From Agelas oroides (Eukaryota; Porifera; Demospongiae; Agelasida; Agelasidae): DNA of 64,000 bases. A program made the position numbers and the translations under genes. The notes beneath the pieces are model-generated. The model saw only the letters and a list, made by a program, of their open reading frames with translations, was not told the origin of the DNA and searched no databases. Positions 1 through 64,000 of the stretch are shown piece by piece (positions within the stretch are counted from its first letter, which is position 1; each line of letters starts with the position of its first letter). The DNA lies in contig OX422205.1 of NCBI GenBank assembly GCA_949130485.1, positions 2,772,415 through 2,836,414 of the forward strand, written 5' to 3'.

Positions 1-548
1 ATGAACACGCTTAAATTCATTTGCAACGGATGCATATACGTGTTGCAGACGTTTACGGAGATTTGTGGAGCAAAGATTTTTCACTGACGGTAACACGCTC
101 AGAGTTTGGCACAGTAGCGAAGTAAGCACAACAGCTATGCGCGGATGGACATACGGTCACAACCACTGGTAGCATCGCTTTGTTTACGCAAAAAGTGTAG
201 ATGCAAAGTTGATTTACAGATGCCTAGAATCTGTTGTGATGGGGTTTTTGGTGCCATTTGCTGTAACCAGCCTCCAGGTGGTATTTGAAGATATCTGGTA
301 GTAGATTAGGAATAGTAGAGCTGCTTTTTCTGTGTTCCAGCATGGCAAATAGATGATTTCAGTATTTTCAGACAACTGGTAGAAAGCTGTGAAATGGACT
401 GGTGACATGACCTGTAGCATACAATGTGCTTGAAGTATATTTCTATGAAGCTACGTATTTCTAAGTGCAAAGTACAGCACACCACTTTAAACTGGGTTGC
501 AGGTGCTAGGTACAAATTTGTTCATTGGTAAAATAGGTTTCCATCAGA
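1..548. other. no recognisable feature
   Basis: Intergenic or intronic DNA. I see no coding signal, long repeat or RNA gene here; the open frames are short and do not resemble known domains. Confidence 0.4.
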
Positions 549-956
549 TTGCTAGTCCAGAAGCATTGTCTCAAAGCCCTTGCAGCGCTTGTAGACTGTG
601 CAAAGCACCCAATGTCAAGACCTTCCACCAGTAACAATGAAAACAGAAAGCTTGTCAAGCCTTTACACACCAAGCGTATATGCATGCCCACTGAATGTAA
701 AGCAAATGACAAGAAATTTAGGCAAGTATATTTTGCATCCAATTGCCAGGCTCCTCAAACCCGATCAATAAATGTTTTAATGAGTACCAATCAGATCAGT
801 ACACTAGTTGAAGACAGTAATGCTGAAAAGGATAAAATAAAGGAAGTTGAAGAACCGGATCACACATTTTGTTTGAGAAGGAGTGATGCAGATGACACGA
901 CACAACTTTTCTTTACAGTTACAGTAGCCTATCAACTATATAGCTACCTACAGTAA
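549..956 (+). CDS. unrecognised 135-residue open frame
   Basis: An open frame with fairly protein-like composition, rich in Lys, Asp, Glu and Ser, with several cysteines near the start (CLKALAALVDCAKHP region). I do not recognise the family. It ends at a stop at 954-956 with no convincing donor. It could be an exon of a decayed element, an unplaced host exon or chance. Its position upstream of the CIP2A exons is compatible with a 5' exon, but it does not resemble the expected CIP2A N-terminus. Confidence 0.2.
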   Translation: MLVQKHCLKALAALVDCAKHPMSRPSTSNNENRKLVKPLHTKRICMPTECKANDKKFRQVYFASNCQAPQTRSINVLMSTNQISTLVEDSNAEKDKIKEVEEPDHTFCLRRSDADDTTQLFFTVTVAYQLYSYLQ

Positions 957-1440
957 GCTAATATACTAATTCACATCTAGATCTTCTCATCTGCATGTCT
1001 AACAGTGGTGCTGTTCATCATAGTAAGGTATGGGACACTTTGTGTCAATGTATCTCCACTTGCGGTAATTAATCACATCAACCAACTTGTATAAATTTTG
1101 GCTGTAACCCATAGCTATAACATTAAAACTTTGTACACAGCTTTTACGCTCATTGCTCTATATGACAGTGGGCAGAGTTACCATGTTTCGTACTTACGCA
1201 GCCCAGGGCAACTCAAATACACCGAACACAAGCTCCAGCAAAATGGACCATGACAACAAACACCATCTTTATCTTCCAAACGGTGCTTTTCGAAGCTCTG
1301 CCTAGCATCACTTTATTACATCCATGCACAACACGAAAAAAGCTTACCTTCAACATATAACCTTGCTTCAGTGGTCCAAAGGACTGGCTGAAGTTCTCTG
1401 TGTCGGCCATGTTCACACTACTTCCGCTACCCGATTTATA
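957..1440. other. no recognisable feature
   Basis: AT-rich DNA without a supported gene. Short overlapping open frames on both strands look like chance. Confidence 0.4.
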
Positions 1441-1850
1441 TTACGTCATCTGCAGATGAAATCGCGGAAATACGTACGCTGGCAATTCCACTCCAGGGAG
1501 GTCTTGGTTACGCTTACCTTCCTGGTAAGCCCAGAGTTCCTTCCTCTTCTCAGGGAATGCTTCACAAAACACACAGGCATAGGTGTCAAAACACTGGAGC
1601 CAGCTCAATAGATCAGGTACTTCCCTCCGGCTGCTCCTCACGATCTGGCCACCCTGGAACACTTCCTGAGGAGTACAGCTCTGCCATGTCGACATGTTTC
1701 CCCCTCTGAATTTTTGCCACCAACTTGGCTGGTACTGCTGGTAGACCTTCGCCAACAATAAATGGCTGCGGTGGCACATCTTTCTGGTTGGCTGGGCATT
1801 TTACCACCGTTGGAGCTGGGTCCACTACGTCAGCAGGGTTGACCAAAGCT
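1441..1850 (-). mobile_element. old retroelement scrap, gag-like region
   Basis: On the minus strand two adjacent stretches resemble the region upstream of reverse transcriptase in tyrosine-recombinase (DIRS/Ngaro-like) retroelements of marine invertebrates. Hallmarks are GEGLPAVPAKLVAKIQRG followed by a VDMAEL motif, and REVPDLLSWLQCF followed by YACVFCEAFPEK and ELWAYQ. No reverse transcriptase or recombinase lies next to it, so this is an isolated broken fragment, apparently old. Family assignment is from memory of these motifs. Confidence 0.55.
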
Positions 1851-1989
1851 GACCCACTTCATCCCGTACCCTGAAGTGTTGGAATCTCCAAGCAGCCAGT
1901 GACTCTGCTGATGGCATCCTCCCAAGCCCCGACCCTGTACGGATGAGAGGGGAGGTAAAGGTCAAATGCTCCCAGTGCCTCTTCTTGGC

Positions 1990-2470
1990 CACCTGCTTCG
2001 GCTCCATCTGTCCCTTACTGTTGGGAACTCATAAGTCACCCCACTCCCCCGTTTTTCCCATTACTTCCGTGGGGTGGGTAAGAGCTCAAACACGATTGGG
2101 GATTTGTGAGTGAACTCCCCAGCCACTTGTGGGACTAGTAACAGACTATCACTCCCCCCTCGCTTGCAAGATTGTCCAAGACTCAGGAGCCCTCCGGACC
2201 ACCTATGGGTCTGGTTGGAGCCCCGGGACAGCTAAAGTTTGCTGCTCCCAACCATGTGTGGGGCTGAATCGGTGGGCCACCACCTATGGGGCTTAGTTGG
2301 ACTCACTACTCCCAACCACTTGTGGGATTGGATTGGAGGGCCACCACCTATGGGGCGTGTTTACCTTGGCACAATTTTCCTGGCACACAATCTTTGCTCT
2401 TCCGTGCTGTGCTGGAACCGCCATTTATATTTCTGCTCCCAGTCCGTACCCAGGAGGGATTATTGCAATG
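1990..2470. repeat. GC-richer region with imperfect direct repeats
   Basis: The phrase ccacctatgggg recurs near 2200, 2281 and 2343, with related cccaaccacttgtggga-type phrases between. It looks like decayed short tandem repeats and may be part of the neighbouring retroelement leader. No gene is supported. Confidence 0.4.
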
Positions 2471-2478
2471 TCTGGAAC

Positions 2479-2603
2479 CAAGAGCGCATAAGAACGGGCG
2501 CATACGTGTTACTATTTTAAGTACTGACGGTAAATTCCAACCGGTTTGGAATTTTACGTAGTTACACGCTCTTCCTCTAGCCGCCCGTTCTTATGCACTC
2601 TTG
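2479..2603. mobile_element. MITE family 1, internally deleted copy
   Basis: Ends are caagagcgcataagaacggg and its inverted counterpart ending tgcactcttg. The same family occurs at 29,341-29,601 and 55,011-55,259. Those copies are about 250-260 bp; this 125-bp copy lacks the left-central part but keeps the stretch around ggtaaattcc and the right arm. A target duplication is not evident. Confidence 0.85.
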
Positions 2604-2890
2604 CCAGAACTCGTAGGGTAGCCACGGGTATTATGAGACAGGAAATTAAAAAGTTTAATAACTTCATCATAACAACAGTTGATGCAACAAAATTTTATAC
2701 AGAGAATCTATATACACCTAAGACTACAGGGTGACCAAAATACATTTATAAAAAAAAAAAACAAGCAAATCATAATAAGCACACCAATACAATTGCCATA
2801 CAAAATGGGTATAATTATGGGACAACAGCCCCGATTGTGAGACATACAAGAAAAAGGAGTTTCCACTTTCTAAAACATAATAGTAGAACA

Positions 2891-3060
2891 TCACTTACAG
2901 TCTTCACAGAAGTGCGAGTCAGGTATACGACTTTTGCTTTTGATTTTAGTACACTTAAAGTAATACCACTTGCCACATCCTTCACACTCTTCCCACAAAT
3001 TTCCAACATCAGCTAAATATGAAAGGGCACATTTTGGACAGGACAGATAGCATCCTCTTC
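2891..3060 (-). CDS. C-terminal PHD-like zinc finger of the pogo element
   Basis: The minus strand reads CPKCALSYLADVGNLWEECE, then GCGKWYYFKCTK, then HFCEDCK and a stop at 2893-2891. The spacing of CxxC, CxxC and a final CxxC around a WY-F-KC core is that of a short PHD/treble-clef finger. Such fingers follow the charged tail in some pogo-like transposases of invertebrates. The frame differs from that of the neighbouring charged segment. Confidence 0.7.
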
Positions 3061-3154
3061 ATTATCGACAGTGTCTTGTACATCTACCAATTCAAGTCTC
3101 TCTGATAAATCATTCAATTATTCAAGACTCTTTTTTCCTACCTCTCTTAAGGTC

Positions 3155-3846
3155 TTATCCTTGAGTTTTCATTTTTTCTCTTTCTCTAATTGCTTCATTA
3201 TTTTTTTTCTTCTCTTTCTCTTTCTTCAATTTCTCTCTCTCAGCCTTTCTTTCTTCCCGCATTCTCTTTTTCTCAAGTTTCTGTCTTTCAATTTCAGCCT
3301 TTTCCTCCTCTCGAGCCTTTAAGTCATTCAGCACATCCACATCAGTGATGCACACGGCCTGCTGGTTCAAACCCTTCTTCTTGCCAGTTTTCAATTTTCA
3401 ATACAGTTTTCAATTTTGGAGATCCTGTTGATACAGTTTTCAATTTTGGAGATCCTGTTGATGCAGGCTCAGACACTTTCTCCAAAGATGTATCAGAACA
3501 TTTACACGCACTTGAGCATACTTCAGGATGGTTGATTTCATCCATGCATTATACTCCACATCATCGGAGATATCATAGTGTTCTTCATAGCGCCTTGCGA
3601 ACAATGCCTCCTTCTCTGGCGAAAAAAGAGAACTACCAGGAGGGGGGGTGCATCTGCTTTTTCTGATGAGCTGCCACAGGAAGCCTCATCTGCAGTACCA
3701 TTAGGGATTGGCTTCTCCGTTTGAAAAGCAGTAGATAGTTGTTGGTCATCCACCTCACTAGGATTGAAGGGATACACTCCTGCCTTCTTGAAGCCACTTA
3801 GGACATTCACAGGAGTAAAAGAGGTTGGATACGCTTGGGCTACCAT
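3155..3846 (-). CDS. pogo transposase C-terminal segment with charged helix
   Basis: AYPTSFTPVNVLSGFKKAGV followed by YPFNPSEVDD is the conserved post-catalytic motif of pogo/jerky-like transposases. Further along, QQAVCITDVDVLNDLKAREE leads into a Lys/Glu/Arg-rich helix that produces the long polypyrimidine tract on the + strand at 3150-3310. The pieces are in different frames, so the copy is broken. A short duplication of ttttcaattttggagatcct occurs near 3410-3450. Confidence 0.8.
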
Positions 3847-3923
3847 TGATGCCAGGACATCAGTGGTGATGACTCAACCGGGATGTTGCTTCATATAGTT
3901 GCCACATGCTTTATTAAAGCAGG

Positions 3924-4487
3924 TTAGCAGGTTTTGAATGATTTAAACACTCCAACATCTAAGGGCTGAAGCATATGCGAGGTATGCGCTGGCAAACACA
4001 AATGGGTCACGTTGTTTGCACAAGCCATCTCAATTAATTCAATCGAAATATGTGAGCTGTGGCCATCCTGGACTAAAAGAACAGGTCTCGCTGGTGGAAT
4101 GTTCTTAATAATGAATGCAAACCACTCAACAAATAGTTGGGAATTAATCCAGCCACTTTCGCTATTTTTAAAGAGAGTGTTTGGGATTGCACCTTCTTTG
4201 AGCTTGTCAGGCACACAGGATGAACCATCAAAGGAGGCAGCACAAATCCTGATGCTGACACTGTGGGTTTGCCCCTTTTCCGCTGCTGAAATAGCATACA
4301 CGTTTCTCTTACCCAATTCTGCCACTACTTTATTTGGCTTGAATACAACAGTTACACTGCTCTCGTCACAATTATAGATCTGCATGGGTTTAGAGATTAA
4401 GTTTAGCCTTCCATAAATTGCGCCAAGCTTGCCGAAGAAATCTGTTATCATGTCCTTGTTCGAAGGAATAGCCCTACAGTATGACAA
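3924..4487 (-). CDS. pogo transposase DDE_1 catalytic segment
   Basis: This 187-residue stretch is the core of a pogo/Tigger-type DDE_1 transposase. YNCDESSVTVV gives the first catalytic Asp region, VLLVQDGHSSH the second Asp, and HTSHMLQPLDVGVFKSFK the typical third-acid region LQPLDVGVF. The segment between them (GQTHSVSIRICAAS, IPNTLF, GWINSQLFVEWF) also fits the family. It catalyses cut-and-paste of the surrounding element. It is collinear with the HTH upstream and the C-terminal segment downstream on the minus strand. Confidence 0.92.
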   Translation of the reverse strand: MSYCRAIPSNKDMITDFFGKLGAIYGRLNLISKPMQIYNCDESSVTVVFKPNKVVAELGKRNVYAISAAEKGQTHSVSIRICAASFDGSSCVPDKLKEGAIPNTLFKNSESGWINSQLFVEWFAFIIKNIPPARPVLLVQDGHSSHISIELIEMACANNVTHLCLPAHTSHMLQPLDVGVFKSFKTC

Positions 4488-4662
4488 AGGCTGTGGTGAC
4501 TTTATGGTTAGCTTTGAGTGGCGTCTCGTGAAGCCTTCAAACCAGGCCCTGCCTGCACTTCCTCACGGAATGGATGGAAGCGTTTGCTCTTTTCAACAAT
4601 AGTATAGGCCATGCCCATTACTCCTTCTCTGCTAATTCCATAGCCCATTTCACTCATCTGTA

Positions 4663-4884
4663 TCAGGTAACTACCAATCTCTCTTCCTCCCCTTCTGTTA
4701 ACACCGTGGGAGGTCCAGGCCTACAATTTAACTCGACGGAGCCTATTACTCGTCTTCTTAGGCTTTCCACTGGCAGATTGTAAAGGCGAACCGGAGCCGT
4801 CTCTCTCAGGCCTTTTCCTTCTTTCTGCACACAGTTTACTGCTGCAGCCATACTTACATCAGACCATTGCTTGCGCTTAGCCAT
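4663..4884 (-). CDS. pogo transposase N-terminal HTH segment
   Basis: Starts with MAKRKQWSD at 4884 and reads through a psq/CENP-B-type helix-turn-helix (SMAAAVNCV ... VESLRRRVIGSVEL), then RPGPPTVLTEGEEERL, a phrase typical of this pogo subfamily just before the second DNA-binding helix. It would bind the transposon ends in the nucleus. A short frame disturbance lies between KGLRE and the RLYN segment. The continuation toward the DDE core, between 4663 and 4487, is degraded. Confidence 0.85.
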   Translation of the reverse strand: MAKRKQWSDVSMAAAVNCVQKEGKGLRETAPVRLYNLPVESLRRRVIGSVELNCRPGPPTVLTEGEEERLVVT

Positions 4885-6603
4885 TTTTTAAAAAGTGAAG
4901 ATGGGGGTTACTTAGGTACCTGTTCTTTTGCTCAGAGAAGTCTGCTGGCAAGATAACTCTCTCTTTGTGATCAAACGCCACGAGGTAGTTCAAAATTGTG
5001 TTTTGTGCGCATGCTCAACGTTTGGATGTGAAATTACAGTGGGCTTCAGTTTATGCCTGCTACAACATTTTGAAGTGATAAGGATCACTTTTTGTGGAAG
5101 TGTCTCAATACCCACCAACTCGTAATACCCGCGCCTACCCTACTGTAGCTTTGGAATGGAAGCATACAATTTTATAGCGCGCATAATTGGTTGCGATGGA
5201 AAAGTGATCAGCTTGTTCTCTGCGCTCTGTATTGGGAGCCATCATGCCATCATACGCAGAGGCCGCCAACTAAGACAACTGTATGTATTGTGGAGGTGTT
5301 TGGCAAGGCAGAAGTTGGCAAATGCTTTAGCATGTGCTGCTACCTTGCCAAAACTTCTGTTCATGCTGTACCGTGAACCGAGGCGTGTGTGGTCGTTTGA
5401 AAGGCAAGTCACCGTTAATAACGTTATATTATAAAATGAACATTGATGCTGACTAGCCTCGTTCCCAGGCTCTCCCCGGGATTCACTTTGTTCACTGACT
5501 CTGAGGACAGAAGGCACATGATTACCACGTGACAGAACATGCTGATGCGCTATGCGCGCATTCGCGCGCGCCGAACTGAACTTATGCTGGCACTGGCAGT
5601 GTACAGGCTACGCATGCCAATATGTAGGGTTTGGCATTGCAGAATGAAGTCTTCATGCAAGCTAAAACAAATGGAAAGCACAGCCAATGTAGAAGAAAAG
5701 TACTAAACTCCCTGATAAAGTAAAATATGCACAAGATTCACTGAAATGAAATCGTGCAAAATTTTAGATGCATATCTAGCTGAAGATGAGAACAGTGACA
5801 CAAGCAAAGTGCTACTGTGTCTTCAAATTTGGTAGAGATCTGTGACAGTCTTGGAAACTTGGATCTTTGTGTCCTGCATCTAAAGAGAACAATGGGAATA
5901 GTAAACATCGGATTAATGAGAATGAAATTCCTAGCATTCAGCAATGACATAATACGCACTGCCACACCGGCCCATGGTGATCATGTGATATTGACAACGT
6001 GCTGTACGATATTCCAAGAGCAACAACCATGAATACAAGCTACAACTAGTGCTATATGGACGAAGTCAATGTGGGCACATGGATTTTTCAACAAAACTGA
6101 AGCCGCCTGGCTAGTCAAAATTGCTTCTCATGAACAACCGACCATTAAACTAGCAATGTACAGGTCTAGCCTGTCAGATGGCTTCAGCACAGTTGAAACC
6201 TGAATGCACTCATCATGACTTCATTCATAGAATCATTCTTGTTTGTAGCACTAATTCACAATTCTTGCCCTTGGAATGTCATCACAGCACATTAATTGCC
6301 ACTATGATGTGACGTCATGTCTCCCTCCTGTTCACAGAAGGGTCTGGTGACTTGATGAGCTTTCGTGTGTTGAGTGCGGTCGATCATACAGATGGCTGTA
6401 AATCACTCAGCTACTTAATTTTGTTGTCTACCGGTCTCGTGTCCAAACCTAACCAACAGAGAAAGGGTCTTGTGACAAAAGCCAGAATCCTTGTGCTGAA
6501 GCTTTGTAATTTTAGATGAAGGATAAATAAATGCTTTGTGTTGAAGAATCGCAAGTTTTTAGCAGCACAATTGAAGTACTTTTACTTGCTCCTGCATTAT
6601 ATT

Positions 6604-7022
6604 TAGTCTCACAAGCTAGACCCACTTCCGCTAAAAGGGAAGGGTCTGGTGAACTGCATACACAAGCCGTGTCCCGCCGCACTGTACAGTGCGGTACAAT
6701 CACATTGCAGTATTTTGTCACATGACGCATTACATGACTGTTTGAGTAGCAATAGCAATCTTGAAAATGGTGAAAGAGAGCTAGGGCATATTTTCCGCTA
6801 CTGCAGAAGCTGTAAAAACACTTTGACTATACTTATCAGGGAGCGTGCTTACTTCGACTACACTTCGACGTGCTTACTCCGCAACAGGTAAATTCAAGAG
6901 TGCATTATTTGATATCTGGTTACGTCATCCAGCTAATTGCATTCCAGTGGGACATGGCTTGTATACGCAGTTCACCAGACCCTTCCCTTCTTTTGCGGAA
7001 GTGGGTTGGGCCTGCAAGACTA
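6604..7022. mobile_element. 419-bp MITE with exact 9-bp TSD
   Basis: The flanking 9-mer cattatatt is present at 6595-6603 and 7023-7031. Inverted ends start tagtctcacaagctagaccc on the left and tagtcttgcaggcccaaccc on the right, and similarity continues for about 65 bp (acccacttccgc, gggaagggtctggtgaactg). It sits inside the 5454-8848 element. An 80-bp relative is at 40,155-40,234. Confidence 0.88.
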
Positions 7023-7555
7023 CATTATATTACTGATTAAAAATCTGGAGTAAGCATTTGGCTTGTGTCAGCAGACACTTTTTGGTGAAAGGGTGGGGTT
7101 TAACTAAAGAGTAAGCAGGTACCAATTTTAAGTTCTCTTTCAAAAGCTAGCAATCAGCTTCTCCTCTGAGTGCATTCCGCAAACACACTAACCCTCTGAG
7201 AAGCCACCTGACCCTTCCCTGTGCATGACACTGAACACAATCTGTGCTGTGGTTGGTTTGGTCTGGCTTACGTGATCATCAGCCAAGGCATAAAGTTAAT
7301 GACACCCACCATGGAGTTACTCCAGCTCCTTGGGGAGAAAATTGCAATCCCAACAAACTCTGCATTGTTGATAAACAATTTGATAGCTTCCATGTAGCTT
7401 CTTCTGATCTAAACTAAGGCCATACTTCATCCAAACATCATCCCAAACAGCGATAAATGGAAAAATCACTTCAATTCTGATGATCTGTTGTCATCAAAGT
7501 TTGCATGGCCAAGATGCTTGAGCACTTCAAGCTGGGGTGTCATCAAGAGTATGTA

Positions 7556-7620
7556 GCCTGCCAGTGGCACACATGTAACTTATATAAATCATTGTACATA
7601 CATGTGTGCCACTGGCAGGC
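7556..7620. repeat. perfect 22-bp inverted repeat, 21-nt loop
   Basis: The arms 7556-7577 and 7599-7620 are perfect complements (gcctgccagtggcacacatg plus two bases). The transcript of either strand would fold into a strong hairpin. It may be a compact foldback element or a hairpin RNA precursor; neither can be decided from sequence. Confidence 0.85.
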
Positions 7621-7793
7621 ACAGATCCCATATTTCTACCTCAACTATCAGACTATCACTTTGCAGGTGCATTTTAGACTAGCTTTACATAAATTTCGCC
7701 CTCACCTTGCTTTTCTGTGTTTTGGACACACCAACTTTCCCTCTTACATACACTCGAGTAATGCATTACGTAATCACAGCGCACGTGCCTGAC

Positions 7794-8378
7794 CTCAGAA
7801 TCGGTGAACAAAGTGAAACCCGGCTCTCCCCTCGCCCCGACGAAAAATAAAAACGGAGGGGGAGAGCCTGGTACCAATTCACACGTGATATCGCGGCACG
7901 ATGACGTCACAGCAATAATTACAAAAGCCGTGACGCAATTATGCAGTCACGTGATTGGCTGACTCGAACAGCTACACTATTTCTACTGAAACAAGTGAGC
8001 TGTGACTGCGTCAGTGAGACCTTGGCACGACTCAAACAGCAGCGACGGCGGAGAAGTACCCAGTACGTAGGTAAGACTTTGCCTATTTACTGTTACCATG
8101 TTCCGCTTTGAAAAAAATTGCAACGAGGCTATGAAGAAAGACTTTAGTTGGCTAGCGCTACACTCTGGCGTACAAAATAAACTCACAACCACATTTTAAA
8201 GCTCCAACATAGCTACACAACAAAAAACGAGTTGTAGTAACAAACTCCTAACTTGAGAGTACCTCGCGGCTACTTCGCGGTCTTCACGTGAGTGACGTTT
8301 CAGGTTATTTAATAGTTAGTGCAAAGTAGTCGTGCCACGATATCACGTGCGAATCGATACCAGGCTCTCCCCAGAGGA
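7794..8378. repeat. internal foldback built from TIR modules
   Basis: 7794-7875 is an inverted copy of the left terminal region of the 5454 element (aacaaagtgaaacccggctc matching gattcactttgttcactg). Next, gagcctggtaccaattcaca (7868 on) is inverted at 8366 downward as gataccaggctctcc with acgtgatatcg shared. The 7.87-8.37 kb segment is thus a foldback embedded in the larger element, showing repeated rearrangement of the same ends. Confidence 0.65.
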
Positions 8379-9111
8379 GGTCTGACACTTGTGATGTCAT
8401 ATACATCAACACGTGATCCTGATTGTCAAGTTAATTACTAACCTCCTGCATTCCATTGCTTCAAGAGCGATTTCTGGGAATCAGAAGCTTCTAGCGTGCT
8501 GGGTTCACTCGGGTTGGGGGGTATTTTCAACCATACTGAAGCTGTCTATTAGGTCGAGATCAATCACTGCCGCTCATCTAGCTCTCAACAGCCACATAAA
8601 TGCCGTTTGGAGGTCACAAAGGTGTGCAATGTTACTTCTGACTGGCAAGACACTTTCAGCATCATGAAAACCCCCCTAAACCCATCATGATCTTTGTCAC
8701 ACAGCGTTTCCGATTGTTGTATTGATGGTTTTTAGTCCTTGGAATGTTCATTAATGCATCGCGCACGTGACTGTGTCGGACCTCCTCTGGGCTCTCCCCT
8801 CCGTTTTTATTTTTCGTCAGGGCGACGGGAGAGCCTGGAACGAGGCTAGATGCTGACAGCAATGCATGCAATCAGTCTTGTGAGTACTCGGAACGTCCAT
8901 GATAATATTGGCCATGGTAAGATTGATGAGCAGGTGCTTCTTGAAGAGGCATCAAAGAGCAATCATTGGGTGCTGTTGCTGTTGTGGCATAAGTCTGGTC
9001 TGATGGGTCATCATGCCTGCTAGTGTGGAAAACATTTGTTTCTGAAATTCCAGCATATCTTTCCTTTGTTCACTTTCTCTTTCTGCCATCTTCTCCTCTA
9101 GTTCATTGCCG

Positions 9112-9507
9112 TCATTCTTCTATCAGTGTCACTGTTGTTAAACTTATCACCTTCATCAGAATCAGGCCTGTCAGATTGCAAAGAGGTGTCGATTGTATGA
9201 GGGGGGCATGTTGCCGGCCTATGAGCAAGAGTGCTGTGCAATGCTTCAAAAAACTTCCACCTTTTTTTCCTTCCCCTGTTTTACCATGTTTGTCAATAAT
9301 TTTTCGGTATTCCCCTTTCAGCTTTTTGATTTTGTCCTGACACTGGTCCCTAATGCGTTCATACCAATGTGCAGCGTCTCTCATTTCACTCGCAATTTTG
9401 GCGAACACTTGAGTGTTTCGCTTGCATCCTTCAAGCTGAGCCTGAATATTGTCTTGTCCCCATACTTCAATCAACTTCAGTGTCTCTTCGTCACCCCACA
9501 ATGCCAT
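9112..9507 (-). CDS. Myb/SANT-like gene fragment of a PIF-Harbinger element
   Basis: From 9507, MALWGDEETLKLIEVWGQDN then IQAQLEGCKRN, VFAKIASEMRDAA, QCQDKIKKLKGEYRKI and DKHGKTG. This is the trihelix/MADF-like Myb_DNA-bind_4 domain encoded by the second gene of PIF-Harbinger transposons, whose product binds the element's ends and partners the DDE protein. About 85 residues of the domain are present; the tail beyond residue 90 is degraded. No Harbinger transposase was found in this window, so it is an orphan remnant. Confidence 0.8.
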   Translation of the reverse strand: MALWGDEETLKLIEVWGQDNIQAQLEGCKRNTQVFAKIASEMRDAAHWYERIRDQCQDKIKKLKGEYRKIIDKHGKTGEGKKGGSFLKHCTALLLIGRQHAPLIQSTPLCNLTGLILMKVISLTTVTLIEE

Positions 9508-9719
9508 TATTTTCTGATCAAGGATACTCTTGCATTTTTGTTGTGACTATTCCACTAGTGCAGCAGCTTTTACATAATTGAATTAGCAAAAATTCCAAGA
9601 ATTGAATTTCTTCTGCTATATTTGATCTATCCCTTCTGAATGCATGGGTATGTGGGCACACAGATGAAGCACATGGTTTCACATTGAGATACGTTTGTGT
9701 GGCCTGACCAATCAATTAT

Positions 9720-9930
9720 TGCTTGCTCCAGCCTTGCAGGTGGAAGTGGGCGGGTCTAGGCACAGGATGCTGTGCACATGGTAGTTCTTGTGGCTGTCCC
9801 TTGGTTGGGCCTGTATCTTCACCTTTGCACAAACGTGCTTGAAAAATGCTCCTCTCACCTTGTAGAGGCTCCATTCTGTAGGCAGTTTCACAGTCTTACA
9901 GGGCATTGACTGGTTGAGATCTCTGCTTAT
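9720..9930. repeat. diverged copy of the repeat at 10,080-10,260
   Basis: The two stretches share cttggttgggcctg / ggctgggcc, gtagaggctccattctgtag / gtagcgcctccatttctg and aggcagttt phrases in the same order and orientation. A third copy is at 37,490-37,680. It appears to be internal sequence of the TTAA-flanked family next to it. Confidence 0.5.
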
Positions 9931-10413
9931 TTAACCCTTTGAACACTGATGACGAGTATTCGTCATGCAACTTTGGCTGCATGTTATCAGTTGGTGCAAT
10001 CCGTTTTGAAGATAAGTATTGCACTAGCAAAAAAGGTGGGATAGGGGGAGGTGGGCGGGCATTGTCATGACATACCGTTTCACATGGTGGCTGTCTTGGC
10101 TGGCTGTAGAAAGGCTTTGGTCGGCACTGGCTGGGCCATCTCTCTCCTTTGTAGCACAAACAGGTGTAGAAACCACTCCTCTCCCTTTGTAGCGCCTCCA
10201 TTTCTGGCACTGTAGGCAGTTTTCAGTCAGGAGAAGCGTTTACTGGTCGGAGAGCTCTGACCATTGAAGGAGTGGGTCACGAAGAGAATTCATGGAAGAA
10301 CCCCTGGCTCAAGTTTCCAGTACCAGCTCCCAGCAGAAGTGGAAATATTGATCATCCAAGGTCAAAAACACCTAACAATGAAACTCAGTGTATATTCAGT
10401 GTTTAATGGTTAA
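9931..10413. mobile_element. piggyBac-like TTAA-flanked element
   Basis: It begins TTAACCCTTTGAACACTGAT at 9931 and ends at a TTAA at 10,410-10,413; the right end read inward is ttaaccattaaacactgaat. TTAA on both sides and CCCTTT-type ends fit piggyBac insertion. A relative starts at 37,343. The minus strand has a Cys-containing stretch (ENCLQCQKW), possibly a relic of a transposase tail, but no domain can be claimed. Confidence 0.55.
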
Positions 10414-10597
10414 GACTCACTAATGAGTGGTGTGTTATAGGGTCACAAATCAACACAGAATGGACAATGGGTGCAATGTAAGTACTAACCCCCAGCAGGA
10501 GTGGAGAAATGCTCCAAAGTCAACAACTGGCCTCTGCAGAAAGGCTTGTAGAGATTACACATACATGTTGCCACATAAACCTACCCATAGTCCAGGA

Positions 10598-10671
10598 GTT
10601 ACCAAGTATGTGCCACATGAAGGTGCTGCCACTAACAAACAGGGGCAGATTGACATACTGGAGGATTTTTT
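10598..10671 (+). CDS. CIP2A: CIP2A tentative upstream exon
   Basis: Reads [10 protein letters not shown] before a possible weak donor at 10,672 (gttgcg), leaving phase 2 as required by the next exon. It resembles human NIDELITFLI, which precedes the LLANLC region at a similar spacing. The acceptor (cccatagtccag) is plausible. The match is short, so this is a candidate only. Confidence 0.35.
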
Positions 10672-13600
10672 GTTGCGTTAATAGTTTGAAAGCATACCAT
10701 TGTAGTAGCATGTGTAAGTGTGTAGTGAAACAACTGTAACTTTTAGTTGTGCACCATATCACTTGGCATTACCGACCCCAAATGCCCTCTGGTTTCTTCT
10801 ACAGCCAATGTAGTGAGAGTATGGGTGAGATATACATACTTAGTCTGCAGATCCTGGCTAACCTCTGCCGGGCAAATGTTTCAGTGCAGGCCTTCATGAA
10901 AGGACTGGTAAGACTGATGAATCTTTACTGCATGTACGTATATATACAGTAGCAAGATCATGTGTACTTCTAGATTAATCAATGCACTGTGTCAGCTTGT
11001 GTAAGTATTTCAGAGGTCCTAGCCATCACACAGGAGTGGCTGGTACTAGTAAATCAAGAAATGAAACAAAAACGGCGGAACAAAATAGAAGCCACACCCA
11101 CAACAATTGCAGATTTGTGCATCTCAGGGCATATGTGACCTCGGTAGTAGCTACATGAGCTATCTTGAACTCACTTTGTATCTTCCAGCACTGTTAGTCA
11201 AGTATGACTATATACTGGTAGATTCTATAACTTTATATTGTTGTGACAGTTCAAGCATAGATACTATTCACTTCCGTGGATGTGAAACGTTTCCGCCCAC
11301 TATGAGAATGTGTGATACAATCATTGCAGCGGTAGTAAAACGGAGAGTAAACGGATTTCCGTGTCATTTTACCTCAGTTGAGCGGTGTGGCAGCAGCTGG
11401 AACAGAGAATAGAATGGACAGGGTACATACTCTACAGCTAGAAGGTTACAGGAAGTTTAATTTCATGCTGATTCGCGCTCATGCTGCTCCGTGTGGAGAA
11501 TGCAGCTACTATGTAGACGCGACACGGTAATATCATACGCGAATCATGCGAGTTTTCACCCTGTTTTTTAACTTGTACACGACACTTTCAATGGAACACT
11601 TACACTTTCTCCCAGTGTACGTTCTAGTACAGTACACAGTTGTAACAGTCACTTGGTCTATAGGCAGCTACGTCCGGAGATAATCTGACACAAAGTAAGT
11701 ATCCTGAAATTTCGATCTTGCCTGATTCTTGGGAAAACAAAAAGTGTCACAGCATTATCAGTACTTTCTCCCAGTAGACGGACCTACATTACATTTGTAT
11801 CAAGCCAACATCTGGTTCGAAGCAAAACATCTGCAGAGATAATCAGTCACACAAAGATGTAGTACAGTGCTCCAACGGATGCGAGGGTGAATACGTTGAG
11901 TTAGAAGCGAACTGTAGACTTCCTGTAACCTTGAATCTGTAGAGTATGTACTTAGTGATCCTCTGAAATAGTATGTAGACCGCTATCACAGCGCTCCCGT
12001 GTGCCAAGACTGAAAGAGTGTCGCGCATACACGACAATTTTGGCCGCTCTGCCACGGTCTGGCGCTGCAGTGACTGTATCATTAAATCTCCGTAAACTAT
12101 CCGTAAACGCATGCCGTTTCACATCCACTACGGTATGTATTATCTATGGTTCAAGGGGTTCTCATTTGTTTTGATGACAAACTTCAGACTATGGTTCATG
12201 TCCTTCTCCTCCTTACCATACTCAAAATAGTCGCATAAGGAAGGAGTTAGCTTTGCTAGCTCATGAACCCTGTTGTTGTGAACTATTGTACTTAGCATTC
12301 TGGTATTGTCAGACAACTCCCGTACCTAGGCATTCTAATTAAAGCGCCATTGAAAAGCATGACCAGGCAGCAAGTGCATTGCATTTACCAAATTCTGCTA
12401 CCCATAGCCATAGGTAGCTAACTGCTTGCTGTATAGAAAATGGAAACAAGGGCTCAGAGGGTGCAACAACTGTGAGCATGCAGCAATTACTAGAACTAGT
12501 AGCTACACTTACCGAGTACATAAGAAAGTAGCTGCCACAGCAAGAAAGACACAGAGACCAACATTAGTCTTACCTCACTAATGATGCCAATCCTGGGAGA
12601 GAAGCACGTCCCAGAGGAAAATACACACACTGTGGTGCAACTGTGTGGAATTTGTATAATTTTGTAGGTGTCACTTCTGTAGCATTTTGCCATTTCGTTT
12701 TTTTTTTCTTGATTTACCGCAGCCCCAGGAGAGACTGTGAGTATAGTGCTTTTCATGCGCTCCTCAGCTATTTCTGTAATTGCTATGTCCTGGCTAACAT
12801 TATGACATGTAGCTATTGTGACTTGCTATACCTATGGGTTGTTCCTTTCATTTGCAGCCATCTGTTGTTAATGTCCAGAGACAACTGGTGTCCAACCTCT
12901 CAAAGAACAACCTTACTGCTATGATTCTGTCACTTCAAATCCTTGCAAGCCTCTATCTTGGTGAAGAGTGGGGTGAAAGGGTAGGTAAATGTTATTTTCA
13001 AGCTCAATGGACTGGTTATTTTGAGTTTGGATAGATTTTAGACACTATATTTTACTTCATAATGAAATCTAATTATATGATATCTACATAACCTCGTTCC
13101 CAGGCGCTCGAAAAATCGGATTTTTCAAGCGCCTGGGAACGACGCTAAATATCTACACTGATAATATGAGATAACTTTTGTGTTAGTTTGTGTATCATGA
13201 GACCAAGTTTCATCTGTGTCATGATATATCAACTTGTCAAGTATGTTTTGTCAACTGCCTTTTTTGTTTGTTTGTTTGTTTGTTTGTATTTACCTTTACC
13301 CAGATTTTTGGTACTAACAACGTTGAACAGACCTTCCAACTAGGCTTCAGTGTCCTATGCTCAAGTGATGGTGACCCCTCAACTAGAAAGCATGCTGCTG
13401 ACTTGCTCATGGATATTTCATCAAATCATAGAATTCAACAAGCTCTCAGACAGTAAGTATGTACAAGACCTAGGTGCTATTATTGCATGTGTACCAACAG
13501 TACACACCATCAAGTATACCATAGTTTCGCGAAGGAGCACCCATGGACGGACCACCTTACAAGTCTGCTCTTTCGAATGTTTCCGCATTTAACCACGAAA

Positions 13601-16600
13601 GAGTGCCCATGTTATATTTACAGCGACTCAGTGCCCTAGAAGCAAACAATTGGACAAACATGTCACCAATGATGATCGAGCATGGTGTAGCTTGCGGTGT
13701 GCACTGCAATTGCTACATCCATCTCCACAAAGCTGCCTTGTAGTAACCTTCGATGAAGTATTACACAAAGTTTCTTACCTCAGATATACATAGCGCTTGA
13801 GGCTGTACTTCTCAACTCTGTGAGTGTGCTCGTGAATCTCGCTCCGAGGTGGGCGCTCATTCGAGTAAACTTTGACCCTATACAAGAAATTGGGCCAAAA
13901 GTAGGGGGTGGGTGCTTCTTTCGCATTCGCAAGGCTACGGTATATTCAAGCACTCATGATCAGGGATATCGGAGGTCAAAATAAGATCTGTTAATTGTCC
14001 AGTCACTATATATGTCCTAGGTCCGAGCACTTTTGATGTTGAGTGGTCATTTACAGTATGTCTGGACGTGCCTGTCACAGTCATCCATTTACTATAAATA
14101 CACATGCACAGAGTGTTTGCCTCGCACACATGTCCAGTTAATGTTTCAGGTTAAATAAGCCACTAGCAACCTATTATGACTCGTACCACACTATCAGTTA
14201 TATGACTACCTTGGAGGTTCTGCTGGTCTAAGCTGATCTGGCGAAGCCGAAGCTCTTCTTTGCCCAGGGCTTTGCCAGACTAGGGCTAAGCATGCTTAGC
14301 AAGGAGAGACACTGCCTCCTTGCTTGCATGCCAGCCATGCCTCCTCTTATTTGGCCCCCATTAGAGCCCAGCAAATGATCACGTTGGGACAGTGCGATCA
14401 TTACCCCAACAGAGAGTGTTAAGTATACATAATTATTATACATTTGTACATCTTCAGGGATGGGTGCGTGGGAACTGAAACTCAAGTTGTAGTCATTGTT
14501 GAAACATTGCTGATGCAATCACTAGATCCCCTTCTTGTTATTTATAGTGCCGCTAGTACAGCCCCCTCTTGTCTCAGGGTCCTGTGACAGGAATACCGCA
14601 CGCACCTCCTTGTGCGAGCGTCCTATGACAGTGATTAGTCTGCGCTTTCCTCAATCCAGGGTCCTACCACAAGGTGTTGCACAGGCTTGTGCTATTCTAA
14701 TAGCACATTATATTATTTTAGCCCCACCCTTTAATTAACCTAAGTCATTTAACCTTCATTTAATGTTTCAGGTTAAAGGAGCTACTAGCAGCCTATTATG
14801 ACTCATACCACACTATCAGTTATATGACTTACCTTGGAGATTCTGCTGGTCTAGCAAAGCCAAAGCTCTTCTTTGCCCAGGGCTTCGCCAGACTAGGGCT
14901 AAGCATGCTTACCAAGGAGAGGCACTGCCTCCTTGCTTGCATGCCAGCCATGCCTCCCCTTATTTAGCTGGGCTTGGAGAATTTTCATTAGAGCCCAGAG
15001 GGTGAGGCTCCTATGAGTTTCACCCTCCCCCAAGCACTGATATCCATAGTTTGTCCATATAGTATAACTTTCCTTTATGTGCAATATCCAACTGCGTCTT
15101 AACAAAATATGAGTGGCTACATTTATTTATCTATTACAACACTTAACGATGCGTCACTTTCTAATACCAGTGACCAACTTTTTTGATAATGGAATAAGAG
15201 ATGAAGGTGGGGTCTGGATATACAGAGTATACGCTCTACTTTGTCACCTGCCCAGCATCTTAATGGTGGAGTCTAGGATCCCACACAATGGTGGCTGCTC
15301 CAATACGGTAACTATGACCCGCATACTTGTGTGGATCATATCCAACTGCATCTTAGTGCCTCCCTGAGCTCTGTGACCAGCCGAGCTCATGTTCGGGGGC
15401 GGTGATCTTGAAATTGGAACGTTGGACCAGGATGATTTCCCTTTCGCACCATATAATCCAATATTGCTGCAACAGGGCATAGATCTGTCCCTGTGGTTCC
15501 CAAATAGATTGTTGTTCCTTCACAAAACGGATCTGCATACTGTGATGTACATGTATTGAGGCTTCTCCGTGTTGTTTACCATTTCTAGCTTAAATGTGTA
15601 GTTGGATCAAAGTTTGTATCAGATGCTTCACCTGTTTGGAGAAACCCAAAGAAACATAAACATGAGATTGCCCACAGCATCGATGCCTCATATTGATTTG
15701 GCCTTTTTTGCCATACTGCTTTCAGTTCACGGAGAATCACTGGGAATCACTGGGGTAATTGGTAGGCGAGCCCGACTACTCTCACTTCGGCCACTTTTCT
15801 TCAACTCCTTCACCACGTACTCCAGATGGGGCGTATCACCCACCTGTGGGTTCCCAAAACCTAGTGCGATTTGGTTGTAGTGAACTGCAGCTAAGTAGCT
15901 CTTCACTGTGCCCGCTGCCAGACCATAGCGGTAGAGGACTGCTACAAAGTGTGTGAGTGTCTTTTCAAATGTTGGGTACTGTAAAATCAGGATATTAAAC
16001 ACAGGTGCTTATTTTCGAAATTAGCAGCCAGAAAGGGTGCTTATAATTGAGGGGTGCTCATATTCATGGGATGCTAATGTAAAATTCTAGTAGCGAACAG
16101 GTGTGTGGGAACAAATTAGCTGTGATATGTTTTAGGCCTAGAGGTTCTTTTTCTGCTAATTCCTGTCCCATGTTTGTAGCTTTTCTACAACTAGCCATTC
16201 CGGACGGTCATAACTTCCGTCAAAAACTGCAGTCACTAGCCATTATCAAAATATCTATACACCAGAAGAAAGCTCTCAGTGAGCTCTGTCAAGCGATCAC
16301 CGTTGGTCGTTGCAAACTTCGTTGACACTGAAGTTACTTGTGTTTTTAATTTTTCCTATATAAATTCTAATTGAAAGAAAATTAAAAACTGCAGGTACTG
16401 GAACCATAGATCATCTAGGCTACATAACCAGGATTGGAAACGGGTTAAATCTTAATTTCCTTCCGCACCTCGAAGCGCGTTATGGACCGTACCATACTTA
16501 CGAAGCCACGCGAGCATTGTATATATACCGAGGAGTATTTGTACTGTATTGACCAAAAACTATTGTATATATAGGGATCGATTCAACAACACTGTGTACA

Positions 16601-19600
16601 CAAATTATATATACAGGAAAATACAAAACAACAAAAAGGTATGTATAGTATAGTTAATCAGAATACAGCAGTAAAGATCACAATACACCAGAGAAACAAC
16701 TGTTAGAGTACACAACAAACATAAAAGTACACAACTGATTATTATTGTAATTATATATTGTACAACTTGAATATTAATGTAAATCCGTCCTAAGTGCTTT
16801 CGCAGGTTGTGTGCTTTTCTTGTTAGCTTGTTTGAAGAGCTCCATCCATGATCGCGCAAATGAAAACCCTCGAATATTCACCCACAGTTCAACAGTCTTG
16901 TAGAGTAGCACCTCCTTCTCCTCTTCTTCTGCCTCTAAACACACCATACACCAATAAAAAGCTACATCATCACTGCCAATTATGGCATTCACAATTACAC
17001 CCTTCATTCAAATGGTAGGATCAGAGCACCTCTTCAACAGAACAAAACAACATGAATGTTTCCTTTTTGACGTCCACAGTCAATGAGGTTCACCCATTCT
17101 GACGAGTTGTCACTATCTTCTTCACCATCCACCACAAGCTCCATAATTGCCAGCACAAGTTCTTTCAGAGGATGGGAGCTGTTCTCTATCTTTCACCTCA
17201 GTTGACGCAGGGTGTAGTCAGCTGCATAATTGATCACATTTGCCTCTTCATCAGTTATCGTCAAATCCTTGGTTGGTACTGGGCAACTGCCTACTGGAAA
17301 TTGTGTTTTTATAAGTTATTTGAACACCAGGTCTGTCACATGCTGGTAAAACACAGAGGTTGCTGTCTCACTCGTCGTACACAAACTGATGAAGTTTTTC
17401 CACTTCTGTGCAAACACTGAATTGGTACGAAGCTTGTGAAAATGATGCCACATATGCTCCCTTCGAACATGAGCTTTCTGTGGTGACTATGGAAGCAAAC
17501 CAAAAATAATTAGCCCATCGGCAAAGGTCTTGAAGGTGTCTGTGTTGACGTAGTCTTCACACCAGACAAGAACTGACTTAGCCACAGATACGTAGAGCAG
17601 CAAATGCACATGGTGTTGGGACTTTGAATCCATGGTCTGTGATGACAGATTTTATCCCTTTCAGAACCAGGTGATCTATGACAGTAAATTAAATATTATT
17701 GTAAGGGTAAATAACTTCTTTATAAAGTATGCACACTTGCTAAAGTTTTTTTTTTTGTGAAAGGCGGAACATGAACCTGGGAGTGAATGTACACAATTCA
17801 GTACTGATAAAATTTTGCATTTACGTATGCATTACTTACCAGTAAATGACACTTCAGGCTCAGGGAAGGCACTAGGAATGACTGGTTTTTTGGCACCAGA
17901 GGAGCGCTTTCTCTTTGGCAAGGGCACATTCTCCTTCGACAAGTCAACTGGTGCCGACCTCTTTCCTCTGCAGTTACCTCTCACTGGATCAACACAGAAT
18001 GAGTTGATGACTCGCAAGGCTTGTGTGTTTGTACAGAACTCCTGCACAGATGGGTTCTCGTGTGCCCTTCCTTGTTGACGCTGATTTCCCCAAAAAATTC
18101 TCCAATGGATCCTGTGATAGCCTTTCACTGAGAAAAACCTTAACCCCTTGTATGGAGAAAAGGTCCTTCACCAGATCCAAGAAGGAGTGTACTGTGGGTA
18201 GAGAAAAATACATAATGATAAAACATACTTATACAAATCAACAACTTCAACATCTACCTCTCAGACCAAGCAGAGTTTGTGAGCTTAGAGTCATCATCTT
18301 CTTGTCCTTCCTTGATGGTCCTTGCCTGCTCTGTACTGACTTCTCCCATTCATCAAGATAAAGCAGGAATTCTTCCTTCAGCCACTGTGAATGTATGATA
18401 ATTACAGATAGCATATTTACAGTTTACAGTCTACTACAAGTACACATGTAGATGCTATGTTTACAGTATACTGCTATAATAATATTTCATTGTAGAATAC
18501 AACAATACAAGATACCTTCAAACGGAAGTCCGAGCTAGACCGGTAAGGATCCTGAAAGGCTTCCTGTTTTGTTTACCACCAAGAAAGTTGGTAGCGTTCA
18601 AGCAGTCAAAGAATCTGTCCATTGCTTCAGCAAAATTTGCTGTTTCCGTCACTTCTGGTCCTCCAGTCATCTGTAGTGACTTGCTCACTGACTCACTTAG
18701 AACCTACAATAATAACCATAATGATTCTTGATTGACTACAAGTGGCAATTTGCTTACCTGTATTGCAAGATTAACTCGCATTTTGGAAAAGCTTGTCAGG
18801 CGGATGTGTTCGTACTTCAACTTGGGAATGAGTGCCAGTCCTGCAGCTTCATGATGGGGCACCAGAATCACGGTAGTACAGAGCAGTTAGGTGACTCCAC
18901 TTGATGTCCTTTCCTCTGCACTATATCAATGACAACATTCAAACATGCATGTGCATGAATGAACATCTGCAGTGCAATTACTTTCCAATGAAAACTTACC
19001 ATTTAAGTGCAACATCTCCCTCCTCAGGTACTTTAAAATCAAACCTTACTGTACCCAACACTCCAACCTTGCATTACTCTACACGACCTCAGTTACAAGA
19101 CACAGCCTACACTGTACTACGCTACATAGTACTACTCTACATGACACAGTCTACACTATATTATACTACACATCACTACTTTATACGACACAGAGTTACA
19201 CTACACGACACAGGACTACACTAATCGACACAGGACTACACTAATCGACACAGGACTACACTAATCGACACAGTTCTACACTACACGACACAGGACTACA
19301 CTAATCGACACAGGACTACACTAATCGACACAGGACTACACTAATCGACACAGGACTACACTACTCGACACAGTACTACACTAATCGACACAGTACTACA
19401 CTAATCGACACAGTACTACACTACACGACACAGCACTGATTTACACGACAACAACAATCTACTTTGCAATACACCTACCCACAAGTGGCGTTTTGGGCTA
19501 GCCCATGCATTCCTAACTGATGAGGTACATCAGAAAAGAAGTACAGGTACTTCCCATCAGCTGAAAAGGGATTGATGATCTTGTATACCAATTCACTTGA

Positions 19601-22600
19601 CCCCAGGCCATGGATCTGCAGCAGTCGCCTATTCACAGATGCTCCATCAAAAGTGGTAGCAACAACCTCAAATCCACATCGCTGTATCCTCTTGATCGAC
19701 TCCCACAAAGGTTGGAAGAGAAGATCACCTGCTTAATGGATACAAGAACTAATACAAATAAAACCATTTGTTATGCAGTCAAATACAGTTAAATTTCACC
19801 GCTAGTTGCTCATGAATTAATGTACCTGAGACATCTCGGCAAGGAAGCTGTACAATCTACATACTCCTATACAGAGTGGGTAGATTGTGTAACTGTTGCT
19901 CCTTCTCAATGGGTTGCAGATAGCGATAGTTTGCATGACTGTTCGCAGATGCAATCTCACTTGAATTTTCACGGTGTAGCATCTTTCGCAGTGTGTCGTG
20001 TTATTTCACACACCTCAGACATCGTTCGCGGCGCATGTGTAGTTCGCTTGAAGTGTGGCAAATGGTTGGGTTAGGTAGTGTCACTGTGTTTATGTATGCT
20101 GTGACTTGGGTACCTGTATGTTTTTTATGCAAATTTACAATTTAATAAATTTAATTGATTTCCAACTATATGCTTATATACCTGTTGCATCCATGAAGAT
20201 TTGGCGAGACAAATGCATGTCAGCATTCCCTACACAGGTATGGCAACCATCCAGCATCTCAAGTACATCCACCACATCTGACACTGTGGAGAACACCAAA
20301 GACACACCCTCCAAAGACACACCCTCCAAAGCGCTGGTAGTAGCAGGGCTCAATGCTTTGTCATGCTATGTCATCTTCCATGTCAAATCAGTATTCACTG
20401 TCAGGCTCAACATCACCTCTAGCTTCGTAGCGTTTGCAAACTTGCATAGGACCAGGCTGTTTGCTGTTTGCAGGCTGTTTGCTGACCCTGCCTGTTCAAT
20501 CCATCTTACAAAGGTGTAGTAAGTTGACAACACTACAAAACAGTAGACTACCCTGACAGTCAGAATAAAAAACAGTAAACGAAATCAAGCATAACATCGT
20601 ACACTATACATGTACTACATACCAGCTGGTATTACATCTCTTGTAGTCAGATGCTGTCTCCATGGGCCAAAAAATGTTGCAGGGCCTTCACAATTTGTAA
20701 TAATTGGCACCACACGTGTATCTCTCAAGAGACATTCAGCCTGCAGTGATATCCTTTGTAGTGGAATTGACACTTTCAGCAGCTTTCTTTGATTGTGCCT
20801 CTTCATTCTTTCTATGTGAAAACTTGAACTTCCTTTTTCCCATTCTGTGAAAATGTGAAAAAATAAATTTTTTTAATCATGTATGTTTAAGTTGCTATTG
20901 TTCAATGGCTATTAACAACTAGTAACTATTGACTGGTTTAGGGTGCTATACATTTCATATGCACATGATTTGACACGCCTTCATCATTACAGTCAAGTTA
21001 ATTTGTACTGAGGTTGTTAGGGTATGCCTTATTTCAATGATTAGTAGGTGTGACTAAAAGCCACCACTTCAGTAAATTTGTGTTTCCTAAGTAGTGAAAT
21101 GGATACCATGCAATAAAACAAGCCTTGTACTTCACAGTAAACCAGTTTTAAACAGAGGTGGATTCAGCTGGAATAATCTTCAGTCCCACAACTAACACAC
21201 ATCACAAATCAATAATTTCTCATGCTGTTATGTGATGTTAAGTATTCATGCCCTAAAACTATTTCTGCGCAACAACCCAGTCTTCACACATCCCAGCCTG
21301 CTATAACACAGTGTTTCTACTACTGTCACAGGACAGCTATAGTCCCACAAAACCACGTTACAGCATGACAGTCTTATACGCTCCTCCCACACACACACTT
21401 TATTCCATTTTAACTCCATTTCTACCAACTAAGTCTGGCAAGGTTTGCGCTACATTTCTATGCCATTAACAGGTCTCTAACTTACCTCCTTCCCCCATGA
21501 AAAGTTGCTCTTCTAACTCTCGTCGTCAAATTTGCATCCATTTACCGTGACACAAAGTGTCTGCTCGAGGGCAGGCCCTTAACTATTACAACATACGGGC
21601 GCACGTGATCCGTTTCCAATCCCGGTTACATAGTCTAGATTACCTATGCTAGAACCGATTAGTTTTGGACAACCTGCAATTATTTGCACAGAGCAGCCAT
21701 TGGGACATTTTTTGATATGCGTTGGTCACTCGTAGCACAAGCCATTCCTGAGAACGAGCTGTTTCTTTCAAAATGTCAATCTTCCGGAATCACTTCTAGA
21801 ACCACAGATTCAGTTGGCAGTCGATCGATCGCTGCCAACCCCCGCCTACTAACGTGAAGTACTTGGAACTAACGAATCTGTGAAAGGTTTTGCTAATTCC
21901 TGGATATGTTTAATTTGCCTAAAGTTTGATTTTTATCCCATGTCGACAGCTTGCTTACAATCGGTAGCGACAGCTTGCTTACAATCGGTAGCGACAGTTA
22001 GGGTGCTTCTCCATGTAACCAGTCACTACATTATATCATTGTGATGTAACCCATCAGTACATCAGTACATTACATCACTATCTGCAATTGTAGCAACTGC
22101 TGTCACTACTGTCACTACTGTCACAGTGTCACAGTAGTCACTACTGTCCCCACTGTCACAGTAGTCACTACTGTCACAGTGTCACAGTAGTCACTACTGT
22201 CACCACTGTCACGGTAGTCACTACTGTCACCACTGTCACGGTAGTCACTACTGTCACCACTGTCACGGTAGTCACTACTGTCACCACTGTCACGGTAGTC
22301 ACTACTGTCACCACTGTCACGGTAGTCACTACTGTCACCACTGTCACCACTGTCACGGTAGTCACCACTGTCACCACTGTCACAGTGTCACAGTAGTCAC
22401 TACTGTCACCACTGTCACGGTAGTCACTACTGTCACCACTGTCACGGTAGTCACTACTGTCACCACTGTCACGGTAGTCACTACTGTCACCACTGTCACA
22501 GTAGTCACTACTGTCACCACTGTCACAGTAGTCACTATTGTCACCACTGTCACAGTAGTCACTACTGTCACCACTGTCACGGTAGTCACTACTGTCACCA

Positions 22601-25600
22601 CAAACTACAGTAACTATCACATGTTAACACAGTCACTAGTGTTTCAGTCACTGTTGTCACAGACAGACAATGATCAATTGATGTAGCATTGCAAATCACT
22701 CAAGTCAATATTAAAAACTCAGGAACTCAAGATGCAAACCACTCAAGATGCAAACCACTCAAGTTATTATTTTAAAAACTCAGGAACTCAAGACTCTATG
22801 TAAGTTTCGCATCGTCTATGGCTAATTTACAATGGCAGTGGATTATTTGGATCAATGTCTTTGCTCCATGATGGTAGGGATGTGTTCTGTCATGTTCTGC
22901 GCTTACTTGGTTGGATTGGAAATTGCTTTTTCTTCCTATTTTCTGTTCGGCTCTTCTTCTTTCGACTTGTGCTTTGGTTTGTCCTCAGCCTTGCCATTCA
23001 TGCTGTCAATCTCTTTCTCCATCTCACATGTCTGTTTTTCGTCCATTTTCCTCTTAGTTCTTCCTCCATTTGCTTTAGTTCCATATAATGTAGTGACCGG
23101 TTACATGGAGAAACAGCCAAAAGTTAGCTGCTACGTTTAAAAAGCCGACTCAGCATATTCACTTCCGTTTGCGCGGTAACGGTGGCAGGACCTCCACAGT
23201 GGTGAAAACTGCTTTTTTGTGGGGTGCCTATTTTTGTATGGGTGCTTATAAACGCGATGTGGTTGCTGTAATCATAATGGGTGCCTATATTCATAGGGTG
23301 CTTATTTAGTGTGGGTGCCTATTATCCTGATTTTACGGTATGCTTGTTGGTTATACTCTGAGCAAAAGTGTTCATATCGGGAGTTTCTAGAGCGGTATGT
23401 CTTCTGGGTGGACAGAGCTAATCCGGCTGAAAACAATTTCTGAACAATTGGGTTCATGTCTGAGATGTCCAATCTGGTTGATTGTTGACTAGCAGATCGA
23501 CTAGAGGAACTGGGAGGAGGGCCGGGAATGGGCAGGCATCTGGGACCTTAAGAAAGAACGAAGCAAGGTTGTTACGTGACACTGCATCTGCGATCTCGTT
23601 TTGAGGACCTGGCAGATACTGGCAATGTAACCTAATGCGAAATCTTGCTGTGATGAGAAAAAAAATAAACAGCGTAGGATGTGCATTACCTGGGGTTCTT
23701 GACTATACCCCAAGTTAACCACTGCTACAACAGCTTGGTTATCACAGAGACCTTGATTGTGCACTCTTGCCATAAAGGGCTCCAAACTGCTGTTGCAAAA
23801 ACTATTGGAAGCAGCTCTTTTTGTGTGATCGCTTCTTGTTGGTATGCTTCCCCCTATTTGTACTGCAGCCAAAATGTGCCCCACACTGCACCACACCCCC
23901 AACTCCCTGAGGCATCTGTAGAGATTACATAATCAGGAGATTTTAATATTACCTCCCTCAAAAGCGAAACATCATTCCATGCTACCAGGAAGGTGTCCCA
24001 CCAAGCAAGATCAGAGCAGAACGACTGATTTAACCTAACATGATGATGCATCTTGTTTTGCAACAGCCAATTGCTCAAACATCTGTCGAAGGAATGTCCT
24101 GCCTGGACATACAACCTTTGATGCATGCTGCAATTTGCCAATCAAGGAGCACGATTCTTGCTTCTCACATGAGTGTCTTCCTACCCAGGAGTGAACTAGT
24201 GCCCGCAGCTCTGACAACCGTTTGCTTGGGGAAGCCTCATCTCCACTGCTATTGTATCTAGTTCAATACCTAGAAAGGTAAGACGGGAGCTGGGGCCTTC
24301 TAGCTTTTCTTGGGCTATAGGAATGCCATGACATTCGAAGGCTGCTGGGTTACCAATACCTAGTAAGAAAATCGTCCAGGTAATGGAAAACTGAGTTCAC
24401 TCCTTCCTGCCGAACTACCCATTCAGTAGCATCTGCCAGTGTGTTAAATAGTTTTAGGGCAGACCGGAGGCCAAATGGCAGGACTGTGTCAATGAAGCTT
24501 TCCCTCCCGTCTCATACCTAGTAACCGGCGGTCCTTGGGGTGAACTGGGACAATTCTAAAGGCACTCTTAATGTCTACTTTAGCCATTAGAGCACCCCTG
24601 CCCTTCTCTATGATGGTTTGTGTGGCATCATCTACTGAAATATACCACCAATTCTCCTGGATGCCATCCTTTACACTCCCTCCTTTTGGCGCCGAAAGGT
24701 TTACAATTAGATGCAACTTTCCTGTGGAGCCCTTGCGAAAGACACCAAAGGGGGGGCTCACATGTACTTCCGGTAATGATTTTGCATTTAGTGGGCCAAT
24801 AACCCTCCCTTTTGCAATCTCTTCCTCCAGGTACCGGTATTTACTGACTGCTTCTGGGTGAGCTTGAGCTGAGGCCATGTTACCCATGGATGATCGGCAT
24901 TGATGACGATAGTTGAAGCCGATTCTAAAGCCATTCCTTACACCTTCCACAATAAATGTTGCCAACCTTTGATCTGAGTGTGCTGCCAAGCTTTTTTTCC
25001 ATGCTTGTTCCACCAGAGGGGTGGTAATTGTCCTCATGCCTGGGGGCAGGTGGGTTGGATTGCCTGAGCGACATGCATCCAGTGCTAGTAGATCTGCCAT
25101 GTACTCACATTGCCCTGGAAGGAGTGGGGGAGGGGCTCATAGTTGCTATCTTATACCTTACTCTCCCCTAATCATGCATTACTTCCCCCTTTCCCTATTT
25201 AACCAAGGAGTGATTAGAATTATCAGGTGAACATGTCCAAAGATATGTGCAATCAGGATGCAGTAGACAATCACAGGATTTTGAGTACTTCACTCTTGGC
25301 TAAATTTGCAGAGTTACTTCTGCAGCTGCAACTAATATGGGTGGCCCCTGATTGCTTGCCCTGACCAGCCTCCACTAGGATGCACTGGGGGTTGGGCTTC
25401 ATTGAGCTGCCCTGGCTTTCTGCAGCATTCAATGGCCGGCTTGTCCCCTCCACAGATCATGAAATTTGCTACGCCGAAACCAGCGACGCTTCTTGTTGAA
25501 TAAGTTGACAGATTGAGGCTGGTCCATGGGGTTGGCGGCTCTAGTGTTGCCTGTCCCCGTATTGGTGTGACCTGACATAGCCAAGACAACAGATTCAATT

Positions 25601-28600
25601 GCCTTGACTCTCATTCCCACATCTGGGTCGGAGTCTGCCAGACTCACACACTCCTTAGTGGTGCTGCTCTCAGTGACTTAATCAGGTGTTTGGGAGGCCT
25701 AAGCTGGACACATGCTTATCGTTAGATCATACTTAATCCATAAGCTAGGCTAGCGGCACCTTGCTGGGATTGCCAACATATTTTTGTTGCTTTAAGCTGG
25801 GCAAGCTACTAGCGTGATTAATTATTGGGTAATTTGTACAATTATCAGCTTCCTTTGCAATTTGTGACGGCTGTGTCTTGGTAAAGTTATAACGGGACCA
25901 TCCACTGGTCCCTAGGAACCTACCATTTGAAACCCTGAGTCCTCCCTGCGCCTCCACCTACCGGTGTACTAACGCAGGTGAGGCTCGTCATCCCGATGCT
26001 TGGGAGAATGATTCCCAAATAATAATAGTCCCCAGTTTGTGCCCTAGGTACTATGCATGCACAAGTTTACAAGCGGTACCTTTGCTCACCTGTACTAGTA
26101 TTACTGGCCTGCGTCGGAGTGCTGGCTGCGGCCCCTGGCGGAGGTGTCACCGGTGCACCAGGAGGGGGTTGGACCCGAGCGGTTATCAGTCTCTCGATCC
26201 ACGCTTGTTGCTTCAGGGTGGCGGACCGCCGGTCAAGGGGTTGGCCTCACTCACCTCAGCGTCTCCAACACACCAGTCATCATAACTGATACTCTGGTCG
26301 CGTCGGTTGCTGGCTTACGGGAGTCACGTTGCAGATGCTGTAACTGAAACTCAAGTTGTAGTCGTTGTTGAAACGTTGCTGATGCAAAGACTAGATCCCC
26401 TACCGTGGGTTTTTCTTGTTATTTATAGGCCCACTGCACATGATGTCATTAATAACCCGGTAGCCATCTTGGAGGACAGGTGGAGCTAGTTGGAGCAAGG
26501 TGGAGCTGGAGCAAGGTGGAGCTGGAGTAGTCCGAGTATGAGTACGTTCGCATAATGGTGAATTTCTGCGCAGTAGTTGGATGCAGTAATAGGTCAGACA
26601 GGGAGAAAGAGATAAACTTTTATCGCTTACCAGCCGTGATTTTCCATCAAGGTGAAAAAACCTATGAACTAAGTCAAATCTCTGGCTCACAAGAATTCAC
26701 AGGGAAGACCTCAGACCCGAGAAGTATCCTTGTACTCGTGTCTGCTCTTTACACTTCATATTAGGTAATCTAACTATAGTCAAGTACACTAGCTAGCTAC
26801 CTACTAGCAGGCATGAAAACTAAAAGGCTAATCAGTATTTTACCTATCATTCCTGGCTTTATCTAGGGAAGCCCTGTGCCTTGTATGATGAAAATAACCC
26901 CGATTGGGCACCGTCGAAACGTCTTGGGGGAGCACCAGAAAAGTGTACGACAGTAGCTGAAGAGAGGCGTACAAGGGCGGTGTTAAGAAAGGAAAAAAAA
27001 AGAGAGTTTTATATCGGCAGGATGGGGAGGTAGAGTTGGTGACAAGCATCTCACAGAAAACTCTGGACTATTAAACAACTTGCTTCCAGGTGACACAGTA
27101 CTTGCTGATTGTAGATTTGATATTAAGGATTCTGTGGGACACTACTGTGCAACGGTAACTCTACCAGCATTTACAAAAGGGAAGAAGTAACTTAGTGGAA
27201 TTGTAGTGGAGCAAACACGACGCATAGCAAATATAAGAATTCATCTTGAACGGGTTATTGGCAATCTTAGACAAAAATATTCTTTTCTTAGTAATACCCA
27301 GCCTATTGACTACTTACTTAGCAAACCAGGAGAAAGTGTCACTACATTAGATAAGGTTGTTACTGTATGTTGTTCACTGACAAAGCTATGTAATTCAGTC
27401 GTTCCTTTGGACTGAGAGAATATTTATTTTGTACATAATCTTATACAATTGTCATACAATTATTTACCCTTTTTGAACTTCTCATGTTTGCGACAGTCTG
27501 GACAGTACCATGATTTCGATCTAGGTACAGATTTCAATCGTAAACACTCAAGATGGAACCACTGGTAAGGACAGCCTGGATTATCACATCCCACCATTTG
27601 TCCATGTTCACCCTCTTGGCAGTAGCAGTACTTTAGGCAAGTGCCATGCGATGATGTCGATGCTGTTTCAAAACTACTATGGGGAGGTAGGTCACTAGGA
27701 GTAGATAGTGATGACATAATTGTTCTGGAGGGCGGGAAAACAGCTCTGGCAAGATCCCAATTTCACTCTTTGCCTTTCTAACATTCTCTTCCCAGAAGCT
27801 GTTGTGTGGCTTTATTTCTTCAATGTGGATACTTTCTTTGGTGTAAACAACAAAATCGCAGTGGTTGGATCAAGTACAGCAGAAAAGCTGCGTTTGAACC
27901 TGTATAATAATAACGTTATTATGAAATTGCTAAAATCGGACATATACTAAATATGCAGAGCAAAACTTACTTGATAGTAATATGCATGTTGCCTTTTCAG
28001 CTGATTTCTTCCATCTGGTAGCTTTTCAACACAGAAGTCTCTATCCTCAGTTGCAGCATCAACAGTATCACTTTACGACAGAAGGGGCACTGCGTAAATA
28101 TTACAAGAACAGTGTCAATTTTGTGTAAACCAAAAGAAAGGATGAATACTAACCTTTACTTCACAGATTCTTTGCCCACAGCATGAACATTCTACAGTAC
28201 CATCTGGGGAAGCACCAATGAATGGGTACTCAACACTAACAAACAGTCCACACTTTGACACCCTGAGATTTTTGTGCTGAGATTGACTAGTGTATCTTTC
28301 CAGTGCCACCTTTTCATGTTGACATCCCCAGCGAGTAGCAGATGTGCTAAAACGGCACGCTTCTGGGTAACAAATAACCATAATTAGGCTTACAGAAGGA
28401 CTTGCTGGATCAGTGTGACAGGCACTTTTAAACTTTGAAGCTGTGATCCTTCCACATCTCATTCTAAACCATAATCTAGAATGATTCCTAGTACCTGCCT
28501 CGGCAGCACGACCCTGTTTTGCTGTGATGTTGATTTCAGTGTTCCCTGCAATTTCCAGCAGTTCATGGTAACCTAAGCTAAGATATTCAGTCCTATAGAG

Positions 28601-31600
28601 GTCTGAGGGTACCATGGGCAACTCAGGGGCAAGTGATAATGGTACGTAGGCATCACAGTAAGGGGAGACAACAGCAAGTACTGCTGCTGGCTTTGCATCT
28701 GAACATGAAGCCAAACTGTCAAAAAATTGTGAGAGTTCTGTGTTCGATGGTGGAGGAATCGATCTCTTATGTAGCTGCAGGCGCTGAAATACTAACTTCA
28801 GAATTCTTTCTCTTCTTTCCAACAAACTCACTGGAGAGTATGGTACTGACTTCATAGCAGGAGGCATTACCCAGTAGGCACTCTTCTGCGTAACAGTCAG
28901 TGATTCTTTGCTCTCAACTCCAACACCAATGACCCAAAGCAGTGTTGCAACATGGGAACAAGCCTCACCCAGTCCTGCCATGCAATCACAGTGCACAGCA
29001 AGGATTCTTCCATCATCCATAGCTATGATCCATGGAGTGAGTGGTTTTTCACTCAATCTCTGAGAGTGATTTACCTGTACGTAAAAGAATGCCAAGGTGC
29101 TGACTTTAGGCTGCCAACAACAGTTGAAATCAGTAGCTACAGTCAGCAATTACCTTTCCAATAACAATTCTCTTGTTATCAACAGCCTTCACAAGTACTT
29201 CTCTCACCCATCCTCGCACAAAGTTTTGGTAGCAGTCCAAACTCTTGTAGTTGAGCAGGTCTTCTTTAGTGTAGGGGCTTGGACACAGAAACAGGTACAT
29301 GCAGACATGGACGTGCGTAATAGCAGGCCATAAGTCAATGCAAGAGTGCATAAGAACGGGCGGCTAGAGTAAGAGTGTGTAACTCCAATAGAAGCCCGTA
29401 GTCCGGGCAAAATTATTGAACCGTACTAAAAATAGAACATCCGGTCACGTGTGTGCTTAGCAACAATGCTTAATGGCTTATGTCAATGCAGCGTGCACAG
29501 TGCGTGTTACTATTTTTAGTACTGGCGGTAAATTCCGCCCGGTTTCGAATTTTACGTAGTTACACGCTCTTACTCTAGCCGCCCGTTCTTATGCGCTCTT
29601 GGTCAACGTTATCTTGCTATTCGATCCTCGGGATTTCATGGGGATCAGTACCATTCACCAGATCCAGCTTATCCACATATCTTTAAAATTCTTCGAGTCC
29701 ACATCTGCGATTGTAGTATAATATGCCGGAATGAGTCCACGCTGCATCGCTAGCGCTGTGAATCCTGTTGAACCGCATGCATACGCATATGTTTGTCCTC
29801 CAACATGGCGGATAGCAACAGTTACTAAGGAAATTAGACCGGAAGATGACGTCATTGCAACAGGTCTATAGTAACCGCTAGCTCAGGCCCCCTCTTGTCT
29901 CAGTCTTCTCTGCACTTATTGCTCAAAAACTGCTCTGCTGACAGAACACGGCTGTGTGTGCCGTCGATTGCACAACTGCGTGCATTGGCACACTGACAGT
30001 CCGCCTACATTCAGTCAAGTCCTCTCAGCCTTCTCTCTACCTTCTACATCATAATAAATTATTAAGCTGGGCAGAGCCTCCGGGTCCTGTGACAGTGATT
30101 AGTCCGTGCTTTCCTCAATCCAGGGTCCTGCCACAAGGTGTTGCATGGGCTTGTGCTATTCTAATAACTCATTATATTATTTTAGCCCCACCCTTTACAT
30201 TAACCTTGGTAGGCCTATAGCCTGTTGTGAGGTGGGAAAATGAGAAGATGGCAAAGCAATCACTTGTTGAAGTCTGCAAAGAAGTCAGTACCTGATAGTG
30301 GGCCAAGGGCGCATCGAGCGATGTGCCCTTGCTTGGCTTAATGTTTAGCCATAGACTCTTCCTGTATGCATCGCTTCTTTCTCACTCTATCATGTTCCCT
30401 TTCCTTTGCCCTGCTCTCTTGTGACACAGTTGTCCTTTGCTTCCTCTTTTGTGTTCTAGCACAGTAACGTAGAGACTGCTCAGGTTCCGTCGTGGTCTGC
30501 TCATGCAGCGCTCGCATTTGTAATTAAGTGTCAACGCCACCATATGCACGTCATGTCTATACACACGTGTGACTAGACTGCCCATGCTAATGGCCAACTT
30601 GCATGATATGGCCAACTGTCAGGTATTCTCGAGATCAAGTGTCCCTACATGTACAGATATGATGACATTTATGCAGTAGCATGTAGCCAGGAGTCATTTT
30701 TCTGCCATACGTATGAGTCCGGATACAACCATCTCATTGAAAAGGGACCATAATCAAGTACTACAACTTTACGTTATCTCTGCTAACTGGTGTGACTTTT
30801 ATGTATACACCACTAAAGGTATAGCTATAGAGTCAATTTATCCGGACATGGAGTGGAAAGTAAGGAATCTTCCTAAGCAATACTTTTATGATAACATATT
30901 GCTGCCTGAAATCTTGCTCCCAAGAATGAAACCAGGTTTTGTCTTGTAAATACATGATTGTATTATTTTGGTAATAAACCATCAGTGTCAGTCAGCTTAT
31001 TGTACAAGTGTAGAGTAGAAGTTAGTCAATACAGCACATACAAAAAGGCTTGGTCTGCAAAACAAGCTAAAGATACAGGAATAGGCTTATCAAAAAGTAA
31101 TAGTTCTTTATACGTTCAATTGCCCATTCTGAGTGAAGCAATTTTTCTTGTCTCTACCATGTCTTTCTCATCTAGCTGGTCTCGGCCACGCATAACGGGG
31201 GGTATGTTCAATTCTACACCTAAGGGTTGGAACACACCTTCAACATCAAAACCTCGATCTGCCATAATGCTGTCCCCTCTCTAGTAGTTCCACTAGTCCT
31301 GACTCCAGCATGTGTTCTTTGTCGTCCAGAGTACAAGGAGGAAACAAAGCTAATGGCACCTGATGGTGTAATGCCAATCAAGCCTTTAAAAAGTATTAGT
31401 GTTCTTATAGTGTGAAAAGATCACTTGTTGTTCAATGGAGTCAGATGGCTGTACTACTTTCACCTCTATTGCATCCAGTGTTACTCTTGTGGAAGGGTAC
31501 TTTCTTCGAAAACACTGAGGCATGCACTGCTGAATTTGAGCCTTAGATGGCCAGAGTGGAATGCTTTTAAACCTATGTAATAAATGTCCTGGAATTGTAT

Positions 31601-34600
31601 ATGGATAGACACCAAAACAGTCAGCTAAATCTTCTTCTAAATGTCCTACACAAAGCCTAATCATACGTAGTTAGGAAAAATTCCTATAAGGGTGATGATA
31701 GCTTTCTCTGTGGCCCACAATTTCTCCCATGCTGCTTTAAAGCATTTTGAGATCCCCAATACTGGAGACATGAAACTGAAGGGCCAAGGAATTTGAAGCA
31801 TATTTCAAAATGCTTCTGTGACGGAAAACCTGCACTTTGATGTCATTTAGCAATGTAACCATTGAAAGTGTATGTGCCCTTGTCCCATGCAACTGCTTCT
31901 CTAATAATACAACCTTTGCTTCAAGCTCTGCTACTCTGGTCTCCCACTGAAGGTCAGTGCCAACTGACACGGTTTTCTGTTTTGGAGAACATTTCTGTAC
32001 ACACAACTGTACACGTTCCTTGGAAGATTTTCGCTTATGAGCATTTTTATGATGTGGTCTTTTTGGTAGCTTCAAAGTTGGAACTTCATTGCTGTACCTA
32101 TTCTTCCCACTCTGAAAGTGAAGGCTGCATACTCTTGTATTGTCACTCAGCAGCAGATCTTTCCTTCCAATGTTGGAACACAGTGACAACAAATCAGGAT
32201 ACAAGGTAAGCCCAAAAGCCGTACATATATATTTTTTAATGTACACTTTACCTAGCTATTCGTGATCACCTGTGTTCACATGCAGTCCTCCGAAGAACAG
32301 CCACAGAAAACATTTCAGTGCCGATTGGAACAACCCTGACCCCCAGCTGTATCACGTGATCCTATCATGCAAGTCGGCCATTAAAGTGTGACGGATATAC
32401 ATACATACATACATACATACATACATACATACATACATACATACTGTATAGTGGGTTATTTCCATGGGGTGCTAATTTTCGTTATTTTTGTGGTGAACCC
32501 AGGTGTCGCGAAATTTCCCACCTACACTGTCTACGTGTGCTAAATTCAAACCGGCAACATTTGTTATGGCTCTTTTTTGCTACTTGCGCCGCGTTGACAG
32601 CGCCCTTGATCCACATGGCCCCCTTTCTCAAACTGTCCCGCGTGTGGTGATTGAGGAAGTGAACAGAGAAGTGAAGAAGGCAGAAGCACGGCCAAAAAGA
32701 ACGGGGCCATTACCTCTCATTCACCTGGGAAGAGAAGGAGGTATGTGAGCATCAACAGAGTTTGTGCTGCTGTTAGGCACTTCAACGTGAAATTTGGCCA
32801 AGGATCTGAAGGAGAACACTGTGAGAGATTGGGTCAAGGCCTATAACAATGAGCTGCAGAGTAAGAGTGCTTCGACAGAGATTGGAGACGACTTAGCAGT
32901 GATGAAGTTGCTGAGCAACAGATGGGGCAGGCCTTGTCCTTTGCGAGAGAAAATCGATACTGAGGTTCAGACCACCTTCAGAGCCATGCGTGACAATGGA
33001 CCAGTTGTTAACATATCTATTGCCATTGCAACAGCTACAGGAGTGGTTCGCAAGCGAGACAAGTCCTTGTTGAAGGAGAATGGTGGTGCACTAGAGCAGA
33101 TGCTGACGAAGAACTGGGCCAAATCCCTTCTCTATAGATCAACAGGAGGGCAAGGCCAAAGTTCCAGTTGAGCATTTTGAGTAAGTTCCAGTTGAGCATT
33201 TTGAGCAAGAGCCAATTTCTCTTTGACATGAAAGCAACAGTTGAGATGCAAGAGATTCCTCCAGAACTGATCATCAATTGGGATCAGACTGGGGTCAAAA
33301 TTGTGCCACTCTCATCTTGGACAATGGAGCAAAGGGGAGCAAAGCGGGTTGAGATTTCAGGGGTAGATGACAAGCTGCAAATCACAGCTGTCTTTGCTGC
33401 CACCCCTGTTGGAGAGTTTTTGCCTATCCAGCTCATTTATCAAGGCAAGACACCAGTATGCCTTCACACATTCAAGTTCCCAAGTGACTGGAATGTGAAT
33501 GTGACATACACTCTTAATCGATGGTCAAATGAGTAAGCCATGAAGACCTCATCAAGGAGAATTGATGTATTCAAGGCCAGTGCACTGAAGAAGTGCTCCA
33601 AATGCTAGAAGAGAACAACATTGAGTGTGTTTGTGTGCCAGCAATGATCAGTTTCAACCACTGTCTTGATTTGAGTGTGAACAAACCAGCTAAGGAGTTT
33701 CTTTGGGGCGGATTTCAGGAATGGTATGCCAGTCAAATAGTTGATCAACTTGAAGAAGACATGCAGCAAGTCGACATGCGACTGAGTATCGTGAAGCCAC
33801 TTGGCTACCATTGGCTAGTAGCTCTTTATGATTATATCTGTGCCAACCCACCTTCATTGTAAATGGATTCTCTAAAGCTGGCATTTTGGACATTCTTAGT
33901 GTCTGATACATGTAGCCTTTTCCTTCCATTGCTGTACATTAGTGCATTATCTAACAATTATTTGATAAACAAAACTTCAAAGTCAGGTACGTATATATAC
34001 AATATGTATGTATAGATTTTACAAAGGGAATGACACATGGAAAATTATACTAAAACTGAATGAGCAGTTTCTCTTCAAAACACTTCAGAAGGTGGTCCCT
34101 CATTTCAGCCTGGCAAATTATCATCTTTGATGGATCTTCACCAAATGCAAGGCAGGTACAAACTGCTATGGCACAATCACTTCCTCCTTGTTGCTTTGGT
34201 TTATTTACTACAGTCACTCGAAAGGGACTTGTGTGATGGCCAAACATACTCTGGATAGTTTGATGTGTTCCATCATCCAGTGATGTGCACACTGAGTCAA
34301 ACACCCTGACCTCTCCAGGGACACATTGTATAGTGGTTGCAACAATCCAGTGATCACCACGGGAATGGATGACTTGCAGCATGCATGCGTTGGCTTTGAA
34401 GCTTTGTGAATGGGACGGGAACAAGATTGACTGCAACCCATCCAGATTCGGAAACTGTAATCGCAACAGAGTCTGGGCATAGTTTACATGCTGATCTGTC
34501 AGCTTTTTGTCCAGTGGCAAGAACATAGCTGCCACATGAATGGAATGCCAAATGCAACAAATCACAGTCAGTATACTGCATTTGTTGTGCAATGTGTCTG

Positions 34601-37600
34601 TGATAACGTGCAAACATAATTACATCACAACATGAAATTTATGTGATGTTGCAAAGACCAGGGAACACAAAAGTTTTTAAATGAATGTGTTTCAGGCCTA
34701 CAGTTTCTCTTCTTGCTAATAGGTGCCTATATGCATAGCAGAGCTTGATGACATTGTCCAAGCAAAATTTACACTAGTCAGTCAAACTGTCCAAAGATGG
34801 TGATGTCTGACCATATATTCGTTAAAAATGAAAAGAGATATACAAACCTCATCCATATCTACATCTTTTCACAATACAGTGAAGATGTAGGGACAGGGCT
34901 TTGTATGTTTATCTTCACTTTTATATCCTCTCTTGTTTGTGTACTTTTTGGCACGCCATCCCTGCATCTCTTTTCAGTTTTTCTTTCTTGTTTCTGTTTT
35001 CTTGGTAATATTCTCGGTTACATTGTAAAGTAAGCACTATTTCAATCAAGCACAACCACAACCCTATAACTCGAAACCTTACTGACAGTTTGTAATTGTT
35101 CAGGTACGTCCAAGCGTCCAACCACGTACAGGTAGTCTGGACCCCTTATCTCTTGTTGCTTACAGTACAAGCTTTAATCTACCTTGCTTTTATGCCCCAG
35201 ACCTCCATTCTAAAGCTTGGGGTACATTTTTAGTTAAGCTGTCAAGGCATGGACTAGTCCGTACATGAGGCCCAGTAAGTTGTCAAGGCCTGGACGTGAA
35301 GCTGTATAGTGAAACAAAAAGCACTAAATCGGACCAGGCATGATATAGTAGTTAGCAGTGTCTTACTACGTATTGTCAATAGAGTTGTGTATTGCCCTCT
35401 GGCTACTGGAATGGCTACTCATGCTCACAGAAATCGTGTGCGCAATTCTCATTGCCAACCCAAATGCAGTGATTTGTGGTCTCGGGACAAGACTATGCGT
35501 GTGCATGCACACATAATGGCGTCCTACACAACAAGCAGCAGCTGCAGTGTGCTGGAAGAGCTTGGTTTCGGTTCAGTTGAAGACACTGAGTGCTCGTGGA
35601 CCTGCGGGATGAGATAAGAGGCAGTTTCATGCTAAAACCACAGTGAGTACTTGACTTGAGTTATTGCTGCTGAACGAAGAAGAAAGAAAGAATAACAAAA
35701 ATTACACTTTCACTACTGCACACTTTTGCGTATAATTGTCTTCCACAAGGCTCTTGGACAACTCTGTGAGTCTTGCTGATCATAAAAGCACTCAAGGAGG
35801 AAGGCTGGGTGCTGAATACACTTTTAGCGTATTTTGTGGTCATGTTATATGGCTTTTGTTTAAGTATTGCATACATTGCGCATCTGTGCCATCCCTACAT
35901 ATGACTTTCTGGTAATCATGAATGAAAAGCTCAAGATGACCTGTTGCGTATTTCACGTTATGTTTCTAGTTGTAAAACAGTTACAGACTTACAGTTAAAA
36001 GTGATGGAGTATCTTAGGCTTTGCCCAGCTTTCAGCTGGAAGTTTTCATACTGGAAGTCACTGCTTTGTTTCTGTTTTGGTACTTGTAACTTGACCGTCC
36101 AATATCCCTATTTGGTTTGAAATCTGTAGTGAGATTTTGCCACAAGATGGCAATGCCACCATGCCCTCATACCAGGGTGATACAGTGATCTGAGGAACCA
36201 GTAGAGTCGAATCTGGGATTAATCTCTCCAAGTTGGTGGAGACCGTAAGGCCGGAGCCAGTGCTTATTCAAGATGAGAATGTCCAATTTCTGGAGCAGAT
36301 CAATATGTACTCGTTTCCCTGTTGAAATCCTCTACAGTTTCATGTCACAACCCTCATGCTAGCTGGACTAGTAGTGTAAGTGGGCACAGGGCCACAGTTA
36401 GTATGGTCATGGTCTTTACTCTGCAGTGAGTTCCTTTTTTTTCCAAGGGTATACACAGAGAGAACCACTGGCCTGTGAATTGGTAGCATCATAAAAATTG
36501 ACCCTAGGAATCTTTGACATTTAGTGTGGTGAAAGGCTGGCAATGGACTGTTCTAGCATCCATCACAGGGCTCTGAAGTACGTAGCACTTGTAGTCCATT
36601 GTGGTTGAAGCTGGTCAAGCTACCTTCCACTAATTTTGCTTAGACATGACATGTCATACATACATGGCAACGTCTGGGAAGGTTGGCTCTGTGCATATCT
36701 GTTTCTCAGGGATGTCATGCCCATGTTCTCATGAATTGTGTGGACTTCTTTAGGACAGTGGCATTGCTCAGAAGAGTGGTGTTATGCCCAGATTCAGAGT
36801 AGTGCCTCTGTTGGTGGAGTATGGTAACTGTTCTGTAGGGCAAGAGCAAAAGCCACAGACTCCAGAAGCTTTTCATGAATCATGACAACCACCACTTCCA
36901 CCTACTGGGAACCAAGAGGAGAGAATGCACAAAGTCTGAAAGACATTTTCGCTTGCATGCAGCTGTTAATATGTGCCGTATATCAATGTTAGGAGTGTGT
37001 ATGTGCCTCTGTACTATGTGCAGCGCGCGCACTGCCATTTTAGCATTTCCTCCGATATAAGCTTGCTTTAATAATCCATTAAACCTGATACAACATAAGT
37101 GTACAAGATGTGTTTTGAAGAGCTCCCTGGTATGACATTTTGATTACTTTTTACAGGTTTTGCAGCTTGAACAGCTCTTTGGAAAGGACAGTTGAGCTAA
37201 TCCCAATGGCTGACGGTGACACAGTGGCAAAAGTGGGTAACATAATCCATTGTATCAAAAATCAGATAACTCTAGTGTTGAGTGGTCTAGCAAGCTAAAC
37301 CTGGTATACCAGGAAAGATCTGTCATCAGTGAACCAGTATACTTAACCCTTTAACCACTAATGATGAGTGTATTTGTCATCCAACTTAGGCCACATGTAA
37401 TCAGTTGGTGCAATCCACTTTGAAAATACGTATGTAGTTTTGTGCTAGCAGAAAGTGTGGGACAGGGGAGGGATGGGTGTCACCCTTTGTGTGACAGCAC
37501 ATGGTGGCTGTTGTGGCTGGCTGTAGAAAGGCCTTGGTTGGCACTGGATGAAGCATTTCTCTCTTCTTTTGCACAAAGGGGTGTAGAAAATGCTCGACTC

Positions 37601-40600
37601 ACCTTGTAGGGGCTCAATTTCTAACACTTCAGACTGTTTACAGTCTGGATGGACATTCGTTGCCCTGACTATTGAAAGTTCACTAATGAGTGTGCATGGA
37701 CAGGATTATGAATCTGCACAGAGTGGCTGAAAACATCCCGGTAGAAGTCAAAATACTAATCAACTATTCTTCTCCGGCATGTTCACATGTATAACCTGCT
37801 ATCATCCCTGCAATAATTTCCTGGTCAAGCTTGCTAGATTAATGATTGGGTAGTGTTACATCCACACACCATAACCTTTTCTGCAGGTTCTAGAAATGTG
37901 TGTTTGTTTCAGTCAGATACCTGAAGTGAAAACATGTCTTGTAAAGCTGCTGCTCAACAGTAATCACACCATGATGGAAAAAGAAAAGCAAAAAAGAAGC
38001 AACACTGTGGCCTGTGAGAATGTGAGCTCTCCCTTTCTCTCTGTGCTCAACTGGGCATGCCAGTCAGCAGATGTGCATTCTGCTGCGACAATGGCTGCTT
38101 TGGATTTCCTCAAGGAAATTTTTGAGGTTGTTTAGTATACGTATGTATGTATGTATGTATGTATGTACGTATGTATGTATGTATGTATGTATGTATGTAT
38201 GTATGTATGTATGTATTACATGTCTTTATTTTACCAGACACTAGTAGTTGATAGTTTACTGGAAATCTGATGTTACAGTATTGTTACTAGGGGCACATTA
38301 GTTGCTAAATCTACCTGAGAAGCTCACCACCAATAAGTTGTCTATGATTCCTGCAAATCTGATTTTTGAAGACTTCCTGTCGAGTGTGAAAGCCTTCAGT
38401 GATTTACCAAAACGTTGTATTTAAAGTACACTCGTATACAATAAATGTGTATTTTTGTTCTGACCAGCTGCATGATACGAGCATTTACATTTGTGTGCAC
38501 AATGCAATGACCATTGCAGCTTTGTAATGTGCAATGTAAATACATGCTGAACAACGGCATTGGTAAGCTGTCGGTGTTAGTAAATTATACTGCTTTCAAA
38601 CTGCTTTTCTTAGGGGGCTTTGGATGCTGGTTTGACCTCCTCTTACAGAGAGTACGTTGATGTGATGTTACCCATGCTGGTATCACTGCTGGAGCCTCCC
38701 AGCTACAGTGGAAATGTTGACATGATAAACACATCACTAAAGAAAGTGTGCAAGGCACTGTCAGTGCTGTCTGATATCCTTTTACAAACATGAAAGTGCA
38801 CTAATACTTTCTCTTTCAAGTTAGTCTTGTCATCATAAATCAGAGAAGTGTAGTGAATTATGTATCTAGTTTAGCTGTGTTGCCTAATTACTTACATAGT
38901 TGCATGGCACAAAATCCGTCACTGTAACTCCTTGACACATTCTACTTCTTTATTCTGCGGAGTTTTGTGGGGATTTGCTATCTGAGCATCTCCATTCAGA
39001 ACTTCTCAACAAGCTTATTCAGGATCAGCTTAGAAACAACCCCATTGCAAGTGGATGCACTGATTCAAGCAACTCTTGGAGGTTTGAGAAATTGTAGACT
39101 ACCAAGAGCCTTACAGTATACGTCTTTAGGCATACTTACTGCTCACCTATACAACGGTTACGTTTGTGTTTGCTATAACACTTAATTCCCACTCATCTAT
39201 AAAAGTGATAAGCAGAGCATTGAGTCTTCAGGAGCTTTGTTTGTACGCTTCACTAGTTGCACAGTAACAGAAATGATATTTGAAGCACAGCTAGCAATAA
39301 ATCTCTATTGTAAACATTCCTGAGAATCTACAGATACACTACTTGTGGTTATGTATACCTTACTTGGTACCGTCATTATTCTGGATTTCTTCCGCTAGAT
39401 CCCATCTAGCGGAAGAAATGCGATTTTTTTTAGCCAATTATGCGTAAAGTAGCTGCACTGATTATTTCCGAGTGAATCCAATTTTAAATTAGCAGAAGAG
39501 TCCACTCACTGCGCTCGCTCCATGCTGGTGGTGAAAACAGAAAATTGTCTCTATATATAATATATATATATATATATATATTTGTTTATATGTATGGTAC
39601 GTGCGTATTCCGTATATGCATTTCTGCCCTATTTGTGTGTGATCAAATATTTCCACATGTATTGCTACATATTGTACAGGTCGTAGCTAGCTACGTTGAA
39701 ACCTCAAGCCTGAGAGAATGGCAGCAACTGCTCTTTCCAGTTGTTTATACTGTAAAAGATGACCATGGCTGATGACTGAACCATATAAATTTGTTGCCCA
39801 TAGCACCCTACAGGTCTTTATGTGAGGCCAAGTGTTACATGTAAAACCAATGCTCCATACAACCCATTCACGCCCACCCCACAATGCACTGCATTCCCCG
39901 AGTAGTAGACACCACAAAGCGCAAAACAAAATGGTGAAGTCATGGGCAGAACGAGTGCACCAGGAAGCATTCTTATCAAAACAACACTCACTGCAGAGGC
40001 ATTGTAGTGCACCCACATCATGTTCTTATCATAACAACTACGGACAATAGTCGCTGGCAGACAGAACGATGCTCAGATGATCGAAGTTCCAGGACCCTAT
40101 ACACTTCCGGGAGAGCCTATGGTAATTTAGTGCTGCAGGCAACACTCCCTGGGCTAGTATTGCAAGGCAGACCCTTTCCATTCCACAGCGCTGATCGGTG
40201 CTGTGGAACGGAAAGAGTCTGGCTTGCGAGACTACCCTGGAGCGAAGAGGCCTCAGTGCGTGGCTAGTGCTTTTCTTGGAAAAGGTGCTTCTATTATGGA
40301 GGTAGATCTAATCCAGCAGAAGAAATTGGGTTCCTGGAAGTTTTTGTGAATCTAATCTAGCAGAAGCCAGATTTGAAATTATTTAATTTCCTACCGTTCT
40401 ATTAGAATAATGACGTTATTTCCAAAATATTGGGAGAAATACTATAGCAGATGTGATTTCATTTAGTTCTGTATTGAGGCAAGTAATTCAGGATTATTGT
40501 AAAAGCTAATTGGAGCCACAATAGTATTGGCAACCATCCAACTAGTGATTCTGAAGGAAATTTAGCTCTGATTAACTGTAACTTTGCAGCTCCAGGAATC

Positions 40601-43600
40601 CTACTTGGATAGATGCATACCTGGCAATAGTTTATGCCAAACAGAATTAGGAATAGAGCTTGTATGTACAAGGTGAGAGAGTGTTTTCTGAGACAACTCC
40701 TGCAAAGGAGGAGAGAAATATCCTACCCAGCCTCTACCAAGGATGGTATGTTTGGTTATTTGCCCCAAGACCTAGCCTTCTTTATTGGCCAGCAGCAGCC
40801 TCTGCCACCATAGCTAGTCCACAGTAACAGCTTCTTGACATCCTGAGGAAGTTTCATGAGTGACTGATTCTGCTGTGACTGTAAAAACCTAAAATGACTG
40901 GAGCTATCTAAATGTTGGTGTCCAAATCAAAGTCCAAAGATAAAGTTTCTGCACGGAAGCATTGTGGTTGATGTTGGAGCTTGCCCGAGCCCCATACATT
41001 ATTTTTGAGTAGGGTCTTCAGTACAGTGCTGCATATTGGAGTTAACTCATTGAAGCAGAAACCCTTTGCACCCTTGGACAGCTAGTACAACAGTAGGTCA
41101 ATTGCTTTTAGTGATAAGTCACCAGTGTCAGACCATTGCTTTGGAAGAGAGTGATGCATGACTTTCTTTGTGTATGTAAGTAGGGTCTCTCTTTCTTTGA
41201 TTGACCTTCCAAGCAGTCAGATTGAAACCTGGCCAACAGGAACAGTAGCACCAACCTTTAAAAGATTGGAGGGCAGGTAAATCTAGTAGTTACAGGTATG
41301 GGGGCAAACAACAGCTGAAAAGCCAGTACTTGCTATGAACATGAGAACCAGCATGAATGAGTGTTAATTAGGGTCAAAAGTTGCCTGAAAGATTCTGTGA
41401 AGGTATATAGGTTTCCACTGTGGCTGAGATGACTGGTTAGTGCTAACTCAGAATGCACTGTGTATTGGGATAAAAGCTGTACTGTGACATTTACTACCTA
41501 CGTACATGACGATTGTCAAGCAAACTTCTAATGTAGTTTCTCTAAGATTTCTCAACACATTTTGCCAGGGCATATGGAACTAGAAATCTGAGAGTGAGGA
41601 GGAAATACTATATATCAAAAGGAGGCAATATAATTTTATACCCGATTTTTAGTTAATCAATTTCCCTAGTTAGTCTACATTATTTTGTATATTCTAATTC
41701 AAACAGTAATTCTGTTTTTGTTAGCTACAGGTGCAAGTGTTGTCCAGATTTACCATCACTATTCCTAAGTCCTGTCAGGACATCCCAAAGTCCCCTTGGG
41801 ACTATGGGACGTCCTCAGGATTCCCGTGTCCCACCAGAGACATCACAGTCCCTCGGGACTCCCGTGTCCCACCACAGACATCACAGTCCCACTGTCCTCC
41901 CCATCCCAAAGTCCCCTTGGGACTATGGGACGTTCTCGGGACTCCTGTGTCCCACCACAGACATCACAGTCCCACTGTCCTTCCCATCCCAAAGTCCCCT
42001 TGGGACTATGGGACATCCTCGGGACTCCTGTGTCCCACCAGAGACATCACAGTCCCACTGTCCTTCCCATCCCAAAGTCCCCTTGGGACTATGGGACGTT
42101 CTCGGGACTCCCGTGTCCCACCACAGACATCACAGTCCCACTGTCCTTCCCATCCCAAAGTCCCCTTGGGACTATGGGACGTTCTCGGGACTCCCGTGTC
42201 CCACCACAGACATCACAGTCCCACTGTCCTTCCCATCCCAAAGTCCCCTTTGGACTATGGGACGTCCTCGGGACTATGAAGAGCTTCATAGAGAAGTATG
42301 ACAGAAACCAACAACAACTTCAAACACTAGCTGCAATGGATGATCTACTTTCTGGTAATGTCAACAATCCAGCCTCTGTAACCGTATTTCCTCGATCAGA
42401 CGCTGCCCTTGAATAGACGCCACCCTAGAATAGTAGCTGCAAAATTGTAAGCACTGGGTGATATATTAAAGCGCCGCCTTTAAATAGTAGCTGGTGGCCA
42501 GCATACAGAGCTCATGAACACGGGCAAGAACATTGGTCACCTAGCGCTAGGAGTGTTCATATTTATGACTGGTTTCCACATGTGCTATTTCCAGCGTTTA
42601 TTAGTTGTTACATTGTGGCTAGCTGCAGAGAAATTGAGTGTCTACCATAGATAATAGAACACGTGCCTACGTGTATATATGTGTTCTATGGTCTACCCAA
42701 CGGTGAAATAGCTCCATAGCCCCATGCCTGGCTGTATCACCCCAGATTCACCCGTTCCTTACATACCTGAGCCAGCCATTACTGATGGTGCTAAATGACA
42801 AAACGACTAGAAAATGTAGAACATTGTGGGGGCGAGCCTGAGCAAGCAGCTACTATGGCTACATGCACATGAGTAGACTAAGCTTCACGTTGAAATGATG
42901 AGCTGAATTGCTAGCATTTATGAGTGCCGTTTATGCATGACCCTTACCTGAAGCGATCTCAACCCGGCGTGTACAATTTGTACGGTCTGTGAGCAGCCTG
43001 CCATTGATGGTCGGTCCGTAGCTGCTGTGACAAACAAGAAGTAAGGTACCGTGCACGCTTAAACTTGAGCTGTCTCTGCTACGGTTGCCAACGCTGCACT
43101 CTGAGTAGCCCAGCATTGCCTAGCCTCGTACCCAGGCCGGCCTGGGTACGAGGCTAAGCATTGCCCTTCACCTATTGACAATTTTCGGGAAATATTTAAA
43201 TGCGCATTAAACATTAAACGGTCTCCATGTTAACTAATACAGGTGTGCAGTAGTAATGTTATGTCTAGCTCACTATAGGTGCTATGTAAACAATATAAAT
43301 GCTAAATAGGGTATGAAGGCAGTAATGTTAGCAGTAACAGTTGGGGTTCAATCCTCAACATTGTGCAGCGCTTTTTTTCTGTCTCTTTTTTTTCACCTCC
43401 TGTATCACTGTTTATGGACTCACTTTCCTTGCAGACAACAGTAGATACGTGGCAGCTCTTTTATATTTTATAAGCCTGTGCTGAACGTTATGTAGTCAAC
43501 TCATGTCTGGCTCCTCCTTTGAACCCTGAGGATGAAGCGGTGAGTCAAAAGGTAAACTAGCACTGAACTCTCAGACCACTGTGAGCAACCTGGGGTGTGG

Positions 43601-46600
43601 TTTAGACTCAAAAATGACAACAAAAATAATAACCGGAGCGTCTGATTGAAAAAATTATGACCCCATACTCCTCCGCCTAGAAGTACCCCCTCATTTATAC
43701 TTGTAGAAATGAAATTGCTTGCTGGCTTTAGTTATAGGTGTTGGTATATAAGTAGACAGTGAGCTATGGCATGCCTGATTATACAATTTCACAGGCACCG
43801 GCATGCCAATATCTTGTATATTGGCACTCTGTATAGGCAAATTGTGCCATATCATGATATGACATGATTTACCATATATGGCACAACTGCCAAGCGGGCA
43901 ATTTGTTTTGTGTGTATATAAAGAGGACATCAACACATCATCAATCGTGCAGCCAGCACCACCGATTGAGGGGAATGAAGGCAGTTACGAGGTTAGGAGG
44001 GGCAGCTCCAGCATGAGCAACTCTCTAAAGGGTGGCTAGCTTTGTTCCAAGACACAAGGGCGGCAAAGACCCATTTGCTAGCTCAATGATTTGAGTGTGC
44101 AAGCTGAATAGCTACATATTTAGTATGCCTAGCGACTTTCTCTACACTGCCTCAGGTAAGGACTGTGCATGTCATGATCGGTGCATCATCATAAAAACGC
44201 TTCTACTAACTCTACAACATGCAGATCCAACGTATTCGCCATCTTGATCGATACTGCTGCAATAGTAGACAGCCAATTACTGCACTTTGATGTCACTGTT
44301 ACCATGGGTTGCTATGGGTTGTCATGCAACAAATTAATTATTACACACGAGGGCTGTCACAGCTCTGATGTCATACAGTGCCAATATCTGGTATATGGCG
44401 TGTGCTGCCTTGTAATAACTAATAAGTTCTACTTGTTGAAACACCCTGTGTTGAATATACTGCAGATTGAAAATTGTCTGAGAGATGGACATTATAATTT
44501 CAGAGATGGGCTCAGATAGAAGTGGGTCAAAGTAATGGCTTCTCAGCTAGCCTCTGTACTTCAGTTGTCATCAGGGCAAAAGGAATGAACTCAGGCAGAA
44601 GTGGGTCAAAGACCACTGTTGTTTTTTTGCCCATAGAGCTAAGAGTAAAACAAACAAACCAGACGGCCACAACTGGAACTTGAACCACAGACCTCTCACT
44701 TCCGGATGAGTGTGCTACCATTACACCACTGTAGCAGCTGAATCCCTTCTGGAGTAGGAATGCTCTAAGCTTGAGCATGGCATGATAAATATACCGCAGA
44801 TTGAAAATTGTCTGAGAGATGGACATTATAATTTCAGAGATGGACTCAGACAAAAACCAAATGTCTAGAAACAACCCAGACAAAGGGTAAGTTGCTAGCC
44901 TCACCTTGTTTGGCCTATCTGTGCTAATGAGTGATGATATTACATACCATTGAGAGCTCACTAATCAGAAAAAATGGCTGCTGATGATCATGATGAGAAA
45001 ATCACCACTTCCACTTCTTTGGGGAATTAGAGTCATGCTTCACTTGAGATGCAGGAATGTTAAGACATTGGGCCATTAGGTGTCCCAGAAACTCCCAGTA
45101 GGATGTGGTATAGACAGGACACTCCCAAGGGTGGGAGTCCTTGGGATGTCCTGGGGACTCCTGGGTGGACTGTGGGACAGACAGGAGACTGGGACAACTG
45201 CCAAAGGTGGGAGTCCCACTGGGATGTCCCAGGGACTCCCAGTGAGACTGTAGGACAGACAGGACACTGGGACAACTTCAAAGATGTGTGAGTCCTTAGG
45301 ATGTCCTGGGGACTGCCGGTTGGACTGTGGGACAGACAGGACACTAGGCCAACTCCCAAAACGTGGGAGTCCGTAGGATGTCCCAGGGACTCCCTCACCA
45401 TTCAGTGGGACTTGGGATAGTCCTATAGGGAATGGGAATGCTGTTGGCGTCTCTGGACATGAGCTACAGGTGCATACCAGCATGTGCTATCCCTCACATT
45501 TCATAGTCATCAAATCAAACAGCTGCACTGGTATGCACATTCAAGTTATTTGTGAACAAATGCATACATCAATGCACAACAAAAACACCCAATATTGCAT
45601 GGGTGTGCATGGGTGTAGCTAGCTAACATTGAGACAGAGGAGGAAGCTGCCTCCTCCTAAAGCAGTCCCTGCATACTGCAAGATACTTAAGTAGCATTGA
45701 TATAAGATGTTTACTATATGATATTTTTTCCCCTCACTCTCTAGTGAAACTGGTGTCAGTGTGCTAATGATGGTCTTTGCATTGGGCTTGGAGGATAAGA
45801 GGCACTCACAACCATTTTCAGTATGTACCAAAGCTGTTCCAACTTGTTTATGTTTTCTGGCGTTGTGTAAACATTGTTGTTGGTGGTGGTGGTGGTGGTA
45901 TTGCACAGCATATAGTCATCAATGCATCAATACTTACCCACAGTAGTATAGGGATATACTAAGTCCTAGCAGGAATTTAGGCAAGAATTTTAAAATTTTC
46001 AAATATACAGCGGCATTTAAAGTAGTAAATTGTTGGCTTATAGTTATATAATGGTACCTGATTTTATGTCATGTCAACATGAAGATTGTCTGAGAGGGGT
46101 TGTTCATCCCTAAGAATTTTTAGTAGAGATACACAGGCATTTACAGTTTACAGATATCTGTGGATAAGATTTTCATATTCAAGCAGAATGCAGCATTGTT
46201 GCATCTTCACAATATTTATCTAGGCTAGGCAGTTTTATTGATATAACCTACATAGAAGTGACCCTACATTCAGGACTATACAGTTGACAAAGCTACGTTC
46301 TTGCTCAGACTGTCTACTACCCCTGGACTGCTGCATAACTATGAGAGTGGGGTGTGCAGATTTTTACTTATGCAACTTTCTGGGTTTTTACCCCGCATGC
46401 ATATGCTGCAAAGTGGGGTTATCATAGAATTTCATACACCCTACTCCTTTGTACACCCCCCCTTTTCTTGGATAAATGTACTCTTATTGATTTATGCACA
46501 ATAAAGAGCTAGGGTGGGGACTGTTCTTGTTCCTTATGTAGTTTCATGAAGCCTCATGAGACTATCGTCCAGCAAATGCTGCATAGCATGCCATGAAAGT

Positions 46601-49600
46601 TGGTAACACGCTCTTTGATGTCGGCTGAAAGTCCTAATTAGTACAACTGATTTCCTCATGTGAAGTGTAAATTACAAACCTCAGAAAGTTGCTCACCCAG
46701 TGTAGGCAGATATGCATTTAGATAGAAGATAAGTTACTTGTTACTAGCTTTTATACATGATGTGACAGTTAACTGAGGCTAGATAGGAGCAGGATAAAGT
46801 TGATATCTGTAGCATCAAAAACTTCTACACATTTTTCTTCTGCTTACTTTGTACAAACCCTCTATTCGTATATACCCCATTTTTTGGAGAATAATCAGTT
46901 CATACAGTAGTGATTCCGGGCAGTCATAACTTCCGTCAAAAACTGCAGGCGCTAGCTGTTACCAAAATTCAAATATCTGTACACCAAAAGAAAGCTCTCA
47001 GTGAGCTCTGTCGAATGATCACTGTTGGTCGTGCAAACTCCATTGATGCGGAAGTTACTCACATTTTTATTTTTCCCATACAAATATCAATTGAACAAAA
47101 ATTTTAAAACTGCAGGTACTAGAGCCGATTAGTTTTGAACAACCCACAATTTTTCCCAAACAGCATCCTTGGGATATTGTTTGATGTGCGCTGGTCACTC
47201 GTAGCACAAGCCATTCCTGAGAACAAGCTGTTTCTTTCAAAAATTCCAATCTTCCAGAATCATACAGCTAAAAATGTAATTTGTTGAAATTACACAGTAA
47301 GCACTTGGTTTTGCCAGGAGTGAACAATTTTGAAATTAGCACATGTACAGGGTTAAACCCAATCATAAAATCAATGTGTGTGTACCTGATGGAGGCGGAA
47401 GAGGTTCTATTTGTGACATTTCTAGCTCCGCATATACCTGATCTCCACCATAAACACTATCTGAATTGTTGACCATATCAAAATTGGTGGACAGTACTGA
47501 TTTTGTGAATGCATGGGAAATCCTGGACATGTGTTTATAGCAGAGTATGCTAGACTATACATACTACATAGTCCAAAGCTATATGACCATGTACAGACGT
47601 GAAAGATCCAAATGAAGTCACAACAAGTGAAAGAAAGCAACCTTTCAGAGATAGCAACACAACTGACCGTGTTGGACAAGGAAATTAGATCACTTGTTTA
47701 TCAACTGCATGTTAACTAGCTAGCTAGCTACAGTGTAATAGCTTACAAAAGTAACTGCACTGTTGCTCTTGGTGGCTATTAATAGTAACTGCTTGTAAGC
47801 TATACTTTATGCCATCAGTGTCCATGCTTAAACATTCACAAGCACGCACTAGCAGTCGCCTATTGAATCATGGTGCTTTGCATAAATTTCCGATGGTTTT
47901 TTTGCCCATCATTTCTACAGAATATTACAACTGGCGCAATTTACAGTATAATTATTAAATGTTCATCTCCCAGTGTGTGAGACTATATGTAGCTGGGTAT
48001 TCACTGTTGGAGAGTTAAGATCATCTCTTCATTGACCAGATCAGCACTTGAAGTGGCCCAATACTTGGTGCCACACATTTCAAGTTTAATAAAATGACAG
48101 ATACTTGAGTGTAATGTTTATGGAAGCAAGCTGAGTACTTCATGCCATTCTTTTTCTTTTATCAGGACATTATACAGCAGCATCTGCAGGTAAGCCACGT
48201 ACATACATACTATTTGTATCTATGAACTGTTTTTAACTGACCAGCTACGTATATACCTTATCTTCCATGTAACTATTCTTAATAAAACTAACAAGGAGAA
48301 AGAGGCCATTACACACACCAATTTATCTTCCACATTGTTGTATGCTCATACCTTCCCATTTTTGTCTGTATTTCCATGATCAGATATGATCTGGTACAGC
48401 AACTATTTTAAGGCAACATTAAGTTTTGTAACAGCAAGCCAGTTAACCCCCCTAGAATAAGCCTACAGTGAGTTCACTTTAATGATTAGTGCTTTTTGCT
48501 TTACAACTGACTTACTGTTGCTGTCACAAAGTTCCGCAAATTTTGTCTGGTGATGTTGAGAATTAGCCAATTCCATAATCTGTTCTGCACTTAGTCAACA
48601 TTGCTAGTTTTAACCCAAGCAAACAACTATACATAGGACTGTTCTGCACTTAGTCAACATTGCTAGTTTTAACCCAAGCAAACAACTATACATAGGACTG
48701 TTCTGCACTTAGTCAACATTGCTAGTTTTAACCCAAGCAAACAACTATACATAGGACTGTTCTGCACTTAGTCAACATTGCTAGTTTTAACCCAAGCAAA
48801 CAACTATACATAGGACTGTTCTGCACTTAGTCAACATTGCTAATTTTAACCCAAGCAAACAACTATACATAGGACTGCCGGCTGTATCCAGTATTGGCAT
48901 ATGTCCTACACTGCTCCAAAAGGCAGCATATTCTTGTGGCTCTACAATTGATAGGAGAAGCTACTCAATCAGCCAAATTCCAGATCGTCAGGTGGGTATC
49001 ACTATTTTGTTTCTGTAATATGCATGTATCGTGCTAAGAAACTGAGGACTAGCTAGCTAGCTACCGTGTGCTCTGTCAAATGGTGAGTAACATGTGTAGG
49101 AGCATTACCAACATTACTAGTTAAACAGCTCCTAAAAGAAGTTAGCTTTTTGTTGTTGTTGCTGTTGTTGTTATTTATTTATTTTTTGTTTGGTTGGTTG
49201 GTTGGTTGGTTGGTTTTTGCATTTCTTTTATTTTTAGGATAACTGCACTAGGCCTCTGCACATTATTCGGGAATTTCTTTGGGAATAATAGGTGCGCTTA
49301 TAAAAGAAGAATAATTCAGGAATAATGGGGTTAAATTTGCTCAATCAAGGTTCAAAGTTCGAACTAACAGCCACGTGCAGACAAACCTGGCTGAGCTGAG
49401 CATAGTGAGCAATGGAAGGACACAAATTGCATGATAGCATGGACGCCTTGGACAATGTAGGGGACAGCAGGTGTCGCATAGTGCTAATACTTCAATATTT
49501 GCATACTGCGTGTACTATTAATTGTGTTCTTATATGAGAAAGTTCCAGAAAGAAAAGAATGATTACAAGAATAATAGGGGATTATTTTGGGAATTAGAGA

Positions 49601-52600
49601 ATAGAATAATGGGAAGAAAAAAAGGAATAATGTGCTGAGGCCTAAACTGCACCCCAAGTGGAAATTAGACGGTGTATATACAATTTTCAAATATGTACTT
49701 GCGCATCCAAGCATGTACAGAAGCCAGACTATAGAAGTCTGGATGGTGAAGCCACTCAGTGCAGTTGGCAAACTGAACTTGTGTGGCCTTTACTTTCTTC
49801 CCTTTTTTCTTTCCACTTGGGGTATAATTTCTCAAGGCTAACTGAACCCCCAAGTGGGAAAAAATGGTGACTTGAATACAGGTGGACAAACCAGCTGTTC
49901 TGTCTGTTTACAAATCATCAAGCTAACCCACTGCACACAGTTGGAAACCTAGCTACGATAGGGCAATTGTGGAGCAGGGAATCAAATCCAGTTGATCAGC
50001 TGGTGTGTGTTTGTGTGGCTGTAACAGGGAATCAGATCTAGGTGGCTCTTACCAAAAACAAGAGCACATGATGACATCATTTTCAATGCGGAGAAACTGC
50101 CAAAAATTTGAAACAGGCAGAATCTCCCACGTGCACTACAAATAGAACACACCTTCCAAAAGTTTGCAGTTCCACGATCTACGACCTCACAACGCACTGT
50201 TACCCTCGTAGTCAACAAGATGTGAGTGCTCCAAGCTTACCTGCCTAGTTCTAGCTATACAGGAACGGTTCTCAGTCCTTCCTGATGCGATGAACTTTGT
50301 TTTACGCCTGACAGTCAAAGAAGGCCGTGTAGCCTTTCAGTCAAACTCTTGAGCTTGTCTTTGGGTAACGCGCGGTCCTTATCTAACCCATAAGCCCCCA
50401 ACTCGACTGTTTTGCAGCTACTTTTACTCACGCTTTCACCTGATTAATTACAATGTGTTAACTCCCAATGGCATCTGCTTTAGAGGGGCTCTACTGTATA
50501 CAATGTGTGGGCAGATCAATGTAACCAGCAGTATTTCTGCTAGGAGAAACTGATTAAATGCGGAAACACTTGAAAGAGCACCCACCCCCCTCTTTGGAAG
50601 ACTTGTAAGGTGCTCCGTCTATGGGCATTCTTTCATGAGACTACAATATGTCCAGTTGCTACCGTAATAATTTTTGAGATATGGATGCTCAGAAATTTTA
50701 TCACTGGTGTACATATGACCCACTCTGGCTCAAATTTCCATCTAAAATGATGTACAGGGAATTTTTTAGCTTTACGTTTACCAACATAAAGCTAAGACAT
50801 GCAGCCGATTAACTGTATAAGAAGCTAGGAGAACGTTAAAGGGGTGTAGTTTCGCACAACTAAATGAGGATCATCCTTTGGAGGAGTGTTGGTTGCAATT
50901 ATGGGAACAGAGCTTGGCTGCCTAGCTCCACTGTACAGCTCCACCACCAGATGCTTCCGACCTCCATAGGTTGACATGTTGGGATCATCAATACCGAATG
51001 GTAGACAAGAAAGAGCTGCTCTTTCGAGGAAGTAGCCATCGGTACTCTTTGCATAAAAGGCATGCTTTTGGCCTACGGTCAGGGACAGTCCCACTTTCAA
51101 TGATGTTGATTTACCTGTCTCTGTCGGGCCATACACTAAAACAATTGGAAAACCACCAAAAGAGTCCACTATCTGTTGATAGTGGCAAGACATGATGGCT
51201 CCTCCAATGACTAACAAAGCGTTGTGCTTCATGGTCGTCTTAACCAAAGTCACCATCTCATGTAGGCATTCTACTGATAGTGGGGTTGATGTGGATGGCG
51301 TGATCTCATGGACTGAAAGTTTGTCAGTTTTTACAGCAAGGCATTCGGGTGACCAGATATACTCTGAAAGACTGGGCTGGATTGTATTTCCTGTGCTGTT
51401 GATGTACAAATCGGAGTTCAGTACCCATACATCTCCAAATGCTTGCTTCCCAACTATGGTAACTGCTTTCTTGATGGAAATGTTGGATCCCTGTGACCGC
51501 TTTATGGAATCGGAAGAGCTCTTGTTCGCTGAATGAACAAGTGAATTCCCCTCCTGTGCAGAATGACTTGTTCAGCTGGGCGATAAATTTTCGTTTCTGC
51601 CCCACAGAGTCAGTTGTGTAGTTACAAACTCTGCAGATGAATCAGACATAGGTAACATCAAAGAAACCTTACATTTGTGAGAAACCTTGATTGAATGGAT
51701 AATGTTTAATTAACTGCTAAAAGAACCCAATACCAATACAATTTTAACTTCTGCATTGTATAGCATTAGGCAAAATAACTATGCCTGCTTATGAATAGGA
51801 TTCAAGATCCCAGTTAATCAACCATGGCACAGGACACTTCAACCTCATCTGTTGTTTCACAGGCAAAGCCTTCATTCAGGTAGGGTCTGTATAGGTCCAC
51901 TTGAAAATATTAGAGTGGCAAGTAGCTCCACCATTTGACTCAGCAGAGAAAGCTGTGGCACGTCCAAGTCAGTTTCTAAGCACTTCCAACAACCCTTTTC
52001 CTTTTCCTCATGAGAGGGTAGGGACTGGGCACAAGACTACCCATTTCACTGCAAGGCAGACCATCTTTGACGTACTGCATAGTTATTTTTAAGTGTCTCG
52101 GTCAAGTGGGGCTGTGAAACAACTTTAATGATCTGGCCAAAGAGTACACACTTGTATGTAGCTGGTGTTATGTATATGCAAAATTATTAGCTATAGCAAC
52201 CTTTTCTGAAGGTCTAACTCTCTAGTCACTTCAGTATAATACCCTGTTAAATCTCCAGCCTCCACCAGTGTTGTCAACCTGAGCGCAAAGTCATACCTTC
52301 CCAACTTTTCACCTTTTCCTCTTATCTTCCCAGACACACCAGTGTCAAAATCAGTGCAAAATTCAGGCTGAGAAGATTGCTGTAGTAATTAATATTATAT
52401 ATCACACGGCTCATGTAAACAAAAAGTCACTTTGCAATAGCGTGACATTCTCACACGATCGGAGTTTAACTATCGATCACTGCAACGCAACAAACTGCCA
52501 GAATATTTTACATCCTCATGCATGCATGAATTTGCTAGGTGCACATTAACACACACAGTTATGCTATCTTTCACTTTAAGTCTTAGCTGAGAAACTTGCG

Positions 52601-55600
52601 ACTGCTGACCACCATCAGTGGTTTTGCTGCTACTTGGAGTAGATCGGAAAAGTGGGCTCAAAGCCTCACCATCAGATTGGAAGTCGAAAGTGTCATTGTT
52701 TGGCGCGTTACTCGTACCTGGCCAAATTGTAAAGAATCACTTTTTTTTTTTGTCCAAGTACTGCAAGGTAAAGCCACGAACGTGGCCCAACCCCTATTTT
52801 TCGCAAAAGTCACTACTCCACAGAGAGAGCTGCTTCCCTTCCTGGATTGGTTTAGAATACTGCTCTTTTAGCGTGACATGGCATTTGGATACTAGGTGAT
52901 CTTTAATCCTGTCCCAGGGTTTCTTTCCATCTGACAGGACCATTACTTCAGTGGCACAGTACTTACACACAAGCGCATCCTTCACAGTCTCTGTACCACC
53001 CGCCAACTTCACCTTCCTGGGCACTCTTGTAAGTGTTTACGCATTAATTTTAACCACACCCTTGCCGTGTGCTTGCAGCGATTCATTGCCCACACATTTG
53101 ATGAAGTATTGGATGAACAATGATATACAACAGAGCGGTCGTCCTTGGAAGCTTAAGTTCTGACGGCATGCAACACTATGAACAGCAAAACGCCACCGTG
53201 AGCGTGGTGTAGCTAGCGAGTGTGGCCCCATTAGCTGGCTACCATGCAAAGCCACCCTTCAGTAAAGTGTAACGTGAAGTTTTCTTACTCTCAGATATGC
53301 ATAATGCTGCTCAACACTTTACAAGTGCGCACTGATCAGCCACGTGAAGCTCACGCCAGGGTGGGCGCTCATTCAAGTAAACTTTGACCCTATACAGGAA
53401 CCCTACTAGGACACCTACTATACTAGTGGACTATACCCACATGCTAGCAAAATTCAGGCATTTTAGGGTTAAATCCAAATGTCAATCACTACATTTGGGG
53501 TGACGTAATCAGATTCTATTATGTTAAACCCAAAAACAACCACCTCTAAAAACTGACTAGTCTTGTTCCCAGATTGTGTTTTGTAGCTTCTTTCCACGAG
53601 CTTTTATTGGCACACGTGAAGCACCACTGACCCCAAGGTGCTAAGCCGTCCAGTACATGCGTGGGCCTGCTTCTTGATTGCGCATACTGGCTTATTGATC
53701 TACATCTTTGTGTACACCGGGTCGGTTTTAAATCCGGCCAATAAGCTTATAATCCGGTTGAATGGTTTACAAACTGGTCGAAGGTTTGAAATCCAACTGT
53801 AACGTATCCAAGCAGCAGTCAAGCACTTGTTTTAGGTTGGAATATGCTTGTTCCTACTACCCCCAAGTGGAATACTACTAGCCTCTAATTTTAGGCCCTA
53901 TAAAATGTTGAGACTGAGGAACCCCAGACCTTTCAGCCTCAGAATAAATGGAGTTCCAGCACTTGCTTTCTGCTTAAATTCCCCATCTTTTTAGCAAAAA
54001 TGCACGTATTCTGTGTTTGCTTCAATGATCTCTCCTTTGTCTACTTCAGAAACCCTTACGAAAATGGCAGGATGGACTTTAAATGGAGCTTTATCAGCTT
54101 CAAACTTCCAGAATAACTTTAACTGTAACAATGACCCGCATAAGCAAACGTCCAACGGGTAGCTTGTGCTTTACCCCAGTATCAATACATGACAGAGTTC
54201 TTAGTCAGTGAAGAACTGCAGAACATCTCAGTAGCCATGTTAGCCTCTTCAATATTTACCACAAGAGTCTATGCAAGCGTATGGCAGAAAGATTGCTTGG
54301 AATATTGAGTCGTTGTTCTCTCCCTACATAATTTATCAAAGGTGCCTAAAAAATGTGGACAACAGAACACAGACTACAGTGTGGAAGTGCAAAGTTGACA
54401 GTCGCAGTATTTGCAGTCTGGTCATTGCAATGCTGTAGGCATTACCATTAGGCAGCCAGTTTGTTGGTTAGGGTTATGGCAAGGTTAAGATTACTGGTGG
54501 GTCGTCCTTTATTTTGTGGATTACATTTTCAGACCATTTGTAGTATGTAGTGCTCATATCCGTCAATCCACGTTTTCCAGACACCAGTTTATCAACCAAG
54601 TACAAATAGATGAGCTGATAAGGTAAAGTGACATGCTGCTCTTCTTGTGGACAATACAGTATATTTTAAACCCACACTTATGTTCTTTTCACTAGCTTGG
54701 CTGACGCAGTTGTAGCCCTCAATGACCAAAGAACACTGCCCACAGTTTCAGTACCCCACATTGCTTCTACCTCTCCACTTCCTATCAATCAGTCTGTTCG
54801 TCTTGGACAAGCTCCTGCAAACCCAAAAGGAGCATGTAAGTGTTCACAATATACTGGAATACGTGATTAGTTTTATATGACTCCAATTTGTTTACCTCGG
54901 TGGTTGGCAGTGAAACCAGTTGTCAGCTCAGCTACGGTGGATTCCCTCATTGAAAAGTTCAAGAGTGGCTTTGAGGTAAGTGATGAATATGTATATGTAT
55001 GTATTTATGTCAAGAGTGCATAAGAACAGGCGGCTTGAGAATGAACGTGTAACTCCAATAGAAGCTCGTAGTCCGTCGAAATTATTGAACCGTACTAAAA
55101 ATAGAACTCCTGGTCACATGCTTAGCAACAATGGATTATGTCTACACAGCATGCACAGTATGTATTACTATTTTTAGTACTGGCAGTAAATTCCGACCGG
55201 TTTCAAATTTTACGGAGTTACACGCTGTTACTCAAGCCGCCCGTTCTTATGCGCTCTTGTATTGTTCCATGCAATCTAGGAATTTGCACAATCCTTGAAT
55301 AGACCTTTATCCATTATTACGTAATTATGACGTCTGGGGGGAAACAGTAGGCATTAATTGGAATACGATGGCATGCGAATGGCATGACTACCTCTACTCT
55401 TCGAGTTTTTCCTTGCGCGTGTCAACTGTCTTTCACTGTTTATTATTTTGCGAGGTTAGTTCAGTTGTTTTCCTATCCTATGGAATTGTTTCGAGAGCCG
55501 ATGGCAACTAGAGCGGAGGTAGACGACAACGACTCTTCACCTGGCCCTTCGTGGTCTTGCAGCACTGCCCCGGTCCATAAGTGGACATGCGCTGCACTCA

Positions 55601-58600
55601 AAACCGGGCTTAAGGTCCGCGGATTGAGCTATTCTGGGATGAAAAAGGACGAACTTGTAGCGAAGTAAGTTAGAACGTAACTTGGTTACTGTAGCGGCCC
55701 AGTAGGCGGAGAGATTTGAACCCTCCCTTCCAGTTAATAAAAATTATTAATACACCACATGAAAACATAATACTGGTTTATTTATAGGGTTGAAAGAGCA
55801 ATCAGGTGCGGGCTTGATTCACCTGTAGAAGAGAGTGATGAAGAAACTGATGAGACAGCACCCGATGGTTATCAAGCAACAATAGTGTCAGATCAAGGGT
55901 GGATAGATGCTAATGTAGCCGAACTGCCTCCACCACCCTCAAACACATTCACCAATATTTCATCACTGGTAGACTGCACAAAGAGCGTGTCACCGCAACA
56001 AAGCCATTCGAGAGGGGATACAGGCTGTTTGACTCAAAGAAGGTCCAATGCCCATCAGTTCATGATGTGACCAGCACCTCAGTATACTGCATCATCCGTG
56101 CAACTGTGTTACCCTCACAGAAAGCTGGAGCATACAAAACAGCTATTGCTGTTAACAAAATGAATGGGCAAATTATTCACGGAAGCTGTACCTGTGTTGC
56201 AGGTAGTTCAGCCTGCAATCACACTGCTGCATTAATGTTTGCAGTAGACGATATCAAGAGAGCACATGCTACCCATGGAAACAGTGGTGGGCCAAGTTCG
56301 ACCTCGCTGCCCAGAAAGTGGGGAGTTCCAGCAGAATCTAAAAAAGAACCAATACCAGTGAAAATGCTGGAAGTGACCAAGCCAAAGTATAATCACACGG
56401 GTAGAGGGGTAAAATTCTTTAAACTATGCTGATATATGTGTATCGATAACTGCTCTTGAGGGCCATGTGATGAGGGGTCAAAGTTGCTGGTCTAAGAACT
56501 TGATCCAGGTTACACAGATACAAGATACAGTAGCAATGCCAATATTAAATCGATGCGCTTGTTCCAATAATCCTAATTGTAACCTTATTAATACCAGGAA
56601 TAGTTTATCAATGGGTTGCAATGCTCGTGCTCTGGGTTTAAATGTTTGGGTAGCGGTACTCTTAACATCACTGCGACATAGACGTAGATGACATAATAGA
56701 GGTTCAAGTTATCTATATAGGCACATAAACACAGGGTACGATGGAAGGCCAGTGTAAAACTGAATATCTGAATCGCTTCCTTCAAACCGCTTTAGGCAGA
56801 AACGCGACAACAATGTTCGTACTTCATCAAGTCGCAACACATCGGCCTGTAACTGAGCAATTTGCTCCTCATGCCTTTCAATTTCTCCCCTTGCTACTTC
56901 TGCTGGTGACAGAGGCTCCTCATGCTTTTGTTTCTTGCAAGGTATGGGGTTACGGATGGATGGGGGTTGTCGATGCTTAACTGACACACTCCATGCAAAA
57001 ATGGTTGGTACTGGGCAATCAGCAGTTCTTCCACTCCCCTCAAAATGCAGGCTGCAAATCCTGGTGTTCTCGCTCACACTAATTGGCTTCTTAATACTAA
57101 CTAACCACTTGTATCTCAGAACAGGGTCTTGAGGCAGGAGATGAAATTTTACCCCATGAAACTCTTCCCTATCACTCCTGCTAGAACATCCAGGTATGCT
57201 GCAAATCTGATACCAAGGCATGGGATGGAGCTTAAGTGTTCAATTCAGTGCTCTATAATCTCGAGATCTTGTTCCAAGTTACATCCACGGTACAAAGTTG
57301 AAACACATCAAACAGATTTAGCAAACTAACTCCACAAAACTAACACTCAGTCTAACAAATCGCGCAATTTCATTCTCAGTACCCTATCATAAAAATATAA
57401 ACTCAACTACATAAACTAAGCAACTTACCTAGCAACAGTTTCCGCGGGTTTTGTCCTCGTCTGCAGCCGCTGGGCTCCAGAGAACTGACGCTTTCGCGCT
57501 CTGTTCGCTTCACCGCCATCGCTTCGTATTCCAATTAATGCCTACTATTTCCCCCCAGACGTCATAATTACGTAACAATGGATAAAGGTCTATTGCACAG
57601 CACATTTTTGGAATCCATATAATGCATTGCAACCCCAAGATAGCACAGTGTATGCACATGCTACAGCGCGCATGCAATCAACAGCTATTGACTGACAGAT
57701 AGCACAAGAACAGCCAGTGAAAATGGATGGTAATAACGCGAGAGACTGCATACAAGCTAGTTGTACAACAGTGAGGGACATTTCAGCAGCTCATGATTGC
57801 GCAAGAAAATAAGTATCAAGAGTCAGAGAAAGCTCTTCAATGACTGCTCCCTGGGAGATGAATGAAGAAAGCAAACAAGCCAAGCAGTCAGGGTGTAGGA
57901 AGCAGTTTGACACAGACTGTTTACACAGTGACAATCCTGAATTTTTAGATTCAGTAAACAAATTGTGCAAACTTGAGACTACGCAATTTGTCTACTCAAT
58001 CTCGGGATTGTGCAAAAACCTATGCAATCTCAAGGTTGCTGTGTATTACCATAGTGTCCCGCTAATACGCCCCCTTCGAAAATTATTGACCTCGCGTTGA
58101 ACTGGCAGCTCTTCTCCGATGTAGGGAGACCACGCAGCTTTGTAAACATGATGTCCGCGAACAGTACTCTCGATCCTGAAAGTCGTCGCCATAGTTACTT
58201 GATAATGAAAGGCATTGATTTCATACTTATAGCTAGCTGTTCGCACCCGCGTACATAGCACTTGCGTAAAATCTGTTGGGGGGGGGGGGGGGGGGGGGGG
58301 GGGGGCTTATAGTCGAGACTAATTGCATCCTCGAATATAAGCCCCCCCCCCCCCCCCCCCCCCCCCTCCCCACTTTAGGCGGGATGTAGTGTACAAAATG
58401 GGGGGGCGTATTAACGGGACACTACGGTATAAGGATTCTAAACATGTGCTGCGAATTTTCAGGATTGCACAGATTACACAGCTAGAACATGTAATTATAA
58501 TTAGTGAAATACATACATGAGATATGGAATAGAAGTCAAACATACAGTGATAGCCCAAGGAGACCTCTGGCCTAGGGTTTGATAAATCACTGATGGAGCC

Positions 58601-60932
58601 ATGTTATAATCCATGGCTGTTGGAAGGGATGCGACCACTAAGGCACTAGCCTTAACACCTTTAGAGATATTGACTTAGCTTTATCTGTGTTTGGCTAGTG
58701 TTATAGTTATAACTGAACTTATTTTGTGCTTGGTTGTGGCTGCCTAGTGTGAAAGAGAATGCACACTGTTTTGCCAGATGGTCATTTTTACCAGATCTAC
58801 GGTATCTACATTTATCTGGAGCAGTGTGAAACATGGTTAGATGGTGGACATATACGTACCGGGGGTACCGTATAGCGGGAAATATCTGCCAGGGCTAAAT
58901 TTCCATCAATTTTGCCATTAGCTTAGAATGGCAAAAATTTAACTTGTGAAAATTTTTTCCTGGTTCATTATTTTGCCAAATGTAGCTGTTGCCAGCATTC
59001 AGTAACAATGGTGGCTTCCCAAATCTCCTTATATACATGGTAGCCACGTATGACGCATTCTTTCTCGAAGCTAAGTTCTCCATGACAAAGTTCTCCCTCT
59101 CGTAGCTATATAGTACTACTCATCACACTTTGCATACTGACTATGCAGATTTTAACGGGTTAAATCCAAATTACTCTGGAATTTAATTTCACCCAAACCT
59201 TGGCTGTACGAAAATAAATCCGGCAAATATTTTCTACAATACATTGGCGCTTGAAATTTTTCCCTGGCGAATATTTCCCGCTATACTACAAGTACTAGAA
59301 ACCTTGTGATGCTCTTGGGATGTGGGGAGCTCTGGCATGCATGCACGCATTTGCGCATCGATAACATATGATGATTACAATCGCTGCAATCTTTGAACGA
59401 AAGACAGCTGCTTGAAGGACAACTGCACGAAGGAACGGTGCTTTTGAGAAGCTTCTACCAAGCTTTTGGATACTACCAGCCACCTGACTGCATTCTGTGT
59501 ATGAGATAACAGTCCCCATCTCCTGGTCACCCCAGTCAGCTGAACCGCATCCTGTGTAGTGGGTGACTTTGCATAACATCTAGGCCTATTTTTTAGGGAG
59601 ATGGTGTTCGTTGATTTTTCATGTTCTGTAAGTACTTTTAGAAAGCTAAAAGAGTGAATTGTCAAGTACAAGTCTTGAATAGCTTTCACTTGTTGAAAAA
59701 CCTTTAGTTGGAAACTCTATGAGTTTGTCCAGTTTGACAACCGATATTGACTATAGTGACAGTTGAACTGTATTGTTTACTGATTAGAACCTTAGCCAAT
59801 TATCTCTGCAGGTAGTGTCTATCATACAATTCATTTCAGCTGTGTTGTCTGTGTATTGTCTAGAGTTCTAGAACATTCTGTGGAACCCCCTATAAATTTC
59901 TGGACATTTTTCACTGTATAGAGTCACCACAATCCTATGAGATACAGTCTTGAATCTCTGTCACTGCAAACCACAAGCCACTGTTGCTTGCTGCCTGTGT
60001 ATGTTGTGTTGCATGCCAGTGTCTGAAATTCCTGAGAACAGTACAGTGTTAACATGACCACGTAGAAGATCATGCGATATGTTGCATCCACTTCTGACAC
60101 AATTAATGGTGTTTAGCACAGCAGTGTTAAGTGCTTGTAAGGTGATTGCATCCCTCAGTTTGTGATATAGCTACAAATCAACCAACAGTGGTGAATTGCT
60201 TGCAGTTGTTACAAGTACACTTCAATTGCTGCAAAAAAGCAGTCACAGTAGTAGACTGTCTCTATCTGACTTGCACAATCCCCAGTGTCCTGTAACTTTA
60301 CAATGAATATGCAGAACTTATCATGCCATGGTGTTACCAGTTCCTGGCCTCATTCCCAAACCTCCCCCGTTTTGTTGTTCTTGTTGTTTTGGTTTGCATG
60401 ATTATATTATTACACGAAAGCGAAAAGTGGCAAAAAAAACAGGGAAGGCCTTATCACATGAATGACATCATGCAGGTGGACGCAAGGTGGACATGGGGGT
60501 GGATTCCACATTAAAACAACACACTAGACTTTATTATCAAGTGGTCCATTGCTAGGCAGGATCTCAGACGTTTATGGGATTGACCATAGTCCATTTGACT
60601 GGTAAGAAACTCACTGTCTATGTTTAATGAGCACATGTTTGTAGTTGAGCACTACCATCCCTACATCCAGCTTACGTCTACCTCACATGGTAAGTATTCC
60701 TAGGTCTTCCCTATATTTTGCAGCTCTTCTACTTCCATGTGAACACAAATTGAAGAACAAGAAATGAGGGAGGCCTAGAAACAGTTTCTAGTTCATTTTA
60801 GCTAGGCCTGCACTACTCTGTTCAGATTATCACCAGATTAAGTATCATTTGAACATGCTCTTTGTGCAGGTTAATGATCTGAAGTCGTCAGCGATTATAG
60901 AAATCTATGAGCACAAACTTGAAGCTATGACT
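10598..60932 (+). CDS. CIP2A: CIP2A-like protein (PP2A inhibitor), partial split gene
   Basis: CIP2A binds the PP2A B56 subunits and restrains that phosphatase; in animals it also works with TOPBP1 in mitosis. Thirteen + strand exons (10,805-60,932) give about 491 residues collinear with the armadillo-like part of the human protein. Matches include [15 protein letters not shown] to [23 protein letters not shown] to [18 protein letters not shown] to [20 protein letters not shown] to EELIEKLQSG, and [12 protein letters not shown] to IMDVYEMKLSTL. All twelve exon joins keep phase. Human comparison is from memory. The N-terminal exons are missing or unrecognised (a weak candidate is 10,598-10,671), and the C-terminal coiled-coil exons lie beyond 60,932 or were missed. 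Introns range from 75 nt to 23.7 kb. Confidence 0.9.
10805..10907 (+). CDS. CIP2A: CIP2A exon a
   Basis: Acceptor tttcttctacag, donor ctg|gtaaga. Encodes [20 protein letters not shown] and continues to FMKGL, the clearest armadillo-helix match to CIP2A. Enters in phase 2, leaves in phase 0. Confidence 0.92.
10908..11255. other. intron DNA, no feature seen
   Basis: Start of the 1,950-nt intron after exon a, before the TIR element at 11,256. No gene or repeat is recognised. Confidence 0.5.
11256..12148. mobile_element. 893-bp TIR element with 7-bp TSD gttcaag
   Basis: gttcaag flanks both ends (11,249-11,255 and 12,149-12,155). The ends are catagatactattcacttcc on the left and, inward from the right, catagataatacataccgta, followed on both sides by tggatgtgaaacg. 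The cata start recalls the P element at 16,406, so it could be a non-autonomous P relative (inference). No gene inside. Confidence 0.75.
12858..12980 (+). CDS. CIP2A: CIP2A exon b
   Basis: 41 codons, phase 0 to 0. Acceptor cctttcatttgcag, donor agg|gtaggt. Encodes [20 protein letters not shown] then WGER, matching human [20 protein letters not shown] then VGEK. Confidence 0.93.
13089..13148. mobile_element. 60-bp palindromic transposon, exact 9-bp TSD
   Basis: The 9-mer atatctaca occurs at 13,080-13,088 and 13,149-13,157. Between them lie two about 29-bp arms, taacctcgttcccaggcgct and the inverted form ending gcgcctgggaacgacgctaa, with almost nothing in the middle. Same end family as 5454-8848 and 43,121-43,156. 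It lies in the 323-nt intron between CIP2A exons b and c. Confidence 0.88.
13262..13290. repeat. (GTTT)n tract before exon c acceptor
   Basis: About six tgtt/gttt units lie just upstream of the tacctttacccag acceptor at 13,303, making a T-rich polypyrimidine-like tract. Confidence 0.8.
13304..13452 (+). CDS. CIP2A: CIP2A exon c
   Basis: Encodes [20 protein letters not shown] and [20 protein letters not shown], matching human FHARNIHQTFQLIFNIL and YSVDLLMDLLKNPKI. Phase 0 in, phase 2 out (ca|gtaagt). The following intron, 13,453-37,156, is 23.7 kb and holds most of the nested elements in this window. Confidence 0.93.
13515..13944. mobile_element. 430-bp MITE with TA-ended TIRs
   Basis: Left end tataccatagtttcgcgaag, right end inward tataccgtagccttgcgaat; both continue into a shared aggagcaccca/agaagcaccca stretch. 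Parts recur at 50,565-50,640 (gcggaaacacttgaaagagc) and at 53,230-53,400 (gtgggcgctcattcaagtaa). Confidence 0.75.
14139..14373 (-). repeat. retroelement terminal repeat B2
   Basis: Begins gttaatgtttcaggttaaat and includes tcttctttgcccagggcttt; the same stretch recurs as B1 at 14,761-14,997 in the same orientation. Outermost left piece of the retroelement. Confidence 0.75.
14475..14755 (-). repeat. retroelement repeat A2
   Basis: Shares aactgaaactcaagttgtag, ccccctcttgtctcag, ttcctcaatccagggtcct and gccccaccctttaattaacc with A1 at 26,343-26,428 and 29,872-30,210. A1 carries about 190 extra bases internally. Confidence 0.75.
14761..14997 (-). repeat. retroelement repeat B1
   Basis: Direct repeat of B2, adjoining A2 on the coding side of the element. 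The two B copies differ by scattered substitutions and short indels. Confidence 0.75.
15150..15976 (-). mobile_element. tyrosine recombinase part of the retroelement (fossil)
   Basis: Minus-strand stretches read [20 protein letters not shown] and LAAVHY, typical of the core-binding domain, and further on [11 protein letters not shown], typical of the catalytic domain of Ngaro/DIRS recombinases. In life the enzyme would have integrated circular cDNA. It is broken, and its start is separated from the rest by the 15,979-23,338 insertion. Confidence 0.75.
16185..16405 (+). repeat. dispersed repeat, first half, split by the P element
   Basis: Matches 46,905-47,120 (cataacttccgtcaaaaact, agaaagctctcagtgagctc). 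The second half is at 21,649-21,800. Both copies keep an open frame with [18 protein letters not shown] and ITVGR in common, so the repeat may derive from coding DNA I do not recognise. Confidence 0.8.
16780..17010 (-). CDS. P-element transposase last exon
   Basis: Reads [20 protein letters not shown], then [20 protein letters not shown]. The phrase W-IRGFSFA...KKSTQ-K-LR closes transposases of this P lineage. It lies about 370 bp inside the left TIR, as expected for the 3' end of a minus-strand gene. Confidence 0.75.
17840..18191 (-). CDS. P-element transposase C-terminal domain exon
   Basis: Reads [20 protein letters not shown], then [13 protein letters not shown], then [34 protein letters not shown] is the C-terminal signature of P/THAP9 transposases and carries the last catalytic acid region. 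One base appears gained or lost in the ttttttgggg run of LENFFG, splitting the domain over two frames. Downstream a basic stretch ([11 protein letters not shown]) may be a nuclear localisation signal. Donor gtaagt at 17,834-17,839 (plus-strand acttac). Confidence 0.82.
18258..18384 (-). CDS. P-element transposase exon, QTLLGL segment
   Basis: Reads [20 protein letters not shown], then [15 protein letters not shown]. The sequence SQT-GL following a lysine pair is a conserved P/THAP9 motif just before the C-terminal domain. Boundaries: acceptor cattcacag, donor gag|gtagat. Confidence 0.8.
18516..18703 (-). CDS. P-element transposase middle exon
   Basis: Reads [15 protein letters not shown], then [16 protein letters not shown] and [11 protein letters not shown]. 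The FFDCLN-type motif is conserved in THAP9/P transposases in the GTP-binding insertion region. Splice sites: acceptor attgtag, donor aag|gtatc. The reading near the exon's end shifts after the KPF segment. Confidence 0.75.
19066..19436. repeat. 20-bp minisatellite inside the P element
   Basis: About eighteen units of tcgacacaggactacactaa with variants (cacgacacag, gtactacact). It begins in a less regular tract of ctacac/cgacac phrases and lies in what would be a P transposase intron. Confidence 0.9.
19479..19728 (-). CDS. P-element transposase catalytic exon
   Basis: Reads [20 protein letters not shown], then [20 protein letters not shown] and VPHQL. These are the RNase H-like core motifs of P-element/THAP9 transposases: first acidic residue in TTFDGAS, second in FFSDVPH. 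Acceptor side plus-strand gatcac|ctgc (high end 19,728), donor at acctac (19,473-19,478). The product would cut and join the P ends using GTP as cofactor in the known family. A THAP exon should lie upstream on the minus strand (20-21.6 kb) but I could not place it. Confidence 0.85.
19740..21640. other. 5' half of the P element, exons not resolved
   Basis: THAP and linker exons of the transposase are expected here on the minus strand. Short open stretches exist (20,615-20,806; 20,106-20,519 shadow region), but I could not assign them. A direct duplication of caaagacacaccctc is at about 20,297-20,330. Confidence 0.4.
21649..21800 (+). repeat. dispersed repeat, second half
   Basis: Matches 47,125-47,265, including tggtcactcgtagcacaagc and gagctgtttctttcaaaa. 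The open frame [17 protein letters not shown] is kept in both copies. Separated from its first half (16,185-16,405) by the P element. Confidence 0.8.
22007..23112. mobile_element. 1.1 kb inverted-repeat element carrying a minisatellite
   Basis: Arms ttctccatgtaaccagtcac (22,007 on) and, inward from 23,112, ttctccatgtaaccggtcac, both continuing tacattatat. A target duplication is not clear. It lies inside the TA-flanked element. Confidence 0.65.
22085..22612. repeat. minisatellite of GTCACTACTGTCACCACT-type units
   Basis: About 20 units of 24-27 bp built from cactactgtcaccactgtca and cggtagt. Stop-free frames across it on the minus strand (Thr-Val-Val or Ser-Asp-Tyr repeats) are by-products of the repeat. 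Confidence 0.92.
23480..25100 (-). mobile_element. reverse transcriptase and RNase H of the retroelement (fossil)
   Basis: Minus-strand stretches show the DIRS/Ngaro reverse transcriptase ([54 protein letters not shown]) and the RNase H domain ([30 protein letters not shown]). These enzymes would copy the element's RNA to DNA. The region is broken into several pieces. Confidence 0.88.
25270..25650 (-). mobile_element. gag-like region of the retroelement (fossil)
   Basis: Contains [20 protein letters not shown], then a Cys-bearing stretch and proline-rich text ([30 protein letters not shown]) preceding the reverse transcriptase. It is placed by order and composition; the family of the capsid-like part is not certain. 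Confidence 0.5.
25660..26342. other. retroelement leader, no separate feature
   Basis: Sequence between the gag-like region and repeat A1. It includes a GC-rich stretch near 26,100-26,260 with short open frames on the + strand that do not resemble known proteins. Confidence 0.4.
26555..26764 (+). CDS. THAP-domain exon of ISL2EU transposase
   Basis: [20 protein letters not shown] opens a THAP zinc finger (C2CH). After [11 protein letters not shown] the frame slips by one base and continues [28 protein letters not shown], with the second C--H pair, before a donor gtaatc. THAP domains bind the element's ends. The single slip means this copy would not make a full protein unless corrected by splicing. 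The middle of the transposase (26.77-27.0 kb) is strongly reduced. Confidence 0.8.
27010..27414 (+). CDS. ISL2EU DDE transposase C-terminal part
   Basis: Reads [10 protein letters not shown], then [40 protein letters not shown], then [34 protein letters not shown] and [16 protein letters not shown] before the stop. VLAD-RFDI holds the second catalytic Asp and R-HLERVIG the Glu of IS4EU/PIF-like enzymes. A cysteine replaces the usual Arg/Gly beside the Asp (ADCRFD; family usually ADRGFD). The N-terminal catalytic segment is missing and a stop falls between the KGKK and VVEQ parts. Confidence 0.85.
27460..29303 (-). CDS. SWIM zinc finger / YqaJ-like nuclease / PHD finger protein
   Basis: Exons on the minus strand at about 29,303-29,155, 29,074-28,154, 28,089-27,971 and 27,900-27,460. 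The first reads [20 protein letters not shown]. The second has the SWIM finger ([20 protein letters not shown]) and the start of a YqaJ/lambda-exonuclease fold ([45 protein letters not shown]). The third adds [10 protein letters not shown], the fourth [11 protein letters not shown] and a PHD finger ([20 protein letters not shown]). E-K and D in SPDG...EVK are the expected metal-binding residues. One nonsense codon and two frame slips are visible, so it is decaying. It probably aids transposition or end repair; its exact role is unknown. Confidence 0.85.
29341..29601. mobile_element. MITE family 1, full copy
   Basis: Arms caagagtgcataagaacggg and the inverted cccgttcttatgcgctcttg enclose an inner inverted pair (actaaaaatagaac / gttactatttttagt). 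261 bp. Copies at 2479 and 55,011. It lies just upstream of the SWIM-YqaJ gene's first visible exon within the ISL2EU-type element. Confidence 0.9.
30305..30331. repeat. short hairpin
   Basis: agggcgcatcg and cgatgtgccct form about 11-bp arms with one G-T type mismatch and a two- or three-base loop. Function unknown. Confidence 0.5.
30713..30949 (+). CDS. YqaJ-like nuclease C-terminal fragment (second ISL2EU-type element)
   Basis: Reads [20 protein letters not shown], then [20 protein letters not shown] and [16 protein letters not shown]. The LKR-H...Q-Q and WCDFVVYT motifs are those of YqaJ-type nucleases, matching the fourth exon of the gene at 27.5-29.3 kb. It converges on the minus-strand transposase at 31-32.2 kb, the same arrangement as in the 26.4-29.9 kb element. 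Confidence 0.8.
   Translation: MSPDTTISLKRDHNQVLQLYVISANWCDFYVYTTKGIAIESIYPDMEWKVRNLPKQYFYDNILLPEILLPRMKPGFVL
30980..31664 (-). CDS. ISL2EU DDE transposase, second element
   Basis: From 31,664: [20 protein letters not shown] is the HTH_Tnp_4-like motif, then [40 protein letters not shown] and [10 protein letters not shown]. The first catalytic Asp is in TLDAIEV (family: IIDATEI). Further down the frames break, but [27 protein letters not shown]-type and the [10 protein letters not shown] stretch with its Glu are recognisable to about 30,980. Several frame changes make it inactive. Confidence 0.8.
31737..32246 (-). CDS. THAP half-domain plus coiled coil, second ISL2EU element
   Basis: [16 protein letters not shown] is the second half of a THAP finger (C--H), followed by a basic stretch ([17 protein letters not shown]) and a heptad-like helix [20 protein letters not shown]. 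This is the usual N-terminal layout of THAP-ISL2EU transposases, just ahead of the HTH at 31,664. The first zinc-ligand half would be on an upstream exon, not found before 32,400. Confidence 0.8.
   Translation of the reverse strand: MYIKKYICTAFGLTLYPDLLSLCSNIGRKDLLLSDNTRVCSLHFQSGKNRYSNEVPTLKLPKRPHHKNAHKRKSSKERVQLCVQKCSPKQKTVSVGTDLQWETRVAELEAKVVLLEKQLHGTRAHTLSMVTLLNDIKVQVFRHRSILKYASNSLALQFHVSSIGDLKML
32397..32443. repeat. (CATA)n microsatellite
   Basis: About eleven catacata-type tetramers, uninterrupted. Confidence 0.95.
32503..33862 (+). CDS. Tigger/pogo-like DDE_1 transposase, broken
   Basis: Pieces read [38 protein letters not shown], then [52 protein letters not shown] and, after a gap, [26 protein letters not shown] and [26 protein letters not shown] holds the first catalytic Asp; LDLSVNK is the third-acid region. 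The segment with the second Asp (near 33,540-33,600) is lost. The insert gtaagttccagttgagcatt occurs twice at 33,160-33,205. The left flank gtgggttatttccatggggt may be a TIR remnant; no right end was found. Confidence 0.82.
34050..34613 (-). CDS. Ulp1/C48-like cysteine protease fragment
   Basis: 187 residues. [18 protein letters not shown] and LDGLQSILF match the first helices of Ulp1-like peptidases found in invertebrate repetitive gene families. [13 protein letters not shown] gives the catalytic His, [12 protein letters not shown] the Asp, and [20 protein letters not shown] the Gln-Gly-x-x-x-Cys nucleophile region, so the triad looks complete. The N-terminal part would be upstream at above 34,613 and was not found. 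It is likely derived from a mobile element; host function is unproven. Confidence 0.7.
   Translation of the reverse strand: MHVITDTLHNKCSILTVICCIWHSIHVAAMFLPLDKKLTDQHVNYAQTLLRLQFPNLDGLQSILFPSHSQSFKANACMLQVIHSRGDHWIVATTIQCVPGEVRVFDSVCTSLDDGTHQTIQSMFGHHTSPFRVTVVNKPKQQGGSDCAIAVCTCLAFGEDPSKMIICQAEMRDHLLKCFEEKLLIQF
34620..37156. other. intron DNA, no supported feature
   Basis: End of the 23.7 kb intron. I see no domain, long repeat or RNA gene; short frames at 34,797 and 35,309 are composition effects. Confidence 0.4.
37157..37232 (+). CDS. CIP2A: CIP2A exon d
   Basis: Acceptor actttttacag. Reads [20 protein letters not shown] then DTVAK, continuing in frame into VLEMCVCF of the next exon, as in human SSKVLELLLAF. 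Phase 2 in, 0 out (aaa|gtgggt). Confidence 0.88.
37343..37680. mobile_element. piggyBac-like TTAA element relative
   Basis: Starts ttaaccctttaaccactaat and aligns with 9931-10,260 (atcagttggtgcaatcc, tagaaaggc, ggcagttt-like end). The right TTAA is not clear. It occupies most of the 654-nt intron between exons d and e. Confidence 0.6.
37887..38126 (+). CDS. CIP2A: CIP2A exon e
   Basis: 80 codons, phase 0 to 0. Acceptor ccttttctgcag. Reads [37 protein letters not shown] and [11 protein letters not shown], matching human CLEPTVALLRWLSQ and ALELFKEIFED. The donor gag|gttgtt is weak but gives exactly the human spacing to the next exon; the frame closes four bases later at tag. Confidence 0.9.
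38139..38216. repeat. (GTAT)n microsatellite
   Basis: About nineteen gtat tetramers with two gtac variants, starting 13 nt after the weak donor of exon e. Confidence 0.95.
38614..38773 (+). CDS. CIP2A: CIP2A exon f
   Basis: Acceptor ctgcttttcttag. Reads [29 protein letters not shown] and [12 protein letters not shown], matching human SADRFVTLLLPTIL and CERIAKAIEVLL. Leaves in phase 1 at the AT-AC intron. Confidence 0.9.
38774..38945 (+). other. U12-type AT-AC intron
   Basis: 5' splice site ATATCCTTTT at 38,774 (U12 consensus RTATCCTTT). Branch site ctccttgac with the A at 38,935 (consensus TTCCTTRAC). The intron ends in AC at 38,945, ten bases after the branch A. Phase 1 to phase 1 keeps the frame and gives ALSVLSVL against human AIEVLLTL, better than any GT-AG reading. 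172 nt. Confidence 0.9.
38946..39081 (+). CDS. CIP2A: CIP2A exon g
   Basis: Follows the AT-AC intron. Reads [20 protein letters not shown] and [13 protein letters not shown], matching human LCGDDTLKMHIAKIL and LIEQQF. Donor ag|gtttga leaves phase 2. The following intron is 6.7 kb. Confidence 0.85.
39385..39419. repeat. perfect 16-bp inverted repeat, 3-nt loop
   Basis: Arms atttcttccgctagat and atctagcggaagaaat around ccc. A cruciform or hairpin former. No target duplication is seen, so its origin is open. Confidence 0.9.
39556..39582. repeat. (TA)n tract
   Basis: About twelve ta units. Confidence 0.9.
40155..40234. mobile_element. 80-bp palindromic element of the TAGTCT family
   Basis: Arms tagtattgcaaggcagaccc and, inward from 40,234, tagtctcgcaagccagactc; both continue through ctttcc-ttccacagc. 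The flanks ccctgggc and ccctggagc look like an imperfect 8-9-bp duplication. Ends match the 419-bp MITE at 6604-7022. Confidence 0.75.
40240..41730. other. intron DNA, no supported feature
   Basis: Part of CIP2A intron 7. Nothing recognisable beyond scattered short repeats. Confidence 0.4.
41784..42280. repeat. 83-bp minisatellite, six units
   Basis: The unit start cccaaagtccccttgggact recurs at 41,784, 41,905, 41,988, 42,071, 42,154 and 42,237; spacing is 83 bp after the first, longer one. Because 83 is not a multiple of three and the unit lacks stops, all three forward frames stay open for 165-206 codons. These are treated as non-coding. Confidence 0.95.
42281..43110. other. intron DNA with a short helical open stretch
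   Basis: Just after the minisatellite, [20 protein letters not shown] then MDDLLSG precedes a gtaatg. It looks helical, but phase 1 at that donor does not fit the next CIP2A exon. A short hairpin with tagaacacgtg / tatgtgttcta lies near 42,653-42,692. The rest is featureless. Confidence 0.35.
43121..43156. mobile_element. 36-bp perfect palindrome with exact 9-bp TSD
   Basis: Two 18-bp arms, tagcctcgtacccaggcc and its complement, joined without a spacer. The 9-mer agcattgcc stands at 43,112-43,120 and 43,157-43,165. The ends are those of the 3.4 kb element at 5454. It appears to be an insertion made of nothing but its own terminal repeats. Confidence 0.92.
43170..44450. other. intron DNA, no supported gene
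   Basis: Some inverted phrases around 43,800-43,900 (atgccaatatcttgtatattggca; tatggcacaa/ttgtgccata) suggest a decayed foldback. No gene. Confidence 0.35.
44453..44852 (-). repeat. 64-bp direct repeats flanking a tRNA-derived SINE
   Basis: The segment with gcagattgaaaattgtctga and gagatggacattataatttc occurs at 44,453-44,516 and 44,786-44,849, nearly identical. Between them lies the SINE and a shorter direct pair (agaagtgggtcaaag at about 44,518 and 44,598). Confidence 0.75.
44640..44760 (-). mobile_element. tRNA-derived SINE head
   Basis: On the minus strand gctacagtggtgtaatggta then gcacactcatccggaagtga and ggttcaagttcc: a box A-like TGGTGTAATGG and box B GGTTCAAGTTCC at tRNA spacing. 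The 3' part reads into a T-rich body (gtttgtttgttttactctta). Acceptor-stem pairing is partial, so it is a SINE, not a tRNA gene. Confidence 0.7.
45060..45420. repeat. 76-79-bp minisatellite, four to five units
   Basis: gtgggagtcc-type starts recur near 45,131, 45,207, 45,286 and 45,363. Units are rich in gggac/gtccc and cagacaggacac. Composition and phrases (ggactccc, gtcccac) resemble the 41.8 kb array, but the unit differs. Confidence 0.9.
45745..45820 (+). CDS. CIP2A: CIP2A exon h
   Basis: Acceptor ttttcccctcactctctag, donor tca|gtatgt, phase 2 to 0. Reads [20 protein letters not shown] with the split first codon, comparable to human [20 protein letters not shown]. Weak identity, but strong splice sites and phase fit on both sides. 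Confidence 0.75.
45872..45899. repeat. (TGG)n tract
   Basis: Short trinucleotide run in the intron after exon h. Confidence 0.85.
45960..46900. other. intron DNA, no supported feature
   Basis: Featureless apart from AT-rich stretches. Confidence 0.4.
46905..47275 (+). repeat. uninterrupted copy of the dispersed repeat hit by the P element
   Basis: Contains both halves found at 16,185-16,405 and 21,649-21,800, joined at ctagagcc near 47,128, i.e. the state without a P insertion. Open frames [31 protein letters not shown] and [20 protein letters not shown] persist, suggesting protein-coding ancestry of unknown family. Confidence 0.85.
48166..48189 (+). CDS. CIP2A: CIP2A 24-nt microexon i
   Basis: Acceptor attctttttcttttatcag, donor cag|gtaagc, both strong. 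Encodes DIIQQHLQ in phase 0, leading directly into DCRLYPVLA of the next exon; human has [15 protein letters not shown]. Confidence 0.88.
48581..48872. repeat. 59-bp tandem repeat, five units, ending at a splice acceptor
   Basis: Units start at 48,581, 48,640, 48,699, 48,758 and 48,817 (tgttctgcacttagtcaaca). Almost identical, with one g/a change in the last. Each ends actatacatag|gactg; the last of these junctions is the acceptor of CIP2A exon j, so the four earlier ones are potential decoys. Confidence 0.95.
48873..48991 (+). CDS. CIP2A: CIP2A exon j
   Basis: Reads [20 protein letters not shown] and [19 protein letters not shown], matching human [20 protein letters not shown] and LRILLEAAPLPDF. 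The acceptor (actatacatag) has no polypyrimidine tract and lies in the tandem repeat. Donor cag|gtgggt; phase 0 to 2. Confidence 0.92.
49140..49216. repeat. (TTG)n and (TTGG)n tracts
   Basis: A ttgttg run followed by six ttgg units. Confidence 0.9.
49249..49644. mobile_element. hAT-type MITE with exact 8-bp TSD
   Basis: aactgcac flanks both ends (49,241-49,248; 49,645-49,652). TIRs taggcctctgcacattattc and, inward from the right, taggcctcagcacattattc. 8-bp duplication and TAGG-type ends fit hAT. 396 bp, no gene. Confidence 0.9.
49651..49860. repeat. short inverted repeat accccaagtgg
   Basis: accccaagtggaaa at 49,651 and tttccacttggggt at 49,810, with a further cccccaagtggg at about 49,845. 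Possibly a decayed MITE. Confidence 0.5.
49870..50560. other. intron DNA, no supported feature
   Basis: No gene or repeat recognised. Confidence 0.4.
50825..51574 (-). CDS. P-loop NTPase-like fragment, family unknown
   Basis: Open for about 250 codons on the minus strand, from about 51,574 (no clear start; perhaps an exon) to the stop at 50,825. Upstream part [32 protein letters not shown]; then [20 protein letters not shown], a Walker A motif GPTETGKST, with a possible Walker B at LPFGIDDP, and [15 protein letters not shown] near the end. An AAA/helicase-type ATPase is the best guess. I do not recognise the family; it may come from a mobile element or a lineage-specific gene family. Confidence 0.55.
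51610..52460. other. intron DNA, no supported feature
   Basis: Short open frames only; nothing recognised. Confidence 0.4.
52470..53024 (-). CDS. BED-like zinc finger gene fragment
   Basis: Exon 53,024-52,794 reads [40 protein letters not shown] and [10 protein letters not shown]: a CxxC...HxxxxxCH pattern like the BED-type finger of CGGBP1/hAT-derived proteins, which bind DNA. A second stretch near 52,661-52,470 ([16 protein letters not shown]) may be the next exon. No dimerisation or transposase domain follows, so it is a partial copy. Confidence 0.55.
53230..53400. repeat. relative of the MITE at 13,515-13,944
   Basis: Shares gtgggcgctcattcaagtaa and actttgacccta and a preceding cttactctcagatat phrase with 13,770-13,890. 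Confidence 0.65.
53410..54690. other. intron DNA, no supported feature
   Basis: End of the 5.7 kb intron before exon k. Nothing recognised. Confidence 0.4.
54696..54835 (+). CDS. CIP2A: CIP2A exon k
   Basis: Acceptor gttcttttcactag, donor gcat|gtaagt. Reads [20 protein letters not shown] with the split Ser codon, matching human VLGESIAANNAYRQQ, then a Ser/Pro-rich linker [19 protein letters not shown]. Phase 2 to 1. Confidence 0.88.
54911..54975 (+). CDS. CIP2A: CIP2A exon l
   Basis: After a 75-nt intron. Reads [20 protein letters not shown] then E, matching human GLNIEELIEKLQSGM. Donor gag|gtaagt. Phase 1 to 0. Confidence 0.92.
55011..55259. mobile_element. MITE family 1, third copy
   Basis: 249 bp with arms caagagtgcataagaacagg and inverted cccgttcttatgcgctcttg; about 85-90 percent like the 29.3 kb copy by eye. 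It starts only 35 nt past the donor of exon l. Confidence 0.9.
55384..56432 (+). CDS. SAP and SWIM-domain gene of the transposon
   Basis: Exon 1 ends at 55,664 (gcgaa|gtaagt) with a SAP-like motif [20 protein letters not shown]. Exon 2 starts at 55,789 (tttatag) with [19 protein letters not shown]. After the [10 protein letters not shown] segment one frame slip occurs near the TKE codons; the text then reads [20 protein letters not shown] and, in the next stretch, [20 protein letters not shown] and a SWIM finger [19 protein letters not shown]. It ends at a stop at 56,430. SAP binds DNA, SWIM binds DNA or protein; the nuclease domain seen in the 27.5-29.3 kb relative is missing. Confidence 0.8.
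56709..57221 (-). CDS. THAP-domain transposase N-terminal half
   Basis: Starts ATG at 57,221: [20 protein letters not shown], then [12 protein letters not shown], a complete C2CH THAP finger in about 75 residues. A coiled coil follows ([20 protein letters not shown]), then [20 protein letters not shown], the junction into the HTH/DDE part of ISL2EU transposases. The frame then ends and no DDE domain follows, so the protein is truncated after about 170 residues. It could still bind the element ends. Confidence 0.88.
   Translation of the reverse strand: MPWYQICSIPGCSSRSDREEFHGVKFHLLPQDPVLRYKWLVSIKKPISVSENTRICSLHFEGSGRTADCPVPTIFAWSVSVKHRQPPSIRNPIPCKKQKHEEPLSPAEVARGEIERHEEQIAQLQADVLRLDEVRTLLSRFCLKRFEGSDSDIQFYTGLPSYPVFMCLYR
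58049..58427. mobile_element. TA-flanked MITE with G28/C25 foldback
   Basis: TIRs ccatagtgtcccgctaatac and, inward from the right, ccgtagtgtcccgttaatac, with TA at 58,047-58,048 and 58,428-58,429. In the middle a run of 28 G (58,278-58,305) and a run of 25 C (58,342-58,366) flank an inner inverted pair cttatagtcgag / ctcgaatataag. Confidence 0.85.
58871..59283. mobile_element. TA-ended MITE
   Basis: Left tatagcgggaaatatctgcc, right inward tatagcgggaaatattcgcc, then aggg-taaatttc / aggg-aaaatttc. About 413 bp, AT-rich, no gene. Confidence 0.8.
59290..60868. other. intron DNA, no supported feature
   Basis: Rest of the 5.9 kb intron before exon m. Nothing recognised. Confidence 0.4.
60870..60932 (+). 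CDS. CIP2A: CIP2A exon m
   Basis: 21 codons, phase 0 to 0. Acceptor gctctttgtgcag, donor act|gtgagt. Reads [20 protein letters not shown] then T, matching human VRISDIMDVYEMKLSTL at the start of the coiled coil. The next exons (coiled coil) were not found before 64,000. Confidence 0.92.
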
Positions 60933-62030
60933 GTGAGTTGCATGGTTGGTTATATCACATGGTGCACTCTTGTATAGTAATTATATTGTATGGCTGGTAA
61001 CTTTTACTTACGCAAATTTTCACAGAACAGGCCATAATCTGGGTTTCAGGAATTTATTGTGATTTCAGAACCCAAATTCTAAATACTCGTGATATTATAT
61101 ACTTAGTATACATGCCAATAGTATTTCCCATTGACCAACATGACTAATGATTTTTCATGTTTGATGGTTCATATTTGAATCCTGCAGGGCTGCACTAATC
61201 GTGGTATGTGCTGTAATTCGAATGCACTCATAGCTCCTACCCAAATAGCAAATAAGCATTCAAAACAATATTTTTGCAAACTTACAGACCACTGGTAGAA
61301 GGATTGGTAAATGTGCTTCCAAAGCTAGAAACAGGCCAGTATACAGCCTGTAGCTTGCACATATATACAGACAGCCTTTGCACCACGTCAGTAACTGTCC
61401 AAGTTTCTAAGTAAAATCAGAACAATAATAAGCAAATATTGCACACTAATGTGTTGGTTTATTACTACCTGAGGAATGCAATATGAATATCACCATTCCG
61501 AGGGTAGTAATAAACCTGATATCCAACACAGTAAAAGTGCAGGTTTTTGTTTTATTATCCTCATTGTACGCTTGCATACAAAATTGTGTCAGGGCTTTGA
61601 GGTTAGAAACGATGCACTCTCCTAAGACACGCTAAGTTGCCAACAAAGAAAAGCCACCAAACTTGGCTAGCACCTGCATGCATTCCAGAATCATGGCACT
61701 ACTTGCGAGTAGAGGGTTGATGAGTCATGGCGACGTCAGACTTGTCGCGTGGATAGTGCTCGAACAATGACACCGCTTTCAGATACCTTCATTCGAATCT
61801 ACGCTCTGTCAATAGCATGCTAACAGCAAAGCGACACGTTGCAGGTAAACTCCTCCTTCTGCTCCACCCATTAAATTTGCTGTAGCTGTCTTCTAGCGTA
61901 ATAATGGTTACTACACACTTTTATAGTGGTTGTCAACTTGTAAAAGTCATGTTCAACTGTGGAATGTTGCTTGTAAAAATCGTGTTCAAGTGTGAGATTT
62001 ATTTTACAGGACCTGACCGACAGGATTGTA
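60933..62030. other. intron DNA, no supported feature
   Basis: No exon with coiled-coil character and no repeat recognised. Confidence 0.4.
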
Positions 62031-62035
62031 GATTA

Positions 62036-62260
62036 ATGGTTACAAAGTATCCTTTATTCCAACCGAATGCTTTATTAGAAAAAAGCTGACGTTTCGACTG
62101 CTGTGATCTGTACTATTGAACTCCAGACCTAGTGTTTGGTATATAAGCAGTGTTTTGTGTATGCTGTGTATGCTCTGATGAAGACTGCAGAATAGCAGTC
62201 GAAACGTCAGCTTTTTTCTAATAAAGCATTCGGTTGGAATAAAGGATACTTTGTAACCAT
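62036..62260. mobile_element. 225-bp MITE with about 67-bp near-perfect arms
   Basis: atggttacaaagtatccttt at 62,036 and its complement ending gtaaccat at 62,260; the arms run through gaatgctttattagaaaaaa and gctgacgtttcgactgct. No clear target duplication. Either strand's RNA would form a long duplex. Confidence 0.9.
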
Positions 62261-62749
62261 GAACAACAGCCAACCAAGAACATCCCTTCGCGAGTATATA
62301 TTAATACTACATAAGTTGGTTATTTTCAAATCCAGCCTTATTCTACGACTAAAGCCTTAGTGACAGTCCAGTGCTATCTATGAAGATAGATGGTAGTCTT
62401 GGTTCTTCATTTTACTAGTGTAAGCAGGTCAAGTTCAGTGGAAGTAAGTACTGCTAGATACGGTGGAAAAGCTTTACACAGCTTGACATTCGCTGCTGAT
62501 GTAACAAATAATATAGCTCAGCTTTCTAGGCAGGCTAGTACATGAGACTTATTCTTTCTGACAGGCAACTCTACTGGAAAATTACCAAGGGTACATTGAT
62601 TCAGATGGTCTGGAAAGTACCTCTAACTGTTGTGCCAAGAACGAGGATAGCTGACATTGTGGGGAGCAATCCCAATGCAAGTAGTGTGAACATACAGCAA
62701 TATTTATAGCTATGCATTACTAACGATACACATCATTGATGGTCAAAGA

Positions 62750-63030
62750 TTGGTGAGTTTGTTCCCTCCCTGCCTTGTCATCACTGCAATCCAGCAGCCA
62801 AGGACTTCCATTTCTTCGTCCTTGTTGAAGCACTCCTCCGATATGGTGCCACTTGCATGTGCAGAGCCTCCTTCACCAACAGCTCCTGTCCCCTGCCATT
62901 GTCTAGCACCAATGTCTCCTCCCAGTGGATAAGGTGGTGGTTCTCACACGTATTCTCCATTACTCCATCCCAGCCACTGGTGGTGATCCAGTACATTGGG
63001 CATGTTTGCAGGAAGTTTAACATCAGAGTA
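62750..63030 (-). mobile_element. Penelope-like or similar retroelement tail
   Basis: Minus strand reads NTCENHHLIHWEETLVLDNG, then RGQELLVKEALHMQ and, in a shifted frame, CFNKDEEMEVLGCW. The pattern HA-ENHHPIHWEET--LD ... KEALHIQ ... NRD-G-E-P-CW ends the GIY-YIG endonuclease region of Penelope-like elements. Only this tail is present; the reverse transcriptase is absent and one frame slip is visible. Confidence 0.6.
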
Positions 63031-63039
63031 GTCTTTAAA

Positions 63040-64000
63040 TCCAGGTGAAGTTTCTGCTGAATGTTGACCAGGTTCAGAAATACACTACCTCTTGGTTAAC
63101 AATCCGATGTGGTACCGTAGTCTTGCAAAAGAGCACCTACCCTCAAAAGAGGGATGGAAGACTTGAAGTTACTGGCTCCTGAACTGCAAGGATGAGAAGT
63201 GGCAGAGAGGAGTAATCCTCGCCGACCTTCAGTGATGTGTCTCCATGGCTATAAATATTGGTGTATGTTCATACTTCTTCACTTTGCTCTGATGACAACT
63301 GAAGCATTCAGTCAAAATGTCATTTCAAGATGGTAACAGAGAACCTTCTTTAAGCCACTGTAAACTTTGATCCTCTCCTTTTTGGTATTCCAATGGCTGT
63401 GGTGAAATCCTTCTTTTGCTGGTTCTAATCCAGTTGTTTTCAGCTGTTACTGAGGCTCAATTAAACAGCTCCAATGATACTGGTGAAGTCAAAGATTCTC
63501 AGGCTCTGAATATGCCTGTTACATATTTCTCTTGCATTGGAACTGTCTTACTGCCCACAAATTGAACTTAAGGTTAAGGATGGTTCCCCTGGACTAAGAT
63601 ATATCAACCATAAAGGCTCAATGAATTGGACATCTGTGATGGTCATGAAAGTCAACTGAAGGTGGTTAATCTTGAAGGCATCCCAAGTAACGTCACATTT
63701 CAGTTGATACTTGTGGGGTGTCTTCCCATTGATCTCCATTTTGTCAATTTCCCATATTGTCCCTTCTCATTTGGTCAATTCAAATTTTGTCAATTTCCTG
63801 CTTTGTCAACAATGACCAAGTGGGAATTGACAAAGTGGTTACACCCCAAGATGTTACTTAAAGGACCCGTGTAACTAATATAATTAAACCAATATAATAC
63901 ACAGGCCGGAGGAAGTGTTGGACATCCAATCTGAGTTGATATTCGTTAATGACATGGTGCACTTACCCCAGGAAGGTACACCAACAACTCTCCCTTCACC
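63040..64000. other. no supported feature
   Basis: Includes short repeats of ttgtcaatttcc near 63,740-63,810. It may hold further retroelement remains, not recognisable. Confidence 0.35.

Follow-up and report, generated by a model that had tools for sequence, protein, structure and literature searches.

The window, a 64,000-nt stretch of the Agelas oroides genome, contains a 36-bp sequence, TAGCCTCGTACCCAGGCCGGCCTGGGTACGAGGCTA, that is identical to its own reverse complement and has the same 9 bp, AGCATTGCC, on either side. The palindrome and its exact 9-bp target-site duplication (TSD) are as the first-pass annotation had described them. The annotation had also likened its ends to those of a 3.4-kb element in the same window, and this relationship holds: the longer element is flanked by its own exact 9-bp duplication, GATGCTGAC, its left end matches the 18-nt arm at 16 of 18 letters, and its right arm is one C short. 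This element has no open frame longer than 121 aa. In all, the 64-kb window has five matches to the arm at ≤3 mismatches, versus 0.03 expected. This excess, together with the genome-wide arm counts and the exact 36-mer copies described below, rules out a chance palindrome.

Table 1. Coordinates of features in the window
Feature	Position	Strand	Remarks
36-bp perfect palindrome, TAGCCTCGTACCCAGGCCGGCCTGGGTACGAGGCTA	43121-43156	.	Fused 18-nt ends of a terminal inverted repeat (TIR) element, TAGCCTCGTACCCAGGCC plus its reverse complement
Left TSD, AGCATTGCC	43112-43120	+	Read from the window
Right TSD, AGCATTGCC	43157-43165	+	Read from the window
3.4-kb related long element, T-variant ends (TAGCCTCGTTCC...)	5454-8848	.	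Exact 9-bp TSD GATGCTGAC at 5445-5453 and 8849-8857
59-bp tiny relative, arms TAACCTCGTTCCCAGGCG / TAGCGTCGTTCCCAGGCG	13089-13147	.	Flanks GATATCTACA / AATATCTACA, 9/10 equal
Host sequence around the insertion	43021-43248	.	Multi-copy; boundaries follow the query and do not delimit the repeat
DDE_1 ORF, mobile-element type	3924-4562	-	
YqaJ ORF, mobile-element type	28115-29149	-	
THAP ORF, mobile-element type	56709-57239	-	
Tandem-repeat stretch	41657-42416		Long open frames in three frames
Tandem-repeat stretch	22165-22686		Long open frame
tRNA match	44665-44735	-	34.3 bits

Joining the two flanks of the palindrome at one target copy gives a 183-base query, for which 40 of 642 candidate places were scored, absence of the element being judged from match spans and not from alignments. 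All 40 of these other places span the junction at query position 100/101 without the element. None of their spans is more than 31 bases longer than the query, versus 45 extra bases (36 + 9) at the window locus, and 13 split pieces locate about 30 surplus bases at query position 113/114. The host is thus a repeated sequence, and the insertion is private to the window locus among the places scored. With uninterrupted host copies and a 9-bp duplication, we conclude that a transposon with family ends inserted at this locus. The duplication shows only that something with such ends landed, not that the 36-mer is mobile.

Tiny relatives and their target-site duplications

The genome searched comprises 259,295,671 bases in 141 contigs, in which the exact 18-mer arm has 844 + 807 matches and its reversed control none. 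The exact 36-mer is present at three places, all three flanked by an exact 9-bp duplication of their own. Within 2 mismatches it is present at eight, with an exact 9-bp duplication at five, an 8/9 match at one and none at two. Searching for the exact 16-nt arm in inverted pairs gives 297 cases with an interior of 0-30 bases (32-62 bp in total) and 0 for the reversed control; there are 44 pairs with 0-8 bases between (32-40 bp) and 90 with 31-60 bases between (63-92 bp), all three counts referring to the exact 16-nt arm, with variants that have other arms outside them. We denote the family ends TAGCCTCGT. Beyond the focal pairs, a looser scan of 204,106 bases (2 mismatches, A or T variant) finds 16, among them the L037 locus for a second time; these are up to 548 bp long, and 7 of the 16 are ≤76 bp.

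A unique locus, which the first-pass annotation had named among the findings that would count against its proposal, is ruled out by the 18-mer, 36-mer and inverted-pair counts. The annotation had further expected a mobile unit to have many copies with different 9-mers, and flanking duplications do recur at other copies (all three exact 36-mers; five of the eight within 2 mismatches, all five different). However, such copies cannot separate a moving 36-mer from a collapsed longer element, because the duplication is inherited in the second case.

Reading the flanks of all 44 elements of 32-40 bp gave an exact 9-bp duplication at 32, an exact 8-bp duplication at 1, an 8/9 match at 6 and none at 5. 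For the 50 pairs at the head of the list of 297, which come from contig 1 and the beginning of contig 2, the duplication is exact over 9 bp in 24, over 8 bp in 4 and over 10 bp in 1, with 7-8 of 9 letters matching in 10 and fewer in 11. Pooling the 44 and 50 places, six of which are common to both, gives 88, and counting five related pairs once each leaves 83 independent loci of 32-62 bp. An exact duplication is found at 54 of these (48 at 9 bp, 5 at 8 bp and 1 at 10 bp), a duplication with 1-2 mismatches at 13, and none at 16. When flanks are cross-paired between loci, a 9/9 match occurs in 4 of 2450 combinations, traceable to the duplicated pairs L042/L043 and L065/L066; this control and the flank reading of the 44 elements rule out matching by chance. 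We likewise reject an origin of the copies by segmental duplication, which accounts for the five related pairs only; a check of all 88 places revealed no further pair. Flanks are equal at 89-90 of 90 letters in L042/L043, L056/L057, L065/L066 and L088/L089, and partly equal in L052/L053.

Long copies resemble the tiny ones in both respects. Among the first 100 listed places of the 18-mer are 20 inverted exact-18-mer pairs, of which 14 have an exact 9-bp duplication, 3 an 8/9 match, 2 a 7/9 match and 1 a 5/9 match. An exact duplication frames 4 of the 8 tiny pairs in this sample (32-56 bp) and 10 of the 12 long pairs (629-5115 bp), so tiny and long forms have their ends and duplication length in common. 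Across the 83-locus set both ends are kept and the interior is gone, with the target duplication retained at most loci, as in interrupted gap repair.

Interiors, junctions and inverted target copies

Despite arms that are identical by design of the search, the 83 independent loci carry 59 forms. In the 41-62 bp class there are 40 forms at 40 independent loci, and no form is repeated. A tiny mobile master would give many equal copies, and we therefore take this diversity of interiors as evidence against one. Many copies of one short form, as expected of a miniature inverted-repeat transposable element (MITE), are seen for the 40-mer GGCCACGTGGCC (12 exact loci, 11 with an exact 9-bp duplication) and the 32-mer with GGCC (11 exact, 10 independent; of the 11, 7 have an exact 9-bp and 1 an exact 8-bp duplication), yet not among these 40 loci. 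Other recurrent forms are an ACATGG variant and the exact 36-mer, at 3 loci each, and an asymmetric 36-mer at L013 and L015. Perfect palindromes make up 31 of the 83 remnants.

The 297 pairs of 32-62 bp outnumber the 90 of 63-92 bp, which indicates that the breakpoints sit near the element ends. Near-end breakpoints are what abortive gap repair after excision is expected to produce, according to the available text of PMC8277862, whose own animal data indicated internal breaks. The shortest case is an 18-bp remnant at L093 with 9 nt per end and an exact 9-bp duplication, AGAGACAGC, which lies inside a local tandem repeat and is a single case, 1 in 229,221 bases scanned.

At the junction of the 40-mer the two ends overlap by 8 bp, CCACGTGG, the longest overlap for end type A joined to itself in the range tried, and in the 32-mer they overlap by 4 bp, GGCC. 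Self-joining of type-B ends accounts for products of 46 bp (6-bp overlap) and 42 bp (4-bp overlap), both of which occur once in the sample, and for a 52-bp product (5-bp overlap) present only as a variant. Overlaps of ≥4 bp are found at 22 of 29 A-compatible loci versus 3.8% of possible junctions, and at 12 of 22 B-compatible loci versus 4.9%, ten 32-mers that fit both types being counted in both; this excess would be smaller if the twelve 40-mers were copies of one another, since counting by locus would then inflate it. The window 36-mer has a 2-bp overlap (CG) with type-B ends and 0 with type A. Thus the microhomology expected of interrupted gap repair is found in the set, though it amounts to no more than 0-2 bp in the window 36-mer.

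The junction catalogue comprises 81 loci, as it omits the pairs L042/L043 and L056/L057 wholly (the corrected locus total is 83), and the 24 long ends collected leave 41 of the 81 junctions unexplained. Many of these junctions are of a GGCT type with no long end among the 24, and some others would require filler or mutation.

Two elements contain inverted copies of their own target. In L037 (positions 1492-1603 of L005), the 94 bp between two copies of AGTCAGGCA comprise, in order, 26 nt of the left end, the target in inverted orientation together with 7 nt of right flank, and a fused-end unit of 52 bp, with the outer duplications intact. L075 is the mirror case, in which the 109 bp between two direct copies of GGTAGGTC comprise a 62-bp unit, the inverted 8-bp target and 39 nt of the right end. 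Most simply, the inverted local sequence in both would come from copying at the site, that is, fold-back template switching in place. L081 has a 10-bp inverted flank but no clear duplication, and the 8 bp at L110, which lie in simple sequence, were left out of the count. No inverted flank copy was seen in the remaining 82 of 86 loci, the window locus included; local sequence copied as in a template switch is clear in 2 of the 86, L037 and L075.

Origin of the tiny forms

We consider the 36-mer to be, probably though short of certainty, the healed remnant of a longer family TIR transposon, a scar of repair that was cut short after excision or breakage. The sequence comparisons suggest the following course. 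An element with family ends first inserted, creating a 9-bp duplication of its target, as the duplication and the uninterrupted host copies show. It would later have been excised by its transposase, or broken. Repair synthesis, to which L037 and L075 point, would then have copied a short stretch from each end, mostly about 16-31 nt among the loci read, and stopped. Being copies of inverted repeats, the short new strands could anneal, and the overlap statistics suggest that they did so at self-complementary GGCC, CCACGTGG, TTAA, TAATTA or, at the window locus, CG alone before being joined. The outcome would be a palindrome left between the two original target copies, and the diverse tiny forms would be independent products rather than copies of one tiny master.

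We prefer this collapse over a mobile 36-mer because the 41-62 bp forms are unrepeated, microhomology is in excess, and two elements contain locus-specific flank. The first-pass annotation had called the palindrome a transposon consisting only of its two ends; its origin in an insertion that duplicated 9 bp stands, as one of many such cases, whereas the mobility of the 36-mer itself is not supported.

Several observations run against the repair model. The low-overlap 36-mer recurs at three loci whose duplications differ, the asymmetric 36-mer at two, an identical 68-mer on contigs 1 and 2, and an identical 67-mer four times on contig 3; long pairs have an exact duplication more often than tiny ones in the 20-pair sample; the long-end catalogue accounts for only half of the junctions; and only the two clear fold-back cases are known in 86 loci. 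No pair of loci with a long form at one and a tiny form at the other was found, the duplicated loci all carrying tiny forms. By our estimate, a few hundred events on a few hundred possible junctions would produce some repeated forms anyway, and the recurrent low-overlap forms therefore do not decide the question.

Internal deletions of P elements likewise arise from interrupted gap repair, with short homologies at the joins. P-element donor-site footprints, which follow a 17-nt staggered cut, have TIR stubs between target duplications of 8 bp. The remnants described here similarly have a stub of each TIR framed by target copies, although the duplication is mostly 9 bp. In maize, MuDR deletion derivatives have been attributed to interrupted repair (PMC10288884, in the portion available, citing Hsia and Schnable, 1996). 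These also keep both ends and the duplication and lose the interior. Unlike them, our remnants retain about 9-31 nt per end, are often palindromic, and number 297 exact-arm cases in one genome.

Excision footprints offer a further comparison. Rice excision products are variable, with deletions and filler: 8 of 94 left just two target copies, and the remainder had flank deletions and/or filler (PMC4423477, available text). For maize Ds in Arabidopsis, the accessible part of PMC1978519 describes an inverted repeat beside the TIR and proposes excision-site repair as its origin, and this repeat resembles L037 and L075. In contrast to our remnants, none of the footprints in the available parts of PMC4423477 and PMC1978519 is made of both element ends. 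Our literature search, which reached few subscription journals, returned no description of an ends-only, smallest or palindromic MITE or footprint of this kind. The feature is real and abundant, most likely a set of repair scars rather than a 36-mer that moves by itself, and is new in degree and as a natural record of repair, not in kind.

An unlikely but not negligible reading is that the 32, 36 and 40 bp forms are true minimal transposons, whose two fused ends a transposase synapses on two molecules or on an extruded cruciform. Recurrence at different targets argues for it (12 exact 40-mers, 11 exact 32-mers, and 3 exact plus 2 asymmetric 36-mers), as do the single strands, which are predicted to fold almost completely into hairpins (the 36-mer at -18.9 kcal/mol). 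The human MITE Made1, which has a TA target and is one amplified form, provides a partial precedent. It consists of two 37-bp TIRs with 6 bp between them, 80 bp in total, and so also has almost nothing besides its TIRs (PMC1784062, as far as its available text goes). The tiny forms here vary from locus to locus, unlike the single 80-bp form of Made1. Moreover, the lack of any repeated form among the 40 loci of 41-62 bp argues against minimal transposons, the two commonest forms are the long-overlap ones, and the remnant with 9-nt ends is flanked by a duplication as well. A duplex of 32-40 bp is also expected to be too stiff to bring its own ends together. If palindromes of this size were mobile, they would set a new lower size limit for a transposase and be the smallest transposing DNA known to us.

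We think it improbable that the interior was instead lost during or just after integration, leaving protected stubs, each of about 16-31 nt, to be joined through microhomology. The near-end stub sizes, exact duplications and microhomology at the joins are compatible with such ends-only insertion, but by itself it leaves the inverted target copies in L037 and L075 unexplained, and the 9-nt stubs of the 18-mer are short for a protected end. Least probable of all is the shortening of resident inverted repeats as hairpins, by replication slippage or hairpin cutting and without transposase: the inverted ends of 12 long copies do match over 25-70 bp (≤2 mismatches), and perfect palindromes account for 31 of the 83 remnants, but these long copies, at 629-5115 bp, have long interiors that we consider unfavourable for slippage, which also predicts no inverted flank copies.

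If the repair reading is true, one genome would hold several hundred natural end-joining products, mostly framed by duplications where read, and their statistics would give access to the local repair pathway with no need for a laboratory model. The same reading cautions that TIRs, TSDs and many copies are no proof that a short unit is mobile.

Family membership and larger relatives

Mutator-like elements (MULEs) have target duplications of about 8-11 bp, usually 9, and the 48 loci with exactly 9 bp among the 83 agree with this. The genome has at least 119 MULE matches, from 150 of 194 candidates scored. One of these, L122 (G000:C2:11974500-11980500), encodes a MULE transposase in a 474-aa open frame, with SWIM-, CXXC- and OTU-like frames downstream as judged by eye. 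We rejected it as a partner of the tiny forms, as its 6-kb context contains no inverted family arms and only two weak minus-type matches at ≤4 mismatches. The family may be MULE-related on its 9-bp duplication, but the sole MULE copy read in context is without these ends.

Pfam matches in six open frames of long copies were limited to DEAD-box helicase pieces in two, both in type-A copies: L025 1522-1965 (minus strand; 25.5 bits, cut-off 26) and L034 691-939 (plus strand; 29.8 bits). The helicase piece was perhaps captured, and its likeness to RecQ is our own reading. Phage records queried with 156 bases gave no match.

Some larger relatives also recur. An identical 68-mer is present on contigs 1 and 2 (C1:1019071 and C2:5618380). 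Contig 3 has asymmetric 67-mers, four identical and one near-identical (G000:C3:14086013, 14281881, 15590537, 15815344 and 16046772), which could reflect either segmental duplication or local hopping. At G000:C4:11091564-11091792, three family members of 70-71 bp are separated from their neighbours by 9 bases, with a period of 79-80, and look as if they had been tandemly amplified through the target duplication. Finally, a 65-bp type-A form at G000:C4:11005550-11005614 has part of its right end twice, as read by eye, and resembles the outcome of two template switches.
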